Below are positions 1 through 47,656 of a DNA stretch of 47,656 nt, one piece after another; the stretch's first letter is position 1; each line of letters begins with the position of its first letter. A program made the translations under genes and the position numbers. Under the pieces are notes generated by a model. The model was not told the origin of the DNA, ran no database searches, and saw nothing but the letters and a program-made list of their open reading frames with translations. The stretch is from Gemmataceae bacterium (GTDB taxonomy: Bacteria > Planctomycetota > Planctomycetia > Gemmatales > Gemmataceae), in the NCBI GenBank assembly GCA_019694755.1, contig JAIBBI010000023.1:1-47656 (forward strand), read 5' to 3'.

Positions 1-632
1 AAGTCGCTGACCACGTGCAGCACGCGGCGGGCACGCGGATCGCGGGAGGAGGCCCGCTTGGCCGCCTCGACCGCGGGCGCGACGTCGGCATGGAGGGTGG
101 TGACTTCGACGTTGGCCAGCCAGGCCTTGAGTTCATCGACGCCGGCGGAGCTGTCGAGCCGATCGACGCGGAACGATTCATCGGGGGTGCTGAGGCGGAT
201 CACTTCCAGGGTCTGGGGCGTGCCGGCTTCCGCCGCTCCGGTCGCGATGTCGTCGACGAGGGCGGCTTTGGCACGGGCGAAGGCGGTGGTGGTCGCGCCT
301 TCTTCGCGGTGCTGGTCGCCCTGGCTGGCGGTGTCGTCGAGCAGCACGACGTGAAGCGTGCCGCGTGGCGTGCCGAACCCGAGCGCGGAGCCGATGTAGC
401 GGGCGCGCAGCAGGCCGACGAGCAACACCAGCAGGCAGCGCATCAGGAGGAGGAGCAACTGCTTGAGGATCAGCTTCCGGCGGTTCTTCTTGAGCGACTT
501 GAGAAGGAACTCCATCGCCGCCCACGGCACCTTGCGGTAGCGCAGCCGGTTGATGAGGTGGATGATGATCGGCGCGAGCACGAAGCCCGCGCCGGCCAGC
601 ATGGTGAACGGGTTCAGAAACAATGTCAGCAT
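1..632 (-). CDS. BatA-domain (aerotolerance regulator N-terminal) membrane protein, 3' end outside the window
   Basis: The gene reads leftward from an ATG at 632 and is cut by the left edge, so only the first 210 codons are visible. The N-terminus has a hydrophobic segment ending in IIHLINRLRYRKVPWAAMEF, which matches the BatA hallmark 'HLLNRRRP..VPWAAM'. A second hydrophobic stretch rich in Leu follows at about residues 55-75. After it comes a vWA-like region with VVLLDDTAS, where the usual DxSxS metal-site motif is degenerate. BatA proteins sit in the membrane with vWA domains on one side and are usually encoded with MoxR and DUF58 proteins, which lie just upstream here (34 bp from the DUF58 gene). 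The family is linked to MoxR-dependent envelope or protein-complex maturation, but the exact substrate is unknown. The family call is firm; the role is inferred. Confidence 0.85.
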   Translation of the reverse strand, partial: MLTLFLNPFTMLAGAGFVLAPIIIHLINRLRYRKVPWAAMEFLLKSLKKNRRKLILKQLLLLLMRCLLVLLVGLLRARYIGSALGFGTPRGTLHVVLLDDTASQGDQHREEGATTTAFARAKAALVDDIATGAAEAGTPQTLEVIRLSTPDESFRVDRLDSSAGVDELKAWLANVEVTTLHADVAPAVEAAKRASSRDPRARRVLHVVSD

Positions 633-666
633 GGTGCGTCGCCCGGCCGGGGGTGCCGGCGGGGCT

Positions 667-1599
667 TCAGGTTCCTGCGGGGGCCCGCCCGCCGTTCTTC
701 TGCACGGCGTTACGGAAGTTCAGGTATCGCGACAGGGCGGCCTCGAGGCAGGCCTGCGTGCGGATCAGCGTGTAGTCGATGCCGCGCTTGCTGCAGCCGC
801 GGCGCAACTCTGTCAGGTACTCTTCGAGTTCGGCGAGGTAGCCGTCGCGGAGCGCACGCGGGTCGCAGAGCAACTCGGGCATCTCCTCCATCCCCTCGAA
901 CCGCGTGGTGCCGGCGAAGGGGAAATCCAGCTCGTCGTCGTCGAGCACGTGGAAGACGAGGATGTCGTGCCGGCGGTGGCGGAGCATCTCCAGCCCGCGG
1001 AAGAGCGGGCCGCGGTCGCACAGCAGGTCCGAGATCAGCACGACCATGCCGCGCGACGGCACGACCTCGGCGACGCGCCGGCAAATTTGCTCGAGGTCGG
1101 TCTTCTCCTTCGGCTTGCTCACGTTGAGCGCGCTGACGAGGCTGTCGACGTGGGTCATGCTGCTGCGGGCGGGTACGACCTGCCGCACGGCCGAGTCGAA
1201 GCTCACGAGCCCCGCCGCGTCGTGCTGTCGGAGGGCGAGGTAGGCCAGGCAGGCCGCGATCGTGCTGGCCGAGTCGTACTTCGTCCACGGTGCTTTGCCG
1301 TAGCGCATCGACTCGCTGACGTCGACGACGAAGGTGACGCGGAGGTTGGTCTCGGACTCGTACTGTTTGATGTAGAAGCGGTCGGTCTTGCTCCAGACCT
1401 TCCAGTCGAGGTGGCGGAGGTCGTCGCCGCGGACGTATTCGCGGTGCTGGGCGAACTCGACGGAGTGGCCGAAAAAGTGGCTGGTGTGCTGCCCGGTGAT
1501 GAACCCCTCGACGGCCTGCTTGGCGCGGAGGTCCAGCCGGCCGATGCGTGCCAGCACGGCAGGGTCGAGAAAGCGTCGGGGGTCGGCGGGGTCCGTCAC
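667..1599 (-). CDS. DUF58 domain protein (MoxR-associated, vWA-like)
   Basis: This is a soluble protein of about 310 residues. A GTG at 1599 is preferred as start because it overlaps the upstream stop as GTGA. A longer frame from an ATG at 1668 would run deep into the preceding gene. The DUF58 signature is visible: GQHTSHFFGHSVEF and YVRGDDLRHLDWKVWSKTDR, then the basic stretch FYIKQYESET. A vWA-type metal site follows (VVDVSESM, a DxSxS motif). DUF58 proteins are the standard partners of MoxR AAA+ ATPases and BatA proteins. The gene order here (MoxR, two small genes, DUF58, BatA, all leftward) fits that complex. The likely role is a cytoplasmic adaptor for MoxR action at the membrane. The client is unknown. 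Confidence 0.88.
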   Translation of the reverse strand: MTDPADPRRFLDPAVLARIGRLDLRAKQAVEGFITGQHTSHFFGHSVEFAQHREYVRGDDLRHLDWKVWSKTDRFYIKQYESETNLRVTFVVDVSESMRYGKAPWTKYDSASTIAACLAYLALRQHDAAGLVSFDSAVRQVVPARSSMTHVDSLVSALNVSKPKEKTDLEQICRRVAEVVPSRGMVVLISDLLCDRGPLFRGLEMLRHRRHDILVFHVLDDDELDFPFAGTTRFEGMEEMPELLCDPRALRDGYLAELEEYLTELRRGCSKRGIDYTLIRTQACLEAALSRYLNFRNAVQKNGGRAPAGT

Positions 1600-2021
1600 G
1601 GGCTGTCCTGAAGGTCGAGAACAAACCACTGCTCGTCCGTGGTGTTCTGTGAGTTGAACTGCCAGCACGCGGTGGGGGGCCGATGGCTCACGATACCGCG
1701 CCCGGCGAAGACATCGGCGCGCGTCGAATCATTGTCGGCAGCCCGGACCGCGAGGTTCGCACAAATGGAACGAAGCAGGCTGCCGGCGCGGGCGTCGACG
1801 AGGTCCGCAGTCGTGCCGTTCGACAATTCGAGGCGGATCGCTCCGCCTCCGTCGGCGAGTGAGCCGCGGGCCGAGTAACGGGACGTTGCGAGGCAACCGA
1901 GCACGCGCGTCACGAACTCCGGCACGCGCGTCGGTCGGGCGACCACGCATTCCTGGAAAGCTTGTTCGATCTCTTTTGCCGTCAGGGCAGCACGATCAAG
2001 CGTTTCGGTAGCTGAGGCCAT
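1596..2021 (-). CDS. hypothetical protein between moxR and DUF58 genes
   Basis: A 141-residue soluble protein that I do not recognise. It begins with an acidic and alanine-rich helix-like stretch (ALTAKEIEQAFQECV) and has a central FVTRVLGCLATSRYSARG segment. The C-terminal half resembles a small alpha/beta domain and ends CWQFNSQNTT..WFVLDL. No signal peptide or membrane segment is visible. The ATG at 2021 overlaps the upstream 114-residue gene by 40 bases. A CTG at 1985 would give a 4-base CTGA overlap instead, so the start is uncertain. The stop shares bases with the GTG start of the DUF58 gene, so the two are surely co-transcribed and probably translationally coupled. Its position paired with the ART-fold-like gene suggests a partner of that protein, but this is inference from context only. 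Confidence 0.7.
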   Translation of the reverse strand: MASATETLDRAALTAKEIEQAFQECVVARPTRVPEFVTRVLGCLATSRYSARGSLADGGGAIRLELSNGTTADLVDARAGSLLRSICANLAVRAADNDSTRADVFAGRGIVSHRPPTACWQFNSQNTTDEQWFVLDLQDSP

Positions 2022-2326
2022 AGTTGTGCCAGTTCCTCGAATTCAAATCCCGGTGCAAACCGCACTTCCCCGCCCCAGTCGCATTGCCGGGCGAGTTCGT
2101 CCGGGACATCAAACTCGACGATAGCCGGCCCTCCTTCCGCCATGAACTTTGCGGCTTTTCCTCTCGCTATTGTAACCGGATCGCCCGACAGATGAGGCCC
2201 CCCCGGCGGAGCGGCCGAGAAGCCGTCGGCCGGGTCGACGGAGCCGGGCTCGACAAACCGGGCATCCGGGCCGCTGGCGAGAATCGCCTCGGCCCGTCGG
2301 CGAGTGGTACCGTGCCAGAGGATCAT
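1982..2326 (-). CDS. small ADP-ribosyltransferase-fold-like protein
   Basis: A 114-residue protein opening MILWHGTTRRRAEAILASG. The 'HGT..raeaIl..G' pattern near the N-terminus is typical of the ART superfamily (PARP, Tpt1, DUF3990, RES and similar folds), where this His binds NAD. A following GFSAAP segment resembles the second 'aromatic-S' element. A late Glu (CDWGGEVRF) could supply the third element of an H-S-E type triad. I recall similar small proteins from other planctomycetes, without an assigned function. The gene starts 3 bases after the moxR stop and overlaps the next gene. Enzyme activity is not demonstrated. It might modify a protein or nucleic acid, or it could be a degenerate fold with a binding role. 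Confidence 0.6.
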   Translation of the reverse strand: MILWHGTTRRRAEAILASGPDARFVEPGSVDPADGFSAAPPGGPHLSGDPVTIARGKAAKFMAEGGPAIVEFDVPDELARQCDWGGEVRFAPGFEFEELAQLWPQLPKRLIVLP

Positions 2327-2329
2327 GCC

Positions 2330-3397
2330 TCACGCCGCGAAGATCTTCTTGAACCGCTCGTCTTTTTGCAGTTCTCCTTCGCGGCTGGGCGTCTCGGCGA
2401 CGATCTTCTCGATCACCGTGTCGGGCGTGACCCCTTCGCTCGCCGCGGTGAAGTTGGTCAGGATGCGGTGTCGCAGTACCGGCAGCGCGAGCGCCTGGAT
2501 GTCTTCGGTCTGCACGTGCGTCCGCCCGTACAGCAGGGCCCGGGCTTTCGCGCCGAGCACGAGGTATTGCACGGCCCGCGGACCCGCGCCCCACTGCAGC
2601 CAGTCGCGGACGTGCTTCGGTACGCCCGGCTCGCCCACCCGCGTCTGACGCACCAGCGCGAGGGCGTATTGCAGCACATGGTCGGTCACTGGCACCCGCC
2701 GAACGAGCCTTTGCAGGTCCAGTATCTGGTTACCCGACAGGATCATGGCCGGTTCGTTCATCACCAGGGCGGTCGTCCGCCGGGCGATCTCCAGCTCTTC
2801 GGTGAAGCTCGGGTAACGTACGAACACCTTGAACATGAACCGGTCCTGCTGCGCTTCGGGCAGCGGATAGGTCCCCTCCTGTTCGATCGGGTTCTGCGTG
2901 GCCAGTACGAAGAACGGGTCGCCGAGCCGGTGCCGAGTGCGCCCGACCGTGACCTGCCGCTCCTGCATTGCTTCCAGCAGCGCGGCCTGCGTCTTCGGCG
3001 GGGTCCGGTTGATTTCGTCGGCGAGGATTACATTGGCGAACAGCGGCCCGGCAATGAACTTCAGCTCCCGCGCGCCGCTACTCCGGTTTTCTTCCAGCAC
3101 TTCGGTGCCGGTGATGTCGGCCGGCATCAGGTCGGGGGTGAACTGGATCCGGCTGAAGTCGAGTGACAGGCACCGGGCCAGCGTCGAGATCATCAGCGTT
3201 TTGGCCAGCCCAGGCACACCTTCGAGGATGACGTGTCCCCGGCTGAACAGCGCGATCAGCAGTTCTTCAATCACCGCGTCCTGCCCGACGATCACGCGCC
3301 CGAGTTGGGTCTTGATATCGGCGAAGGCGTCGCGGAGTTTCTTCACCGCGACCAGATCGTCGGATTGCAGTGGTGCAGTTGATGGGTCGGTGGTCAT
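2330..3397 (-). CDS. moxR: MoxR-family AAA+ ATPase
   Basis: A 355-residue protein of the usual MoxR length. The AAA_3 ATPase core shows Walker A (EGVPGLAKT, about residues 59-67), Walker B (VILADEINR, about 123-131), sensor 1 (LATQNP, about 165-170) and the [10 protein letters not shown] segment holding the arginine finger near residue 186. The lid domain follows. MoxR proteins form cytoplasmic hexamers that act as chaperones with vWA-domain partners. The DUF58 and BatA genes downstream are the expected partners. The start at 3397 is an ATG; no strong Shine-Dalgarno is visible just upstream, where a heptad repeat array begins 12 bases away. Two small genes lie between moxR and its partners, which is unusual. 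Confidence 0.95.
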
Positions 3398-3408
3398 GGA
3401 TAACCGGA

Positions 3409-3464
3409 GGTCAGAGGTCAGAGGCCGGAGATCAGAGATCAGAGATCAGAGATCAGAGATCAGA
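3409..3464. repeat. tandem heptanucleotide array upstream of moxR
   Basis: Eight consecutive 7-base units read on the plus strand: two GGTCAGA, one degenerate GGCCGGA, then five GATCAGA. The array lies between the terpene-cyclase-like gene and moxR, beginning 12 bases upstream of the moxR start, and so falls in the probable 5' leader. A related array (GGTGTCA/GAGGTCA) occurs at 24138-24172 in the same orientation relative to a downstream gene. This looks like an expandable short tandem repeat family. No protein frame explains it. Confidence 0.85.
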
Positions 3465-3538
3465 CTACTGGCTGGATCGGTGCTAATGGAGGGCTCTAGC
3501 CGGACGCTATAGAGGTCAGTGCCGGTTTTTTCCGACCT

Positions 3539-4648
3539 CTACCTCTGGTAGATGGGCAGCAATCCCTTGTCCAGTTGGAGGATGGTGAGGTAAACGGCCG
3601 TTGTGAGTTGGGGGCCTATGTAGCCGCCGGACCATGAGCCGTCGCGGTTTTGCGACGTGATGAGTTGCTCGAACATCGCGACACGGTATTTGTGCCAGCT
3701 CAAGCCGGTATCCTTGGCGGCTTTCGGGAAGAGCTTGGCCCAGCCGTCTTCGCCGAGGACGTAGTTGGCCTGGGCGTAATAGTAGTGCAGGTATTCGTCG
3801 TGGCCCATTCGCCCCCGGCCGAGCGTGATGTTGGTGGCACAGAACTCGAGCCACTTCTTCGCCAGGTCGGAGTTGTACTCGCCGGCCGAGAAGGCACAGG
3901 CGACGGCCGCGGCGGTAAGCGGGGCACGCTCGCCGCCCATGGCCGCCCCGCCGTGGGCGAGGCTGTAGATCACGCCGCCACGGGGCGTCGTGGAATCCTT
4001 CAGATACTTCACCGCTTTGTCGATGATCGATTTCGGCACGGCGATCCCGGCATTGCGGGCGGCGCGGATCGCCTGGAGCTGGGTGATTGTGACCGAGCCC
4101 TCATCAAAGTCGGACCCGTCGGCCGCGCTGACATAGCCCCAGCCACCCCGGTTGGTCTGGGCCTTGCCGGTGAACTCGACGGCCTTGGTGAGGAGTTTCT
4201 CGAGCTTCTTTCTGCGGTCGCCGTCTTCCTCTTCGCCGTAGACGCTGGCGAGGAACAGCATTCCGAACCCGTGGCCGTACATGTACCGCTGCTGTTCGGC
4301 GGCGTTGGCCGGGTTGCCGATCAGGCCGTTGGGCTGGCTGCGGTCCATGAGCCAGTCGACGGCCCGGCGCAGGTTGTCGGAGTATTTGCCTTCCTTGATG
4401 GTCGAGCCTTCCATCAGCAGCGCCATACCGCACAGAGCGGTCATGGAGGCGGGGTACTGCCCGCCGTTGGCCTCCCAGTGGCCGTCGCGGTGTTGCGTGT
4501 CGGCGATCCACTTCAGGCCCGCCTCGGTGGCGGCTTCGACCTTCTTTTTGAACTCGCGTTCCTTCTCGGTGCCGGTGGGCAGTTCGTCGGCGCGGGCGGG
4601 CACGCAGACAAGGGCGAGTAACATCGCAACGAGACCCAGACGAATCAT
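3539..4648 (-). CDS. secreted prenyltransferase/squalene-oxidase-repeat protein
   Basis: A 369-residue protein with a clear signal peptide (LGLVAMLLALVCVPARA, cleaved near residue 20). The rest looks like an alpha-alpha toroid of the terpene cyclase/prenyltransferase superfamily, with repeated QW-like motifs: QHRDGHWEAN near residue 52, QTNRGGWGY near 168 and QNRDGSWSGG near 335. I see no clear DxDD catalytic motif of true squalene-hopene cyclases, and the protein is much shorter than those (about 630 residues). It is therefore probably a binding or structural toroid and not a hopanoid enzyme. Its ATG overlaps the end region of the PQQ gene: a GGGAGGA ribosome site lies within the last codons of that gene. 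The two are clearly an operon. Confidence 0.85.
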   Translation of the reverse strand: MIRLGLVAMLLALVCVPARADELPTGTEKEREFKKKVEAATEAGLKWIADTQHRDGHWEANGGQYPASMTALCGMALLMEGSTIKEGKYSDNLRRAVDWLMDRSQPNGLIGNPANAAEQQRYMYGHGFGMLFLASVYGEEEDGDRRKKLEKLLTKAVEFTGKAQTNRGGWGYVSAADGSDFDEGSVTITQLQAIRAARNAGIAVPKSIIDKAVKYLKDSTTPRGGVIYSLAHGGAAMGGERAPLTAAAVACAFSAGEYNSDLAKKWLEFCATNITLGRGRMGHDEYLHYYYAQANYVLGEDGWAKLFPKAAKDTGLSWHKYRVAMFEQLITSQNRDGSWSGGYIGPQLTTAVYLTILQLDKGLLPIYQR

Positions 4649-4650
4649 GT

Positions 4651-7600
4651 CTATCCTCCCGGGGCCGGGGGTATGGGTACGGGAATCCGGACCGGATTGG
4701 CCCGCAGATTGATCGCCCGGTTGGGCGCGGGCGGGCCAGCCGGCTCGGGCAGGGCCGCCCCTTCGGGCGTGGCCAGCACTACCTTCACGTCATTGCGAAT
4801 GAGTTCCACCCGCCCGGCCGAGGGGTTGGCCGTGAGTGCGTGAAATTGGCCCTGGCGGAGCAGACGATCGTCGTCGAACACCAGTTTTCCGGTCGACTTG
4901 TTCACCGCGGTCACTCGAACACCCTGGCGCTCGATCGTACCATTGGCGGCAGACTTGTTGAACTCGGACGCGAACACGAGAACGGGCAGGTCTGCCCACT
5001 GCTCAGTCAGTAACGTCTGGTGGGGAAGGAAGTCGCACGCCCATTCGAGCTTGCCGGTCCGGCGATTCAGGGCGTAGAGCGGTCCGTTGACGCGGACGCT
5101 GCGCAGGCCGAACGACGCGGCACAGTTCCAGCTCACGCCGCGCTCGGCAGACTTACTGACCGCAAGGTAATAACGGTCACGGTCAGCCAGCAGTTGCGCC
5201 TCCTGCAATCCCTCGATTCCGGCAGGCCCGAGCGGGCTGGTGAGCATCACCGCACCGGTCCGGCTGTCGAGCAGCGTGAACAAGCCGCCCGGCTCGATGG
5301 CCCCGGCCAGCTTCGGGTCGTCGCACTTCACCACGACGCTCTTCTGGGCGAAGTCGCGTCGCCAGAGTTCCGCTCCTGTCAGAGCGTCGATCAACCGGAG
5401 GGCCTTTCCCTGCGGCTCGGCGACAAGAATCCGACCGCCCAGCGTGGCGATCTTCTTCTGGTAAAACTCGGCGAAGTTGTGACATTTCACCGGCGCGCCG
5501 TCGGAAGCCCGCAACGCCTGGAATTTCGGCCGGCCGGTGGGGGCATCGGGATCAAACAGGAACACGTGCTTGTCGTCGCCAAAAGCGCGGGCTCGGGCCG
5601 ACACGTCGGACTTCTGCCAGAGGATGCTCGGGCCGGGCCGGGTGGGGTCGATGGCGACGAACCCCTGCCGGGTCAGCAGGCCGATGTAGGCCGCCTCGAC
5701 GATCGCGACCCGCCCGAGGTAGATGTTCTTCTCTTCTTCCTGCTGGGTGATGAACACGCCGCCCTGCGGGTCGTAGGCATAGTTCTGCATCTGGTTGGCG
5801 AGGAAACCGTCCTTGCCGAGTAGGTTGTAGCTCCAGAGTTCCTTCCGCTCCATCAGGTCGTAGGCGATGACCCGCTGGTTGAGGTGCAGGATGAGCTGAT
5901 GCCCGCGGGCAAAGGCGAAGGGCTGGTTGGCCTGGCCGCTGTAAAGGTAGTTGGCCGCGGGCAGGCCGGTGATCCGCCAGCGCTCGTCGCCGGTGGCGCG
6001 GTCGAGGACGCGGAGCGACCATGGGCTCTGGCCGCCGTCGAGCCGCATGTCGAGCACGAGGCGGTGGCGGTCGTAGAACGGCGACAGGTCGCCGGCCGGG
6101 ACCACGGTCACCGACATGTCGCGGTTCTGAAATGCGCCCTGCACCCGCTTGCCCGTCAGCACGCCGGTCCACACCACGGCAGGCGTGTCGAGGTACGGCA
6201 CGTAACGTTTGTCGTATTGCAACTCGTCGAACAACTGCCGGCCAGTCTTCCCGTCGCGGATCACGCGGTCGGGGAACTCATCAGCCAGTTGCCGGTAGAA
6301 GCCGATTGCGTTCTCATACTGTCCGCGCCGCAGACACAGGGCGATCATGAGGTCCGATGCGCGGATGGCGGAGGCCGGGTCGTCGCGGCGCTGGGCGGCC
6401 GAGAAGACCAGACTGGCCAGGATGCGCTCGGCCTCGGCGAGTTCGTCGGGCTCGCCGGACTTCATGAGCCGCTCGGCGAGTTCGATCCGGGCGGCCTGCC
6501 CCGCGGTGGAGATCGGCCCGTACAGGCTTACGAATTTCCGCAGGTCGTCGAGCTTGCCCGCACTGCGGACCTTCTCCCACCGGCCGTTGATCTCGGACTC
6601 GATCCGCCCGCGGTCGGTGGCGTTGGCAGCGGCGAGCAGCGCCTGAATTCGGCCGCGTGACCAGATGTCGGGCCGGGCGCGGACGTGCGGCTCTTCCAGC
6701 GATTCGACCAGTTCCTTGTGTCCGGCCAGCGCGCCGTACTGCTCGTAAGCGGTAAATGCTTCGACGGCCCGGCCCTGCTTCTCCCGCCCCCGGCCGAGCA
6801 GCTCCCAGTAGGTCGCCTGCCGGCGGACCTGCCTGGTGATCAGCTCCTGCTTCTTTGCCGGATCCGACGATTCGGGAATGTCGACCCGACTCAGGGCGGC
6901 GTATTCCGGAAGATACTGCTCCGCGTTGCTGAAGTCCTTCTGCAATAGAGTTGTCAGCGCCTCGTGCAGGCGGTCCTGAGCCTTGTCTTTCACCGGGGCG
7001 GGCGGCCGGCCGGCCAGGGCGCGACGCAGGTCGGCGACGGCTTCCTTCACCGCGCCGTTGTACAGGAACAACTCGCCGCGCTCGGTCAGGCCGCCCGGAT
7101 CGTCGGGGTTCTTCGCCAGCGCGAGGTCGATTTCCTTCTGCTTGATCTTGAGTTGCGGGAACACCGCGACTGTCCGGGCCGACTGCGAGACCAGTTCACC
7201 CTCGAGGAACACGAGGTTGCCCGGCGGCTCCTTGCGGGCCTTCGACCGGCCGACGATCGCCCCGGTCTTGATATCGAGGGCGCAGATCTCGGGTCCCTTG
7301 TCGGACGAACGCGGGTCCGCGCTGCTGGCCAGCGGCAGGTAGTAGACGCCGTCCGACGCCGTGCCCTGACCGGAGGGGACTCCCGTGGCCGACTCGCGCC
7401 AGACTTCCTTGCCGGTGTCGAGGGCGAGCGCGCGGACGTGGTTGCGGGCGACGATCAGCACGCGGTCGCCGAACACGCCGGCGAGGTAAAGATCGTTCGC
7501 CTCGTCGCGCTTGACGCTCCAGAGTGATTGGCCCGTCCGCAGGCTCACACAGTGGACTTCGGAACCAACGCCGTCGGGTGCAGTGAACACGACCCGGCCG

Positions 7601-9567
7601 CCGACGATGCACGGGGCCGAGGGCCGCCAGCGTTCGCCAGTGGCGAGTGCGGAGGTCGGGTTGAACCGTCGGCGGAAAGGCACTTCGTCGCTGTTCTGCT
7701 GGACCACCTTGCGGTACGAGAACGACCAGACGAGGCTGTGGGAAAGCAGGTCGATGCCCAGTACCGCGCCGGCATTGGTCGGGCAGACGAGGATGCCGTC
7801 GCCGTACGCGAGGTGGGCGACGTGCGTGCGGCGCAGACCGTCGGCCTTGATCTTGGTGTTGGCGGTGCCGAGCGCCTGCACCCACACGAGTTCGGGACAG
7901 CGGTCAACGGGGTTGAGGGCCGACGGCACCAGCCGGCTGGGGTCGAGGCAGATCAGTCGGAGTTCCGTGTTCTTCTCCGTCAGGCAGTACAGCTTTCCGC
8001 CGAGCGGCAGCGGCGGCCCGAGGAAGAACGTGTCGAGCAGTTCGGACGCGGCATTCAACTCCCGTTTGCCGTCCTTCGCCTCGACCGGGGGGCCCGACTG
8101 CCGGCCACCAAGTACCCACTGAAGCGTGCCTGTTTCGATGTTCGTGGCCAGAAGCTGGTTGTGTTCGGCCTCGTGAGTGAACGGTGCGAGGCTCACCGTT
8201 CCGCCACCGCCGAACTGGGCCGACATCATCATCGTCGGGTGCGGCGGGATCGCGAGATCGTTGATGAAGTACACTCGCTGGCCGTCATGGCTGAGCGCTC
8301 CGAGCACTGAGTGCTCGAAGGCGATGCCCATCGGGCCGATATTCGACTGGCGGTAGTACGTGTTGTACCAGTTGTCGAAGGCCATCCGGCCGCCGCTGGC
8401 GTCGTCGCGGACGACGGCGTACAGGCTATGCTTCGCGTCCTGCCGCCAGATCAGATCGCCAGGCTTTTGCGAACCGTCGTCGCTCGATTTCAGGGTGTAG
8501 GCCGCGACGCCGTCGTAAGCACGGACGAACACTTTGCCGTTGGAGGCGATCGGGAAAAATGCCGGGAGCACCGGCTTGTCACGCATCGCGTCGATCGCGA
8601 TCTTGAGGTGTTGCTCGACCCAGTCGACGGCCGCCTTGTCGCTGGGGTGGACCGTCTCATCGCGTTGTGTCAGCTTCGCGGTCCAGCGCGGCTCGAGATA
8701 CGCGCTGCCGCCGATCCCCTGAGCCGAGCGCTGCGGGTTGCCGCGAAAGACGGGCCAGTCGAAGAGTCCGGCCACGCTGTCGGTGCCGACTTCCCGGACG
8801 AACTCGGTGCGGAGCGTGTCGACGGCGGGCTTCGCCTTACCGAATGCAACTTCACCCTTGCGGGCCGCCTCGGCGAACTTCGCAAACAGCGGGTCGGCCT
8901 GGGCCGTCATCCCCGCCCGTCGATAGGCCAGCGCGGCCTTGAACAAGACTTTCGGGGGCAGCTTGTCGGCATCGGACCGCGCGAGCAGCCGCTCGTAGCA
9001 CAGGGCGGCCATCAGATACTGGCCGCGATCGAGGTGATAGGTGCCGAGCAGGTCGGTCGCCTTCAGCCCGGCATCGGTGTGCTGATACCGCTGCGACACC
9101 TCGGCGAGGATCGCGGGGTCGGCTGTCTGCAGGGCTTCCTTCAGCCGATCCTCGGCCGTGGGACCGTACTGAAGCCGGTACGATTCCAGCCCGTCGGTCG
9201 GCAGGTCGCCGATGATGCGATTGGCCTCGGTCCGGACGCTGATCTTGAGCTTGGATTCCTGACCGGCCTCGTTGCGGCGGGTGACCTCGATGAAGGAGTC
9301 TTCCGGGGAATCGAGAAGTGACTGCAGGCATTCGCCGGCGATCCGCCATTCCTTTTTCTTGACGTAGTCCTGCGCCGCCTGGATGAGCCGGCGCGATTCG
9401 GGGTTGCGCGGCAAAGTCACCGCGTCGGTGAATTGCGGTTCTTCGGTCTTGGACTCGACGGCAGGTTTGAGGCGGGGTTGGCCGCGGCTGGCAGGCGGGT
9501 CGGCGCAGGTCGCCACGAATCCGGCGAGCAGCGTCGCGGCCAGGATTCGGACGGTCGGTCGACGCAT
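4651..9567 (-). CDS. large secreted PQQ-like beta-propeller and TPR protein
   Basis: The product is 1638 residues from the ATG at 9567, chosen because GGAGGA lies 7-8 bases upstream and a signal or lipoprotein-like N-terminus follows (VRILAATLLAGFVATCADPP). An upstream ATG at 9618 would place 17 hydrophilic residues before that signal. After a TPR-like helical region (about residues 40-270) come PQQ-type blades with W-containing strands (GQSLWSVK, GKEVWRES). A second helical TPR-like part (about 840-1120) leads to a second propeller (GDERWRITG, RKELWSYN, GAELWRRDF, GKLEWACDF). Such proteins are typical of planctomycetes and probably act in the periplasm as scaffolds, not as quinoprotein dehydrogenases; I saw no dehydrogenase catalytic signature. 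It heads the operon with the toroid gene. Confidence 0.88.
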   Translation of the reverse strand: MRRPTVRILAATLLAGFVATCADPPASRGQPRLKPAVESKTEEPQFTDAVTLPRNPESRRLIQAAQDYVKKKEWRIAGECLQSLLDSPEDSFIEVTRRNEAGQESKLKISVRTEANRIIGDLPTDGLESYRLQYGPTAEDRLKEALQTADPAILAEVSQRYQHTDAGLKATDLLGTYHLDRGQYLMAALCYERLLARSDADKLPPKVLFKAALAYRRAGMTAQADPLFAKFAEAARKGEVAFGKAKPAVDTLRTEFVREVGTDSVAGLFDWPVFRGNPQRSAQGIGGSAYLEPRWTAKLTQRDETVHPSDKAAVDWVEQHLKIAIDAMRDKPVLPAFFPIASNGKVFVRAYDGVAAYTLKSSDDGSQKPGDLIWRQDAKHSLYAVVRDDASGGRMAFDNWYNTYYRQSNIGPMGIAFEHSVLGALSHDGQRVYFINDLAIPPHPTMMMSAQFGGGGTVSLAPFTHEAEHNQLLATNIETGTLQWVLGGRQSGPPVEAKDGKRELNAASELLDTFFLGPPLPLGGKLYCLTEKNTELRLICLDPSRLVPSALNPVDRCPELVWVQALGTANTKIKADGLRRTHVAHLAYGDGILVCPTNAGAVLGIDLLSHSLVWSFSYRKVVQQNSDEVPFRRRFNPTSALATGERWRPSAPCIVGGRVVFTAPDGVGSEVHCVSLRTGQSLWSVKRDEANDLYLAGVFGDRVLIVARNHVRALALDTGKEVWRESATGVPSGQGTASDGVYYLPLASSADPRSSDKGPEICALDIKTGAIVGRSKARKEPPGNLVFLEGELVSQSARTVAVFPQLKIKQKEIDLALAKNPDDPGGLTERGELFLYNGAVKEAVADLRRALAGRPPAPVKDKAQDRLHEALTTLLQKDFSNAEQYLPEYAALSRVDIPESSDPAKKQELITRQVRRQATYWELLGRGREKQGRAVEAFTAYEQYGALAGHKELVESLEEPHVRARPDIWSRGRIQALLAAANATDRGRIESEINGRWEKVRSAGKLDDLRKFVSLYGPISTAGQAARIELAERLMKSGEPDELAEAERILASLVFSAAQRRDDPASAIRASDLMIALCLRRGQYENAIGFYRQLADEFPDRVIRDGKTGRQLFDELQYDKRYVPYLDTPAVVWTGVLTGKRVQGAFQNRDMSVTVVPAGDLSPFYDRHRLVLDMRLDGGQSPWSLRVLDRATGDERWRITGLPAANYLYSGQANQPFAFARGHQLILHLNQRVIAYDLMERKELWSYNLLGKDGFLANQMQNYAYDPQGGVFITQQEEEKNIYLGRVAIVEAAYIGLLTRQGFVAIDPTRPGPSILWQKSDVSARARAFGDDKHVFLFDPDAPTGRPKFQALRASDGAPVKCHNFAEFYQKKIATLGGRILVAEPQGKALRLIDALTGAELWRRDFAQKSVVVKCDDPKLAGAIEPGGLFTLLDSRTGAVMLTSPLGPAGIEGLQEAQLLADRDRYYLAVSKSAERGVSWNCAASFGLRSVRVNGPLYALNRRTGKLEWACDFLPHQTLLTEQWADLPVLVFASEFNKSAANGTIERQGVRVTAVNKSTGKLVFDDDRLLRQGQFHALTANPSAGRVELIRNDVKVVLATPEGAALPEPAGPPAPNRAINLRANPVRIPVPIPPAPGG

Positions 9568-9749
9568 GACCCAATCCTCCGGGGTGGCAACCCCTTGATC
9601 GTCGGTGGATTGTGACACAGCCCCCGGGCTATCTCAAGGTCGAAACTGCCCATCTTGCCGGGCCGGGCGCGAACTCGACCCGCGGGCCGCGGACATCCTG
9701 TCTGAATGATACCGATTCGGGACAGGCGGAAGTGTAACGGGGGGCGGAT

Positions 9750-9782
9750 GAAACGAAAACGGGCGGGGCCAAAGCCCCGCCC
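9750..9782 (-). terminator. Rho-independent terminator after spoVG
   Basis: A perfect 9-base inverted repeat, GGGCGGGGC at 9761-9769 and GCCCCGCCC at 9774-9782, with a 4-base loop. On the minus strand it is followed by the T-rich run GTTTTCGTTTC (9750-9760). It lies 28 bases beyond the spoVG stop, so it ends the ispE-spoVG transcript. Confidence 0.85.
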
Positions 9783-9810
9783 GCGGAGTTGATCGGTAGT
9801 GCTTGCCGGT

Positions 9811-10320
9811 CTAGTGAACGCCGACCTCGCTGTCGGTAGGCCGGCGGTGGCCCGCGTCGGTCCGGTAGGTCTGGCCGGCGTGGCCCCGGTATTCATCAAA
9901 GTCGACGTCGTCGTACGTGCAGATATAGCCGGGCAGCTTCGCCTTTTCCTGTTCGAGGTGGTAGGCGGAGATGACGGCCGACTGGATCATTTCCCGGCAC
10001 GCGCTGTTGATCGGGTGCGCGATGTCGGCATGCAGCTTGGCCCGCCCGTCGACGCTGTGCCGGAGCGCCCGATGCTCGTCGAGCTTCAGGCCGCAGCAGC
10101 CGCAGAATCGCGAGCGGAGGTGATTCTTGCCGCCGCAGCCGGGGCACCTGTCGGTGAGCTTCCGGCTGGGCATGGCGACGAAATAGCCCTTCGTGCCCTC
10201 GATGATCTTGAGGTCGCGGACGACGAAGGCGTTGTCGAACGTGACGGAACAGAAGGCGTGCAACCGCTCGTTGTTGTCCTTTTCCTCGACGAGCTTGATG
10301 CGAACTTCGGTGATGACCAC
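9811..10320 (-). CDS. spoVG: SpoVG-family protein with inserted zinc ribbon
   Basis: A 169-residue protein starting at a GTG with a strong AAAGGAG site 7-8 bases upstream. Residues 1-55 match SpoVG ([10 protein letters not shown], then [20 protein letters not shown] and VAMPSRK). The second SpoVG block resumes at about 99-125 ([22 protein letters not shown]). Between them sits an extra segment of about 40 residues with a Cys4 zinc-ribbon pattern, C59-x2-C62-x10-C73-x2-C76. An extra hydrophilic tail follows residue 126. Ordinary SpoVG is about 85-100 residues and lacks the ribbon. In other bacteria SpoVG is a nucleic-acid-binding regulator, and the ribbon may extend that binding. It is co-transcribed with ispE, 51 bases upstream. 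Confidence 0.9.
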
Positions 10321-10371
10321 GGCGGATCTCCTTTGCCAGTGGCGGCCCGGACGGTTGTGGCGTCGGGCCGG

Positions 10372-11265
10372 TCAGGTGCGCTCCGGGATGAGACTGCGGA
10401 CGACGAACACACGGACACGGGGCTCGGCCGACAGGTCGGCCCGCAGCCGACCGGCCAGCCCGACGGCCGACCGGTGGTCGCGACACAGAGCGAAAAGCGT
10501 CGATCCGCTGCCGCTCATCAGACTGGCCGGCGCGAGCCGCGCCAGCCGCTCCCGCAACTCCCCGACCCGCGGACAGATCCGCTCGGCCGGTTCCTGCAGG
10601 CGGTTGAACAGTTCCTTCCCGATCGCATCGATGTCGCCCGATGCGAAGGCGGCGCGGACCGCGTCGCCGGACCGCGGGGCCGCCGGTACGGCACACTGGC
10701 GGTAGACCTCGGCCGTGGAAATTCCCTCGGCCGGGCAGACGAGGACGAAATGCAGCCGGCCGCCCGGCTTCGCCGGCTCGACCATCTCGCCCCGACCCGT
10801 ACACCACGCGGCCGGGGGTTCCAAAAAAAACGCCACGTCGCTGCCGACCGTCGCGGCGATGTCGCGCAGGCGGTCGCGGGACAGCCCGAGATTCCAGAGC
10901 CGATCGAGCGCGACGAGCGTAGCGGCCGCGTCGCTGGAGCCGCCGGCCAGACCGGCCGCCGCGGGGATGCGCTTCTCCAGATGAAGCCGGGCCCGGGGTT
11001 CAACCCCGGCCGACCGTGCCAGCGCGGTCGCGGCGCGGACGACAAGATTGTCCGCCCCAGTGGGCAGCGTCGGGTCGTCGCAAGTCAGCATCAGCTCGTC
11101 GGCGGGCATCGCGGTGATTCTGTCGGCCAGACTGACGGCCACCATCAAGGTTTCGAGGGTGTGAAAGCCGTCCGGCCGGCGGGCCAGCAGTTCGAGAAAC
11201 AGGTTTACCTTGGCCGGGGCAATCGCAACGATCGCCCCGTCCGCGCGGTCAGCGGTTCGGGGCAT
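10372..11265 (-). CDS. ispE: 4-diphosphocytidyl-2-C-methyl-D-erythritol kinase
   Basis: A GHMP kinase of 297 residues from the ATG at 11265. An ATG at 11325 would add 20 residues that are not family-like. IspE phosphorylates CDP-methylerythritol with ATP in the non-mevalonate isoprenoid pathway in the cytoplasm. Visible motifs are PAKVNLFLEL near the N-terminus, the glycine-rich ATP loop GLAGGSSDAAATL in the middle, GSDVAFFLE shortly after, and LMSGSGSTLF near the C-terminus, in the order expected for IspE. It is the first gene of a two-gene unit with spoVG; an ispE-spoVG pairing is also known in some Gram-positive genomes. Length and motifs leave little doubt. Confidence 0.96.
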   Translation of the reverse strand: MPRTADRADGAIVAIAPAKVNLFLELLARRPDGFHTLETLMVAVSLADRITAMPADELMLTCDDPTLPTGADNLVVRAATALARSAGVEPRARLHLEKRIPAAAGLAGGSSDAAATLVALDRLWNLGLSRDRLRDIAATVGSDVAFFLEPPAAWCTGRGEMVEPAKPGGRLHFVLVCPAEGISTAEVYRQCAVPAAPRSGDAVRAAFASGDIDAIGKELFNRLQEPAERICPRVGELRERLARLAPASLMSGSGSTLFALCRDHRSAVGLAGRLRADLSAEPRVRVFVVRSLIPERT

Positions 11266-11568
11266 GGCGACCTGGGGAAATATGTGCGGGGGTGATCCCG
11301 TCCCTGGGTCGGAGCGAAGTGCCATTCATACCCGATGCCATCCTGGTCGCTCGGGCGGGGCAGCCGAAGCCGCCCCCGTCCAAGGTGCCTGATCTCAGTA
11401 AGCACTGGGGATACTAACCCGCGTAATATCCGCAGTCAATACGGAGCGGAAAAAGGGTTCTAGTAGGAGGTTTCGGCTCGGCAGGGCCGCCCGCTCTCTC
11501 TAGTCGCGAACATCTCCCTCACCCCGCGTCCGTACAATTCACTCTTTGATTCCGGGATCCCCTGCGCG
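11266..11568. other. intergenic region between divergent ispE and ABC-F genes
   Basis: About 303 bases separate the two divergent starts. They must hold promoters for both directions, but I cannot pick a convincing -35/-10 pair. A short GC inverted repeat (GGGCGG at 11353-11358, CCGCCC at 11370-11375) has no T tract. No small gene, tRNA or repeat was recognised. Confidence 0.5.
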
Positions 11569-13353
11569 ATGGTCAGTCTGCTGCAAATCACCAATGCCTC
11601 GAAACATTATGGCGATCAAGTCCTGCTCGACGGTGCCGACGCGACAATCACCGACAACGTAAAGGTCGGCTTCGTCGGTCGGAACGGGGCCGGGAAGAGT
11701 ACGCTCCTCCGCATCTTCCTGGGCGAGGAGGAACTCGACGGCGGCGAAGTCGTCCGTCATCCGAGTCTCCGACTCGGCTACCTCCGGCAGCACGATCCGT
11801 TCCTGCCCGACGAGTCGGCCATGGACTTCCTGATGCGCGACAGCGGGCAGCCCAACTGGAAGTGCGGGGAAGTGGCGGGGGAGTTTGAACTCAAAGGCAC
11901 CTACCTCCACGGCCCGATCAGCAAGCTCTCGGGCGGCTGGCAGACCCGCGTCAAGCTCGCCGCCCTGCTACTACACGAGCCGAATCTGCTCCTGCTCGAC
12001 GAGCCGACAAACTTCCTCGACCTGCGCACGCAGATCCTGCTCGAGCATTTCCTGAAGCATTACGACGCCGGCTGCCTGATCGTGTCGCACGACCGGGCGT
12101 TCCTCAATGCCACGTGCGATCACACGCTGGGCCTGTCGCGCGGCAAACTGACCTCGTTTCCGGGCAAGATCGACGCCTACCTGCAGTTCATGCAGGAACG
12201 CCGCGAGCACGGCGAGCGGTCGAACGAGGCCATCATGGCCAAGCGCCGGCACCTCGAAGACTTCATCGCCCGCAACCGGGCCCGGGCCGCGACCGCCAAG
12301 CTGGCCCAGTCGAAGAGCAAGATGCTCGAAAAGCTGGAGACGCAGGAGATCCTCGGCGACGAACCGCGGGTCCGTATCCGCCCGCCGCAGATCGAGCCGC
12401 GTAAGGGGATCGCCCTGCGGTGCAAGGACCTGGCCATCGGCTACCCGGACCGCCAGATCGCGTCGGACATCCAACTGGAGCTCGAGCACGGCTCCCGGGC
12501 GGCCGTCGTCGGCGACAACGGCCAGGGCAAGACGACCTTTCTGAGGACACTCGTCGACTCGCTAATGCCGCTCGAAGGTGAAGTCCGCTGGGGGTTCGGC
12601 TGCCAGGTCGGCGTCTACGCCCAGCACGTCTACACGAGCCTGCCCGAAGACCGCACCGTCATCGACTACCTCCGTTCCGAAGCCGCGTTCGGGAAGAAGG
12701 AGCAGGAGATCCTCGACGTGGCCGGCTCGTTCCTGTTCCGCGGTTCTCACGTCAAGAAGCGGATTGGCATCCTGTCCGGCGGCGAGCGGGCCCGCCTGTG
12801 CCTCGCCGCCCTCCTGTTGAGCAAACACAACATTCTGATCCTGGACGAACCGGGCAACCACCTCGACGTGGACACGGTTGACGCGCTGATCGAGGCTCTG
12901 CAGGAGTACGAGGGTACGGTGATCTTCACCAGCCACGACCGGCACTTCACCGGTCAGGTAGCGACGTGCATCGTCGAAGTCCGCGACGGCCGGGTGGTCA
13001 ACTACAGTGGCAAGTACTCCTCCTATCTGGAGAAGGTCAACGAGGAGATCGAGGCCGGCGAACGCGAACTGGCCAACGAGCGGAAGAAACTCCCGCCCGA
13101 AGTCCTGAAGCCGGCGAAAGCCGCCCCGAAAGCCGCACGGCGGAACGAGAAGACCGTCCGCAAGGAACTCAAGGCCATCGAGCGGACCATCGCCCAACTC
13201 GACGAGCGGAAGAAGGCTCTGAATACGGACTACATGGCCGCGAGCGACTCAGCGGAATCGCTCCGCCTGCACGACGAACTCGCGGCCGTGACCGCAGAAC
13301 TCAGCGGAGCCGAAGACACCTGGGCTGCCCTGCAGGAAGAACTCGGGGAGTAA
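11569..13353 (+). CDS. ABC-F family ATP-binding protein (Uup/EttA type)
   Basis: A 594-residue soluble protein with two fused ABC ATPase domains and no membrane segments, as in ABC-F translation factors. Domain 1 has Walker A GRNGAGKST (about residues 37-45), signature LSGGW and Walker B LLLLDEPTNFLD (about 140-151). Domain 2 has Walker A GDNGQGKTT (about 314-322), signature LSGGERARL and Walker B ILDEPGNHLD. The region between them (about residues 200-290) is helical and charged, as in the P-site tRNA interaction motif of ABC-F proteins. A C-terminal charged coiled coil (KTVRKELKAIERTIAQLDER) resembles that of Uup. ABC-F proteins bind ribosomes and rescue or regulate translation. The exact subfamily is not fixed by eye. 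Confidence 0.93.
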   Translation: MVSLLQITNASKHYGDQVLLDGADATITDNVKVGFVGRNGAGKSTLLRIFLGEEELDGGEVVRHPSLRLGYLRQHDPFLPDESAMDFLMRDSGQPNWKCGEVAGEFELKGTYLHGPISKLSGGWQTRVKLAALLLHEPNLLLLDEPTNFLDLRTQILLEHFLKHYDAGCLIVSHDRAFLNATCDHTLGLSRGKLTSFPGKIDAYLQFMQERREHGERSNEAIMAKRRHLEDFIARNRARAATAKLAQSKSKMLEKLETQEILGDEPRVRIRPPQIEPRKGIALRCKDLAIGYPDRQIASDIQLELEHGSRAAVVGDNGQGKTTFLRTLVDSLMPLEGEVRWGFGCQVGVYAQHVYTSLPEDRTVIDYLRSEAAFGKKEQEILDVAGSFLFRGSHVKKRIGILSGGERARLCLAALLLSKHNILILDEPGNHLDVDTVDALIEALQEYEGTVIFTSHDRHFTGQVATCIVEVRDGRVVNYSGKYSSYLEKVNEEIEAGERELANERKKLPPEVLKPAKAAPKAARRNEKTVRKELKAIERTIAQLDERKKALNTDYMAASDSAESLRLHDELAAVTAELSGAEDTWAALQEELGE

Positions 13354-13685
13354 TCAAAACGCGGGCCCGGCCTCTCGCGGGAGAACAGTCTCCGGAGTGC
13401 GCCCGTAGTTACTCTGAGGAATCCTCGCCCCGGATGGTGCATCCTACCTTCTGTCCGGTGATACGCCTGCACCCCTGATGCCTTGGCGCTGACGCAAGTG
13501 GCATTCTTGTATGAACTTGTGCATGAAGGGATGATCGACGACCGGAGTCTGCCCTTTCGCGCCGCAGGATCCTCACGGATTCCCCGCCTTCACCGAATAT
13601 TTTAGGCTTGACCAAATCGCGCTCAACGGCACAATGTGAGGTGAGTTTGTCTCGCCCGGGAATTCTCCTCCGGAAAGGATGATCG
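13354..13685. other. intergenic region upstream of the protease fusion gene
   Basis: This 332-base stretch is less GC-rich than its neighbours and shows no gene with recognisable protein features on either strand. A probable promoter lies at 13608-13635, and a GGAAAGGATG ribosome site stands just before the ATG at 13686. No terminator was recognised after the ABC-F gene. Confidence 0.5.
13608..13635 (+). promoter_or_regulatory. possible sigma-70-like promoter
   Basis: TTGACC at 13608-13613 and CACAAT at 13630-13635 are separated by 16 bases, ending 50 bases before the start codon of the protease fusion gene. The matches to TTGACA and TATAAT are 5/6 and 4/6. Position and AT content are reasonable, but planctomycete promoters are poorly defined. 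Confidence 0.35.
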
Positions 13686-16253
13686 ATGTTCCGGTCCTTC
13701 GGAATCGGTCTGGCGGCCCTGATATCAGGGCTCATGTTCGCGGCCGGCAGTCCTGCCGCGACGACCCACGCAATCATCGTTGGCGTCACGCAGACGGCCG
13801 ACCCTGGCATTCAGCCGCGGGTCAATGCGGAGGCTGACGCGCAGGCGCTCCACGACCTGCTCATGAAGCCCGAGTATCGCGGCGTGCCGGCCGAGAACAT
13901 GCACCTGTTCCTCGGCAAGGAAGATGTCGCCCGCAAGGCCCAGCCGGCCACCAAGGAGAAGATCCTCGCGGGGGTCAAGGAAGTCGTCGCCAAGGCGGCC
14001 AAGGACGACCTCGTCATCATTGCCTTCTTCGGGCGCGGGGCGATCTCCGCCGACCGCACCTGCTTCTTCACCAGTGATTCCACCGTGAAGGACCGGGCCC
14101 AGAACGCCCTGGCGACGGCCGACCTCGAGCAGGAATTCCAGGCATTCAAAGGCGACAAGCTCGTCGCCTTCATCGACGTGAACTACAAGGGCATCGACCC
14201 GGGCAAGGAAAAGCTCCTCGAGCCGAACCCGCTCGACTTCATCCGCGTGTTCGTGGGTAGCGAAGACAAGGAAGAACACACTCTGCCGCAGGGCCGGGTG
14301 GTCTACATCGCCAACGCCAACATCAGCCCGGCCGTCGAGGTCGAAGGGCACGGTCTATTCGCCCACGCACTGCTCGCCGGTTTGAAGGGTGCGGCCGATG
14401 TCGAAGGCTACGAGCCCGACGGCCTCGTCACCGTTGATGAGATGGACACCTATCTCGACAAGACGCTGCCCGAACTGGCCCGCAAGTACGGCAAGACCAA
14501 CGACGAAAAGATCATCGCTCCGTTCGACTGGGGCGGAAAGCTGAATCACTTCGCGATCACCGAGAACCCGGCCGTCATGCCCAAGGTGAAGGCCCGGCTC
14601 GCGAAGCTCCGCGAAACTACGCTGCCCGACGAGCAGAAGGCCGAGGGCGAGCGACTTCTCTCGAAGATGACTCACCTGAAGGCCGACCAGGAACTGCGCA
14701 AGCTGTACCAGAAGCTGGCCGACGGTGATGTCACCGTGGCCACATTTCAGAGCGCTCGCGACGACAATTTCGCCGGCCGAAAGCTGCCCGCCGAGGACGC
14801 TCAGACCTTCGCCAAGAAGACGATGGACGGCATTCTGATCGTGAAGAGCGGCTACGTGAAAGACGTGGAACTCGGCGACCTGACCGCGTCGGCGATCAAG
14901 GGCATGTACAAGAAACTCGAAGAGAAGATGCCCGCCGAGGTGAAGGAGAAGCTCGAAAACGTCAAGGAACTCAAGCGCCAGGGCGCGGAAGCCCTGCTGG
15001 CCGATGTGCGCTCGCGGCTCGGCAAGCGCGAAGACCTCGAAGGCAACAAGGACGTCGACACCGCGCTCGGCATGATGATGCTGACGCTCGACTACCCCTA
15101 CACGATCTACATCGACGAAGAAGCCAAGAAGAAGTCGGAAATCGATTTCCGGGGCCGGTTCATCGGCATCGGGATCCAAATCCGCCGCGACCTGGTCCGC
15201 GACGGCCTGCTGGTCGTTTCACCGATCAAGGGCAGCCCGGCCTACAAGGCGGGACTGAAGGCCGGCGACCTCATCACCGAGATCGTCACCGACATGGACG
15301 CCAAGGGCAAGCCGCTCGGCCACACCGAGGCCGTGTCCACGAAGGGCATGAAGACCGAGGACGCGATCAAGCGCATCCTCGGCCGACCGAATACCCCGAT
15401 CACGGTCAAGGTCGAGCGCGAGGGCGTGGCCCAGCCGTTCACCGTCGAGATCAAACGGAACCAGGTCAACGTCGAGACCGTCCTCGGCGCGCGGCGAAAT
15501 GCCGACGATTCGTGGGACTTCATGCTCGATCCGAAGGAGAAGATCGGCTACATCCGCCTGACCCAGTTCACGGACAAGTCGTCGGGCGACATGGAGGCGG
15601 CGGTCAAGGCGCTGGCGGCGCAGGGCGTCCGCGGTGTCGTGCTCGACCTGCGGTTCAACCCGGGCGGTCTGCTCGACGCGGCCGTCGAGATCACCGACCT
15701 GTTCATCGACGACGGCAAGATCGTCGGCATCAAGCCGCGGTCCGGCCGGGAACGTGAGTTCGGCGGCCAGCACGAGGGCAGCTACCTCGGCTTCCCCCTC
15801 GTGTGTCTGGTCAACGGCGAGAGTGCGAGCGGCAGCGAGATCGTCTCGGCCGCCCTGCAGGACCACAAGCGGGCGATCATCATCGGCGAGCGCAGCTTCG
15901 GAAAGGGGAGCGTGCAGACGATCCACCAGTTCCGCCCGGCCGACGCCGAGATCAAGATGACGACGGCCACCTTCTGGCGGCCCAACGGCAAGAACCTGAA
16001 CAAGCCGAGCACCTCGGGCTCGCCGAACGAGGACTGGGGCGTCCGCCCCGATGAAGGATTCGAGTTGAAGCTCGAGCGGCCGGAAAAGATCACCCTGATC
16101 GAGCGGATGCGCGACCAGGAAATCATCCCGAACCGCGACCTGCCGGCAAAGGAAAAGACCGAGTTCAAGGACCGGCAACTGGAGATGGGGCTCGAGTATC
16201 TCAAGTCGCAGATCCGCACGGCGGTGAAGCCGGGGCTCAAGAAAGCCGGCTGA
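13686..16253 (+). CDS. inactive caspase-like domain fused to S41 C-terminal processing protease
   Basis: An 855-residue exported protein with a signal peptide (LAALISGLMFAAGSPAAT). Residues 28-290 look like a peptidase C14 caspase fold: THAIIVGV, NAEADAQALHDLL, LVIIAFFGRGA, KLVAFIDVNYKG. The catalytic His of the usual 'SGHG' is Arg117, and the Cys of 'DxC' is Asn166, so this domain should be proteolytically dead. After a helical linker (about 300-480) comes a PDZ domain (about 490-590) and an S41A protease core: YIRLTQFTD, VVLDLRFNPGGLL, NGESASGSEI with probable nucleophile Ser715, and ERSFGKGSVQ with Lys740, 25 residues later as in CtpA. A good ribosome site (GGAAAGGATG) precedes the ATG. 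It probably acts in the periplasm. The caspase-like part may bind substrates or partners. Confidence 0.9.
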   Translation: MFRSFGIGLAALISGLMFAAGSPAATTHAIIVGVTQTADPGIQPRVNAEADAQALHDLLMKPEYRGVPAENMHLFLGKEDVARKAQPATKEKILAGVKEVVAKAAKDDLVIIAFFGRGAISADRTCFFTSDSTVKDRAQNALATADLEQEFQAFKGDKLVAFIDVNYKGIDPGKEKLLEPNPLDFIRVFVGSEDKEEHTLPQGRVVYIANANISPAVEVEGHGLFAHALLAGLKGAADVEGYEPDGLVTVDEMDTYLDKTLPELARKYGKTNDEKIIAPFDWGGKLNHFAITENPAVMPKVKARLAKLRETTLPDEQKAEGERLLSKMTHLKADQELRKLYQKLADGDVTVATFQSARDDNFAGRKLPAEDAQTFAKKTMDGILIVKSGYVKDVELGDLTASAIKGMYKKLEEKMPAEVKEKLENVKELKRQGAEALLADVRSRLGKREDLEGNKDVDTALGMMMLTLDYPYTIYIDEEAKKKSEIDFRGRFIGIGIQIRRDLVRDGLLVVSPIKGSPAYKAGLKAGDLITEIVTDMDAKGKPLGHTEAVSTKGMKTEDAIKRILGRPNTPITVKVEREGVAQPFTVEIKRNQVNVETVLGARRNADDSWDFMLDPKEKIGYIRLTQFTDKSSGDMEAAVKALAAQGVRGVVLDLRFNPGGLLDAAVEITDLFIDDGKIVGIKPRSGREREFGGQHEGSYLGFPLVCLVNGESASGSEIVSAALQDHKRAIIIGERSFGKGSVQTIHQFRPADAEIKMTTATFWRPNGKNLNKPSTSGSPNEDWGVRPDEGFELKLERPEKITLIERMRDQEIIPNRDLPAKEKTEFKDRQLEMGLEYLKSQIRTAVKPGLKKAG

Positions 16254-16291
16254 GCCCGCAACGTCTCGCTGACCGTCAAACTTTCCTCAGA

Positions 16292-16325
16292 CCCGCCGGC
16301 CCCAACCGGCGGGTTGTATTTTTTT
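16292..16325 (+). terminator. Rho-independent terminator after the protease fusion gene
   Basis: CCCGCCGG at 16292-16299 pairs with CCGGCGGG at 16306-16313 around a 6-base loop, followed by TTGTATTTTTTT. It lies 38 bases after the stop codon and isolates this gene from the lipoprotein gene downstream. Confidence 0.9.
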
Positions 16326-16402
16326 CAATTCGGATTTGTCCGGCTCAAGTTCCGCGGGAAGACTTCATCACGGCACCTAGGGCGCGCCGTGAGGGGGACG
16401 TG

Positions 16403-16783
16403 ATGCGGTACTCGCGGTGGGCGGTGGTGGCGGTGCTGGCGGCGGGATGCCAGTCGAACCCGTACAAGCCGACGATGTTTCAGAAGTATCAGAACGGCCC
16501 GCCGGCCGGGCCCGCGCTGGGCACGCCGATGAACGAGGGGCCGTACCTCGGCGGTGAGTTGCCGGCCGGGAGCTACCCGGGGCCGGGCGTGCAGACCTAC
16601 CCGGGCAACATGCCACCCCCGGGCGGCACGCCGATGTACCCGGGAGCCATGCCGCCGGGGACGCTCGGCCCGCAAGGCCCGACCGCCCCGCCGGTACAGG
16701 GGTTCCCGCCACCGCCGACCGGCCCCGCGCCGTCCACGCCACAGGGACCGCCGCCGCGCACGACCAGCGGAAACCCCGGCTGA
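16403..16783 (+). CDS. proline/glycine-rich lipoprotein
   Basis: A 126-residue protein with a short signal sequence (YSRWAVVAVLAAGC) and lipobox VLAAGC, so it should be lipid-anchored after cleavage before the Cys. The mature part is low-complexity, rich in Pro, Gly and Tyr with PG, PP and GP runs (YPGPGVQTYPGNMPPPGG), and shows no enzymatic domain. The ATG at 16403 is preferred to the GTG immediately before it because GAGGGGG lies at suitable spacing. It stands between a terminator and msrA. I do not recognise a family; it is probably a small envelope protein with a disordered chain. Confidence 0.72.
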   Translation: MRYSRWAVVAVLAAGCQSNPYKPTMFQKYQNGPPAGPALGTPMNEGPYLGGELPAGSYPGPGVQTYPGNMPPPGGTPMYPGAMPPGTLGPQGPTAPPVQGFPPPPTGPAPSTPQGPPPRTTSGNPG

Positions 16784-16849
16784 GCCTGTCACCTCCGCCC
16801 GGGCCTATCATCCAATGAAGAGTGATCGGCCCGGAACTGTGGGGATGAC

Positions 16850-17398
16850 ATGCGAGAACTGGCAACATTGGGCGGCGGCTGCTTCTGGTGCCTCGAAGCG
16901 GTATTCGAGCAACTCCGCGGGGTAGATTCGGTGACGAGCGGGTATGCCGGCGGCGCGACGCCGAACCCGGATTACAAATCGGTCTGCACCGGTGCCACCG
17001 GGCACGCGGAAGTCGTGCAAATCCAGTTCGACCCCGCGCAGATTTCATTCCGCGAATTGCTCGACGTCTTCTTTGCCACCCACGACCCGACGACGCTGAA
17101 CCGCCAGGGTGCCGACACGGGCACGCAGTACCGCTCGGTGATCTACTTTCACTCGCCGGAGCAAAAGGCCACGGCCGAGCAGGCGATCAAAGAGTGGAAT
17201 GAGAATGGGGCCTGGGGCAAGCCGATCGTCACGGAATTGACTGCCTATCCGGAATTCCACCGGGCCGAGGAATACCACCAGGGCTACTTCCGAAGCAACC
17301 CGGCCGCGGGCTACTGCATGGCGGTCATCAATCCGAAGGTGAGCAAGTTCCGCAAGCTCTTCGCGGACCGGCTGAAGACATCAGGCCGGGGAGATTGA
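16850..17398 (+). CDS. msrA: peptide methionine sulfoxide reductase MsrA
   Basis: A 182-residue protein of normal MsrA length. It reduces methionine-S-sulfoxide in proteins and free methionine. The active-site GGGCFWC motif lies at residues 8-14 with the catalytic Cys at 11. Other family signatures follow: SGYAGG, NPDYKSVCTGATGHAEVV, FFATHDPTTLNRQGADTG, QYRSVIYFHS and EEYHQGYF. The C-terminal part has one further Cys (AAGYCM), which may act as the resolving residue. GGGGATGAC precedes the ATG. The catalytic residue is Cys and not selenocysteine, relevant because a selB gene lies nearby. Confidence 0.96.
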   Translation: MRELATLGGGCFWCLEAVFEQLRGVDSVTSGYAGGATPNPDYKSVCTGATGHAEVVQIQFDPAQISFRELLDVFFATHDPTTLNRQGADTGTQYRSVIYFHSPEQKATAEQAIKEWNENGAWGKPIVTELTAYPEFHRAEEYHQGYFRSNPAAGYCMAVINPKVSKFRKLFADRLKTSGRGD

Positions 17399-17434
17399 CC
17401 ACTCGACATTGGGGGCAAGAAGAAAATCCACGAA

Positions 17435-17665
17435 TCACTCGCTCGCCTTGCCGGCGCCGATGACGCGGACGATTTCGTCGGCCGACATGCCGCGGTCGAG
17501 CATCTGCTGCTTCAAGACCGCCAGCCGTTCACTTTCGCGGTTGCCCTTCCAGGCATTGCAAATCATGCTCACGATTCCGGCGATCAAGGCCCCGCCGAAA
17601 ATCAGGCCTATGCTCATGATCGCCGGGAGTTGTTCCCAGAACTGAGACATGTTTTGTTCGGACAT
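17435..17665 (-). CDS. small single-span membrane protein downstream of selB
   Basis: A 76-residue protein from the ATG at 17665, with CGGAGGCG as ribosome site. One membrane span is clear (about residues 13-37, IMSIGLIFGGALIAGIVSMI). It is followed by a charged cytoplasmic helix (KGNRESERLAVLKQQMLDRGMSAD) with a short Asp-Glu helix at the end. The 'LKxxMldRGMSADEIvrVi' tail resembles the short helical tails seen in many small planctomycete and proteobacterial membrane proteins of unknown role. It begins 19 bases after the selB stop and is probably co-transcribed. No function is assigned. Confidence 0.75.
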   Translation of the reverse strand: MSEQNMSQFWEQLPAIMSIGLIFGGALIAGIVSMICNAWKGNRESERLAVLKQQMLDRGMSADEIVRVIGAGKASE

Positions 17666-17684
17666 GATTCGCCTCCGATGGACG

Positions 17685-19607
17685 TTATTCGCCGGCCAGG
17701 GCCGGATCTTGCACTGCAAACCGCAAATCGCCGTCCCGGCGGGTGACGTGCAACCGATCGAGGTATTCGCAGATCGGCACCGCGTACTTCCGCGAGGTTC
17801 CCAACAGGTCACGAATATTAGCCAGAGTGAGCCCGCCCGGGGTGCCACGCAGGGCAGCATCGATTCGTCGGCGGAGTTCCTTCGCGGCCGACGCGTGCAG
17901 GAACAGATCGTCGGCCACCTTGACCAACCTGCCCGAAACGACGCCCACTGCCGCGATCTCGCGCAGCGTTCCGGCATTGCCACCGACGAGGTTCAGGTAA
18001 GTCCCGAGTGAGGGCGGCGAGAACGGCGTCGCTTCGCACGCCGCTACGATCGTGTCGAGGACGCGCTGGTGGGCGGCCGTGAGCTTCGGCAGGTAGTCGG
18101 CCCGCGATACCTGCACCCCCGACACGTTCACGAGTCCGCGGAAGATCAGCCTGTCGAGCCCGGCGGCCACGGCCGGGTCGGCCCCAAGATAGTCGAGTCG
18201 GGCCAGCACCTTGGCCCGGTCATGCTGGGCCACTTCCGGATGCTCCGCATGCAGCTTGCCGAGGGTGACCAGCAGCCGCTCTTCCAGGTCGGCCACGGCG
18301 GCCGGCGAGACCAGGCGGTCGCCCAGGCGGATGAGCTTCCCTGACTTCTCGAATTCCTTCAGGAGTTGGACAGGCGCTGCGACGCCGGCCTCGCGCACGG
18401 CGTCGGCCGCGGTGAATCCTGCCAGCCCGCGAAACTCTGCGGCCGCAAGGATCCTGTCTTCCGTGTCCGCCTCCAGCGCTGCCAGTCGGGCACGGGCCGT
18501 GGCGTCGATCGGCCGGATCTTCCGGGCTCGCGGCTGCAGCACGCTCCCGCCGCCGAGCGTCGTCGTCGCGGCCGAGTCGCGCAACACGAACGGCTGGCCC
18601 CAGACCACGGCGGCGGGCGTGTCGAGGAACAACTGGCCGAGCGCGGAGTCGCCCGGCAACAACACCTGTTGATCGAGCAGCGCAAGCGTCGCCATGTGCT
18701 CGGCCGTGCCGATGTGCAGTCGGACCGGCAGGCGGTGCTTGAGTGGCCGGGGCGAGTCGGCCGAGCAGCGGACGCGCACCGAGATCGACCGCGACGGGAC
18801 GAGATAGCCCGGTGCGGCTAACTCTTGGCCGCGGGCGCAATCCGCCAGCTCCACGCCCGCCAGGTTCAACGCGGCCCGCTGGCCCTGATGCACCTCGTCG
18901 ACGCTTCTGTCGTGGTTGTGCAGCGACCGCACGCGGACAATCCGGCCCGAGGGCCACCACTCGACGTCGTCGCCCACTTTGAGCCGGCCCGAGGCGACAG
19001 AACCCGTGACCACAGTGCCGTGCCCGGGCCGGGTGAATGCCCGGTCGATCGACATACGGAAGGGCAGCGGCTCGCCGGGCCCGGCGATCGCTTCGCACAA
19101 CCGGCATTGCTCTTCGATTCGGCCGCGCAGCTCGTCGATCCCTTCGCCGGACCGGGCCGAAGTGAACACGAGCGGTATCCCGGCCAGCGTCGTGTCCGCG
19201 AGCAGGCTGCGGACTTCCTCGGCGACTTCCTCGCGCCGGCCGGCGTCGGCCAGATCGGATTTGGTGATCGCCACGACGCCCTGGCGGATGCCGAGCAAAC
19301 GGACGATTTCCAAGTGTTCGCGGGTCTGCGGCATGACGCCGTCGTCGGCGGCGACAACGAGCAGGACGAGGTCGATCCCGGCCGCCCCGGCCAACATGTT
19401 GCGGATGAACCGCTCGTGGCCGGGCACGTCAACCACGCCCAATCGTCGGCCGGGAAGAGCGAGCGAAGCGAACCCCAGGTCGATGGTGATGCCCCGGGCC
19501 TTTTCCTCGGGGAGCCTGTCGCAGTCGACGCCGGTGAGGGTTTTAACGAGCGCGGTCTTGCCGTGATCGATGTGTCCCGCCGTGCCGAGGATGAGATCGC
19601 GGACCAT
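17685..19607 (-). CDS. selB: selenocysteine-specific elongation factor SelB
   Basis: A 640-residue translational GTPase that brings Sec-tRNA to SECIS-programmed UGA codons. The start is the ATG at 19607, because the GTPase begins there directly ([20 protein letters not shown]). G-motifs are visible: AGHIDHGKT (G1), DVPGHERF (G3) and ITKSD (G4). The EF-Tu-like domains 2 and 3 follow ([12 protein letters not shown]), and the C-terminal third (from about residue 390) forms winged helices that would bind SECIS RNA ([20 protein letters not shown] and [13 protein letters not shown]-like segment near the end). Length matches E. coli SelB (614). Neither selA, selD nor a tRNA-Sec gene was found in the window. 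It implies that this organism makes selenoproteins. Confidence 0.93.
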
Positions 19608-19642
19608 AATAACTAATCTAGCAGTTGGAACGGGGGATGTTG

Positions 19643-20131
19643 ATGTTCGCAAACGACCTCGCGCTATTTCGGGCCATGTGCGGCTATGCCCGCAAGCTGG
19701 TCGCGGACCTGGGCGAATCGGAGCTGGACCGTCAACCCGCCCCCGGCATGAACACGCCGCGCTGGATCCTCGCCCACCTGGCGATCTGCAACGACTACAC
19801 GGCTTCATTTTTCGGGGACGACTCGAAGCTGTGCCCGGAGGCATGGCATGCCGCGTTCGGCCCGCGCTCGCAGCCGGGCGACCCGGCCGCCCCGAAGCCG
19901 CTGCTGTCGGAACTGATGGCGCAGATTGACGCCGGCGAAGAGCGGGTGGTCCGACTCGGGGCAGCCGGCATGACCGCGGAGGCGGCGGATCGGCCGAATC
20001 CGTACGAGTCGCTGCGGGCGGCATTCCCGACGGTCGGCGTGTTCGTGGCGCACCTGCTGACCACGCACCCGGCCGTGCATCTGGGGCAGTTTTCGGCCTG
20101 GCGCCGGGTGCTGGGCAAACCCCCGGTTTGA
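19643..20131 (+). CDS. DinB-like domain protein
   Basis: A 162-residue protein from the ATG at 19643, with GGGGG 6 bases upstream. An in-frame ATG at 19637 is an alternative. It has the four-helix DinB/YfiT look: the first helix FANDLALFRAMCGYARKLV, then the conserved 'W.laHla...d' segment (RWILAHLAICNDYTA), and a C-terminal HLLTTHPAVHLGQFSAWRR. The His at about 51 and those in the last segment would form the three-His metal site. DinB-like proteins are often metal-dependent thiol transferases, but the substrate here is unknown. It is divergent from selB, with only 35 bases between the start codons. The gene downstream follows at 60 bases. Confidence 0.82.
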   Translation: MFANDLALFRAMCGYARKLVADLGESELDRQPAPGMNTPRWILAHLAICNDYTASFFGDDSKLCPEAWHAAFGPRSQPGDPAAPKPLLSELMAQIDAGEERVVRLGAAGMTAEAADRPNPYESLRAAFPTVGVFVAHLLTTHPAVHLGQFSAWRRVLGKPPV

Positions 20132-20190
20132 GATTCCCAGCGTTGCCGAAGTTTGCTATCTTCCGGCGGCCCGCGTCAAGGAAGAACGGC

Positions 20191-20787
20191 ATGCTCGGAG
20201 TGACACTCTCGGCCCGCGACTATCTCGCACGGGCCGCCACGGAACTGGCCAGGGTCGATGCGAAGGAACTCGAGGGCGTGGCCAACGCCATCGAGGGCGC
20301 GTACCGCGAGCGGCGGTTCGTGTTCGTGATCGGCAACGGCGGCAGCGGGGCCAACGCCTCGCACCTGTGTGAAGACCTCGGCAAGTGCACGCTGCGGCGC
20401 GAGGATTTCGACAACGACGCCATGCCGCGTCTGAAGATCCTCAGCCTTACGGACAACACGAGTTACATCACGGCCTGGGCCAACGACGAGGGCTACGACC
20501 GCGTATTCGTCGAGCAACTGAAGAACCTCGCCTCGCCCGGCGACGTTCTGATCGCCATCAGCGGTTCGGGGAACAGCCCGAACATCCTGCGGGCGGTCGA
20601 ATGGGCGAACAAGCACGGATTGCTGACGGTGGGCTGCACCGGCTATTCGGGCGGGAAACTGCGGACGCTGGCGAAGCGCGGCCTGCACGTCCCGCTCGAC
20701 GACATGGGGATGGTCGAATCGATCCACCTGACGGCGTTCCATTGGATTATCGGGACGATGCACCGTCGCATGAACCACCGCGAGTGA
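20191..20787 (+). CDS. SIS-domain sugar-phosphate isomerase, GmhA-like
   Basis: A 198-residue SIS protein, started at 20191 because AAGGAAG lies just before and upstream codons are not family-like. It matches GmhA (phosphoheptose isomerase, first step of ADP-heptose synthesis): GNGGSGANASHLCEDL, the ND.GY segment AWANDEGYDRVF, ISGSGNSPNI, TGYSGGKL and a C-terminal ESIHLTAFHW. The His and Glu in the first motif, and the Glu and His in the last, sit where GmhA binds its metal. Heptose is a common outer-membrane or S-layer sugar. A DiaA-like role cannot be excluded by eye. The next gene begins 5 bases after the stop. Confidence 0.85.
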   Translation: MLGVTLSARDYLARAATELARVDAKELEGVANAIEGAYRERRFVFVIGNGGSGANASHLCEDLGKCTLRREDFDNDAMPRLKILSLTDNTSYITAWANDEGYDRVFVEQLKNLASPGDVLIAISGSGNSPNILRAVEWANKHGLLTVGCTGYSGGKLRTLAKRGLHVPLDDMGMVESIHLTAFHWIIGTMHRRMNHRE

Positions 20788-20792
20788 CGCCG

Positions 20793-21608
20793 ATGAGTTT
20801 CACCCTGACCTGCCCCGAGTGCCGGGCCCTGCTCAAGTTCAAAAAGCCGGTCATCGACAGCACGAAGGTGAAGTGCTCGGCGTGCAAGGCGAAGTTCTAC
20901 GCCGGCAAGTCGAAGAAGCCCATGGCCGCCGTCGCGGGCGGGGTCGCCGAGTCCGACCCGGCCGCCGCCCCGCTCGTGGAACCCGCGCCCCTCGTCGAAG
21001 CCGAGCCCGCGCCGGCCGCCCGCCCAAAACGCATCCGTATCAAGAAAGTCGAACAGAAGCCGCTGCCGAAATGGGTGATTCCGGTCGCCGTTGCAGGCCT
21101 CGTCGGCATCACGCTGGCCGGCATCTACTTCGGGCAGAAGAACCCCCCCCCGCCGGAAATCGCACCCGTCTCCCTCGCCGAACTCCAGGCCCAGCGGCCC
21201 GCCGGTAACAGCAAGGCGTTTTTGCGGCCGACTCGCCCGGCCGTCGGGACCGACGCCTTCCTCGTCGACGTGTCGCAGGCCCGCCGGCCGGACGAGTTGG
21301 TGGGCACGTGGGAGGTTCTGGACGGCAAACCCTGTACGTTACAACTGGAGAAAGACGGGCTCGTCCGCGTCCGGGGAGAATTCCTCGATACCGGTCCCGC
21401 GCTCGATTTCAGCACGACCTGGTTTCTGATGAAGACCGACGGGGTGAGCTACGATCTGGAGTTTGGCCCCGAGCCGTTGCGTGCCAGCAATCACCGGGTC
21501 AGCTTCCGGCTCGAATCCAATGGGCAACTCCGACTCCTGAAATACGCCCACGGCACCAACCTTTCCGTGGCGCCCCGGGTGCTCAAGAAGCAGGCACCGC
21601 CTCAGTGA
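20793..21608 (+). CDS. zinc-ribbon, single-span membrane protein
   Basis: A 271-residue protein whose first 35 residues form a Cys4 ribbon (LTCPECRALLKFKKPV, then VKCSACKAKFYAGK), close to the MJ0042-type zinc finger that opens many planctomycete and deltaproteobacterial proteins. An Ala/Pro/Glu-rich linker leads to a basic stretch (RPKRIRIKKVEQK) and one membrane span (about residues 92-110, WVIPVAVAGLVGITLAGIYF). The outer part contains a small beta-rich domain starting ELVGTWEVLDGKPCTL, which resembles a lipocalin-like or 'LVGTWE' fold found repeatedly in planctomycetes. It begins 5 bases after the SIS gene, so it is co-expressed. Function unknown. Confidence 0.8.
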   Translation: MSFTLTCPECRALLKFKKPVIDSTKVKCSACKAKFYAGKSKKPMAAVAGGVAESDPAAAPLVEPAPLVEAEPAPAARPKRIRIKKVEQKPLPKWVIPVAVAGLVGITLAGIYFGQKNPPPPEIAPVSLAELQAQRPAGNSKAFLRPTRPAVGTDAFLVDVSQARRPDELVGTWEVLDGKPCTLQLEKDGLVRVRGEFLDTGPALDFSTTWFLMKTDGVSYDLEFGPEPLRASNHRVSFRLESNGQLRLLKYAHGTNLSVAPRVLKKQAPPQ

Positions 21609-21686
21609 TCTTTCGCCAGTAAATGATCACGGATTATTGGCAGCGTTCCGAAGAGGTAATTCCTGCGGTCGCCAGAGCCGCGCGCT

Positions 21687-21890
21687 TCACCGCGCGGCCT
21701 GCTTGACCAGGGCAATAAGTCCCCACCCCGAGAGCATGCCCAGCAAATAAGTGCTCAGGATCAGGAGAACTTTGGGTACGCTCATGGACCAGAGCAGGAA
21801 TGTGACATCGACGGCTTCCCGGTTCTGAAACGAGAAGACCCCGACGACCGCCAGCAACACGACGGCGAGAATGCCGGTCGCGTAGTTCAT
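21687..21890 (-). CDS. LapA-domain small membrane protein
   Basis: A 67-residue protein with two membrane spans. The first (about residues 5-22) ends in the diagnostic LapA motif SFQNREAVDVTFLLWSMSVP. The second (about 40-60, VLLILSTYLLGMLSGWGLIAL) is followed by a short basic tail. The match to lipopolysaccharide assembly protein A domain proteins is good. In E. coli LapA acts with LapB in controlling LPS synthesis, but orphan LapA-domain proteins are common and of unclear role. GGAGGATTTGCCCC precedes the ATG at 21890. It is the last gene of a four-gene leftward cluster. Confidence 0.85.
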   Translation of the reverse strand: MNYATGILAVVLLAVVGVFSFQNREAVDVTFLLWSMSVPKVLLILSTYLLGMLSGWGLIALVKQAAR

Positions 21891-21914
21891 GGGGCAAATC
21901 CTCCGTTGACGACA

Positions 21915-22592
21915 TTACACAACATCGGCGGCCGAATCGGCTGCGCGATCCTGCATCATGCGGTAGCGCCAATAGGGCGTCGCGGACAAAAGGAGCTTTC
22001 CGCTTCCCTTGTAAACGTGGGCCGTCCGTTCGCCGGAAAGGAAGAACCCGAGAATTCCGCGACTCGGACGTCGGATCGAAAAACTCAACCCGTGGGTCCG
22101 GGCCAGCACGTGTGACCCGTCTACTACAAAAGTCTCATCCTTGAGCGTGACTTCTTCCACGGGTCCCGGGGCCGCAATCACTGCGGTACCTTCGCCGGAG
22201 GCTCGCGTCTTGTACCAGATAAGTCCTTCGCCGGCCCAGAACGCCGTGATCATCCACTCCCGGTATACGGATAAGCTGATGGAATCATCGGCGCACCAGA
22301 AGGCGTTCTGGTCGAGAATCCAGTCCTCTCCCGATTTCAACTTCAAAACGTGGTAGCCGCCGAGCGACGATTCGAGGTTGAGTTGTCCGGTCCCCCGGAA
22401 TCGAGGTCGAAAAAACGACTCGTTGGAAAGGAGGGAAACCCAAACGCCGCGGAGTGACGGCAATGGGACGTCCAGTGTGATCGCGCCCTGCATGTAGCTG
22501 AGGGCCCCGCGCCGGGTGCGCACCGCGTCATGGTCCAATGTTACATGGACCCAGCGCATCCCTTCCGACTGCTCGATTCTGAACTTCGCCAT
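21915..22592 (-). CDS. AIM24 family protein (TIGR00266 type)
   Basis: A 225-residue beta-rich protein. Family features are visible: an N-terminal segment ending in the typical 'sYmqGait' motif (LSYMQGAITLDV), FRPRFRGTGQLNLE, the repeated GGYHVLKL and WILDQNAFWCAD elements, and a C-terminal SFSIRRPSRGILGFFLSGE. AIM24 domains form a double beta-sandwich; homologues occur in bacteria and mitochondria, where they relate to membrane organisation. No signal peptide or membrane span is visible. It lies 14 bases after the DUF4239 gene and 24 bases before lapA. The function is probably envelope-related, by context. Confidence 0.85.
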   Translation of the reverse strand: MAKFRIEQSEGMRWVHVTLDHDAVRTRRGALSYMQGAITLDVPLPSLRGVWVSLLSNESFFRPRFRGTGQLNLESSLGGYHVLKLKSGEDWILDQNAFWCADDSISLSVYREWMITAFWAGEGLIWYKTRASGEGTAVIAAPGPVEEVTLKDETFVVDGSHVLARTHGLSFSIRRPSRGILGFFLSGERTAHVYKGSGKLLLSATPYWRYRMMQDRAADSAADVV

Positions 22593-22606
22593 CGGGTGCC
22601 CACCGC

Positions 22607-23419
22607 CTATTGTTTGGGCCCGCTCGCGGCGGGTTCGGTATTCATGATCTGCTCGGAAACAAGCCGGTAGGCGTCCGTCGAGATGCAGACTTCGCCACGA
22701 AACGGGTTGTCCATGGCGGCCACCACGGCCACGAGCGTGGCGAGGAAGAAGGCCGATACGGCACCCAGGAACAAGTGTGCGACAATTCGCAAATTAAGCA
22801 GCCACACGAACATCATGTTGAAGACAGCGCCGATGAAGACCACAAACCAGAGGATGGGCGGGATCGCGGAATTGACCGCGTTCAGTCGCAGTCGTCGCGC
22901 TTCAATCATCGAATTGAACTGTCGAAAAGTCTCGGCATGAAGGATTTCCTGGCCCTTGGTAACCGGCTCGAATTGGGTCAGGCGCTCCTGGAATCTCGTC
23001 ATTCGCTGAGTACCACCCTTGGGAACCATCCCCTTCTGCTGCTGCGGCCAAGCCTCTTCGATCACGAAGCGGGTGTATTCGCGCAGGTGTGCCTGCAATT
23101 CGCCGCGGGCCGGCTCGGGATAAGACGACACGTCGCGGTAAAGTGCCCCCAGGCGGGCTGCCTCGAGTGCGACGATCCCGTCGGCCTGCGTGTAATTCTG
23201 GTACGCTGCCAAGGCGAGGAGGCCGAGCAGAATCCCGTAAAAAGCCGCGTGCGCGCCGAACAAGTAGCCGACAGCGTCATTGACTTCCGGCCGTCGACCG
23301 ACAAATATCCGAATGAACGGCCTGACAAAGAGTGTTCCCGTCCACGAAAAGGCAATAAACACGGAGGCGATCAGCACCACCAGTTGCCACGTGGGAAGGT
23401 CATAGATCCAGTAGAACAT
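22607..23419 (-). CDS. DUF4239 (bestrophin-like) membrane protein
   Basis: A protein of about 270 residues with four membrane spans: two near the N-terminus (LPTWQLVVLIASVFIAFSW and GYLFGAHAAFYGILLGLLAL) and two near the C-terminus (ILWFVVFIGAVFNMMFVWLL and FLGAVSAFFLATLVAVVAAM). The C-terminal motif AMDNPFRGE is diagnostic of the DUF4239 family. Between the spans is a helical soluble region with conserved Arg and Glu. The start could be the ATG at 23419 or a TTG at 23440 overlapping the previous stop as TTGA. It belongs to the four-gene leftward cluster. The molecular function of DUF4239 is unknown. Confidence 0.85.
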   Translation of the reverse strand: MFYWIYDLPTWQLVVLIASVFIAFSWTGTLFVRPFIRIFVGRRPEVNDAVGYLFGAHAAFYGILLGLLALAAYQNYTQADGIVALEAARLGALYRDVSSYPEPARGELQAHLREYTRFVIEEAWPQQQKGMVPKGGTQRMTRFQERLTQFEPVTKGQEILHAETFRQFNSMIEARRLRLNAVNSAIPPILWFVVFIGAVFNMMFVWLLNLRIVAHLFLGAVSAFFLATLVAVVAAMDNPFRGEVCISTDAYRLVSEQIMNTEPAASGPKQ

Positions 23420-23436
23420 GCAGCGCTCGCTGAGAT

Positions 23437-24114
23437 TCAACCCGGTTCCGATTCATCGATCGAGGGCTTCGCCCTGCTCCCATCGCGCCCCCGGCACACC
23501 CATACTTCGGGTTCCAGCGACGCGCCGAGCAGTAACGGTAGTGGCTCCCGCCGTTGGGTCGAGAAATCCCGCGGCACGTACTCGTTGGCTAGCGGCGCGG
23601 CCGGCAACAGGCCCATCCGCTGATACGCCTCGGCCACCAGTTCGCTGCAGAAGTAACTCGACGAGTCTTCGGTCAGATTCTCAGTGGCCCGCTTGCCGTC
23701 CCAGACGGCGCGAAGCAACTCCAATCGGTTGCGCGAATACGGCCGACCACGCGCTTCATTATAGAAATTGAGCAACGCCGAGCGCATTTCATCGGTCCGC
23801 TCGACATTCAACCTGCGTATGGCCGTCTCGCCGGCATAGTGCCGCAGCCAATGCTCCAGGTCATAGAGATTGACCCCGGGCGAGACCTCCTGCGTCACGA
23901 CATCCGGGAGGTCGGTATCCAGAGTCGCCTCCCACAGTAGCAGAGGTGACCCCGGCCTCGCCCGCGCCACCAGCGCGGCATGCGACCAGTGACTGTTTGT
24001 CACTAGCCGAATCGCCAGGCTGAACCGGCTCACCCCGGCAAACAGCAGGACATCTCCGCAATCCAACGAGGGCGCAATCTCGTGATACTCAGGCAGCAAT
24101 ACGTCATTGTCCAT
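23437..24114 (-). CDS. YiiX/YaeF-like permuted papain-fold amidase (C92 family)
   Basis: A 225-residue protein from the ATG at 24114, with AGGAG five bases upstream; the preceding GTG at 24120 is an alternative. The permuted NlpC/P60 layout is clear: GDVLLFAG near residue 20, SHWSHAALV with catalytic His45 and a nearby Glu62, and late DSSSYFCSELVAEAYQRMG with catalytic Cys156. Family members hydrolyse amide or lipid-amide bonds and act in the cell envelope; the substrate of this one is unknown. No clear signal peptide is visible. It heads the cluster with DUF4239, AIM24 and LapA, and a heptad repeat array lies in its upstream leader. Confidence 0.85.
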   Translation of the reverse strand: MDNDVLLPEYHEIAPSLDCGDVLLFAGVSRFSLAIRLVTNSHWSHAALVARARPGSPLLLWEATLDTDLPDVVTQEVSPGVNLYDLEHWLRHYAGETAIRRLNVERTDEMRSALLNFYNEARGRPYSRNRLELLRAVWDGKRATENLTEDSSSYFCSELVAEAYQRMGLLPAAPLANEYVPRDFSTQRREPLPLLLGASLEPEVWVCRGRDGSRAKPSIDESEPG

Positions 24115-24137
24115 GGCCACTCCTGAGGCAGGTTCCG

Positions 24138-24172
24138 GGTGTCAGGTGTCAGAGGTCAGAGGTCAGAGGTCA
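24138..24172. repeat. tandem heptanucleotide array upstream of the YiiX-like gene
   Basis: Five 7-base units on the plus strand: two GGTGTCA then three GAGGTCA. They begin 24 bases upstream of the start at 24114. The sequence family matches the array at 3409-3464, and both arrays stand in the leader of a minus-strand gene. Confidence 0.8.
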
Positions 24173-24245
24173 GGAGTAACTCATTATGGCTGGCATGAGG
24201 TATTCTTCTGGCCGAAGGCCGATCGCTGGTCGCTGATGGCCGTCC

Positions 24246-27200
24246 TCACACTGCTTGAAGGAATCGTAGGCGGAATTGAAGGAAGTCGGCCGAATCAACC
24301 GTGCCGTTGCCGTCGCCGTCGAAGACGGGGTTGGTGCCGAGGAAGGCGACGCGGAATTGGAGAAAGTCGGTCGAGGTCACGGTCCCGTCGCCGTCGGCAT
24401 CTCCGAAAAGGCGGAACAGGCCGTTGCCGGGCGTGCCGGTCAGCGTGAAGTCGTCACCGGGGGTGCCGTCGCCGTTGCCGTCGAGGCCGCCGAGGTTTAC
24501 GGCCGGGCTGCTGACGACCAGCGTGTACCGACCGTCGGCGAGGCTGCCGGCTTCGAGCGGGCCGCCGGTGAAGCTCAATGATACCGCATTTCCAAGTAGT
24601 GTCGCGTTCAATGCGACGGCGGCGTTGTCCGACTGTCGGCGGAGGCTGAATGCGGAGCCCGCGAGCGCGGGCGGAGAGTCGAAGGTCACGGTCATCCCGG
24701 TGACGCGCGAACGCTGTACCGACCCATCATTGACTTGAACCCCGAGAACTTTGATCTGCTGGGCCTCGGCCGACCCGATGTCGACGGCCGGGCCGGAGGT
24801 TCGCGGCAGGCCGCGCTGGTCGAGCGTAACGGTGGTCGCTCCGCCGGCGTTGACCAGCGGACTGCCGGGCAGTGGCAGGTGGGTCTGCGTCGTGCCGCCG
24901 TTGCCGGCGAGCGGCCCGAGTAACGCGTTGAGAGGGCTGGCGATGGTGCCGGTCTGATTGCCCGCTCCCGAAAGCACGATGGACGCCGGGCCGATGATAC
25001 CGATGAATGCGTTGCCGCCTGTGGCGTTCGCGGGGCCGTAGATGTCGGGCGACGTGTTATCGGATTGCGAGTTGCCCGAGATGACGGAGTTCTGAATGAC
25101 GACGGGTTGCGTCGAAGCGCGGGTGAGGAACACACCGCCGCCGGCATAGCCGTTGGCCGTGTTGTTGGTGATCGTCGATTGGCGGAGGGTGAATGCCGCG
25201 TCGGCCGAGTCGAAATTGAGGAAAGCGATACCCGCGCCGTAATTTCCGGTCCGGTTGCCGGACACGGTGCTGTTATCAATCGTCAGGGCGGTTCGCCCTT
25301 GCACGAGCAGACCGGCGCCGCGGAAAGCAGTATTGTTGATCAGGGCCGACGAATCGATGCGGACCGTCGATGCCGGGTTGGCGAACGCGCCAAGCGTAAA
25401 GAGGCCTGCGCCGTCGCTCGCGCTGTTGGCGGTCAGGGTCGAGCGGGTGATGGTTACGTCGGCCACGCCGACGAAATAGATCGCTCCGCCGATCGACGCG
25501 CTGTTGCCCGAAAGCACGCTGTCGATGATGTTCAGTTTGGCGGGCGTGGAGGCGAAGCCGTTATTCAGGCTGATCGCGCCGCCGGCGACAGGGGCGGTGT
25601 TGCCTTGGAAGGTGCAGTTGACCAGATTCAGTACGCCGTTCGCGCCGCCGAGGTGCCCCACCGCGCCGCCGTTGGTGTTGGTCGTGTTTCCGATGAAATT
25701 GCAGCGAGTCAGATTGAGCGTGGTATCTGTCGGGGCGTTGATCGCGCCGCCCTGATCGGCGTTGGTGTTGGCGGTCGGTTTGCCGTTCGCGAATGTCACG
25801 TCGAAGATCGAGACGGTGGACCCGCCCGGCGCGGAGACGCGGAATATCTGGCCGAGTTGACCCGCATCGAGCGTGACCCCGGCGGCCGGGCCACGGATTT
25901 CCAGCGACTCGGTCGTGATCGGGCCATTGGTGGCCAGCGTGATCGTTTTGGCAGTAGCAAAGACAGTCGGGTCAAAAGTGATCGTGTCGACGCCCGGGGT
26001 GAAGTTGGCGTTGATGACCGCCTGACGGAACGAGCCGGGGCCGGCATCGTTGGTGTTTGTCACCTTCGTGTCGCCGGGCGTAAACGTGGCGATGGTGAAG
26101 TCGGCATCGGAGACGTCGAAGAAGATGTTGGCGGTCGGCTGGATGCGGATCCGGCAAGTACTTGAACTGACGGCCGGGAGCGAGACAGTCTGGGTACCGT
26201 CGTTGGGTGTGCTGGCGATCAGCGTGTGCGGAAAAGTCTGGCCGCCGTCTGTCGATAGTAGGATCTTGACGCTCGTCGCATTGATGCCATTGGCTGTGGT
26301 TCCGGCTACGTCCCAGGTAATCGTTTGGGGTGTGGTTTGAGACAGAACCGCAGAACTGTTGGGCGAAGTGATCTTGAATGCCGCACCGGTATTGACCACG
26401 CTGAGCTTGATATCATCCGTGGTAAGTCCGCCGCCGCCCGCCCGATTGTCGCGGGCCGAGAACCGGAAATTGAGCGACCGTGTTGTCGTCGGCATGACTT
26501 CCGTGTTACGGACCGTGTTTTTGAGAATGTCAGAATAACTGCGAAGTGTCCGCGTCTTGCTGGTCGACGGTGAGAATGAGCGAAACAAGGGGCTCGATCC
26601 GTTGTCAGCCGAGCCGAGCAGTAGGGCCGCCCCGAGGTCTACTTGATCCCAGGTAAAGGTCACTACATCGCCGTTGGTATCCGTCGAGGTACCCGTCAAC
26701 TCGAAGAACGTGTTGGCCGGTATCGTTCGGTCGACGCCGGCGTTTGCGGACGGCAGGGCGTTTCCTGTCGCGGTCGAACTGCCGACCGAAGGAATGGTGC
26801 CGAGGAACGAGATGATCTGGGCCAGAGTGCCGCCGTGAAAGTAAGTGTCGCTGAGTCCGACAAAGCCGTTGCCCTCGCCGACGTGGCCGTAGGCCATGAT
26901 CGTGCTGCCTGAGCCGGGCTCCCACGCGGAGGCCGACATGCGGTTGGGCGTGAGTGAGGTGCTGACGCCGTTGAAGGTGTGGCCGGCGTTGAACTGGTGG
27001 CCCATTTCGTGGGCGACGACGATGGTCATCCAGGCATTGGTGGTGCTGCCGGAGCCGTCGGTGGTGGACACGCCGCGGGCCTTCGAGCCCGCCGCCCCGA
27101 CCACGCCGAGGTTGGCCACGCCGCCGAGGTTGCCGCCGCCGAACACGTGACCGATGTCGTAATTGGCTGATCCGATCACCGAATCGAGGTTGGTCTGGTT

Positions 27201-28115
27201 TTCGCCGAGCATCGTGCCCGCGTTGTTGCCGGTGTAGGGGTCCGTTGCGGCATTCGTGTAGATGATGAGGTTGTTGTTGGCGACGAGCGTGAAGCGCACG
27301 GCGAGGTCGCGCTCGTAGATCGCGCTGACGGAATTGACGACGGTGGTGATCGCCGACAGGCCGGCCGCCACGCTGCCGCCCGCCTGCGCTGTGAACTCCC
27401 CGTTAGCGGCCGCGGCCAGGCGGAATGTCCGCCGGTTGACGCCGTTGGTGATGTCGGCAAAGTCGTTCGGTGTCGTGCCCGGGGTGGTCGTCGGCGCACC
27501 GATGGCCGCGGAAAGGCAGTCCGGGCAGGTGCAACCGCCACCGTGCGGCGAGGCATAGTCGGAGTTGAAGTAAGAGAAGTAGTGGCCGTTCGAGATCGCT
27601 TGGGTCGGCTCGATGACGTAGCTGCCCCGCGCGGCAAACACCTGCGCGTGGAAGCCCTGGTAGGTGAAGTCGGCCGCGAGCACGGCCGTCGGGTCGTCGA
27701 GGCCCTGCCCCCGGTACGTGCGGATGACCGGGTAACTTTCGGAAAGCTCTTCGGGGAGAATATCGACGGACCAGATGCCGAACCGCTCGAAGTTGCCGTC
27801 GGGCCGGGGCAGGGCGATCTCGAGCGGCTGCATTCCCTCGGAAAGACCCTTTTCCGAAGGGGCGGCCGCCAATGTCGACTGGCTGAATGCCTCCAGCAGC
27901 GTCAGCGGCAGGTAACGCTGTGCCCCAGTGTCGCTGGACGATGTCGCGATTGCGTTCGCGCCCGGGTGCCAGGCGGTGGCGGCAGTCGCATTGGCCCATG
28001 CAAGCTCCGCCGGTGCAATCGGTTGCCAAACGCTCCATTGAGCGGGGGTAATCCGCCGTTCCAGCTCCAGAAATCCGAGGGAAAACCGACGCCGACGCGG
28101 GAAATCGCGAGCCAT
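24246..28115 (-). CDS. large extracellular reprolysin-like metalloprotease with dockerin C-terminus
   Basis: A 1289-residue protein. It begins with a basic run and LGFLELERRITPA, the planctomycete extracellular N-terminal type (LExLExR..P), and has no ordinary signal peptide. The metalloprotease part lies at about residues 220-450: zinc motif HEMGHQFNAGHTF (His369, Glu370, His373, His379) and a Met-turn STIMAYG near 407. It resembles M12B-like proteases, but the usual Gly at the eighth zinc-motif position is Asn376. Ig-like and beta-helix repeats follow (CRIRIQPTANIFFDV; then many NxT, GGAI and SNS repeats from about 690 to 1060). The C-terminus carries two type I dockerin-like Ca loops (DADGDGTVTSTDFL and DGDGNGTVDSADFL). 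It is probably a surface protease. Confidence 0.9.
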   Translation of the reverse strand: MARDFPRRRRFSLGFLELERRITPAQWSVWQPIAPAELAWANATAATAWHPGANAIATSSSDTGAQRYLPLTLLEAFSQSTLAAAPSEKGLSEGMQPLEIALPRPDGNFERFGIWSVDILPEELSESYPVIRTYRGQGLDDPTAVLAADFTYQGFHAQVFAARGSYVIEPTQAISNGHYFSYFNSDYASPHGGGCTCPDCLSAAIGAPTTTPGTTPNDFADITNGVNRRTFRLAAAANGEFTAQAGGSVAAGLSAITTVVNSVSAIYERDLAVRFTLVANNNLIIYTNAATDPYTGNNAGTMLGENQTNLDSVIGSANYDIGHVFGGGNLGGVANLGVVGAAGSKARGVSTTDGSGSTTNAWMTIVVAHEMGHQFNAGHTFNGVSTSLTPNRMSASAWEPGSGSTIMAYGHVGEGNGFVGLSDTYFHGGTLAQIISFLGTIPSVGSSTATGNALPSANAGVDRTIPANTFFELTGTSTDTNGDVVTFTWDQVDLGAALLLGSADNGSSPLFRSFSPSTSKTRTLRSYSDILKNTVRNTEVMPTTTRSLNFRFSARDNRAGGGGLTTDDIKLSVVNTGAAFKITSPNSSAVLSQTTPQTITWDVAGTTANGINATSVKILLSTDGGQTFPHTLIASTPNDGTQTVSLPAVSSSTCRIRIQPTANIFFDVSDADFTIATFTPGDTKVTNTNDAGPGSFRQAVINANFTPGVDTITFDPTVFATAKTITLATNGPITTESLEIRGPAAGVTLDAGQLGQIFRVSAPGGSTVSIFDVTFANGKPTANTNADQGGAINAPTDTTLNLTRCNFIGNTTNTNGGAVGHLGGANGVLNLVNCTFQGNTAPVAGGAISLNNGFASTPAKLNIIDSVLSGNSASIGGAIYFVGVADVTITRSTLTANSASDGAGLFTLGAFANPASTVRIDSSALINNTAFRGAGLLVQGRTALTIDNSTVSGNRTGNYGAGIAFLNFDSADAAFTLRQSTITNNTANGYAGGGVFLTRASTQPVVIQNSVISGNSQSDNTSPDIYGPANATGGNAFIGIIGPASIVLSGAGNQTGTIASPLNALLGPLAGNGGTTQTHLPLPGSPLVNAGGATTVTLDQRGLPRTSGPAVDIGSAEAQQIKVLGVQVNDGSVQRSRVTGMTVTFDSPPALAGSAFSLRRQSDNAAVALNATLLGNAVSLSFTGGPLEAGSLADGRYTLVVSSPAVNLGGLDGNGDGTPGDDFTLTGTPGNGLFRLFGDADGDGTVTSTDFLQFRVAFLGTNPVFDGDGNGTVDSADFLQFRLRFLQAV

Positions 28116-28312
28116 GAACCAGACCTTTCACCGGGGAACCACACCGCCGCGGCGCGTGCCGCGCAGACACTGCTCATGATAGCTGGATCGGGGCCCCGAA
28201 TCCGTCGTGAAATCCGGAGAAACCCCGAAAAACGGGGGCCCGGAGGCCGCGCCGGGCGCGAACCCGGCAAGTCGCCGGGGTGCTCCAGAGGGTGGAATGG
28301 CATAATGTCCGG

Positions 28313-29413
28313 ATGACCGACGTGGTGATCGGCGGCGGGTTTTTCGGGCTGTTTCTCGCGGAACAGCTCGCCCGGCGCGGCACGACCGTCGTCCTGTGCG
28401 AGCGTGGGCCGGCCCTGATGGCCCGGGCGTCGTTCCACAATCAGGCCCGGGTCCACAACGGCTGCCACTATCCCCGGAGCCTGCTCACCGCGGCCCGGTC
28501 GCGGGTCAACGCGCCGCGGTTCCGGGCGGAGTTCGCCGACGCCATAGACGCTTCCTTCACGGCGGTCTACGCCATCGCCCGCCGGGAGTCGAAGGTCTCG
28601 GCCGAGCAGTTTGCCGGGTGCCTGCGCCGGGTCGGTGTCGCGCTCAAACTCGCACCCCCGGCCGTCGCCCGACTGTTCGCCCCCGCTTACATCGAGGCGG
28701 CGTTCGTCACCGACGAGGCGGCTTTCAATGCCGACATCCTCCGCGAGATCATGGTCGCCCGGGTGGCCGCCGCCGGCGTCGATGTCCGACTCAATACCGA
28801 AGTGACGCAGGTCGCCGCGGAGTCCGGCGGCATCGCCGTCGAGACCACCGGTGGCACGCTCCACGCCCGGCAGGTGTTCTGCTGCGGCTACGCGGCCGTC
28901 AATGGGCCGGGGGTCGCCAGTGGCCTCCCGGCCGTTCCGCTCAAACACGAACTCACCGAACTCGCTCTGGTGGATGTGCCCGAAGACCTGCGCCACGTCG
29001 GCATCACGGTGATGGACGGGCCGTTCTTCTCGTGCATGCCGTTCCCGGCCCGCGGCTGCCACTCGCTGAGCCACGTGCGCTACACACCGCACGGATGCTG
29101 GAGCGACGGCCCGGCCGGCTACCGCCCGGCCGACGACGTGCTGGCCGCCGCCGACCGCGCGACCGCCTACCCGTACATGATTCGCGACGCGGCGCGGTAC
29201 GTGCCTGCACTGGCGGGGGCCAGCTATCGCGAGTCGCTCTGGGAGGTGAAAACGCTGTTGCCCCGCAGCGAAACGGACGACTCCCGGCCCATCCTGTTCG
29301 CACCCAATCACGGGTTGCAGGGCTACCATCTCGTCTTGGGCGGCAAGATCGACAACGTGTATGATGCATGGGACGTGATCGAACAAATGCTGGAAAGGGG
29401 CGGGCCATCGTGA
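28313..29413 (+). CDS. FAD-dependent oxidoreductase (DAO family)
   Basis: A 366-residue protein opening with the Rossmann FAD motif VVIGGGFFGLFLAEQLARRG and the acidic strand end VVLCERG. The middle has AFVTDEAAFNADILREIM and GGTLHARQVFCCGYAAVNG, as in the D-amino-acid oxidase and glycine-oxidase-like fold. The C-terminal part contains HGLQGYHLVLGGKID, which fits the second FAD-contacting segment. The ATG at 28313 is the first of a six-gene cluster, and its stop overlaps the next gene's GTG start as GTGA. The substrate is unknown. Given the sugar enzymes downstream it may oxidise a sugar or an amino sugar, which is inference. Confidence 0.88.
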   Translation: MTDVVIGGGFFGLFLAEQLARRGTTVVLCERGPALMARASFHNQARVHNGCHYPRSLLTAARSRVNAPRFRAEFADAIDASFTAVYAIARRESKVSAEQFAGCLRRVGVALKLAPPAVARLFAPAYIEAAFVTDEAAFNADILREIMVARVAAAGVDVRLNTEVTQVAAESGGIAVETTGGTLHARQVFCCGYAAVNGPGVASGLPAVPLKHELTELALVDVPEDLRHVGITVMDGPFFSCMPFPARGCHSLSHVRYTPHGCWSDGPAGYRPADDVLAAADRATAYPYMIRDAARYVPALAGASYRESLWEVKTLLPRSETDDSRPILFAPNHGLQGYHLVLGGKIDNVYDAWDVIEQMLERGGPS

Positions 29414-30405
29414 GCCGGGCGGAAGTGCTCGTCTCGGCGGTCGCGGTCGTCCGCGATCAGGCGGCCCTGCTCCCCGAGTTTCTCGGCGAGTTGTCGAAGC
29501 TGCTCGCGGCCCAATTCACCCATTCCGAAATCGTCCTCATCGACAACGGCTCGACCGACGCCACCGAGTCGGCCGTGCGCGAGACCCTCCGCCGGATACC
29601 CGGCATCCGCTACCTGCGCCTCACCCGCCCCACCGATGAAGAGACCGCGCTGGTCGCGGGCCTCGACGCGGCGATCGGCGACTACGTCGTGTGCCTGAAT
29701 CCGGACTTCGACCCGCCGTCGGTCATCCCCGGGATGATCGACGTGTGCCGGTCGGGTGCGGACCTCGTCGTTGGCGTCGACCGCGGCTCGACTCCGCCGG
29801 GCGGGGCGTACCGGTTTCTCCGCCAGCGGTTTCTCGGTCTCGTGCGCCGATTCCTCGACGTGGACCTGCCGACGGGCACGACCGGTTGCCGGGCGTTGAG
29901 CCGGCACGCAGTCAACGCGCTCGTGCAAGTCCGGCAGCGCCGGCGGTACTTCCTGCTCGTGGCTGCCGATGTCGGCCTCGTCGCGAAGCAGTATCCGTAC
30001 GAGCGGATCTCGCGATCCGGCGCAAAGCCGCACACCAGCCTGCTCCGCGGGTTGCGGATCGGCCTGTCGCTGCTCGTCCACAACTCGCTGGTGCCGCTAC
30101 GGCTCATCAGCGTGCTGGGCCTCGCCGGCAGCTTCCTCAGCTTCCTGTACACGCTGTACGTGATCGGCATCTACCTGTTCAAGAAGGACGTGCTACCGGG
30201 CTGGACCACGCTGAGCCTGCAGGTCAACGGCCTGTTCACGCTCGCCTTCCTGATGCTCGCGCTGCTCGGCGAATACATGGGCCGGCTGGTCGAAGAGACA
30301 ACAGTCCGCCCGCTCTACCACACCCGGCCGGAAGTATCGAGCGCGGTGGACCTGTCGGACCCCGAGCGCCGCAACGTCCTCGGAAAGTCGGACGACGGGG
30401 CATGA
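29410..30405 (+). CDS. GT2 glycosyltransferase with two C-terminal membrane spans (GtrB/ArnC type)
   Basis: A 331-residue protein starting at a GTG that overlaps the previous stop. The GT-A domain has SEIVLIDNGSTDAT, a nucleotide-binding start, and the DxD-like NPDFD near residue 97. PTGTTGCRALSRHAV and RRRYFLLVAADVG follow. Two membrane spans (about residues 235-265 and 280-305) end in FLMLALLGEYMGRLVEET, the typical C-terminal pattern of undecaprenyl-phosphate glycosyltransferases such as GtrB and ArnC. These attach a sugar to the lipid carrier on the cytoplasmic face. The family call is firm; sugar and carrier are not known. Confidence 0.9.
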   Translation: MSRAEVLVSAVAVVRDQAALLPEFLGELSKLLAAQFTHSEIVLIDNGSTDATESAVRETLRRIPGIRYLRLTRPTDEETALVAGLDAAIGDYVVCLNPDFDPPSVIPGMIDVCRSGADLVVGVDRGSTPPGGAYRFLRQRFLGLVRRFLDVDLPTGTTGCRALSRHAVNALVQVRQRRRYFLLVAADVGLVAKQYPYERISRSGAKPHTSLLRGLRIGLSLLVHNSLVPLRLISVLGLAGSFLSFLYTLYVIGIYLFKKDVLPGWTTLSLQVNGLFTLAFLMLALLGEYMGRLVEETTVRPLYHTRPEVSSAVDLSDPERRNVLGKSDDGA

Positions 30406-31190
30406 CGCCGGCCCGCGAAGTGCCGGCCTACTCCGCGGACGAGTACCGCCCGCGCTCGGCCGACTACTGTGTCTGCGTCTTCGTCATCAACGAGAACGGC
30501 AAACTCCACAAACAGCTCGACGCCATGCGCGGACCGGCTGCCGGGCTGGATGTCGTGGTAGCCGACGGCGGCAGCAGCGACGGCTCGACCGCCCGCGAAC
30601 AGTTGGAGCCCCGCGGCGTGAACACGCTGCTGACCAAGACCGGCCCCGGCAAACTCGGGGCCCAGATGCGCATGGCGTTCGCTTGGGCGCTCGACCGCGG
30701 CTATCGCGGCGTCGTGTGTATCGACGGCAACGGCAAGGACGGCGTCGAAGCCCTGCCACGCTTCACGGCCGCCCTCGACGAGGGGTACGATCACGTGCAG
30801 GGCTCGCGGTTCATCCCCGGCGGCGTGTCGGAGAACCTGCCCCGCTCGCGCCACTGGGGCCTGAAGCTGCTCCATGTACCGATGATGCGCTTGGCCTCGC
30901 GGTTTCCATACACCGACACGACCAACGGCTTCCGCGCCTACAGCGCGAAGTTTCTCGCCGACTCACGCGTCGCGACGTTCCGCGACGTGTTCGTCGGCTA
31001 CGAGTTGCACTATTACCTTGCGATCCGCGCCGCCCGACTCGGCTTTCGCGTGACGGAGATTCCCGTCGCCCGGCGATACCCGGCGACCGGCCCGGTGCCG
31101 ACCAAGATCAGCCCGGTCCGCGGCAACCTGCGGGTGATCCGCTGCCTGTTCGCGGCGTGCTTCGGCCGATACAACCCCTCTCCCGCATGA
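30402..31190 (+). CDS. GT2 glycosyltransferase, DPM1-like, no membrane span
   Basis: A 262-residue GT-A protein from an ATG overlapping the previous stop as ATGA. Visible motifs: the N-terminal VCVFVINENGKLHKQL, VVVADGGSSDGST (nucleotide site), GKLGAQMRMAFAWAL, and VCIDGNGKDGVE in place of the usual DxDG.D acceptor loop. GSRFIPGG, TDTTNGFRAYS and VGYELHYYLAIRAARLGF follow, as in dolichol-phosphate mannosyltransferase-like enzymes. It lacks the C-terminal membrane spans of the preceding GT2. Having two different GT2 enzymes, one membrane-anchored and one soluble, points to at least two sugar or polyprenyl-transfer steps in the same pathway. Confidence 0.88.
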   Translation: MTPAREVPAYSADEYRPRSADYCVCVFVINENGKLHKQLDAMRGPAAGLDVVVADGGSSDGSTAREQLEPRGVNTLLTKTGPGKLGAQMRMAFAWALDRGYRGVVCIDGNGKDGVEALPRFTAALDEGYDHVQGSRFIPGGVSENLPRSRHWGLKLLHVPMMRLASRFPYTDTTNGFRAYSAKFLADSRVATFRDVFVGYELHYYLAIRAARLGFRVTEIPVARRYPATGPVPTKISPVRGNLRVIRCLFAACFGRYNPSPA

Positions 31191-32737
31191 CCCACCCGCC
31201 CGACCAGTCGCGACCCGATGTGCCCCGGTGGTTCACCGTCCTGATCGTGGTGGCGGGCCTCGCCGCGTCGTTTCACAACGTGCCGTTCTCGGTGATGATC
31301 TCGGCCGACGTCTGGTCGAACTACGAACTGTCGAACACCGTCGGTCGGGACTTCTACCGCCAGAACACCGCGCGGTCGTTCGAGACCGATCACCCCTACA
31401 GCCTTGCGTTCCCGCCGCTCTGGCCCGTGTCGCTGTGGGCCGGGCGGCAGATCGTCGACCTCGGCGTCGTCACCGGCGTCGTGCTTGCGGGGATCGCTAC
31501 GCTGCTACTCGCCTTCGCACTCGCCCGGCTGGCGCGTCGGCTCGGCTTGCCAACGTGGGTGGGCACGGCGACGTTTCTCACACTCCTGTCCGCCACCGTG
31601 TTCAACGACGAGTTGCAGGCGGGCCGATCGATTCCTCTCTCGGTCGCGCTGTTCGTCGCGACGCTGGCGACGCTGGCGCACAACGGCCGGTGGGTGGTGC
31701 CGACCGCGGGGCTGCTCATGGGCCTGGCCTCGCTCAACCGCTTCGACGCGATGCCGGTCGCGGCCGCGGTCGGCCTCGGCGTCATCATCCTCACGTGGCG
31801 GCGCACGCGGAGTGTCGGCTCGACGTTCGGAGCCGCCCTGTTGTACGGTGCGTTTGTCCTCGTCGCGCTGAGCCCGTGGATGGTCTACTGCCAGGCGCGG
31901 TTCGGCAAGCCGCTGGCTAGCGACAACACCCGGCAACTGTGCCGGGCCCAGGGCGGCCACGTGACGGAGTTTTTCGACGTGCCGCCCGCCAACGATCTGC
32001 GCGACAACTTCCCGCACTGGCTCGCGGGACTGGTCCGCGTGAAGGGCCCGAAGATCGTGCTGGCCTCGATCGGCGGGATCAAGAACTCGTCGATGCCGCT
32101 GATCTTCGCCGCGCTGGCCGTGATCGCCTGTGCCCGCGGCAAGCCCGCACTGCCCGCGGGACTGAAGCGGTTCCTCGTGTACGGCCCGCCACTGGCGGTG
32201 ATGACCGTCGCGGGCTGCCTGCTCGTCGGCTACGGCGAAGGGCGGTACTTTAGCCTGGCGTATGCCGTGCTCGCCCTGATCCTCAACGGCCTGCTCTGCG
32301 CATGGGCACCCGGGTGGACGACGGGCCGGGCGTGCATGTACCTCGTCGTGCTGCTGCTACTTCCGGTCTACCGCCTGGCTGACCAGCGCTACACGGAATG
32401 GCGCGAGCGCATCCGGCCGACGCCCGTGAAGATTCTGTACGAGCCGTCTGCCGAGATGCGGGCCGTGTCGGCCGCGGTGGAGAAGGACTCGGCCGGTCGG
32501 CCGCACAGGTTGCTAATCACGCCGGCCGCGCTGGCCACCGCCTACGGCGCGCTCACTGGCGAACCGACGACGCTGCTGCCCAACCTCGATCACGGCACGC
32601 TCAGCAACTTCACCCGGCTCTGGAAGGTCACGCACGTCTACGACGAGGCCGGCCTGCTGAGCACGGTCGACACGAAAAGGCTGAGACTGGTCGCCCTCGA
32701 CGTGCCCTACCTTTACCGCATCGAGTACGAGCCATGA
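31187..32737 (+). CDS. polytopic membrane protein, GT-C (PMT/ArnT) like
   Basis: A 516-residue integral membrane protein with about ten to twelve spans. An N-terminal span (FTVLIVVAGLAASFHNV) is followed by an acidic loop ISADVWSNYE, where GT-C enzymes keep their catalytic Asp. Later loops contain DELQAGRSIPLSVAL and NRFDAMPVAAAVG, similar to the acceptor-side DE motifs of lipid-linked sugar transferases such as ArnT and Pmt. The C-terminal ~170 residues are soluble and probably outside. GT-C enzymes take sugars from polyprenyl phosphate on the outer face, which fits the GT2 partner upstream. The ATG overlaps the preceding stop and the stop overlaps the next start. Specific activity is unproved. 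Confidence 0.8.
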   Translation: MTHPPDQSRPDVPRWFTVLIVVAGLAASFHNVPFSVMISADVWSNYELSNTVGRDFYRQNTARSFETDHPYSLAFPPLWPVSLWAGRQIVDLGVVTGVVLAGIATLLLAFALARLARRLGLPTWVGTATFLTLLSATVFNDELQAGRSIPLSVALFVATLATLAHNGRWVVPTAGLLMGLASLNRFDAMPVAAAVGLGVIILTWRRTRSVGSTFGAALLYGAFVLVALSPWMVYCQARFGKPLASDNTRQLCRAQGGHVTEFFDVPPANDLRDNFPHWLAGLVRVKGPKIVLASIGGIKNSSMPLIFAALAVIACARGKPALPAGLKRFLVYGPPLAVMTVAGCLLVGYGEGRYFSLAYAVLALILNGLLCAWAPGWTTGRACMYLVVLLLLPVYRLADQRYTEWRERIRPTPVKILYEPSAEMRAVSAAVEKDSAGRPHRLLITPAALATAYGALTGEPTTLLPNLDHGTLSNFTRLWKVTHVYDEAGLLSTVDTKRLRLVALDVPYLYRIEYEP

Positions 32738-33507
32738 ACTCGGCCGTCGTCGGACATACCGGCTTGGTCGGCGGCACGCTCGCCCGCGCCTGGCCCGAGG
32801 CGGTCGGGTTCAACTCGTCGAACATCGAGGCGATTGCCGGGCGGGAGTTCGACTTGCTGCTCGTCGCCGGCATGCCCGGCACGAAGTGGCTCGCCAACAA
32901 GGATCCTGCGACAGACCACGCGGCCATCGAGCGGCTGGCACGCAACCTGGAGCAATGCCGGGCGGACCGCGTCGTCCTGTTCAGCACGATCGACGTTTAC
33001 CCTGTGGCACGGAGTGTCGATGAGGACACGCCGATCGACCCCGCCGCCCAGCAACCGTACGGCCGGCATCGGCTCGCGCTCGAGCGGCAACTGGCGGACA
33101 GGTTCCCCGGCCTCGTGGTCTTGCGCCTGCCCGGCCTCTTCGGCCGGGGGCTGAAGAAGAATGCGATCTTCGACCTGCTGAATAACCACGAGACGGACAA
33201 GATCCAGAGCCGGAGCGTGCTCCAGTGGTACGCCCTGACCCGCCTCGCGGATGATGTGAAGACAGCGCTCGGCACGGGCCTGCCGCTGATCAACCTCGCA
33301 ACTGAACCCCTCAGCGTGGCCGAGGTCGCGCGGGAGGGGTTGGGCATGCCGTTCGAGAACGACCCCGGCGCGCCCCCAGCCGACTACGACATGCAGAGCA
33401 AGAATGCGGGGCTATTCGGCGTTGCGGGTCGTTACATGTACTCGCGCGAGCAGGTATTCGCCGACCTGCGCGATTTCGCCCGGGCCTACCGCGCGGGGGA
33501 GCGATGA
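32734..33507 (+). CDS. short NAD-dependent epimerase/dehydratase-like protein, altered YxxxK
   Basis: A 257-residue extended-SDR fold protein, short for the family (usually about 300-340). It starts with a Rossmann motif, VVGHTGLVGGTLARAW, and continues with LLLVAGMPGTKW and VVLFSTIDVYPVA. The active-site Tyr lies in QQPYGRHRLALE, where the Lys of YxxxK is Arg. A C-terminal substrate region contains LRLPGLFGRGLKKNAIFDLL. Similar RmlD-like or WcaG-like proteins make or modify nucleotide sugars. With Lys replaced, it could be a reductase with altered chemistry or a non-catalytic partner. It overlaps both neighbours by 4 bases. Confidence 0.82.
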   Translation: MNSAVVGHTGLVGGTLARAWPEAVGFNSSNIEAIAGREFDLLLVAGMPGTKWLANKDPATDHAAIERLARNLEQCRADRVVLFSTIDVYPVARSVDEDTPIDPAAQQPYGRHRLALERQLADRFPGLVVLRLPGLFGRGLKKNAIFDLLNNHETDKIQSRSVLQWYALTRLADDVKTALGTGLPLINLATEPLSVAEVAREGLGMPFENDPGAPPADYDMQSKNAGLFGVAGRYMYSREQVFADLRDFARAYRAGER

Positions 33508-34340
33508 AACTCGCCGTCTCGACGATCGCCTGGCCCGAGGGGCGCGATGCCGACGCGGCCGACACGCTGGCCCGGCTTGGAGTCCGCGCAATCGAGGTTG
33601 CACCGCGGAAGATCTGGCCCGACCCGTCGAATGTCGATGATGCCGCGATTGATGAGCACCGCCGGTGGTGGGCCGACCGCGGCTTCGCCATCGTAGCCGC
33701 CCAGGCGCTGCTCTTCGGCCGGCCGGACCTCACGCTTTTTCAGGATGCCGGCGTCCGCGCGCGCACGCTCGACTATCTGAAAGGTGTGATCCGCACGTGC
33801 GGCCGACTGGGCGCGAAGTCACTCGTCTTCGGTTCGCCGAAGAACCGCATCATCGCCCCGCGCTCGGCCGACGAAGTGGAAGCGGAGTCGGTCGACTTCT
33901 TCGGCCAACTCGCATCCTGTGCGGTCGAGCACGGCACGACGGTTGTCGTCGAGGCCAACCCGCCGCGCTACGGGGCTGATTACCTGACCAATGCCGAGTC
34001 GGCCGCGGGTCTGGTCCGGCGGGTGAATCATCCCGGCCTGCGCTGGCACCTCGACACCGCGTGCATGGCCATTGCCGGCGACCCGGTGGCGGAGACGATC
34101 CGGACGAATGCCGACATTCTCGGGCACGTCCACCTGAGCGAACCGGACCTCGCGCCGCTGGGCTCGGGCGGCATCGACCACCCGGCTTTCGCGGCGGAAT
34201 TGCGGGCGGTCGGCTATGCGGGTTGGCTGTCAATCGAGATGCGGGCGGTCGATCCGTTCGACGTGGCGACTCTGGTGTCGGCCGTCGCAGTGGCCCGCGC
34301 CGCGTACGCGGCGGTTGGAAACACCGTGGCCGCGCCGTAG
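33504..34340 (+). CDS. TIM-barrel sugar-phosphate isomerase/epimerase-like protein
   Basis: A 278-residue xylose-isomerase-like (AP_endonuc_2) TIM barrel. It opens MKLAVSTIAWPEGRDADAAD and shows the usual second-strand IEVAPRKIW. Acidic and His residues at strand ends are the expected metal ligands: VVVEANPPRYG, LRWHLDTACM (His-x-Asp), GHVHLSEPDL (His-x-His) and the late SIEMRA (Glu). Enzymes of this fold isomerise or epimerise keto-sugars and inositols. It ends the cluster of six overlapping genes. The ATG overlaps the previous stop as ATGA, so it is surely made with the others. Its substrate is probably the sugar used by the cluster. Confidence 0.85.
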   Translation: MKLAVSTIAWPEGRDADAADTLARLGVRAIEVAPRKIWPDPSNVDDAAIDEHRRWWADRGFAIVAAQALLFGRPDLTLFQDAGVRARTLDYLKGVIRTCGRLGAKSLVFGSPKNRIIAPRSADEVEAESVDFFGQLASCAVEHGTTVVVEANPPRYGADYLTNAESAAGLVRRVNHPGLRWHLDTACMAIAGDPVAETIRTNADILGHVHLSEPDLAPLGSGGIDHPAFAAELRAVGYAGWLSIEMRAVDPFDVATLVSAVAVARAAYAAVGNTVAAP

Positions 34341-34353
34341 CACAATTCACTGC

Positions 34354-34650
34354 ATGCAGAAGACACCGCTGCCCCCGATCAAGACCTTCGGCGACACCGC
34401 CTGCTGGCAGAACCCGATCGGCATGCTGGCCTATCGGCTCTCGCTCGGCGCGCTCGTGCCGCCGCTCGGCATCATCCTCGGCCCGTGCGCGTTCGTCTGT
34501 GGCATCGTCGCCCTGCGCCGCTACCGGGCCAACCGCAAAGTCGGCGGCTTCGGCCAATCCCGCGTCGCGATGACACTCGGCGTCGCCACCTTCCTCTCCC
34601 ACCTCGTCGGCGTATTGTGCATCGCGTACGGGCAGGGGTGGATCGGGTGA
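34354..34650 (+). CDS. small membrane protein, DUF4190-like
   Basis: A 98-residue protein. About three hydrophobic stretches are visible, including LSLGALVPPLGIILGPCAFV and GVATFLSHLVGVLCIAYGQG. A short basic connecting loop (RRYRANRKVGG) is typical of DUF4190-like small membrane proteins that are abundant in planctomycetes. It begins 13 bases after the preceding gene. Its 3' end, including the stop and some bases beyond, has two truncated relatives downstream (34970-35087 and 35640-35757). Function is unknown. Confidence 0.7.
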   Translation: MQKTPLPPIKTFGDTACWQNPIGMLAYRLSLGALVPPLGIILGPCAFVCGIVALRRYRANRKVGGFGQSRVAMTLGVATFLSHLVGVLCIAYGQGWIG

Positions 34651-34676
34651 TTTGCGGGACGGTGGGGGAGGCACCA

Positions 34677-34964
34677 ATGGCCGATTCACCTTTGCTGCTT
34701 GTGTTTATCCCCGCCTTGGCACCGTTACTTGTTCGAGCCGAGGATCTCAAGGGTCTCCCGCTGAACGAAGCCGAAGTGATGTCGATTCGGGACAATGCCG
34801 TCTGTGTGGCTTTGCCACCGGATGCGGCCTCTGCGGTCGAAGCAAAGCGGGGCTATCGTGATATCAATCCCGACGATTGCTGGGCAAAGTGGACGAAGTT
34901 ACGAATAGAGTTGGGCCGCGGCGAACCGACTGTACAAGACGATCGCCAAGTTCACGCACCCTGA
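34677..34964 (+). CDS. small secreted protein, possibly frameshifted near its end
   Basis: A 95-residue reading frame starting at an ATG with GGGGGAGGC just upstream. The first ~22 residues (SPLLLVFIPALAPLLVRA) look like a signal peptide. The rest (LPLNEAEVMSIRDNAVCVAL) is unlike anything I recognise. Near 34912 a single-base change of frame would restore the sequence AANRLYKTIAKF, which resembles AANRLLTTVAKTTL encoded in the fragment at 36165-36311. The end of the gene may therefore be disrupted, or the resemblance may mark a chimera. The ribosome site and the preceding TGATTTG are shared with the gene at 35779. Confidence 0.5.
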   Translation: MADSPLLLVFIPALAPLLVRAEDLKGLPLNEAEVMSIRDNAVCVALPPDAASAVEAKRGYRDINPDDCWAKWTKLRIELGRGEPTVQDDRQVHAP

Positions 34965-34969
34965 GTTGC

Positions 34970-35087
34970 GCTCGCCCGCAGGGTGATGGTCGGCAAACGG
35001 CGATGGTCCGTGGCATTGCAACCTTCGTCTCCCACCTCGTCGGCGTACTCTGCATCGCGTACGGACAGGGGTGGATGGTGTGATTTG
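34970..35087 (+). repeat. 118-bp truncated copy of the small membrane-protein gene 3' end (copy B)
   Basis: This stretch can be read as MVRGIATFVSHLVGVLCIAY..., homologous to the C-terminal ~30 residues of the 34354 gene. It is nearly identical to the stretch at 35640-35757 (about nine differences in 118 bases by eye). It lacks the first two thirds of the gene, so it is a remnant and not a functional copy. It ends with TGATTTG like the others. Confidence 0.85.
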
Positions 35088-35107
35088 GGGGCTAGGAGGT
35101 ATCCCGA

Positions 35108-35638
35108 GTGGAGACACTACTCGAAGGCCGTTGCGAGATGCCGTACTTCACCGATCTGAGGCTCGTGTTTCGGGCCATCGGCGAACGACAGCGGGAGTTC
35201 GACTGGCTCATAACCGATTTCAGGTTCAATTACTTGGGAGTTCCGGGCGATCGGCCGCCGCCATTCACCGGCACGGGGCCGCATTGGCGGACGGGCGAGG
35301 AGTTGTCTCGCCTCGTGGCCGATTACAACATGCAGGTCATGTGGGCCGTGCTGTCCGGGTTTCCCCCAGGCACTTTGCTTGACCTGGACCGGCTGGAGGT
35401 CGTACCTTACGCCGACGGCAATACGGGTTTTTGGATCGACACTCCTCGCATCCAACACCCAGCCGCCGAGATCGAAATCGTGTGCTGGGATTCGACGAGT
35501 ACGCTACTGTTGTGCCGGGATCGATCCATTGGAGAGAGCTTTCGGAGATACTCCCCGGAAGCGGTCGATCTCCCAACATACAATGCGGCTTCGAAGCGAT
35601 TTCAATCACCCATATCCCAAACCGTGAATCCATGTTAG
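35108..35638 (+). CDS. hypothetical protein of the small-gene island
   Basis: A 176-residue soluble protein starting at a GTG with a strong AGGAGGT site 7 bases upstream; an ATG at 35138 is an alternative. It is acidic and aromatic, with WLITDFRFNYLGVPG, GEELSRLVADYNMQVMWAVL and TGFWIDTPRIQHPAAEIEI, and a mixed alpha/beta look. No signal peptide, membrane span or known motif is visible. It sits between the two 118-bp repeat copies in an AT-richer stretch. It may be a standalone protein of the island, or the specific partner of an unseen one. No function assigned. Confidence 0.7.
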   Translation: METLLEGRCEMPYFTDLRLVFRAIGERQREFDWLITDFRFNYLGVPGDRPPPFTGTGPHWRTGEELSRLVADYNMQVMWAVLSGFPPGTLLDLDRLEVVPYADGNTGFWIDTPRIQHPAAEIEIVCWDSTSTLLLCRDRSIGESFRRYSPEAVDLPTYNAASKRFQSPISQTVNPC

Positions 35639-35639
35639 C

Positions 35640-35757
35640 GCTCGCCCGCAGGGTGATGGTCGGCGGGCGGCGATAGTCCGCGGCGTTGCAACCTTCGTCT
35701 CCCACCTCGTCGGCGTACACTGCATTGCGTACGGACAGGGGTTGATGGTGTGATTTG
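35640..35757 (+). repeat. 118-bp truncated copy of the small membrane-protein gene 3' end (copy C)
   Basis: Same length and boundaries as copy B, starting GCTCGCCCGCAGGGTGATGG and ending TGATTTG. It begins 2 bases after the stop of the preceding gene. Following bases also share a GGTGGGGGAGGC ribosome site with the gene after copy A. Confidence 0.85.
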
Positions 35758-35778
35758 CTCGGGTCGGTGGGGGAGGCC

Positions 35779-36096
35779 ATGGCACGAACGACGCAGTCGA
35801 CCCGAGATGTAGCGATTGCGCTCGCGAAGTACATCGGAGTTCCGGTCGTACTCTTGGCCCTGTTCGTCGGCATCGGCCATTACATGTGGACCGACTGGGT
35901 ACCCAAGCGCATCATCGACCAGTTGCCCGGCGCGACGAGGGATCAGGTCCGAGAGTTACTCGGGGAGCCGACATCGACAAACGACGATCGGGACGGTGGA
36001 GGCAAGTGGATCTACCGCCCGCCAAGTCGGCTGGCTGAATTCCAATTGTGGTTCGGGCCGGACGGGACAGTGCAGGAGTGGTACTACGATCGGTGA
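35779..36096 (+). CDS. membrane-anchored SmpA/OmlA(BamE)-like protein
   Basis: A 105-residue protein from an ATG with GGGGGAGGC just upstream. One N-terminal membrane span (about residues 12-30, ALAKYIGVPVVLLALFVGIG) is followed by a small periplasmic-type domain. The pattern IDQLPGATRDQVRELLGEPT, then GGKWIYRP and LWFGPDGTVQEWYYDR, matches the SmpA/OmlA fold ('G.t.deV..llG.P....w.Y....l.F..dg.v'). BamE has this fold in the outer-membrane assembly complex, but the fold occurs in many unrelated envelope proteins. The gene is in the repeat-bearing island and I do not assert a BAM role. Confidence 0.7.
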   Translation: MARTTQSTRDVAIALAKYIGVPVVLLALFVGIGHYMWTDWVPKRIIDQLPGATRDQVRELLGEPTSTNDDRDGGGKWIYRPPSRLAEFQLWFGPDGTVQEWYYDR

Positions 36097-36164
36097 GTGA
36101 GATGCGTGAGTGGCCACTTGGTAGGCAAATCGCTTGCGCGCCGGAAGAACTGATGGGAGTTTAA

Positions 36165-36311
36165 GTCATTTGGAAAGACCCGATCGTTGCCGAGGGTCAT
36201 CGTATTCGGGGAGAATTCGCGGCAAACCGACTGTTGACGACGGTCGCCAAGACCACGCTCACCAAGCTGCGGCAGTACTCCGGTTCAAGATACGAGCCGT
36301 TCCTCGCCTGA
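36165..36311 (+). pseudogene. fragment of a small 'DPIV' type protein, no start codon
   Basis: The gap between the genes at 36096 and 36446 is about 350 bases. It contains an open frame of 48 codons between a TAA at 36162 and a TGA at 36309, with no ATG/GTG/TTG near its beginning. It encodes IWKDPIVAEGHRIRGEFAAN followed by RLLTTVAKTTL and a C-terminus close to LRQYSGSRYEPF. This recalls small proteins with 'DPIVeEvRriReE' that I know from planctomycetes and cyanobacteria, often near toxin-antitoxin genes. Most likely it is a decayed remnant. The rest of the gap shows nothing recognisable. Confidence 0.4.
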
Positions 36312-36445
36312 CAGCGTGTCGGACCGGCAGAACGCCGAGTTGTAGTTCCAGCGAACAACTGCCACAATGACTGGCACCGCGAGCGATCCCCACGTCTTAT
36401 GGCTTGACACAAGTGGATTCTCTCGGCAGGCGTGGAACGTGTGCA

Positions 36446-36832
36446 ATGACGCGGCGAGCAGGCATTTGGCTGGTCGCCATCCCGTGGATGTTGTTCATCA
36501 TCAGCGCCATCGGCGTGGTCGTACTTTCGGTCGAGCTTGCATTCATGAAGCTCCACGTCGCTTACGCGGGCGACCAGGTGGAGGAATTCGAGGAATTGCG
36601 TTTCAGGTCCGAGAAAGCGACCGAACCCACAACTATCGCTGACTGCCTTGGGTATGCCGTGTCGTATTATCCCAGCGGGACCAAGCAGACGACTGGCTCG
36701 ACGCTAGACCGTGTCGTCGAAGGCTACCGGGCAACAGTGACACGGGAGATGATTAAGCGATTGAGGGTGATTACCGGGAACGACTTCGGTAACGATCCAC
36801 AGGTGTGGATCGACAAGTATGCACGGAAGTAA
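36446..36832 (+). CDS. small single-span membrane protein of a planctomycete 'YYPSGTKQ' family
   Basis: A 128-residue protein from the ATG at 36446; a TTG at 36404 would extend it. One membrane span at about residues 5-30 (IWLVAIPWMLFIISAIGVVV) is followed by a helical soluble tail. The C-terminal motifs SYYPSGTKQTTGSTLDRVVE, IKRLRVITGNDFGNDPQVWI and KYA recall a small-protein family I know from other Gemmataceae, which is uncharacterised. It sits in the AT-richer island and shares no visible operon link with its neighbours. No function assigned. Confidence 0.72.
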   Translation: MTRRAGIWLVAIPWMLFIISAIGVVVLSVELAFMKLHVAYAGDQVEEFEELRFRSEKATEPTTIADCLGYAVSYYPSGTKQTTGSTLDRVVEGYRATVTREMIKRLRVITGNDFGNDPQVWIDKYARK

Positions 36833-36969
36833 AGGTGTCGGGCGAACTGGTCTTCGGCCCCGGTAGCCGAGATATCGCACGCTGAGTTGCGACGGGATTG
36901 CGGTTCCTCCACGAATCGGATCGGTGCATGCCGCACATGTAGCATGGGTAAGGCGAGGGAGGTCGTTCC

Positions 36970-37311
36970 ATGTCGCTCTGGGTACGAGCCATTGAATTCG
37001 CGTTTTACTGGTTGCTGTTCGGCGGCGCACTGTTGGGCGTCTGCAAACTCATGTCCCGAACTTCGCGATCATCCAATGCGGGGTTTCTGGCGCGGATTGG
37101 CGGGAGCCTGTTGCTAGGCCCTCTCGGGCTGTTCGTCGGCTTGTATCATGTCGTGACGCTCGGCGTGATCCTCGCCAACAACTACCAGTTACTACTGCCG
37201 TCATTCGGCTGGTGTATTTGGGCCTCGGGTGCCGCCGCGGCAGCGGTCCCGTGGTTGATCCGCGGCCCGGAGCATCGACCGCCGGAGACTTCAGACTCCT
37301 CAGCGCCGTAG
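36970..37311 (+). CDS. small polytopic membrane protein
   Basis: A 113-residue protein, started at an ATG with GGGAGGT upstream. Three hydrophobic spans are visible: IEFAFYWLLFGGALLGVC, GGSLLLGPLGLFVGLYHVVTL, and WCIWASGAAAAAVPWL. It ends in a short hydrophilic tail (EHRPPETSDSSAP). I recognise no family. It is the last gene of the small-gene island and is convergent with the DUF418 gene. Confidence 0.7.
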   Translation: MSLWVRAIEFAFYWLLFGGALLGVCKLMSRTSRSSNAGFLARIGGSLLLGPLGLFVGLYHVVTLGVILANNYQLLLPSFGWCIWASGAAAAAVPWLIRGPEHRPPETSDSSAP

Positions 37312-37466
37312 CGGTAAGTCGACGGGTATGTGGCACACGACTCCCCAGCCCCATCCGGGGCGGATTACATTTGTTGGTCCGAAACCCGGGATTTGCCGCT
37401 TCGGCGAACTCCGGGTATCCGTTGCATTTCTTGACTGCGTCCCGGAGGGACTGCGGGGACGTACAA

Positions 37467-38690
37467 TCATACCCGCCGGCCGTACGTCAGCACTCGCCAG
37501 ATCCACTCCATCGGGCCGAAGCGGAAGAAGTGGAGCCAGATCGGCGACCAGATCAACTCGGCGGCCCACACGCCGACCACGATTCCCAACTGCCCCACGC
37601 GCTCGACCTGGCCGAACCAGCCGAGCCCGTGGCCGTAAAAGATCGTCGTGCAGATCACCGACTGCATGAGGTAATTCGTCAGCGCCATCTGCCCCACCGC
37701 AGCCCACGGGCGGGCACACCTCAACAGCGCCGGCACTTTGCAGATCAGCATGACCACGGCACAATACGCCAGGCTCACGGGAACGCTTCCCCAGTAGTTG
37801 AAGTCGGATCCGGTGAAGATCAGGTAGACCGGCTCCCAGTCCCGCCCGTCGTTCGCCCGGATTCCCGCGAGAATGATCGGGAAGCCGACCACCGCGCCGA
37901 CGATCACCACGCCCAGATACCGCCTCGCGGACCACGCCGCGGAGAAGAACCCGCTGCGGAACAGCACCATGCCGAAGAGCATGAGGCCGAGCGCGCGCCA
38001 GAAGAAAAACGTCCCGAGCATCAGCGTCTGCATGACGATCGCGGTCTGGGCGCGGAACGGCAACTGATCGAGCCAACCGGCGCGGAGGTGGGCGATCTCC
38101 TTCTGGATGTCGGCCGGCGACGGCGTCATGCCGCGGATGAAATTCGCCCGGGCATCGTCCGGCCAATACGGAAACGTCGCGGAGAACAGATGATTGATGG
38201 CCGGGTGAACGCACAGCGCGAGCGAGCCGAGCAAGATGAGCTTGATCGGACCGGACTTCCGAAACGGGAATGCGATCATCCCCGCCAGCGCGTACGTCAC
38301 AAGGATGTCGCCGAACCAGAGCAGGTAGGCGTGGGCCAGACCGAAAACGAGCAGCACGCTCATGCGCCGGTAATGCACGCGGGCCGCGTCGCCCGATTGT
38401 GCCTCGCGCCGGCCGGTCATGAGCACGATGCCCGCGCCGAAGAGCATCGAAAAGATCGTCATGAACTTCTGGTCGGCGAAGACGTGGGAGAACCACCAGA
38501 CGCGGTAATTCGCCCCGGTCATGTCGCCGAAGGAATACGGGTTCACGTACGCCATGCCGATCATGGCGAACGATTGGATGTTCATCAGCAGGATGCCACA
38601 CAGGGCGAAGCCCCGGAGCACGTCGATCGCGGCAATGCGGCCGGATTGTGGGACGGGATCGCCGGGCGTGGAATTGGGCGGGGCGTCCAC
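37467..38690 (-). CDS. DUF418 (YeiB-like) membrane protein
   Basis: A 407-residue polytopic membrane protein. The N-terminal signature RIAAIDVLRGFALCGILLMN is typical of the DUF418/YeiB family, whose members share a fold with acyltransferases. Other markers are FTIFSMLFGAG, LWFGDILVTYAL and the C-terminal VGQMALTNYLMQSVI with a final FRFGPMEWIWRVLTYGRR. The GTG at 38690 is preferred as start because GAGAGG lies 8 bases before it; a GTG at 38699 is an alternative. The thioesterase gene ends just upstream, so the two are co-transcribed. Function is unknown; acyl or sugar transport has been suggested for relatives. Confidence 0.9.
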   Translation of the reverse strand: MDAPPNSTPGDPVPQSGRIAAIDVLRGFALCGILLMNIQSFAMIGMAYVNPYSFGDMTGANYRVWWFSHVFADQKFMTIFSMLFGAGIVLMTGRREAQSGDAARVHYRRMSVLLVFGLAHAYLLWFGDILVTYALAGMIAFPFRKSGPIKLILLGSLALCVHPAINHLFSATFPYWPDDARANFIRGMTPSPADIQKEIAHLRAGWLDQLPFRAQTAIVMQTLMLGTFFFWRALGLMLFGMVLFRSGFFSAAWSARRYLGVVIVGAVVGFPIILAGIRANDGRDWEPVYLIFTGSDFNYWGSVPVSLAYCAVVMLICKVPALLRCARPWAAVGQMALTNYLMQSVICTTIFYGHGLGWFGQVERVGQLGIVVGVWAAELIWSPIWLHFFRFGPMEWIWRVLTYGRRV

Positions 38691-38702
38691 GGCTTGCACC
38701 TC

Positions 38703-39116
38703 TCACGCCACAGAACGAGGGCCTTCCGGGCCGAACAGGGCTTTTGGTTTCCGGTCCGGGCTGGTGCGGTCGATGTTCACGAAAACGACCTCGGCCTCGG
38801 TGACGGCGATGTTTTCGATGCCGCGCTCGGCCTCGATGACGACCTTCACCGTGACCGATGTCCGCCCGAACTTGCACAGGCTGACCAGGCAGCGGACCAC
38901 ATCGCCCACGAACACGGGGTGCTTGAATTCGACACGGTTCACGGCCACGGTGACGAGCATCGGCGGTTCGCCGCCGGCCTGGATGACGTGGTGCTTTGCG
39001 CCGGTGTGCGCCCCCATGTCGATGATCGACAGGATCACGCCGCCGAAGATCGTGCCCTGCGGGTTGGAATCCCGGGGCATCATCACCACTTGCTGGGCGA
39101 GGTACGGTACAGACAC
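38703..39116 (-). CDS. acyl-CoA thioesterase, hotdog fold (YciA-like)
   Basis: A 137-residue single hotdog domain protein, started at a GTG. The typical N-terminal motif NPQGTIFGGVILSIIDMGAH holds the usual active Asp, followed by VNRVEFKHPVFVGDVVRC and VTEAEVVFVNID. This layout is that of YciA-type acyl-CoA hydrolases, which release fatty acids from short or long acyl-CoA in the cytoplasm. Chain length preference cannot be told. It lies between DMT-like and DUF418 membrane genes, in the same direction. Confidence 0.9.
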   Translation of the reverse strand: MSVPYLAQQVVMMPRDSNPQGTIFGGVILSIIDMGAHTGAKHHVIQAGGEPPMLVTVAVNRVEFKHPVFVGDVVRCLVSLCKFGRTSVTVKVVIEAERGIENIAVTEAEVVFVNIDRTSPDRKPKALFGPEGPRSVA

Positions 39117-39143
39117 GGAATGGGACTCCAGTAATGTCGCAAT

Positions 39144-39740
39144 TCAGGTGGCCGACGGGCCGGCCGGCTTCGTTGTCGCCGCGGCCGCCTTCGGCTTCGC
39201 TTCGCTCTCTTCCTTTGACAGGAGCACGAGAAACGCCCCGGCCCCGACCAGCACGATGCCGGCGAGCAGCTTCCACCCGGGCATCTCCTTCAAGCCGAAG
39301 TGCAGGGCCGAGCCTTTTTCCGGATGCCAGAACGTGCTGACCAGCACGTTGATGACGGGCGCGAGCCCGAAGATGAGCGGCGCGATGTAGACCTTGTACG
39401 TGGTGGGCGGAAGCTTATCCGCGACCGCCGAGGCGACGGCCGACTGCGTGGCGAACACCACGCACAATGCGCCGACCGCACCCGCCACGCCGGCGAGCGC
39501 AGAGAAGACGAGCCCCGTGTTCGTCACGTCCGGCCGTTTGTCGGCCGGGGTGTTGAAGAGCAGAAACCCCGGGATCACAATGGCGAGGACGAAATAGGCC
39601 ACGCCGACGCAAAGGATGGCGAGCAGTCGGCTCGCGGGTTTGCCGCCGAGTTCGCTGCCGCCGTAAAAGATGATGGGGACGTAAGTGCCCCAGCTCAGGC
39701 CGGCGAGCAGAACGTACCATAACCACGTATCGATCTTCAT
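39144..39740 (-). CDS. DMT/EamA-like membrane protein
   Basis: A 198-residue protein with about five or six membrane spans: WYVLLAGLSWGTYVPIIFY, ILCVGVAYFVLAIVIPGFLL, FSALAGVAGAVGALCVVFA, YIAPLIFGLAPVINVLVSTF, and LLAGIVLVGAGAFLVLL, ending in a Lys/Ala-rich tail. The spacing recalls half a drug/metabolite transporter with an EamA-like end. A full EamA transporter has ten spans, so this is either a half-length member that dimerises or a distinct planctomycete family. GGAGGGATCCC precedes the ATG. The substrate is unknown. Confidence 0.75.
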   Translation of the reverse strand: MKIDTWLWYVLLAGLSWGTYVPIIFYGGSELGGKPASRLLAILCVGVAYFVLAIVIPGFLLFNTPADKRPDVTNTGLVFSALAGVAGAVGALCVVFATQSAVASAVADKLPPTTYKVYIAPLIFGLAPVINVLVSTFWHPEKGSALHFGLKEMPGWKLLAGIVLVGAGAFLVLLSKEESEAKPKAAAATTKPAGPSAT

Positions 39741-39835
39741 GGGATCCCTCCGGAAAGATCAGCCTAGGGCGCGTGTCGCTGCAACGTCAATCAAAGCTGC
39801 CCGAGGGTCGGCCGCTCCCGCGGGAAAGGACTGCA

Positions 39836-41635
39836 ATGAAACGGATCGCGATTGCACTGTTTCTCCTGGCCGGAGGAATGGGATTCGCCCAGCCGCCGGG
39901 CGACCCGCGCAGCCGCTCGGCCGCCGGGGCGCAGATCCAGGCCGGGCAGGTAATTGCCGAAGTCCGGATGGTGGACAACCAGGCCCGCCGGCTGCCCGCG
40001 CCGTCGCAGGCCGAGATCCGCCGGCAGTGCGACGTCTGCATCGTCAAGGCGACGCGGCTCCAGCAATCCATCGCGGCGTTTCAGCCGCTGCCGGCCCTCG
40101 TCGCCCAGTATCAGGATCTCGACCGCGAAGTGGATCAACTCGTCGCGAAGACGCGGGCCTTCGCCGCCAACGACGCACTGGTGCTCGCGGCCGCGGGCAA
40201 GGCCGACTTCGCATGCGCCCGGCTCGGCGCGGCACTGAACTTCGGTGGCGGTCCGCCGATCCCCCCGGGCGGCGGACTGAACGACCCGCAGCGCGACGCC
40301 CTCCGCCGACTGGCGCGTTCACTCAATCAGCAGACCGACGCGCTTCTGGTCATCGCCCGGCAGACGCTGCCGCCGGACCGCTTCGGCCGGCAACTGGAGC
40401 AGGACATCCGGCAATTCGCCCGCTCGGCCGACCGCATCGTCGACCTGCTCAACGGCCCCGCCCGCATCGAACAGATCCAGGCCGAGTTTCCGCCCGTCCA
40501 GGTCCGCTGGGTCGCGCTCGCGCAGTCGCTCGGCGGTGCGGGCATCGCGCCGTACCCGCAGTTGCGACTCCAGGCCGCGCAGGTCGATCAGTCGTACCGC
40601 GTGCTGGCCGCGGCGCTGGGCATGCCCGTCGGCGGCGGCCCCGTCGTGCCGCCCGGCCCGGGCATTCCGCCGCCGGTGGTCGATCCCGGCTTCCCGATCT
40701 GCAATCACCGCGATCAGGGCATCATCGCGCTCGGCGCGGGCGAGGGCGGCGTGCCTGTCGTCCGCCTGTTGCTCGATCGCCGGGGCCAGGCTCAGCAGGA
40801 TTTCATGGCGTACGACGCCGGTTTTCAGGGCGGCGTCCGCGTCGCCGTGGCGGATGTCAACGGCGACGGCATCGTGGACGTCATCACCGCGCCGGGGCCG
40901 GGCGGGCCGCCGCTGGTGCGGGTCTTCAACGGGCGCGACCTGTCGCTGATCAACCAGTTTCACGCCTACGATCCGCTGATGCTGAGCGGCGTGTGGGTGG
41001 CGGCCGGGGACTTCAGCGGCACCGGGCGGGCCGACATTGTCACTGGCGCGGGCGACGGCGGCGGGCCGCACGTCCGCGTGTTCGACGGGATGACGCTCCA
41101 GGTGAAAGCCGAGTTCTTCGCCTACGACCAGCGATTGACCTGCGGCGCGCGGGTGGCCGTCGCCGATGTCGATGGCGACCGCATCCCCGACGTGATTACC
41201 GCGCCGGGGCCCGGCGGCGAACCGCTCGTGAAAGTGTTCAGCGGGCGGAACGCCCAGCCGATCGCCGGCTTCTACGCCTACGAGCGGGCGTTTCTCGGCG
41301 GCGTGTTCGTGGCGGCGGCCGACGTAACGGGGAACGGTCGCGCGGAGATTGTGACCGGGCCGGGCGCGAACGGCGGCCCGCACGTCCGCATGTTTGACCC
41401 GATGACCGGGGCGGCGATCGGCGAAGTCTGGCCGTACGACCGCAACTTCCTGGGCGGAGTCCGCGTCGCGATGTTCGATGCCGACCGCACCCGGCAGCCC
41501 TCGCTCCTGGTCGCGCCCGGACCGGGCGTACCGCCGGTCGTGCGCATCATCGGCGCCCGCAACGGGCAGGTCGTCAGCGAGTTCTCCGCCTTCGATCCGA
41601 ACTTCCGCGGCGGAGCCTGGGTCGCGGGGAACTAG
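39836..41635 (+). CDS. secreted FG-GAP/VCBS-type beta-propeller protein
   Basis: A 599-residue protein from the ATG at 39836, with GGAAAGGA at good distance. A signal peptide (IAIALFLLAGGMGFAQPP) is followed by a helical region (to about 260), a glycine/proline hinge (VGGGPVVPPGPGIPPP), and then repeated blades of about 60-70 residues containing VAVADVNGDGIVDVITAPGP, IVTGAGDGGGPHVRVFDGMT and similar. The DxNxDGxxD calcium loops fit FG-GAP repeats. Such proteins commonly bind surface partners. Its stop codon overlaps that of the convergent CotH-like gene in the palindrome CTAG. Confidence 0.85.
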   Translation: MKRIAIALFLLAGGMGFAQPPGDPRSRSAAGAQIQAGQVIAEVRMVDNQARRLPAPSQAEIRRQCDVCIVKATRLQQSIAAFQPLPALVAQYQDLDREVDQLVAKTRAFAANDALVLAAAGKADFACARLGAALNFGGGPPIPPGGGLNDPQRDALRRLARSLNQQTDALLVIARQTLPPDRFGRQLEQDIRQFARSADRIVDLLNGPARIEQIQAEFPPVQVRWVALAQSLGGAGIAPYPQLRLQAAQVDQSYRVLAAALGMPVGGGPVVPPGPGIPPPVVDPGFPICNHRDQGIIALGAGEGGVPVVRLLLDRRGQAQQDFMAYDAGFQGGVRVAVADVNGDGIVDVITAPGPGGPPLVRVFNGRDLSLINQFHAYDPLMLSGVWVAAGDFSGTGRADIVTGAGDGGGPHVRVFDGMTLQVKAEFFAYDQRLTCGARVAVADVDGDRIPDVITAPGPGGEPLVKVFSGRNAQPIAGFYAYERAFLGGVFVAAADVTGNGRAEIVTGPGANGGPHVRMFDPMTGAAIGEVWPYDRNFLGGVRVAMFDADRTRQPSLLVAPGPGVPPVVRIIGARNGQVVSEFSAFDPNFRGGAWVAGN

Positions 41636-43455
41636 CGCTTGCCCGCGGGGGGCAACTCGCGGATGGCCGGGAGCTCGAGCAGGTACTTGCGTCGCCCCTC
41701 GGCAAACGCCCGCAGGCTCAACTCGTTGCCCGGCCGGCGGCGCGGCTGCCCCTCACCGGCCGGCGGCGGCGGAGCGACCGTGTCGGCCGTCGCTTTCTGG
41801 AAGGCCGCGTACGATTCCAACTTCCGCGTATCGGCTTCGACTTCCTTCTCGATGAGTTTGCGGTAATCCGCGATCACCGGCCCGAGTTTCTCCCAGTCGA
41901 GCGACTCCTTCGCAATCGTGCGCACGTGCTCGAGGTAGCGCGTTCGGAGTTCCGGCACGGCAAGGAGTTTGCTGCGGAGCGGCATCCGCGCGCTGTCGAG
42001 GCCCGTCAGCGGGTCGAGTTCCAACCCGTTGCGACCGCCCAGGCCTCCGCCCGGCCGGCCCATCGGCCCGCGGCCTTTATCATCACCCTTGTCCTTTTCG
42101 CGGTCGCGCGGCGGGCCGTCACCCTTTTCACGCTCGCGCGGTGGCCCGTCGAACTTGTCCTTTTCGCGGTCGCGCGGCGGTCCGTCGAATTTGTCCTTGT
42201 CCTTGTCCTGGCCTGGGCCGCCGAACGGACGGAACATGCCGCCTCCCGGCGGGCCGAACCCGGGACCGCCCATCGCCCCGTGAAACGCCTCATTCATGTC
42301 GTGGGGGACTACATGGAAGATTCCCTTTTCGTCCTGAAAAAGGCTGTAATCGCTGGCCCGCACCCAGTAGCCGTCGTTGTTGATGAGTGCAATGTCGAGG
42401 GCGAGAAACCAGAGCACGCCCTCGATATCGAGCATCGGCTTAAGCGCTTCGACGAGCTGATCCGGCGGCGTCGTGTTCAGGGTCTTGCAGAGTTTGATGA
42501 GGTCCTGCCATGCCTTGGCGTTATCTTCCGACTTCATTTCGAATCGTCGCTTGTAGTCGGCGACGTTGTCGCCGGTGTATTCGAGGCCGCTCCGAGCCCC
42601 GGGGTTGCCGCGGACTTTCCAGCGGTGGCCCTTCTTCGTCTTGAAGTTCTCCTCGATGAAGTGCTTGTCGAACTGCTCGACGCTGGCGTACACGCCCCAC
42701 GACTCACCGTTGACGACGACTTTCACGAAGTTCGCCTGCGGGCACGGAATGTACTGCCGGGCGATGTGCGAGAACAGCACGGTGCTCATCATCGAGGCGT
42801 CGTCGTGCCCGTTGAGCAGGTTCAGCGTCTTCGACCCGTACAGCCGCTGGCGCTTGTCCGCGAGGTCCATGGAGACGTTGAACGACCGCTTGGACCCGGT
42901 CGGCACCATCATGTACGACGACGCGCCGCGGAAATGCACGCCGACGTTCTTGTACGTCTTGCCGTCGACGGTCATCGTCGCGGGCACTTCGACGTCGGTG
43001 CCGTGGAAGTCTTCGAGTTCCTTTTCCCAGTCGCTGCTTGTGAATTCGAGGAAGATCGTCCGTAGGATCTTGCCGTCATAGAGCGGCTTGCCGGGATACT
43101 TCGGGGCGTCGGCGACGGCGACTTTGGGGCCGGGCCGGGGCTTCTCGGCCTCCCCGCCGCCCTTCATTTTGAACCCGCCGGGCGGCCCCTTGCCGAATCC
43201 GCCGCGCCCGCCGGCGTTCTTCTTCACGAACTCGCGGGCTTCCTTGCGTTCTTCGTCGTCGAGCCAGCCGTCGCCATTCTTGTCGAACTGTTTCAGGATC
43301 GGTCGTTTCGCCCCCATGCCCGGCGGGCCGAACCCACCCTTGAACACGTCGCCCTTCGGGTCGCCGTCGCGCGGCGGGCCCGGCGGCTGCGCCACGAGTG
43401 CGACCGCGCCCAGACTTATGACACCCGCGAATACAAGCAGTGATCGGCGCAGCAT
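41632..43455 (-). CDS. secreted CotH-kinase-family protein with EF-hand
   Basis: A 607-residue exported protein with a signal peptide (LLVFAGVISLGAVALVAQPP). An EF-hand loop follows at about 58-69 (DKNGDGWLDDEE). The CotH kinase-like core shows YKNVGVHFRGASS, SLNLL-type KTLNLLNGHDDASMMS, FVKVVVNGESWGVYASVEQF, DKHFIEENF and the catalytic VPHDMNEAF. CotH proteins are atypical protein kinases on spore coats and surfaces of other bacteria. Within the core, at about residues 388-480, is a highly charged Pro/Gly-rich stretch (DKDKFDGPPRDREKDKFD) that the kinase fold does not explain. The C-terminus is helical. A secreted kinase or a binding homologue is possible. Confidence 0.85.
   Translation of the reverse strand: MLRRSLLVFAGVISLGAVALVAQPPGPPRDGDPKGDVFKGGFGPPGMGAKRPILKQFDKNGDGWLDDEERKEAREFVKKNAGGRGGFGKGPPGGFKMKGGGEAEKPRPGPKVAVADAPKYPGKPLYDGKILRTIFLEFTSSDWEKELEDFHGTDVEVPATMTVDGKTYKNVGVHFRGASSYMMVPTGSKRSFNVSMDLADKRQRLYGSKTLNLLNGHDDASMMSTVLFSHIARQYIPCPQANFVKVVVNGESWGVYASVEQFDKHFIEENFKTKKGHRWKVRGNPGARSGLEYTGDNVADYKRRFEMKSEDNAKAWQDLIKLCKTLNTTPPDQLVEALKPMLDIEGVLWFLALDIALINNDGYWVRASDYSLFQDEKGIFHVVPHDMNEAFHGAMGGPGFGPPGGGMFRPFGGPGQDKDKDKFDGPPRDREKDKFDGPPREREKGDGPPRDREKDKGDDKGRGPMGRPGGGLGGRNGLELDPLTGLDSARMPLRSKLLAVPELRTRYLEHVRTIAKESLDWEKLGPVIADYRKLIEKEVEADTRKLESYAAFQKATADTVAPPPPAGEGQPRRRPGNELSLRAFAEGRRKYLLELPAIRELPPAGKR
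42088..42189 (-). repeat. tandem 33-36 bp repeat within the CotH-like gene
   Basis: About three units of CTTGTCCTTTTCGCGGTCGC type (plus-strand reading) repeat with small differences and encode the DKFDGPPRDREK-like run. They account for part of the low-complexity insert in the kinase-like core. The unit length is a multiple of three, so expansion keeps the frame. Confidence 0.8.
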
Positions 43456-43529
43456 GAAATGTCCCCCGTGGCATCAGGATTATCACGAGCAACATGAAGA
43501 TGAGATGAAGGGGCCCGCGCTACGACGGA

Positions 43530-45497
43530 TTAGGCGTTGGCTTTGGTTTCCAGGAACTTTCGGAGTCTCTTGAGCGATGCAAAGTAATACGATGCGAGAT
43601 CGCCGCCGTTGGCTGCGTTGTTCGCGGTGGTGTCCTGCGGCAATGGCCCGATCGGGTCGGAAATCACCGCGCCGTTGAGGCGTGCGGTCAGCGGAGTAAC
43701 ACCGCTCCCGACTCGGGAGTACCGCACGGTGTAGTTGCCTGGCTTGAGCAGCACAGCACGCGCACTGGCCGCCGACCCGGACTTCACCGTCACGTCGTAC
43801 ACGATCGACCCGTTCGACTCGATCGTCATGCGGATCGCGTCGTCGGACGCGCCGGACACGGACAGCAGGAAGTGAAACACCTGGCTCTGCAACACGACCA
43901 GGGTATCGACGGTCTGCGTCGAGACCGAGACGGTCTCGAACTCGGTCGGGGTGACGGCCGGCGCGCTGGTGTAGGCCGTCACCGTGTAGTTGCCAATCTG
44001 CCCCGCCGTCATGCCGGTCACGCGGACGTAGTACGCGCCGGTCGGGCTGAGGTTGGTCGCTTGAATCGTGAACCGCCCGTCGCCGTTGGCGAGCACCATA
44101 GCGGCGATCACCTGACCAGCCCCGTTGACGAGTTCTGCCTTCGGCACGATGCCGTTGACCGACGTGGCACGTGTCGTGATCGTCAGGGTGAGCGGGGTGG
44201 TCTGGTTCGGCGTCTTGATGCGGTAAATATCGATGTCGCTGGCCGACTGGAGCGTACCGGTCGTCGAATACACGCCGCGGGCCGTGGTCGACCGCAGTGG
44301 GTCGGCATCGGCGATGGTGTCGTTGGTGCCGTTATCCGGGAAGAAGCAGTGATCCCCGGAGTGGGTCAGGATCGTATTGATCTCGCACGAGTCGAGCCCG
44401 TCGAACGGCCCGGTCATGACCATGGGCAGGCCGGCGAGCATTGCCGGACTGACGGCGGCGTCATAGGTAACGGCCGCGGAATAGCGGCCGATCCCGAATA
44501 CGTCGGGGGTCGCGCCTTCAATCTTGAGGTAGTATCGGGAACCGGAAAAGACTCGCGGGATCTTGATCTCAACGTACCCGCCGCCCAGTTGGGTCGACGT
44601 CTGCTGGCTCACCAGCGTCCCGGCCGTGTTGTAGACCGAGACCTTCGGGTTCATCAGGCTGATACCGCGGGTCTGCACACGGTAGGTCGCGCTGCCATTG
44701 TAGCCCAGCGGCACATCGAGCCTGTAGAAGTCGACGTCGCTGTTGGTGGTGACATCGCCGAAGAAGACGACCGGGGCCGACTTCGACTGGGTGTTCTGCC
44801 CGCGGCCGTGCCCGCCCGGTGGCGACACCGAGATGATCCGCGTCGCGGTCCAGATCGTGTTGTTGGCCGCATCGGCGTCGTACATGTCGGGCTGGCGGAC
44901 GCCGTACATGTCCTGAATGGTCGCGACATCCACAGCACCCAGCTTCGTGACGGCCGAGGCGGGCGCGTTGTACATGGCCGAGCCCGGCGTGTCGATCTCG
45001 TCGACACCGAACGCGTGGCCGAACTCGTGCAGGAACACCGAATAAAGTGTGTGGTGATCGGGATCCAGTTCATTGTTGCTGTTGTAAATCACCTCGCCGG
45101 ACCACGAGTCTGCGAAGTACGGGTCGGGCGGCAGGCCGATCGCGAGCACGTTGGCCGCGAGGTCAGTTGCGCCGATGCGGATGTCTCCGGCGACCCGGCC
45201 CGCGCTGCCGATCGCGTTCGACCCGAACGCCAGGCCGGCATCGCTGACCAGCCCGACATCGATATTGGTGACCGACGCCCACGACTGAAGCGCACGCAGG
45301 ATGTCGCGTTGCCAGACGCTGGTGCCGGCTTGGGAATTCAAGGTCTGAAACAGATTGCTCGTCGAGCCCGAGATGGCCGTCTGGTCGGGTGCGAAACTCA
45401 CGGTGAGGTGACGGGCGTCGGCCCACGGAATGCCGAACGTGGCCGGGACAAGCCGGGATTCCAGCGACAGTAAATCGAGCCGGATGCGGCGTTTCAT
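43530..45497 (-). CDS. secreted matrixin-like metalloprotease with planctomycete N-terminus
   Basis: A 655-residue protein from an ATG at 45497, chosen because the N-terminus then starts MKRRIRLDLLSLESRLVPAT, the planctomycete surface-protein pattern. The protease domain has zinc motif HEFGHAFGVDE (His157, Glu158, His161), with Glu167 where matrixins have the third His, and Met-turn SAMYNA near 175. Two PPC-like beta domains follow at about 250-360 and 400-520 (DVDFYRLDVPLGYNG; DIDIYRIKTPNQTT). The C-terminus is a beta-rich extension ending KRLRKFLETKANA. It lies 53 bases after the kinase gene and is probably co-transcribed with it. It would act outside the cytoplasm. Confidence 0.87.
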   Translation of the reverse strand: MKRRIRLDLLSLESRLVPATFGIPWADARHLTVSFAPDQTAISGSTSNLFQTLNSQAGTSVWQRDILRALQSWASVTNIDVGLVSDAGLAFGSNAIGSAGRVAGDIRIGATDLAANVLAIGLPPDPYFADSWSGEVIYNSNNELDPDHHTLYSVFLHEFGHAFGVDEIDTPGSAMYNAPASAVTKLGAVDVATIQDMYGVRQPDMYDADAANNTIWTATRIISVSPPGGHGRGQNTQSKSAPVVFFGDVTTNSDVDFYRLDVPLGYNGSATYRVQTRGISLMNPKVSVYNTAGTLVSQQTSTQLGGGYVEIKIPRVFSGSRYYLKIEGATPDVFGIGRYSAAVTYDAAVSPAMLAGLPMVMTGPFDGLDSCEINTILTHSGDHCFFPDNGTNDTIADADPLRSTTARGVYSTTGTLQSASDIDIYRIKTPNQTTPLTLTITTRATSVNGIVPKAELVNGAGQVIAAMVLANGDGRFTIQATNLSPTGAYYVRVTGMTAGQIGNYTVTAYTSAPAVTPTEFETVSVSTQTVDTLVVLQSQVFHFLLSVSGASDDAIRMTIESNGSIVYDVTVKSGSAASARAVLLKPGNYTVRYSRVGSGVTPLTARLNGAVISDPIGPLPQDTTANNAANGGDLASYYFASLKRLRKFLETKANA

Positions 45498-45549
45498 GAA
45501 TTGCCCGCCCACAACGTCTGACAAGATAATACCATTTTCGCCGTCCCGA

Positions 45550-47656
45550 TCAACCACCCGCTTGCCGGCGGGGGCTGTTTTGCTTCGCGCCGGCCACCAG
45601 TCGCCGGACCTCCGGAAGGGCCCGGAGCGAGGCCAGTTCCGGGTCGGAATCGATCAGGTCCAAGCCGTAGCCGAGGTGAACGGCCTGGCTGAGCAGGAAC
45701 AAAGCCCGGTCGCGGTCGGCCGGGCGGTCCTGGGCGGTGAGGGCGTAAATCCCCGCAACTGCATATATGACGCTCGGCCGGCTTTCTAGTTCCATGGCCC
45801 GCGCGGCATCCTCCCGGGCCTCGGCGAACCGCTTCGCCCGGGCCCGCAAGACGCCCCGCGTCGCCCGGGTGATCGCCGCCGCCGGATCGACCCGCACCGC
45901 TTCGTCGAGCGCGGCCAAGGCCTCGGCCGGTCGCTTCAGAATGGCATCCTCGATGTATGCACGATTCTCATAGGCCAGGCGCGAGGCCGGGTATTCGACC
46001 AGGCATTGCTCCAGATCTTTCAGCGCGGCCTGCGGATCGCCCGGGAGTCGGGCGAGGGCCCGCGCCTGCCAGTCGGCCTCGGTCTGCGGGGCGGACCCGA
46101 AACCGGTGGCGCGATCCTCAGCCGCACCGGATTTGTTTCCGCGATTGTCGCGGATCCGGGCCCGCAGGAAGTGCAGCCGGGTCTCGGGGTAGCCGCCCTC
46201 GATGGCGGCCGTGATGTCCGCCTCGGCCCCGGCCAGGTCGCCCTTCGCCATCTTGATCAGCCCGCGGTCGAGCCGCGCGGCCATGACATCGGGGGCCAAA
46301 GCCACAGCCCGGTCGAGATCGGGCAGCGCGTCGTCGTCCCGGCCCATTGCGTGCAGGACGTTGCCGCGGGCACGCCAGACATCGGACCGCTTCGGGCTGA
46401 GCGCGATACATGCCGAGAAGCTGGAAAGTGCGTCGTCGAGCCGCCCGGCCGACTGCGCCGCCATGCCACGGGTGTACCACGCCAGCACCGAGGTCGGATC
46501 GGACTGCGTGGCCCGGGCCAGAGCGGCTGCGGCCTCGCGGGGTCGATTCCGCCCGAGCAGGATCTGCCCGCTGAGGAAGGCGTCGGCCGAGTCCGGCGTC
46601 CCGGCCGCCAGGGCGACCTCGTCGAGCGTCTTCGGGTCGGCGAGCCAGCGACTCTGATCGCGGACCACTGCGCCGAGCGGGCCGGAGTTGAGTAGCCGGC
46701 CGGCATGTTCATTCCAGTGTCGGGCAGCGTCGAGGTGTTGCTGCCGGACCGCGGGGTCGCCGGTCCGCCCGGCGGCCTGCCACTCGGACCGCGCGAGCAG
46801 GTATGCCAGTCGGCCGCGCTCTTCGGGCAATTCCGGGCTTGCGTCCGGGAATCGTTCCCACGCCCGGCGCGCTGCCGCGGTGCCGAGTTTCCACTGTTCC
46901 GGGTCGGGCGACGGATGCGCGAGGGCGATCTGCGCCGCGCGGACATCGTCTTCGAAGACCCGATAATTGTCACGCTGGGCCAGCAGTTGCCGGTCCTGAT
47001 GAATCCGTAAGCCGGCCAACGTTGCGGCGAACAACAGCACGGCCGACACGGTCGCGACCGTGGCCCCAGAGGTCGCCGACGGGTGCCGGCGGACCCACTT
47101 GCCCGCCCGCTCGCGCCACGACGGCTCGCGCTGGTGGCGCAGCGGCTCGTGGCGTCGCTGGGCCGCGAGGTCTTCGGCCAGTTCGCGGGCCGACGGATAC
47201 CGCTGCTCCGGGTCGGGCGTCAGGCACTTGGCCACGATCGCCGCGAGCGCGGGCGACACATCGGGATTCCACCGGCGAGCGCTGTCGGGCGCGTGGCTCC
47301 GCGCTTTGGAAAGCTCGGCCAATGCTGCGTCGACCGATCCACCGGGCCAGGTCACCGTCGGCCGGCCCGTGAGCAACTCGTACAGGATCAGGCCGACGGC
47401 GTATACATCGGCCCGGGCATCGGATTGCGGGCCCTTGCCGGCGTAGTAGCGGATCTGCTCGGGGGCCATGTAGGGTAGTGTGCCGCCGACATAGGCCGAC
47501 TCCACCTTGCCCGCCATGCCCTTTCCGTCGGCCAGGTTGAAGTCGAGCAACAGCGGTTCGCCGTCGTCGGCCAGGAGGATGTTCGCGGGCTTCAGGTCGC
47601 GGTGGAGGATGCCGCGGGCGTGGGCGTGGGCCAGGCCCTCGGCTAGCCGCCAGGCG
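45550..47656 (-). CDS. Ser/Thr protein kinase with TPR tail, 5' end outside the window
   Basis: The gene runs in from the right edge, so the kinase N-lobe is missing. Visible are HRDLKPANILL (catalytic loop), then DFN at 47536-47544 in place of DFG, the activation-segment end GTLPYMAPEQI, DVYAVGLILYELLTGRPT and KCLTPDPEQRYPSA. After the kinase domain come a basic stretch and one membrane span (TVATVSAVLLFAATLAG), and then at least six TPR-like repeats (AWYTRGMAAQSAGRLDDALS). This is the planctomycete membrane kinase layout with TPRs outside. Targets are unknown. The matrixin-like gene follows downstream. Confidence 0.9.
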   Translation of the reverse strand, partial: AWRLAEGLAHAHARGILHRDLKPANILLADDGEPLLLDFNLADGKGMAGKVESAYVGGTLPYMAPEQIRYYAGKGPQSDARADVYAVGLILYELLTGRPTVTWPGGSVDAALAELSKARSHAPDSARRWNPDVSPALAAIVAKCLTPDPEQRYPSARELAEDLAAQRRHEPLRHQREPSWRERAGKWVRRHPSATSGATVATVSAVLLFAATLAGLRIHQDRQLLAQRDNYRVFEDDVRAAQIALAHPSPDPEQWKLGTAAARRAWERFPDASPELPEERGRLAYLLARSEWQAAGRTGDPAVRQQHLDAARHWNEHAGRLLNSGPLGAVVRDQSRWLADPKTLDEVALAAGTPDSADAFLSGQILLGRNRPREAAAALARATQSDPTSVLAWYTRGMAAQSAGRLDDALSSFSACIALSPKRSDVWRARGNVLHAMGRDDDALPDLDRAVALAPDVMAARLDRGLIKMAKGDLAGAEADITAAIEGGYPETRLHFLRARIRDNRGNKSGAAEDRATGFGSAPQTEADWQARALARLPGDPQAALKDLEQCLVEYPASRLAYENRAYIEDAILKRPAEALAALDEAVRVDPAAAITRATRGVLRARAKRFAEAREDAARAMELESRPSVIYAVAGIYALTAQDRPADRDRALFLLSQAVHLGYGLDLIDSDPELASLRALPEVRRLVAGAKQNSPRRQAGG

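Follow-up and report, generated by a model that had tools for sequence, protein, structure and literature searches.

A cluster of six genes in a Gemmataceae contig (JAIBBI010000023.1; the window analysed is a stretch of 47,656 nucleotides) contains five genes that recur together across bacteria, and the probable product of this module is an unusual lipid-carried sugar, which a swappable membrane enzyme then attaches to molecules outside the cell. The five genes, FAD1, GtrB2, GT3, EPI5 and TIM6, are all present in 43 of the 48 loci examined, which come from Planctomycetota, Acidobacteriota, Proteobacteria, Saccharibacteria, Actinobacteria, Gemmatimonadota, Verrucomicrobia and Bacteroidales, and the set is present in at least eight phyla. 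In line with the initial annotation, which knew no such combination, open-access papers yielded neither a description of the gene set nor a counterpart of it; an earlier description elsewhere is possible, and the set is apparently undescribed.

A five-gene module with a variable membrane partner

The six open genes lie on the plus strand (Table 1), and every one of their five junctions is a 4-bp overlap, GTGA once and ATGA four times; on re-checking, the coordinates and junctions of the initial annotation are exact. Its domain assignments agree with profile matches as well, the GT-C reaching only a weak PMT_2 match (0.0065, under the Pfam cut-off). A promoter for the operon would need to sit in the intergenic region preceding FAD1.

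Table 1. Features of the gene cluster, in window coordinates
Feature	Position	Strand	Basis
Intergenic region, divergent reprolysin-like gene to FAD1	28116..28312	.	gene coordinates
FAD1, FAD-dependent oxidoreductase, DAO/GR2 superfamily	28313..29413	+	Pfam DAO, AF2, structure matches, motif
GtrB2, GtrB/PgfS-like GT2, two C-terminal TM segments	29410..30405 (GTG start)	+	domain matches
GT3, DPM1/AglJ-like GT2 without TM segment	30402..31190	+	domain matches, conserved motifs
GT-C-like polytopic membrane protein, variable module partner	31187..32737	+	weak PMT_2, TM scan
EPI5, short extended-type SDR, Epimerase family	32734..33507	+	Pfam, AF2, fold, motifs
TIM6, AP_endonuc_2 TIM-barrel sugar epimerase/isomerase	33504..34340	+	Pfam, IolO match, metal ligands

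By themselves, the overlaps are weak evidence for a common pathway, because the relatives' loci allow a 4-bp overlap at 68 of the 147 junctions within the module, and another gene pair of the window (about 23437–23440) has one too. The strong evidence is co-conservation. The five-gene grouping is recovered when FAD1 replaces GT3 as the search seed, the divergence of the module genes is correlated (r 0.78–0.87), and within the window's own family strong EPI5 and strong FAD1 matches fall in the identical 12 of 95 genomes. Despite varying overall gene order, EPI5 adjoins TIM6 and FAD1 adjoins GtrB2 in every five-gene locus, which argues against regarding the oxidoreductase as an unusual member of the set. 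The module is rare yet complete, occurring in 8 of 195 Saccharimonadia genomes and 5 of 294 Planctomycetota genomes. In one genus (g35) it is split into two parts, FAD1 with EPI5, and GT3 and TIM6 with a membrane protein, and the genomes retain both halves wherever the assembly permits checking; g35 had also been considered as carrying a FAD1–EPI5 pair without the other genes, a reading rejected when TIM6 and GT3 were located on other contigs. The conserved core of the examined loci includes neither a nucleotidyltransferase nor a kinase. The neighbourhood search proposed earlier thus finds five of the six genes recurring together, neither scattered singly nor, in the literature covered, already assigned as a set, and the idea of one shared pathway stands.

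The sixth gene behaves differently. The window GT-C has seven TM segments in a crude scan, and a 30% relative adjoins the module in an alphaproteobacterium (L028). Beside other modules, the membrane proteins in the GT-C role are mostly unrelated to it, for which reason the GT-C was rejected as a core member; a large polytopic protein lies in or near 35 of the 43 five-gene loci (crude scan). The chain first taken as a fixed set of six comes down to a conserved five-gene module and one exchangeable gene. In addition, small predicted flippases (GtrA or SMR/EamA) stand beside the module in many relatives; the window cluster has no flippase gene, and GtrA was not found in the source MAG (97% complete).

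A predicted route to a lipid-linked sugar

We consider it likely that the five-gene module is a self-contained cassette for extracytoplasmic glycosylation of the three-component type, with its own sugar-remodelling enzymes and a swappable GT-C. Anchored to the membrane through GtrB2, a degenerate GtrB-like protein, GT3 would load polyprenyl phosphate with a sugar. FAD1 would oxidise a hydroxyl on this sugar or its precursor, giving a ketone; TIM6 would epimerise the adjoining carbon, and EPI5 would reduce the ketone with NAD(P)H, yielding a rare sugar. A small flippase, of the GtrA or SMR/EamA type seen in relatives, would then turn over the lipid-linked sugar, and the exchangeable GT-C would pass the sugar to an extracytoplasmic acceptor. 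The chemistry and the order of its steps are inferred, as are the sugar, its acceptor and the form in which the sugar is modified (free, or linked to a lipid or a nucleotide); the sugar-modifying steps are proposed from family chemistry at low identity.

FAD1 matches Pfam DAO (3.5e-26), and its AF2 model (pLDDT 92.7) has its best structure matches in 3dme (Z 31.1), glycine oxidase (31.0), GlpD (30.8) and L2HGDH (about 29). Aligned to GlpO and 3dme, it keeps the GlpO flavin-site motif N-x(4)-H-x-G as NQARVHNG, and H48, the GlpO-type histidine, is conserved in 49 of 49 sequences. FAD1 was also considered as a DprE1-type FAD oxidase, a candidate rejected on the Pfam DAO match and GR2-type structure matches over the whole length; we take its DAO fold to place it outside the DprE1 family.

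EPI5 combines an Epimerase match (3.7e-6) with a GalE/MoeE5 fold (Z 24–25; AF2 pLDDT 95.8). The GxxGxxG motif and the catalytic S/T and Y are present in 48 of 48 sequences, as is YxxxR, in which Arg replaces the Lys of the usual YxxxK (Y109 and R113 in the window copy). Where NAD enzymes carry an acid, the family has Ser (S28, 46 of 48) and mostly basic residues, and sequence and model together suggest that EPI5 is probably an NADP(H) sugar reductase/epimerase. TIM6 matches AP_endonuc_2 (2.6e-28) and IolO (1.1e-17); its closest solved structures are IolO TM_0416 and ketose 3-epimerases, so that its nearest relatives are keto-sugar and ketose epimerases, and metal ligands E150, D184, H210 and E245 are kept in 45 of 45 proteins. 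The earlier assignment of the epimerase and the isomerase to the sugar supply is supported, in the sense that they would supply or alter the sugar.

A real possibility, somewhat short of an even chance, is that remodelling comes before the lipid: FAD1, TIM6 and EPI5 would make an unusual nucleotide sugar or free sugar, GT3 would afterwards move it to the lipid, and the remaining steps would be as above. TIM6 relatives use free keto sugars, and the fold of EPI5 is typical of nucleotide-sugar enzymes. Furthermore, a FAD1-like gene (37%; L122) sits beside aminotransferase-like genes and not with the module, indicating that the FAD1 family, whose substrates may be nucleotide sugars, is not confined to it. 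However, the core lacks a nucleotidyltransferase or kinase, and the constant neighbour of FAD1 is GtrB2, a membrane protein.

A degenerate GtrB homologue beside a predicted catalytic GT2

Homology places GtrB2 in the GtrB/ArnC/PgfS group, with matches to PgfS (1.9e-33), ArnC (8.5e-21) and GtrB (sll0501; 1.6e-27, over positions 14–304), and a crude TM scan places segments at 221 and 267, so that the two C-terminal TM helices of GtrB are present. The active-site residues of GtrBSyn, D157 included, have described roles (PMC4728340). An intact DxD, at the position of GtrBSyn D94/D96, is found in none of 45 GtrB2 proteins, the equivalent of the catalytic D157 is likewise kept in none, and R122 is replaced in most. 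D157 may be missing from DPM-type enzymes too, and the loss of DxD therefore weighs more than that of D157. GtrB2 proteins share a mean identity of only 28%, against 54% for GT3. Because DxD is kept in none of the 45, GtrB2 looks catalytically dead, and is probably a membrane partner.

GT3 has its matches in AglJ (1.6e-12) and a dolichyl-phosphate hexose transferase (1.6e-9); a phmmer search against PDB gave no match. Among 46 sequences, the motifs DGGSxDG, DGNxKD, QGSR and TDTTN and the K of PTKI are invariant or nearly so. GT3 carries DGN rather than DxD, lacks a TM segment, and is predicted from these motifs to be the catalytic polyprenyl-phosphate glycosyltransferase. The initial annotation had instead cast GtrB2 as the active lipid-charging enzyme and GT3 as a second, separate GT2. 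The window GtrB2 does retain one of the two DxD aspartates (as NPD), which, with its family membership, speaks for that scheme; the loss of active-site residues across the family, the low identity and a natural GtrB2–GT3 fusion on Psychrobacter plasmid pA22P4 (L114) make it improbable.

GT3 is also fused to a GT-C, in Saccharibacteria and on Cereibacter/Rhodobacter plasmids (L023 and L112). Pfam detects both domains, and in the Cereibacter fusion PMT_2 is above cut-off (29.1 versus 26.1 bits). Together with the GT3 active-site motifs and the flippases and GT-Cs adjoining the module in relatives, these fusions support the lipid-linked sugar logic proposed at the outset, with a GT-C-type enzyme as the user of the donor.

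The module is also carried by mobile elements. The five-gene set is the sole non-plasmid cargo of the 10.8-kb pA22P4, with an SMR and a GT-C included within this minimal cargo, and a P2-like provirus (L121) carries GtrB2-FAD1-EPI5-TIM6-SMR-GT3 plus a GT-C between its tail genes and CI repressor. Searches returned no INPHARED phage record for query P0001 at 1e-20, no near-match of the Psychrobacter cassette in E. coli genomes, and nothing relevant on the name pA22P4 in open-access literature. These two cargoes, and the GT3–GT-C fusions in two lineages, make it improbable that the five genes serve glycolipid synthesis, altering a membrane lipid itself beside coincidental polytopic glycan proteins, a reading that could appeal to the eight of 43 loci without a large polytopic protein nearby (crude scan). 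Chance clustering in a GC-rich, gene-dense planctomycete region, with overlaps as compact packing, could appeal to the commonness of 4-bp overlaps in operons and to the second window pair, but is ruled out by co-occurrence across phyla in changed orders, correlated divergence and matching presence patterns.

Beyond the cassette itself, we tentatively propose, at somewhat less than even confidence, that a dead GtrB homologue pairs with a separate GT2 as a two-chain polyprenyl-phosphate glycosyltransferase, that the sugar is rebuilt on its lipid carrier by the FAD oxidase, the TIM-barrel epimerase and the SDR reductase, and that this widespread, plasmid- and phage-borne system supplies many unrelated GT-Cs in at least eight phyla, including reduced-genome Saccharibacteria.

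Comparison with known glycosylation systems

The proposed cassette would be a separate branch of three-component glycosylation in the way its donor is made: described branches have neither a pseudo-glycosyltransferase subunit nor redox epimerisation by three enzymes. In planctomycetes, roseobacters and Saccharibacteria, the module also serves as a genomic marker of unknown surface sugars. Since a 10.8-kb plasmid and a P2-like provirus each carry the whole set, it is amenable to study as a single unit.

In its logic the module is comparable to GtrA/GtrB/Gtr, Arn and DprE1/DprE2, yet is a member of none. With the phage-encoded GtrA/GtrB/Gtr O-antigen glucosylation of Shigella and Salmonella it shares a swappable GT-C and carriage as P2-like provirus cargo, and it would also share a GT2 lipid-charging step and, in many relatives, a GtrA-type flippase. 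In contrast, catalytic motifs are missing from its GtrB homologue, the work apparently falling to a second GT2, GT3; its core adds three putative sugar-remodelling enzymes, and SMR/EamA may replace GtrA. The three-component pentofuranose systems of Citrobacter youngae O1/O2 (PMC11127046) and the mycobacterial DPA pathway (DprE1/DprE2) would have in common with the module a lipid-linked donor, a flippase, a GT-C and epimerisation by an auxiliary SDR or FAD plus SDR. Their donor is made from PRPP by a phosphoribosyltransferase, where the module would use a GT2, and they have no counterpart of its TIM-barrel epimerase. TIM6 itself shares its domain (AP_endonuc_2) and four metal ligands with IolO and the ketose 3-epimerases, a distant similarity only, and is linked to glycan genes rather than to catabolism.

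The Arn (L-Ara4N) pathway (ArnA/B/C/D, ArnE/F and ArnT) combines sugar-modifying enzymes, a GtrB-type GT2, an SMR-type flippase and a GT-C in one cluster. The module resembles it in these components, with the predicted flippase seen in relatives, but has no ArnA/B/D homologues, and would rely on FAD and TIM-barrel chemistry and on a pseudo-GtrB plus a separate glycosyltransferase. Finally, in the dolichyl-phosphate mannose synthase DPM1-DPM2/DPM3, a TM-less catalytic GT2 is held by separate membrane subunits. GT3 and GtrB2 would resemble this arrangement, except that the anchor would be a degenerate GtrB with a dead GT domain.

Gene cluster and conserved module

The six cluster genes are joined by exact 4-bp overlaps at all five junctions in the window sequence, GTGA between FAD1 and GtrB2 and ATGA at the other four, as the initial annotation had stated. 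Overlaps of this kind are nothing unusual for the genome, because the nearby Bestrophin-like/C92 amidase pair has one too. The window is one of 335 contigs of a 97%-complete MAG.

Features of the cluster (28313–34340) and its neighbours; cluster genes assigned by domain search
Feature	Coordinates	Strand	Assignment
FAD1	28313–29413	+	FAD DAO
GtrB2	29410–30405	+	GtrB/PgfS-like GT2
GT3	30402–31190	+	AglJ/DPM1-like GT2
GT-C	31187–32737	+	PMT_2-type membrane protein, weak match
EPI5	32734–33507	+	Epimerase-family SDR
TIM6	33504–34340	+	AP_endonuc_2 TIM barrel
Metallopeptidase	24249–28115	−	Large, reprolysin-like; divergent from operon, ~197 bp between
Gene pair	22607–24120	−	Bestrophin-like and C92 papain-like amidase

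A single GT3 scan across GTDB species genomes turned up relatives in records from Planctomycetota, Acidobacteriota, Alphaproteobacteria, Gammaproteobacteria, Saccharibacteria, Actinobacteria, Gemmatimonadota, Verrucomicrobia and Bacteroidales; some of these records are MAGs, in which individual bins could carry wrong labels. FAD1, GtrB2, EPI5 and TIM6 adjoin GT3 in nearly all of these loci, and all five genes are present in 43 of 48; most of the other five lie on short contigs or have split modules. Against seed bias, FAD1 served as a second seed in Planctomycetota and Saccharimonadia, with all five genes in nine of ten loci fetched (one a contig already seen). Gene order varies (FAD1-GtrB2-GT3-EPI5-TIM6, EPI5-TIM6-GtrB2-FAD1-GT3, FAD1-GtrB2-EPI5-TIM6-GT3 and others), yet EPI5-TIM6 and FAD1-GtrB2 adjoin in every complete locus. 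Pairwise divergences among the five correlate with r of 0.78–0.87, part of which reflects shared species history, and strong EPI5 and FAD1 matches occur in the same 12 of 95 genomes of the window's own family. One genus splits the module across contigs, the first with FAD1 and EPI5 and the second with GT3 and/or TIM6; three of four genomes yielded both parts, and the remaining genome is 56% complete. That the five form a genetic unit is well supported.

A Saccharibacteria module (L106:3998–5660) has two consecutive TIM6-type genes (HMM scores 362 and 226), perhaps for a second epimerisation. A record labelled Bryobacterales (L007) carries a GT3 72% identical to the planctomycete GT3 and, of the other genes, EPI5 only, possibly through binning error or recent transfer.

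GT-C, first taken as a fixed member, is variable: its sole clear relative among the loci is at L028 (30% identity), and other loci encode DUF2142, PMT_2-type or several family-less large membrane proteins. By a crude hydropathy scan, 35 of 43 modules contain such a protein or have one no more than 2.5 kb away. Many relatives have GtrA, and others have SMR/EamA proteins at the same position. ArnE/F of the Arn pathway is an SMR-type flippase. Both GtrA and SMR proteins are proposed flippases of polyprenyl-phosphate sugars (PMC11127046). The window cluster has neither GtrA nor SMR/EamA among its six genes, and GtrA was not found in the MAG.

Roles of the two GT2 proteins

The initial annotation had the GtrB-type enzyme charge the lipid, which the residues make unlikely. 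In 45 GtrB2 proteins aligned to Synechocystis GtrB, neither the DxD (D94/D96) nor D157, whose roles are described in PMC4728340, is kept in any (0/45); the window protein has N-P-D and Gly, respectively. The family does conserve its TM region (GW.T) and, C-terminally, an N-V. GT3, without TM in nearly all members, matches archaeal dolichyl-phosphate sugar transferase models. Its DGGSxDG, DGNxKD, QGSR, TDTTN and PTKI lysine are invariant or almost invariant across 46 proteins, with an unusual DGN instead of DxD. The simplest reading of these sequences is a two-chain enzyme, with GT3 predicted to be catalytic and GtrB2 its membrane partner.

Psychrobacter plasmid pA22P4 (L114) carries a 592-aa GtrB2-GT3 fusion. 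Its public gene table has no GtrB2 at 5410–6402, where an open frame runs uninterrupted into GT3; because only the GT3 half is annotated, a stop codon may have been lost by sequencing error. GT3-GT-C fusions, both domains recognised by Pfam, occur at 732 aa in one Saccharibacteria contig and at about 810–840 aa in Cereibacter and Rhodobacter plasmids.

Sugar-modifying enzymes

The predicted FAD1 structure (pLDDT 92.7) matches the glycine oxidase/GlpD/L2HGDH superfamily (Z 28–31, 10–17% identity). Alignment of its NQARVHNG with the GlpO motif NSGVIHTG suggests that a C-OH, rather than an amine, is the likelier group to be oxidised. TIM6 most resembles IolO and ketose 3-epimerases, with its four metal ligands all retained. 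EPI5 is a GalE-type SDR (pLDDT 95.8, Z 24–25) with Arg replacing the YxxxK lysine in 48 of 48; after beta-2, a Ser and a residue that is mostly basic or polar suggest NADP(H). Together, the three suggest that a sugar would be oxidised, epimerised and reduced.

This chemistry may act on a lipid-linked, nucleotide or free sugar. Predicted viral contig L122 (IMGVR_UViG_3300032893_001286) has a 37% relative of FAD1 (7959–9020) beside genes read from sequence as DegT-like aminotransferase, Gfo/Idh-like oxidoreductase and GT2-like, with no other module genes present there. Such aminotransferase-like company speaks for nucleotide sugars, whereas the constant FAD1-GtrB2 adjacency favours the membrane.

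Mobile carriage and comparison with known systems

Besides mobilisation and replication genes, pA22P4 (10,782 bp) carries only EPI5, TIM6, SMR, FAD1, the GtrB2-GT3 fusion and a polytopic protein. Alphaproteobacterial plasmids have the order EPI5-TIM6-GtrB2-FAD1-GtrA-GT3-(GT-C). L121 (IMG/VR contig, 79–15604) is a P2-like provirus carrying the full set, GtrB2-FAD1-EPI5-TIM6-SMR-GT3 plus a PMT_2 protein on the opposite strand, between tail sheath, tape measure and GPD hub on one side and CI/S24 repressor and Ogr/Delta on the other; its placement and style are those of lysogenic-conversion cargo. Exosortase genes directly adjoin the module on plasmids of Rhodobacter sp. CZR27 (XrtE, VPEID-CTERM; L118:111–1721) and Ruegeria conchae (XrtD, VPLPA-CTERM; L119:8591–10243). 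A link to exosortase-sorted proteins or EPS is possible.

Apart from the charging enzyme and the fixed GT-C, the lipid-linked pathway first proposed stands in outline. No paper naming the five-gene set was found among open-access full texts. The module shares the overall frame of three-component systems, namely GtrA/GtrB/Gtr, pentofuranose systems with auxiliary epimerases, and mycobacterial DprE1/DprE2 (PMC11127046). Unlike GtrA/GtrB/Gtr, it has a GtrB homologue (gene 2) that lacks the catalytic residues of GtrB; unlike DprE1/DprE2, its FAD1 is not of DprE1 type; and its TIM-barrel epimerase sets it apart from all three-component systems as described there, which have no counterpart.
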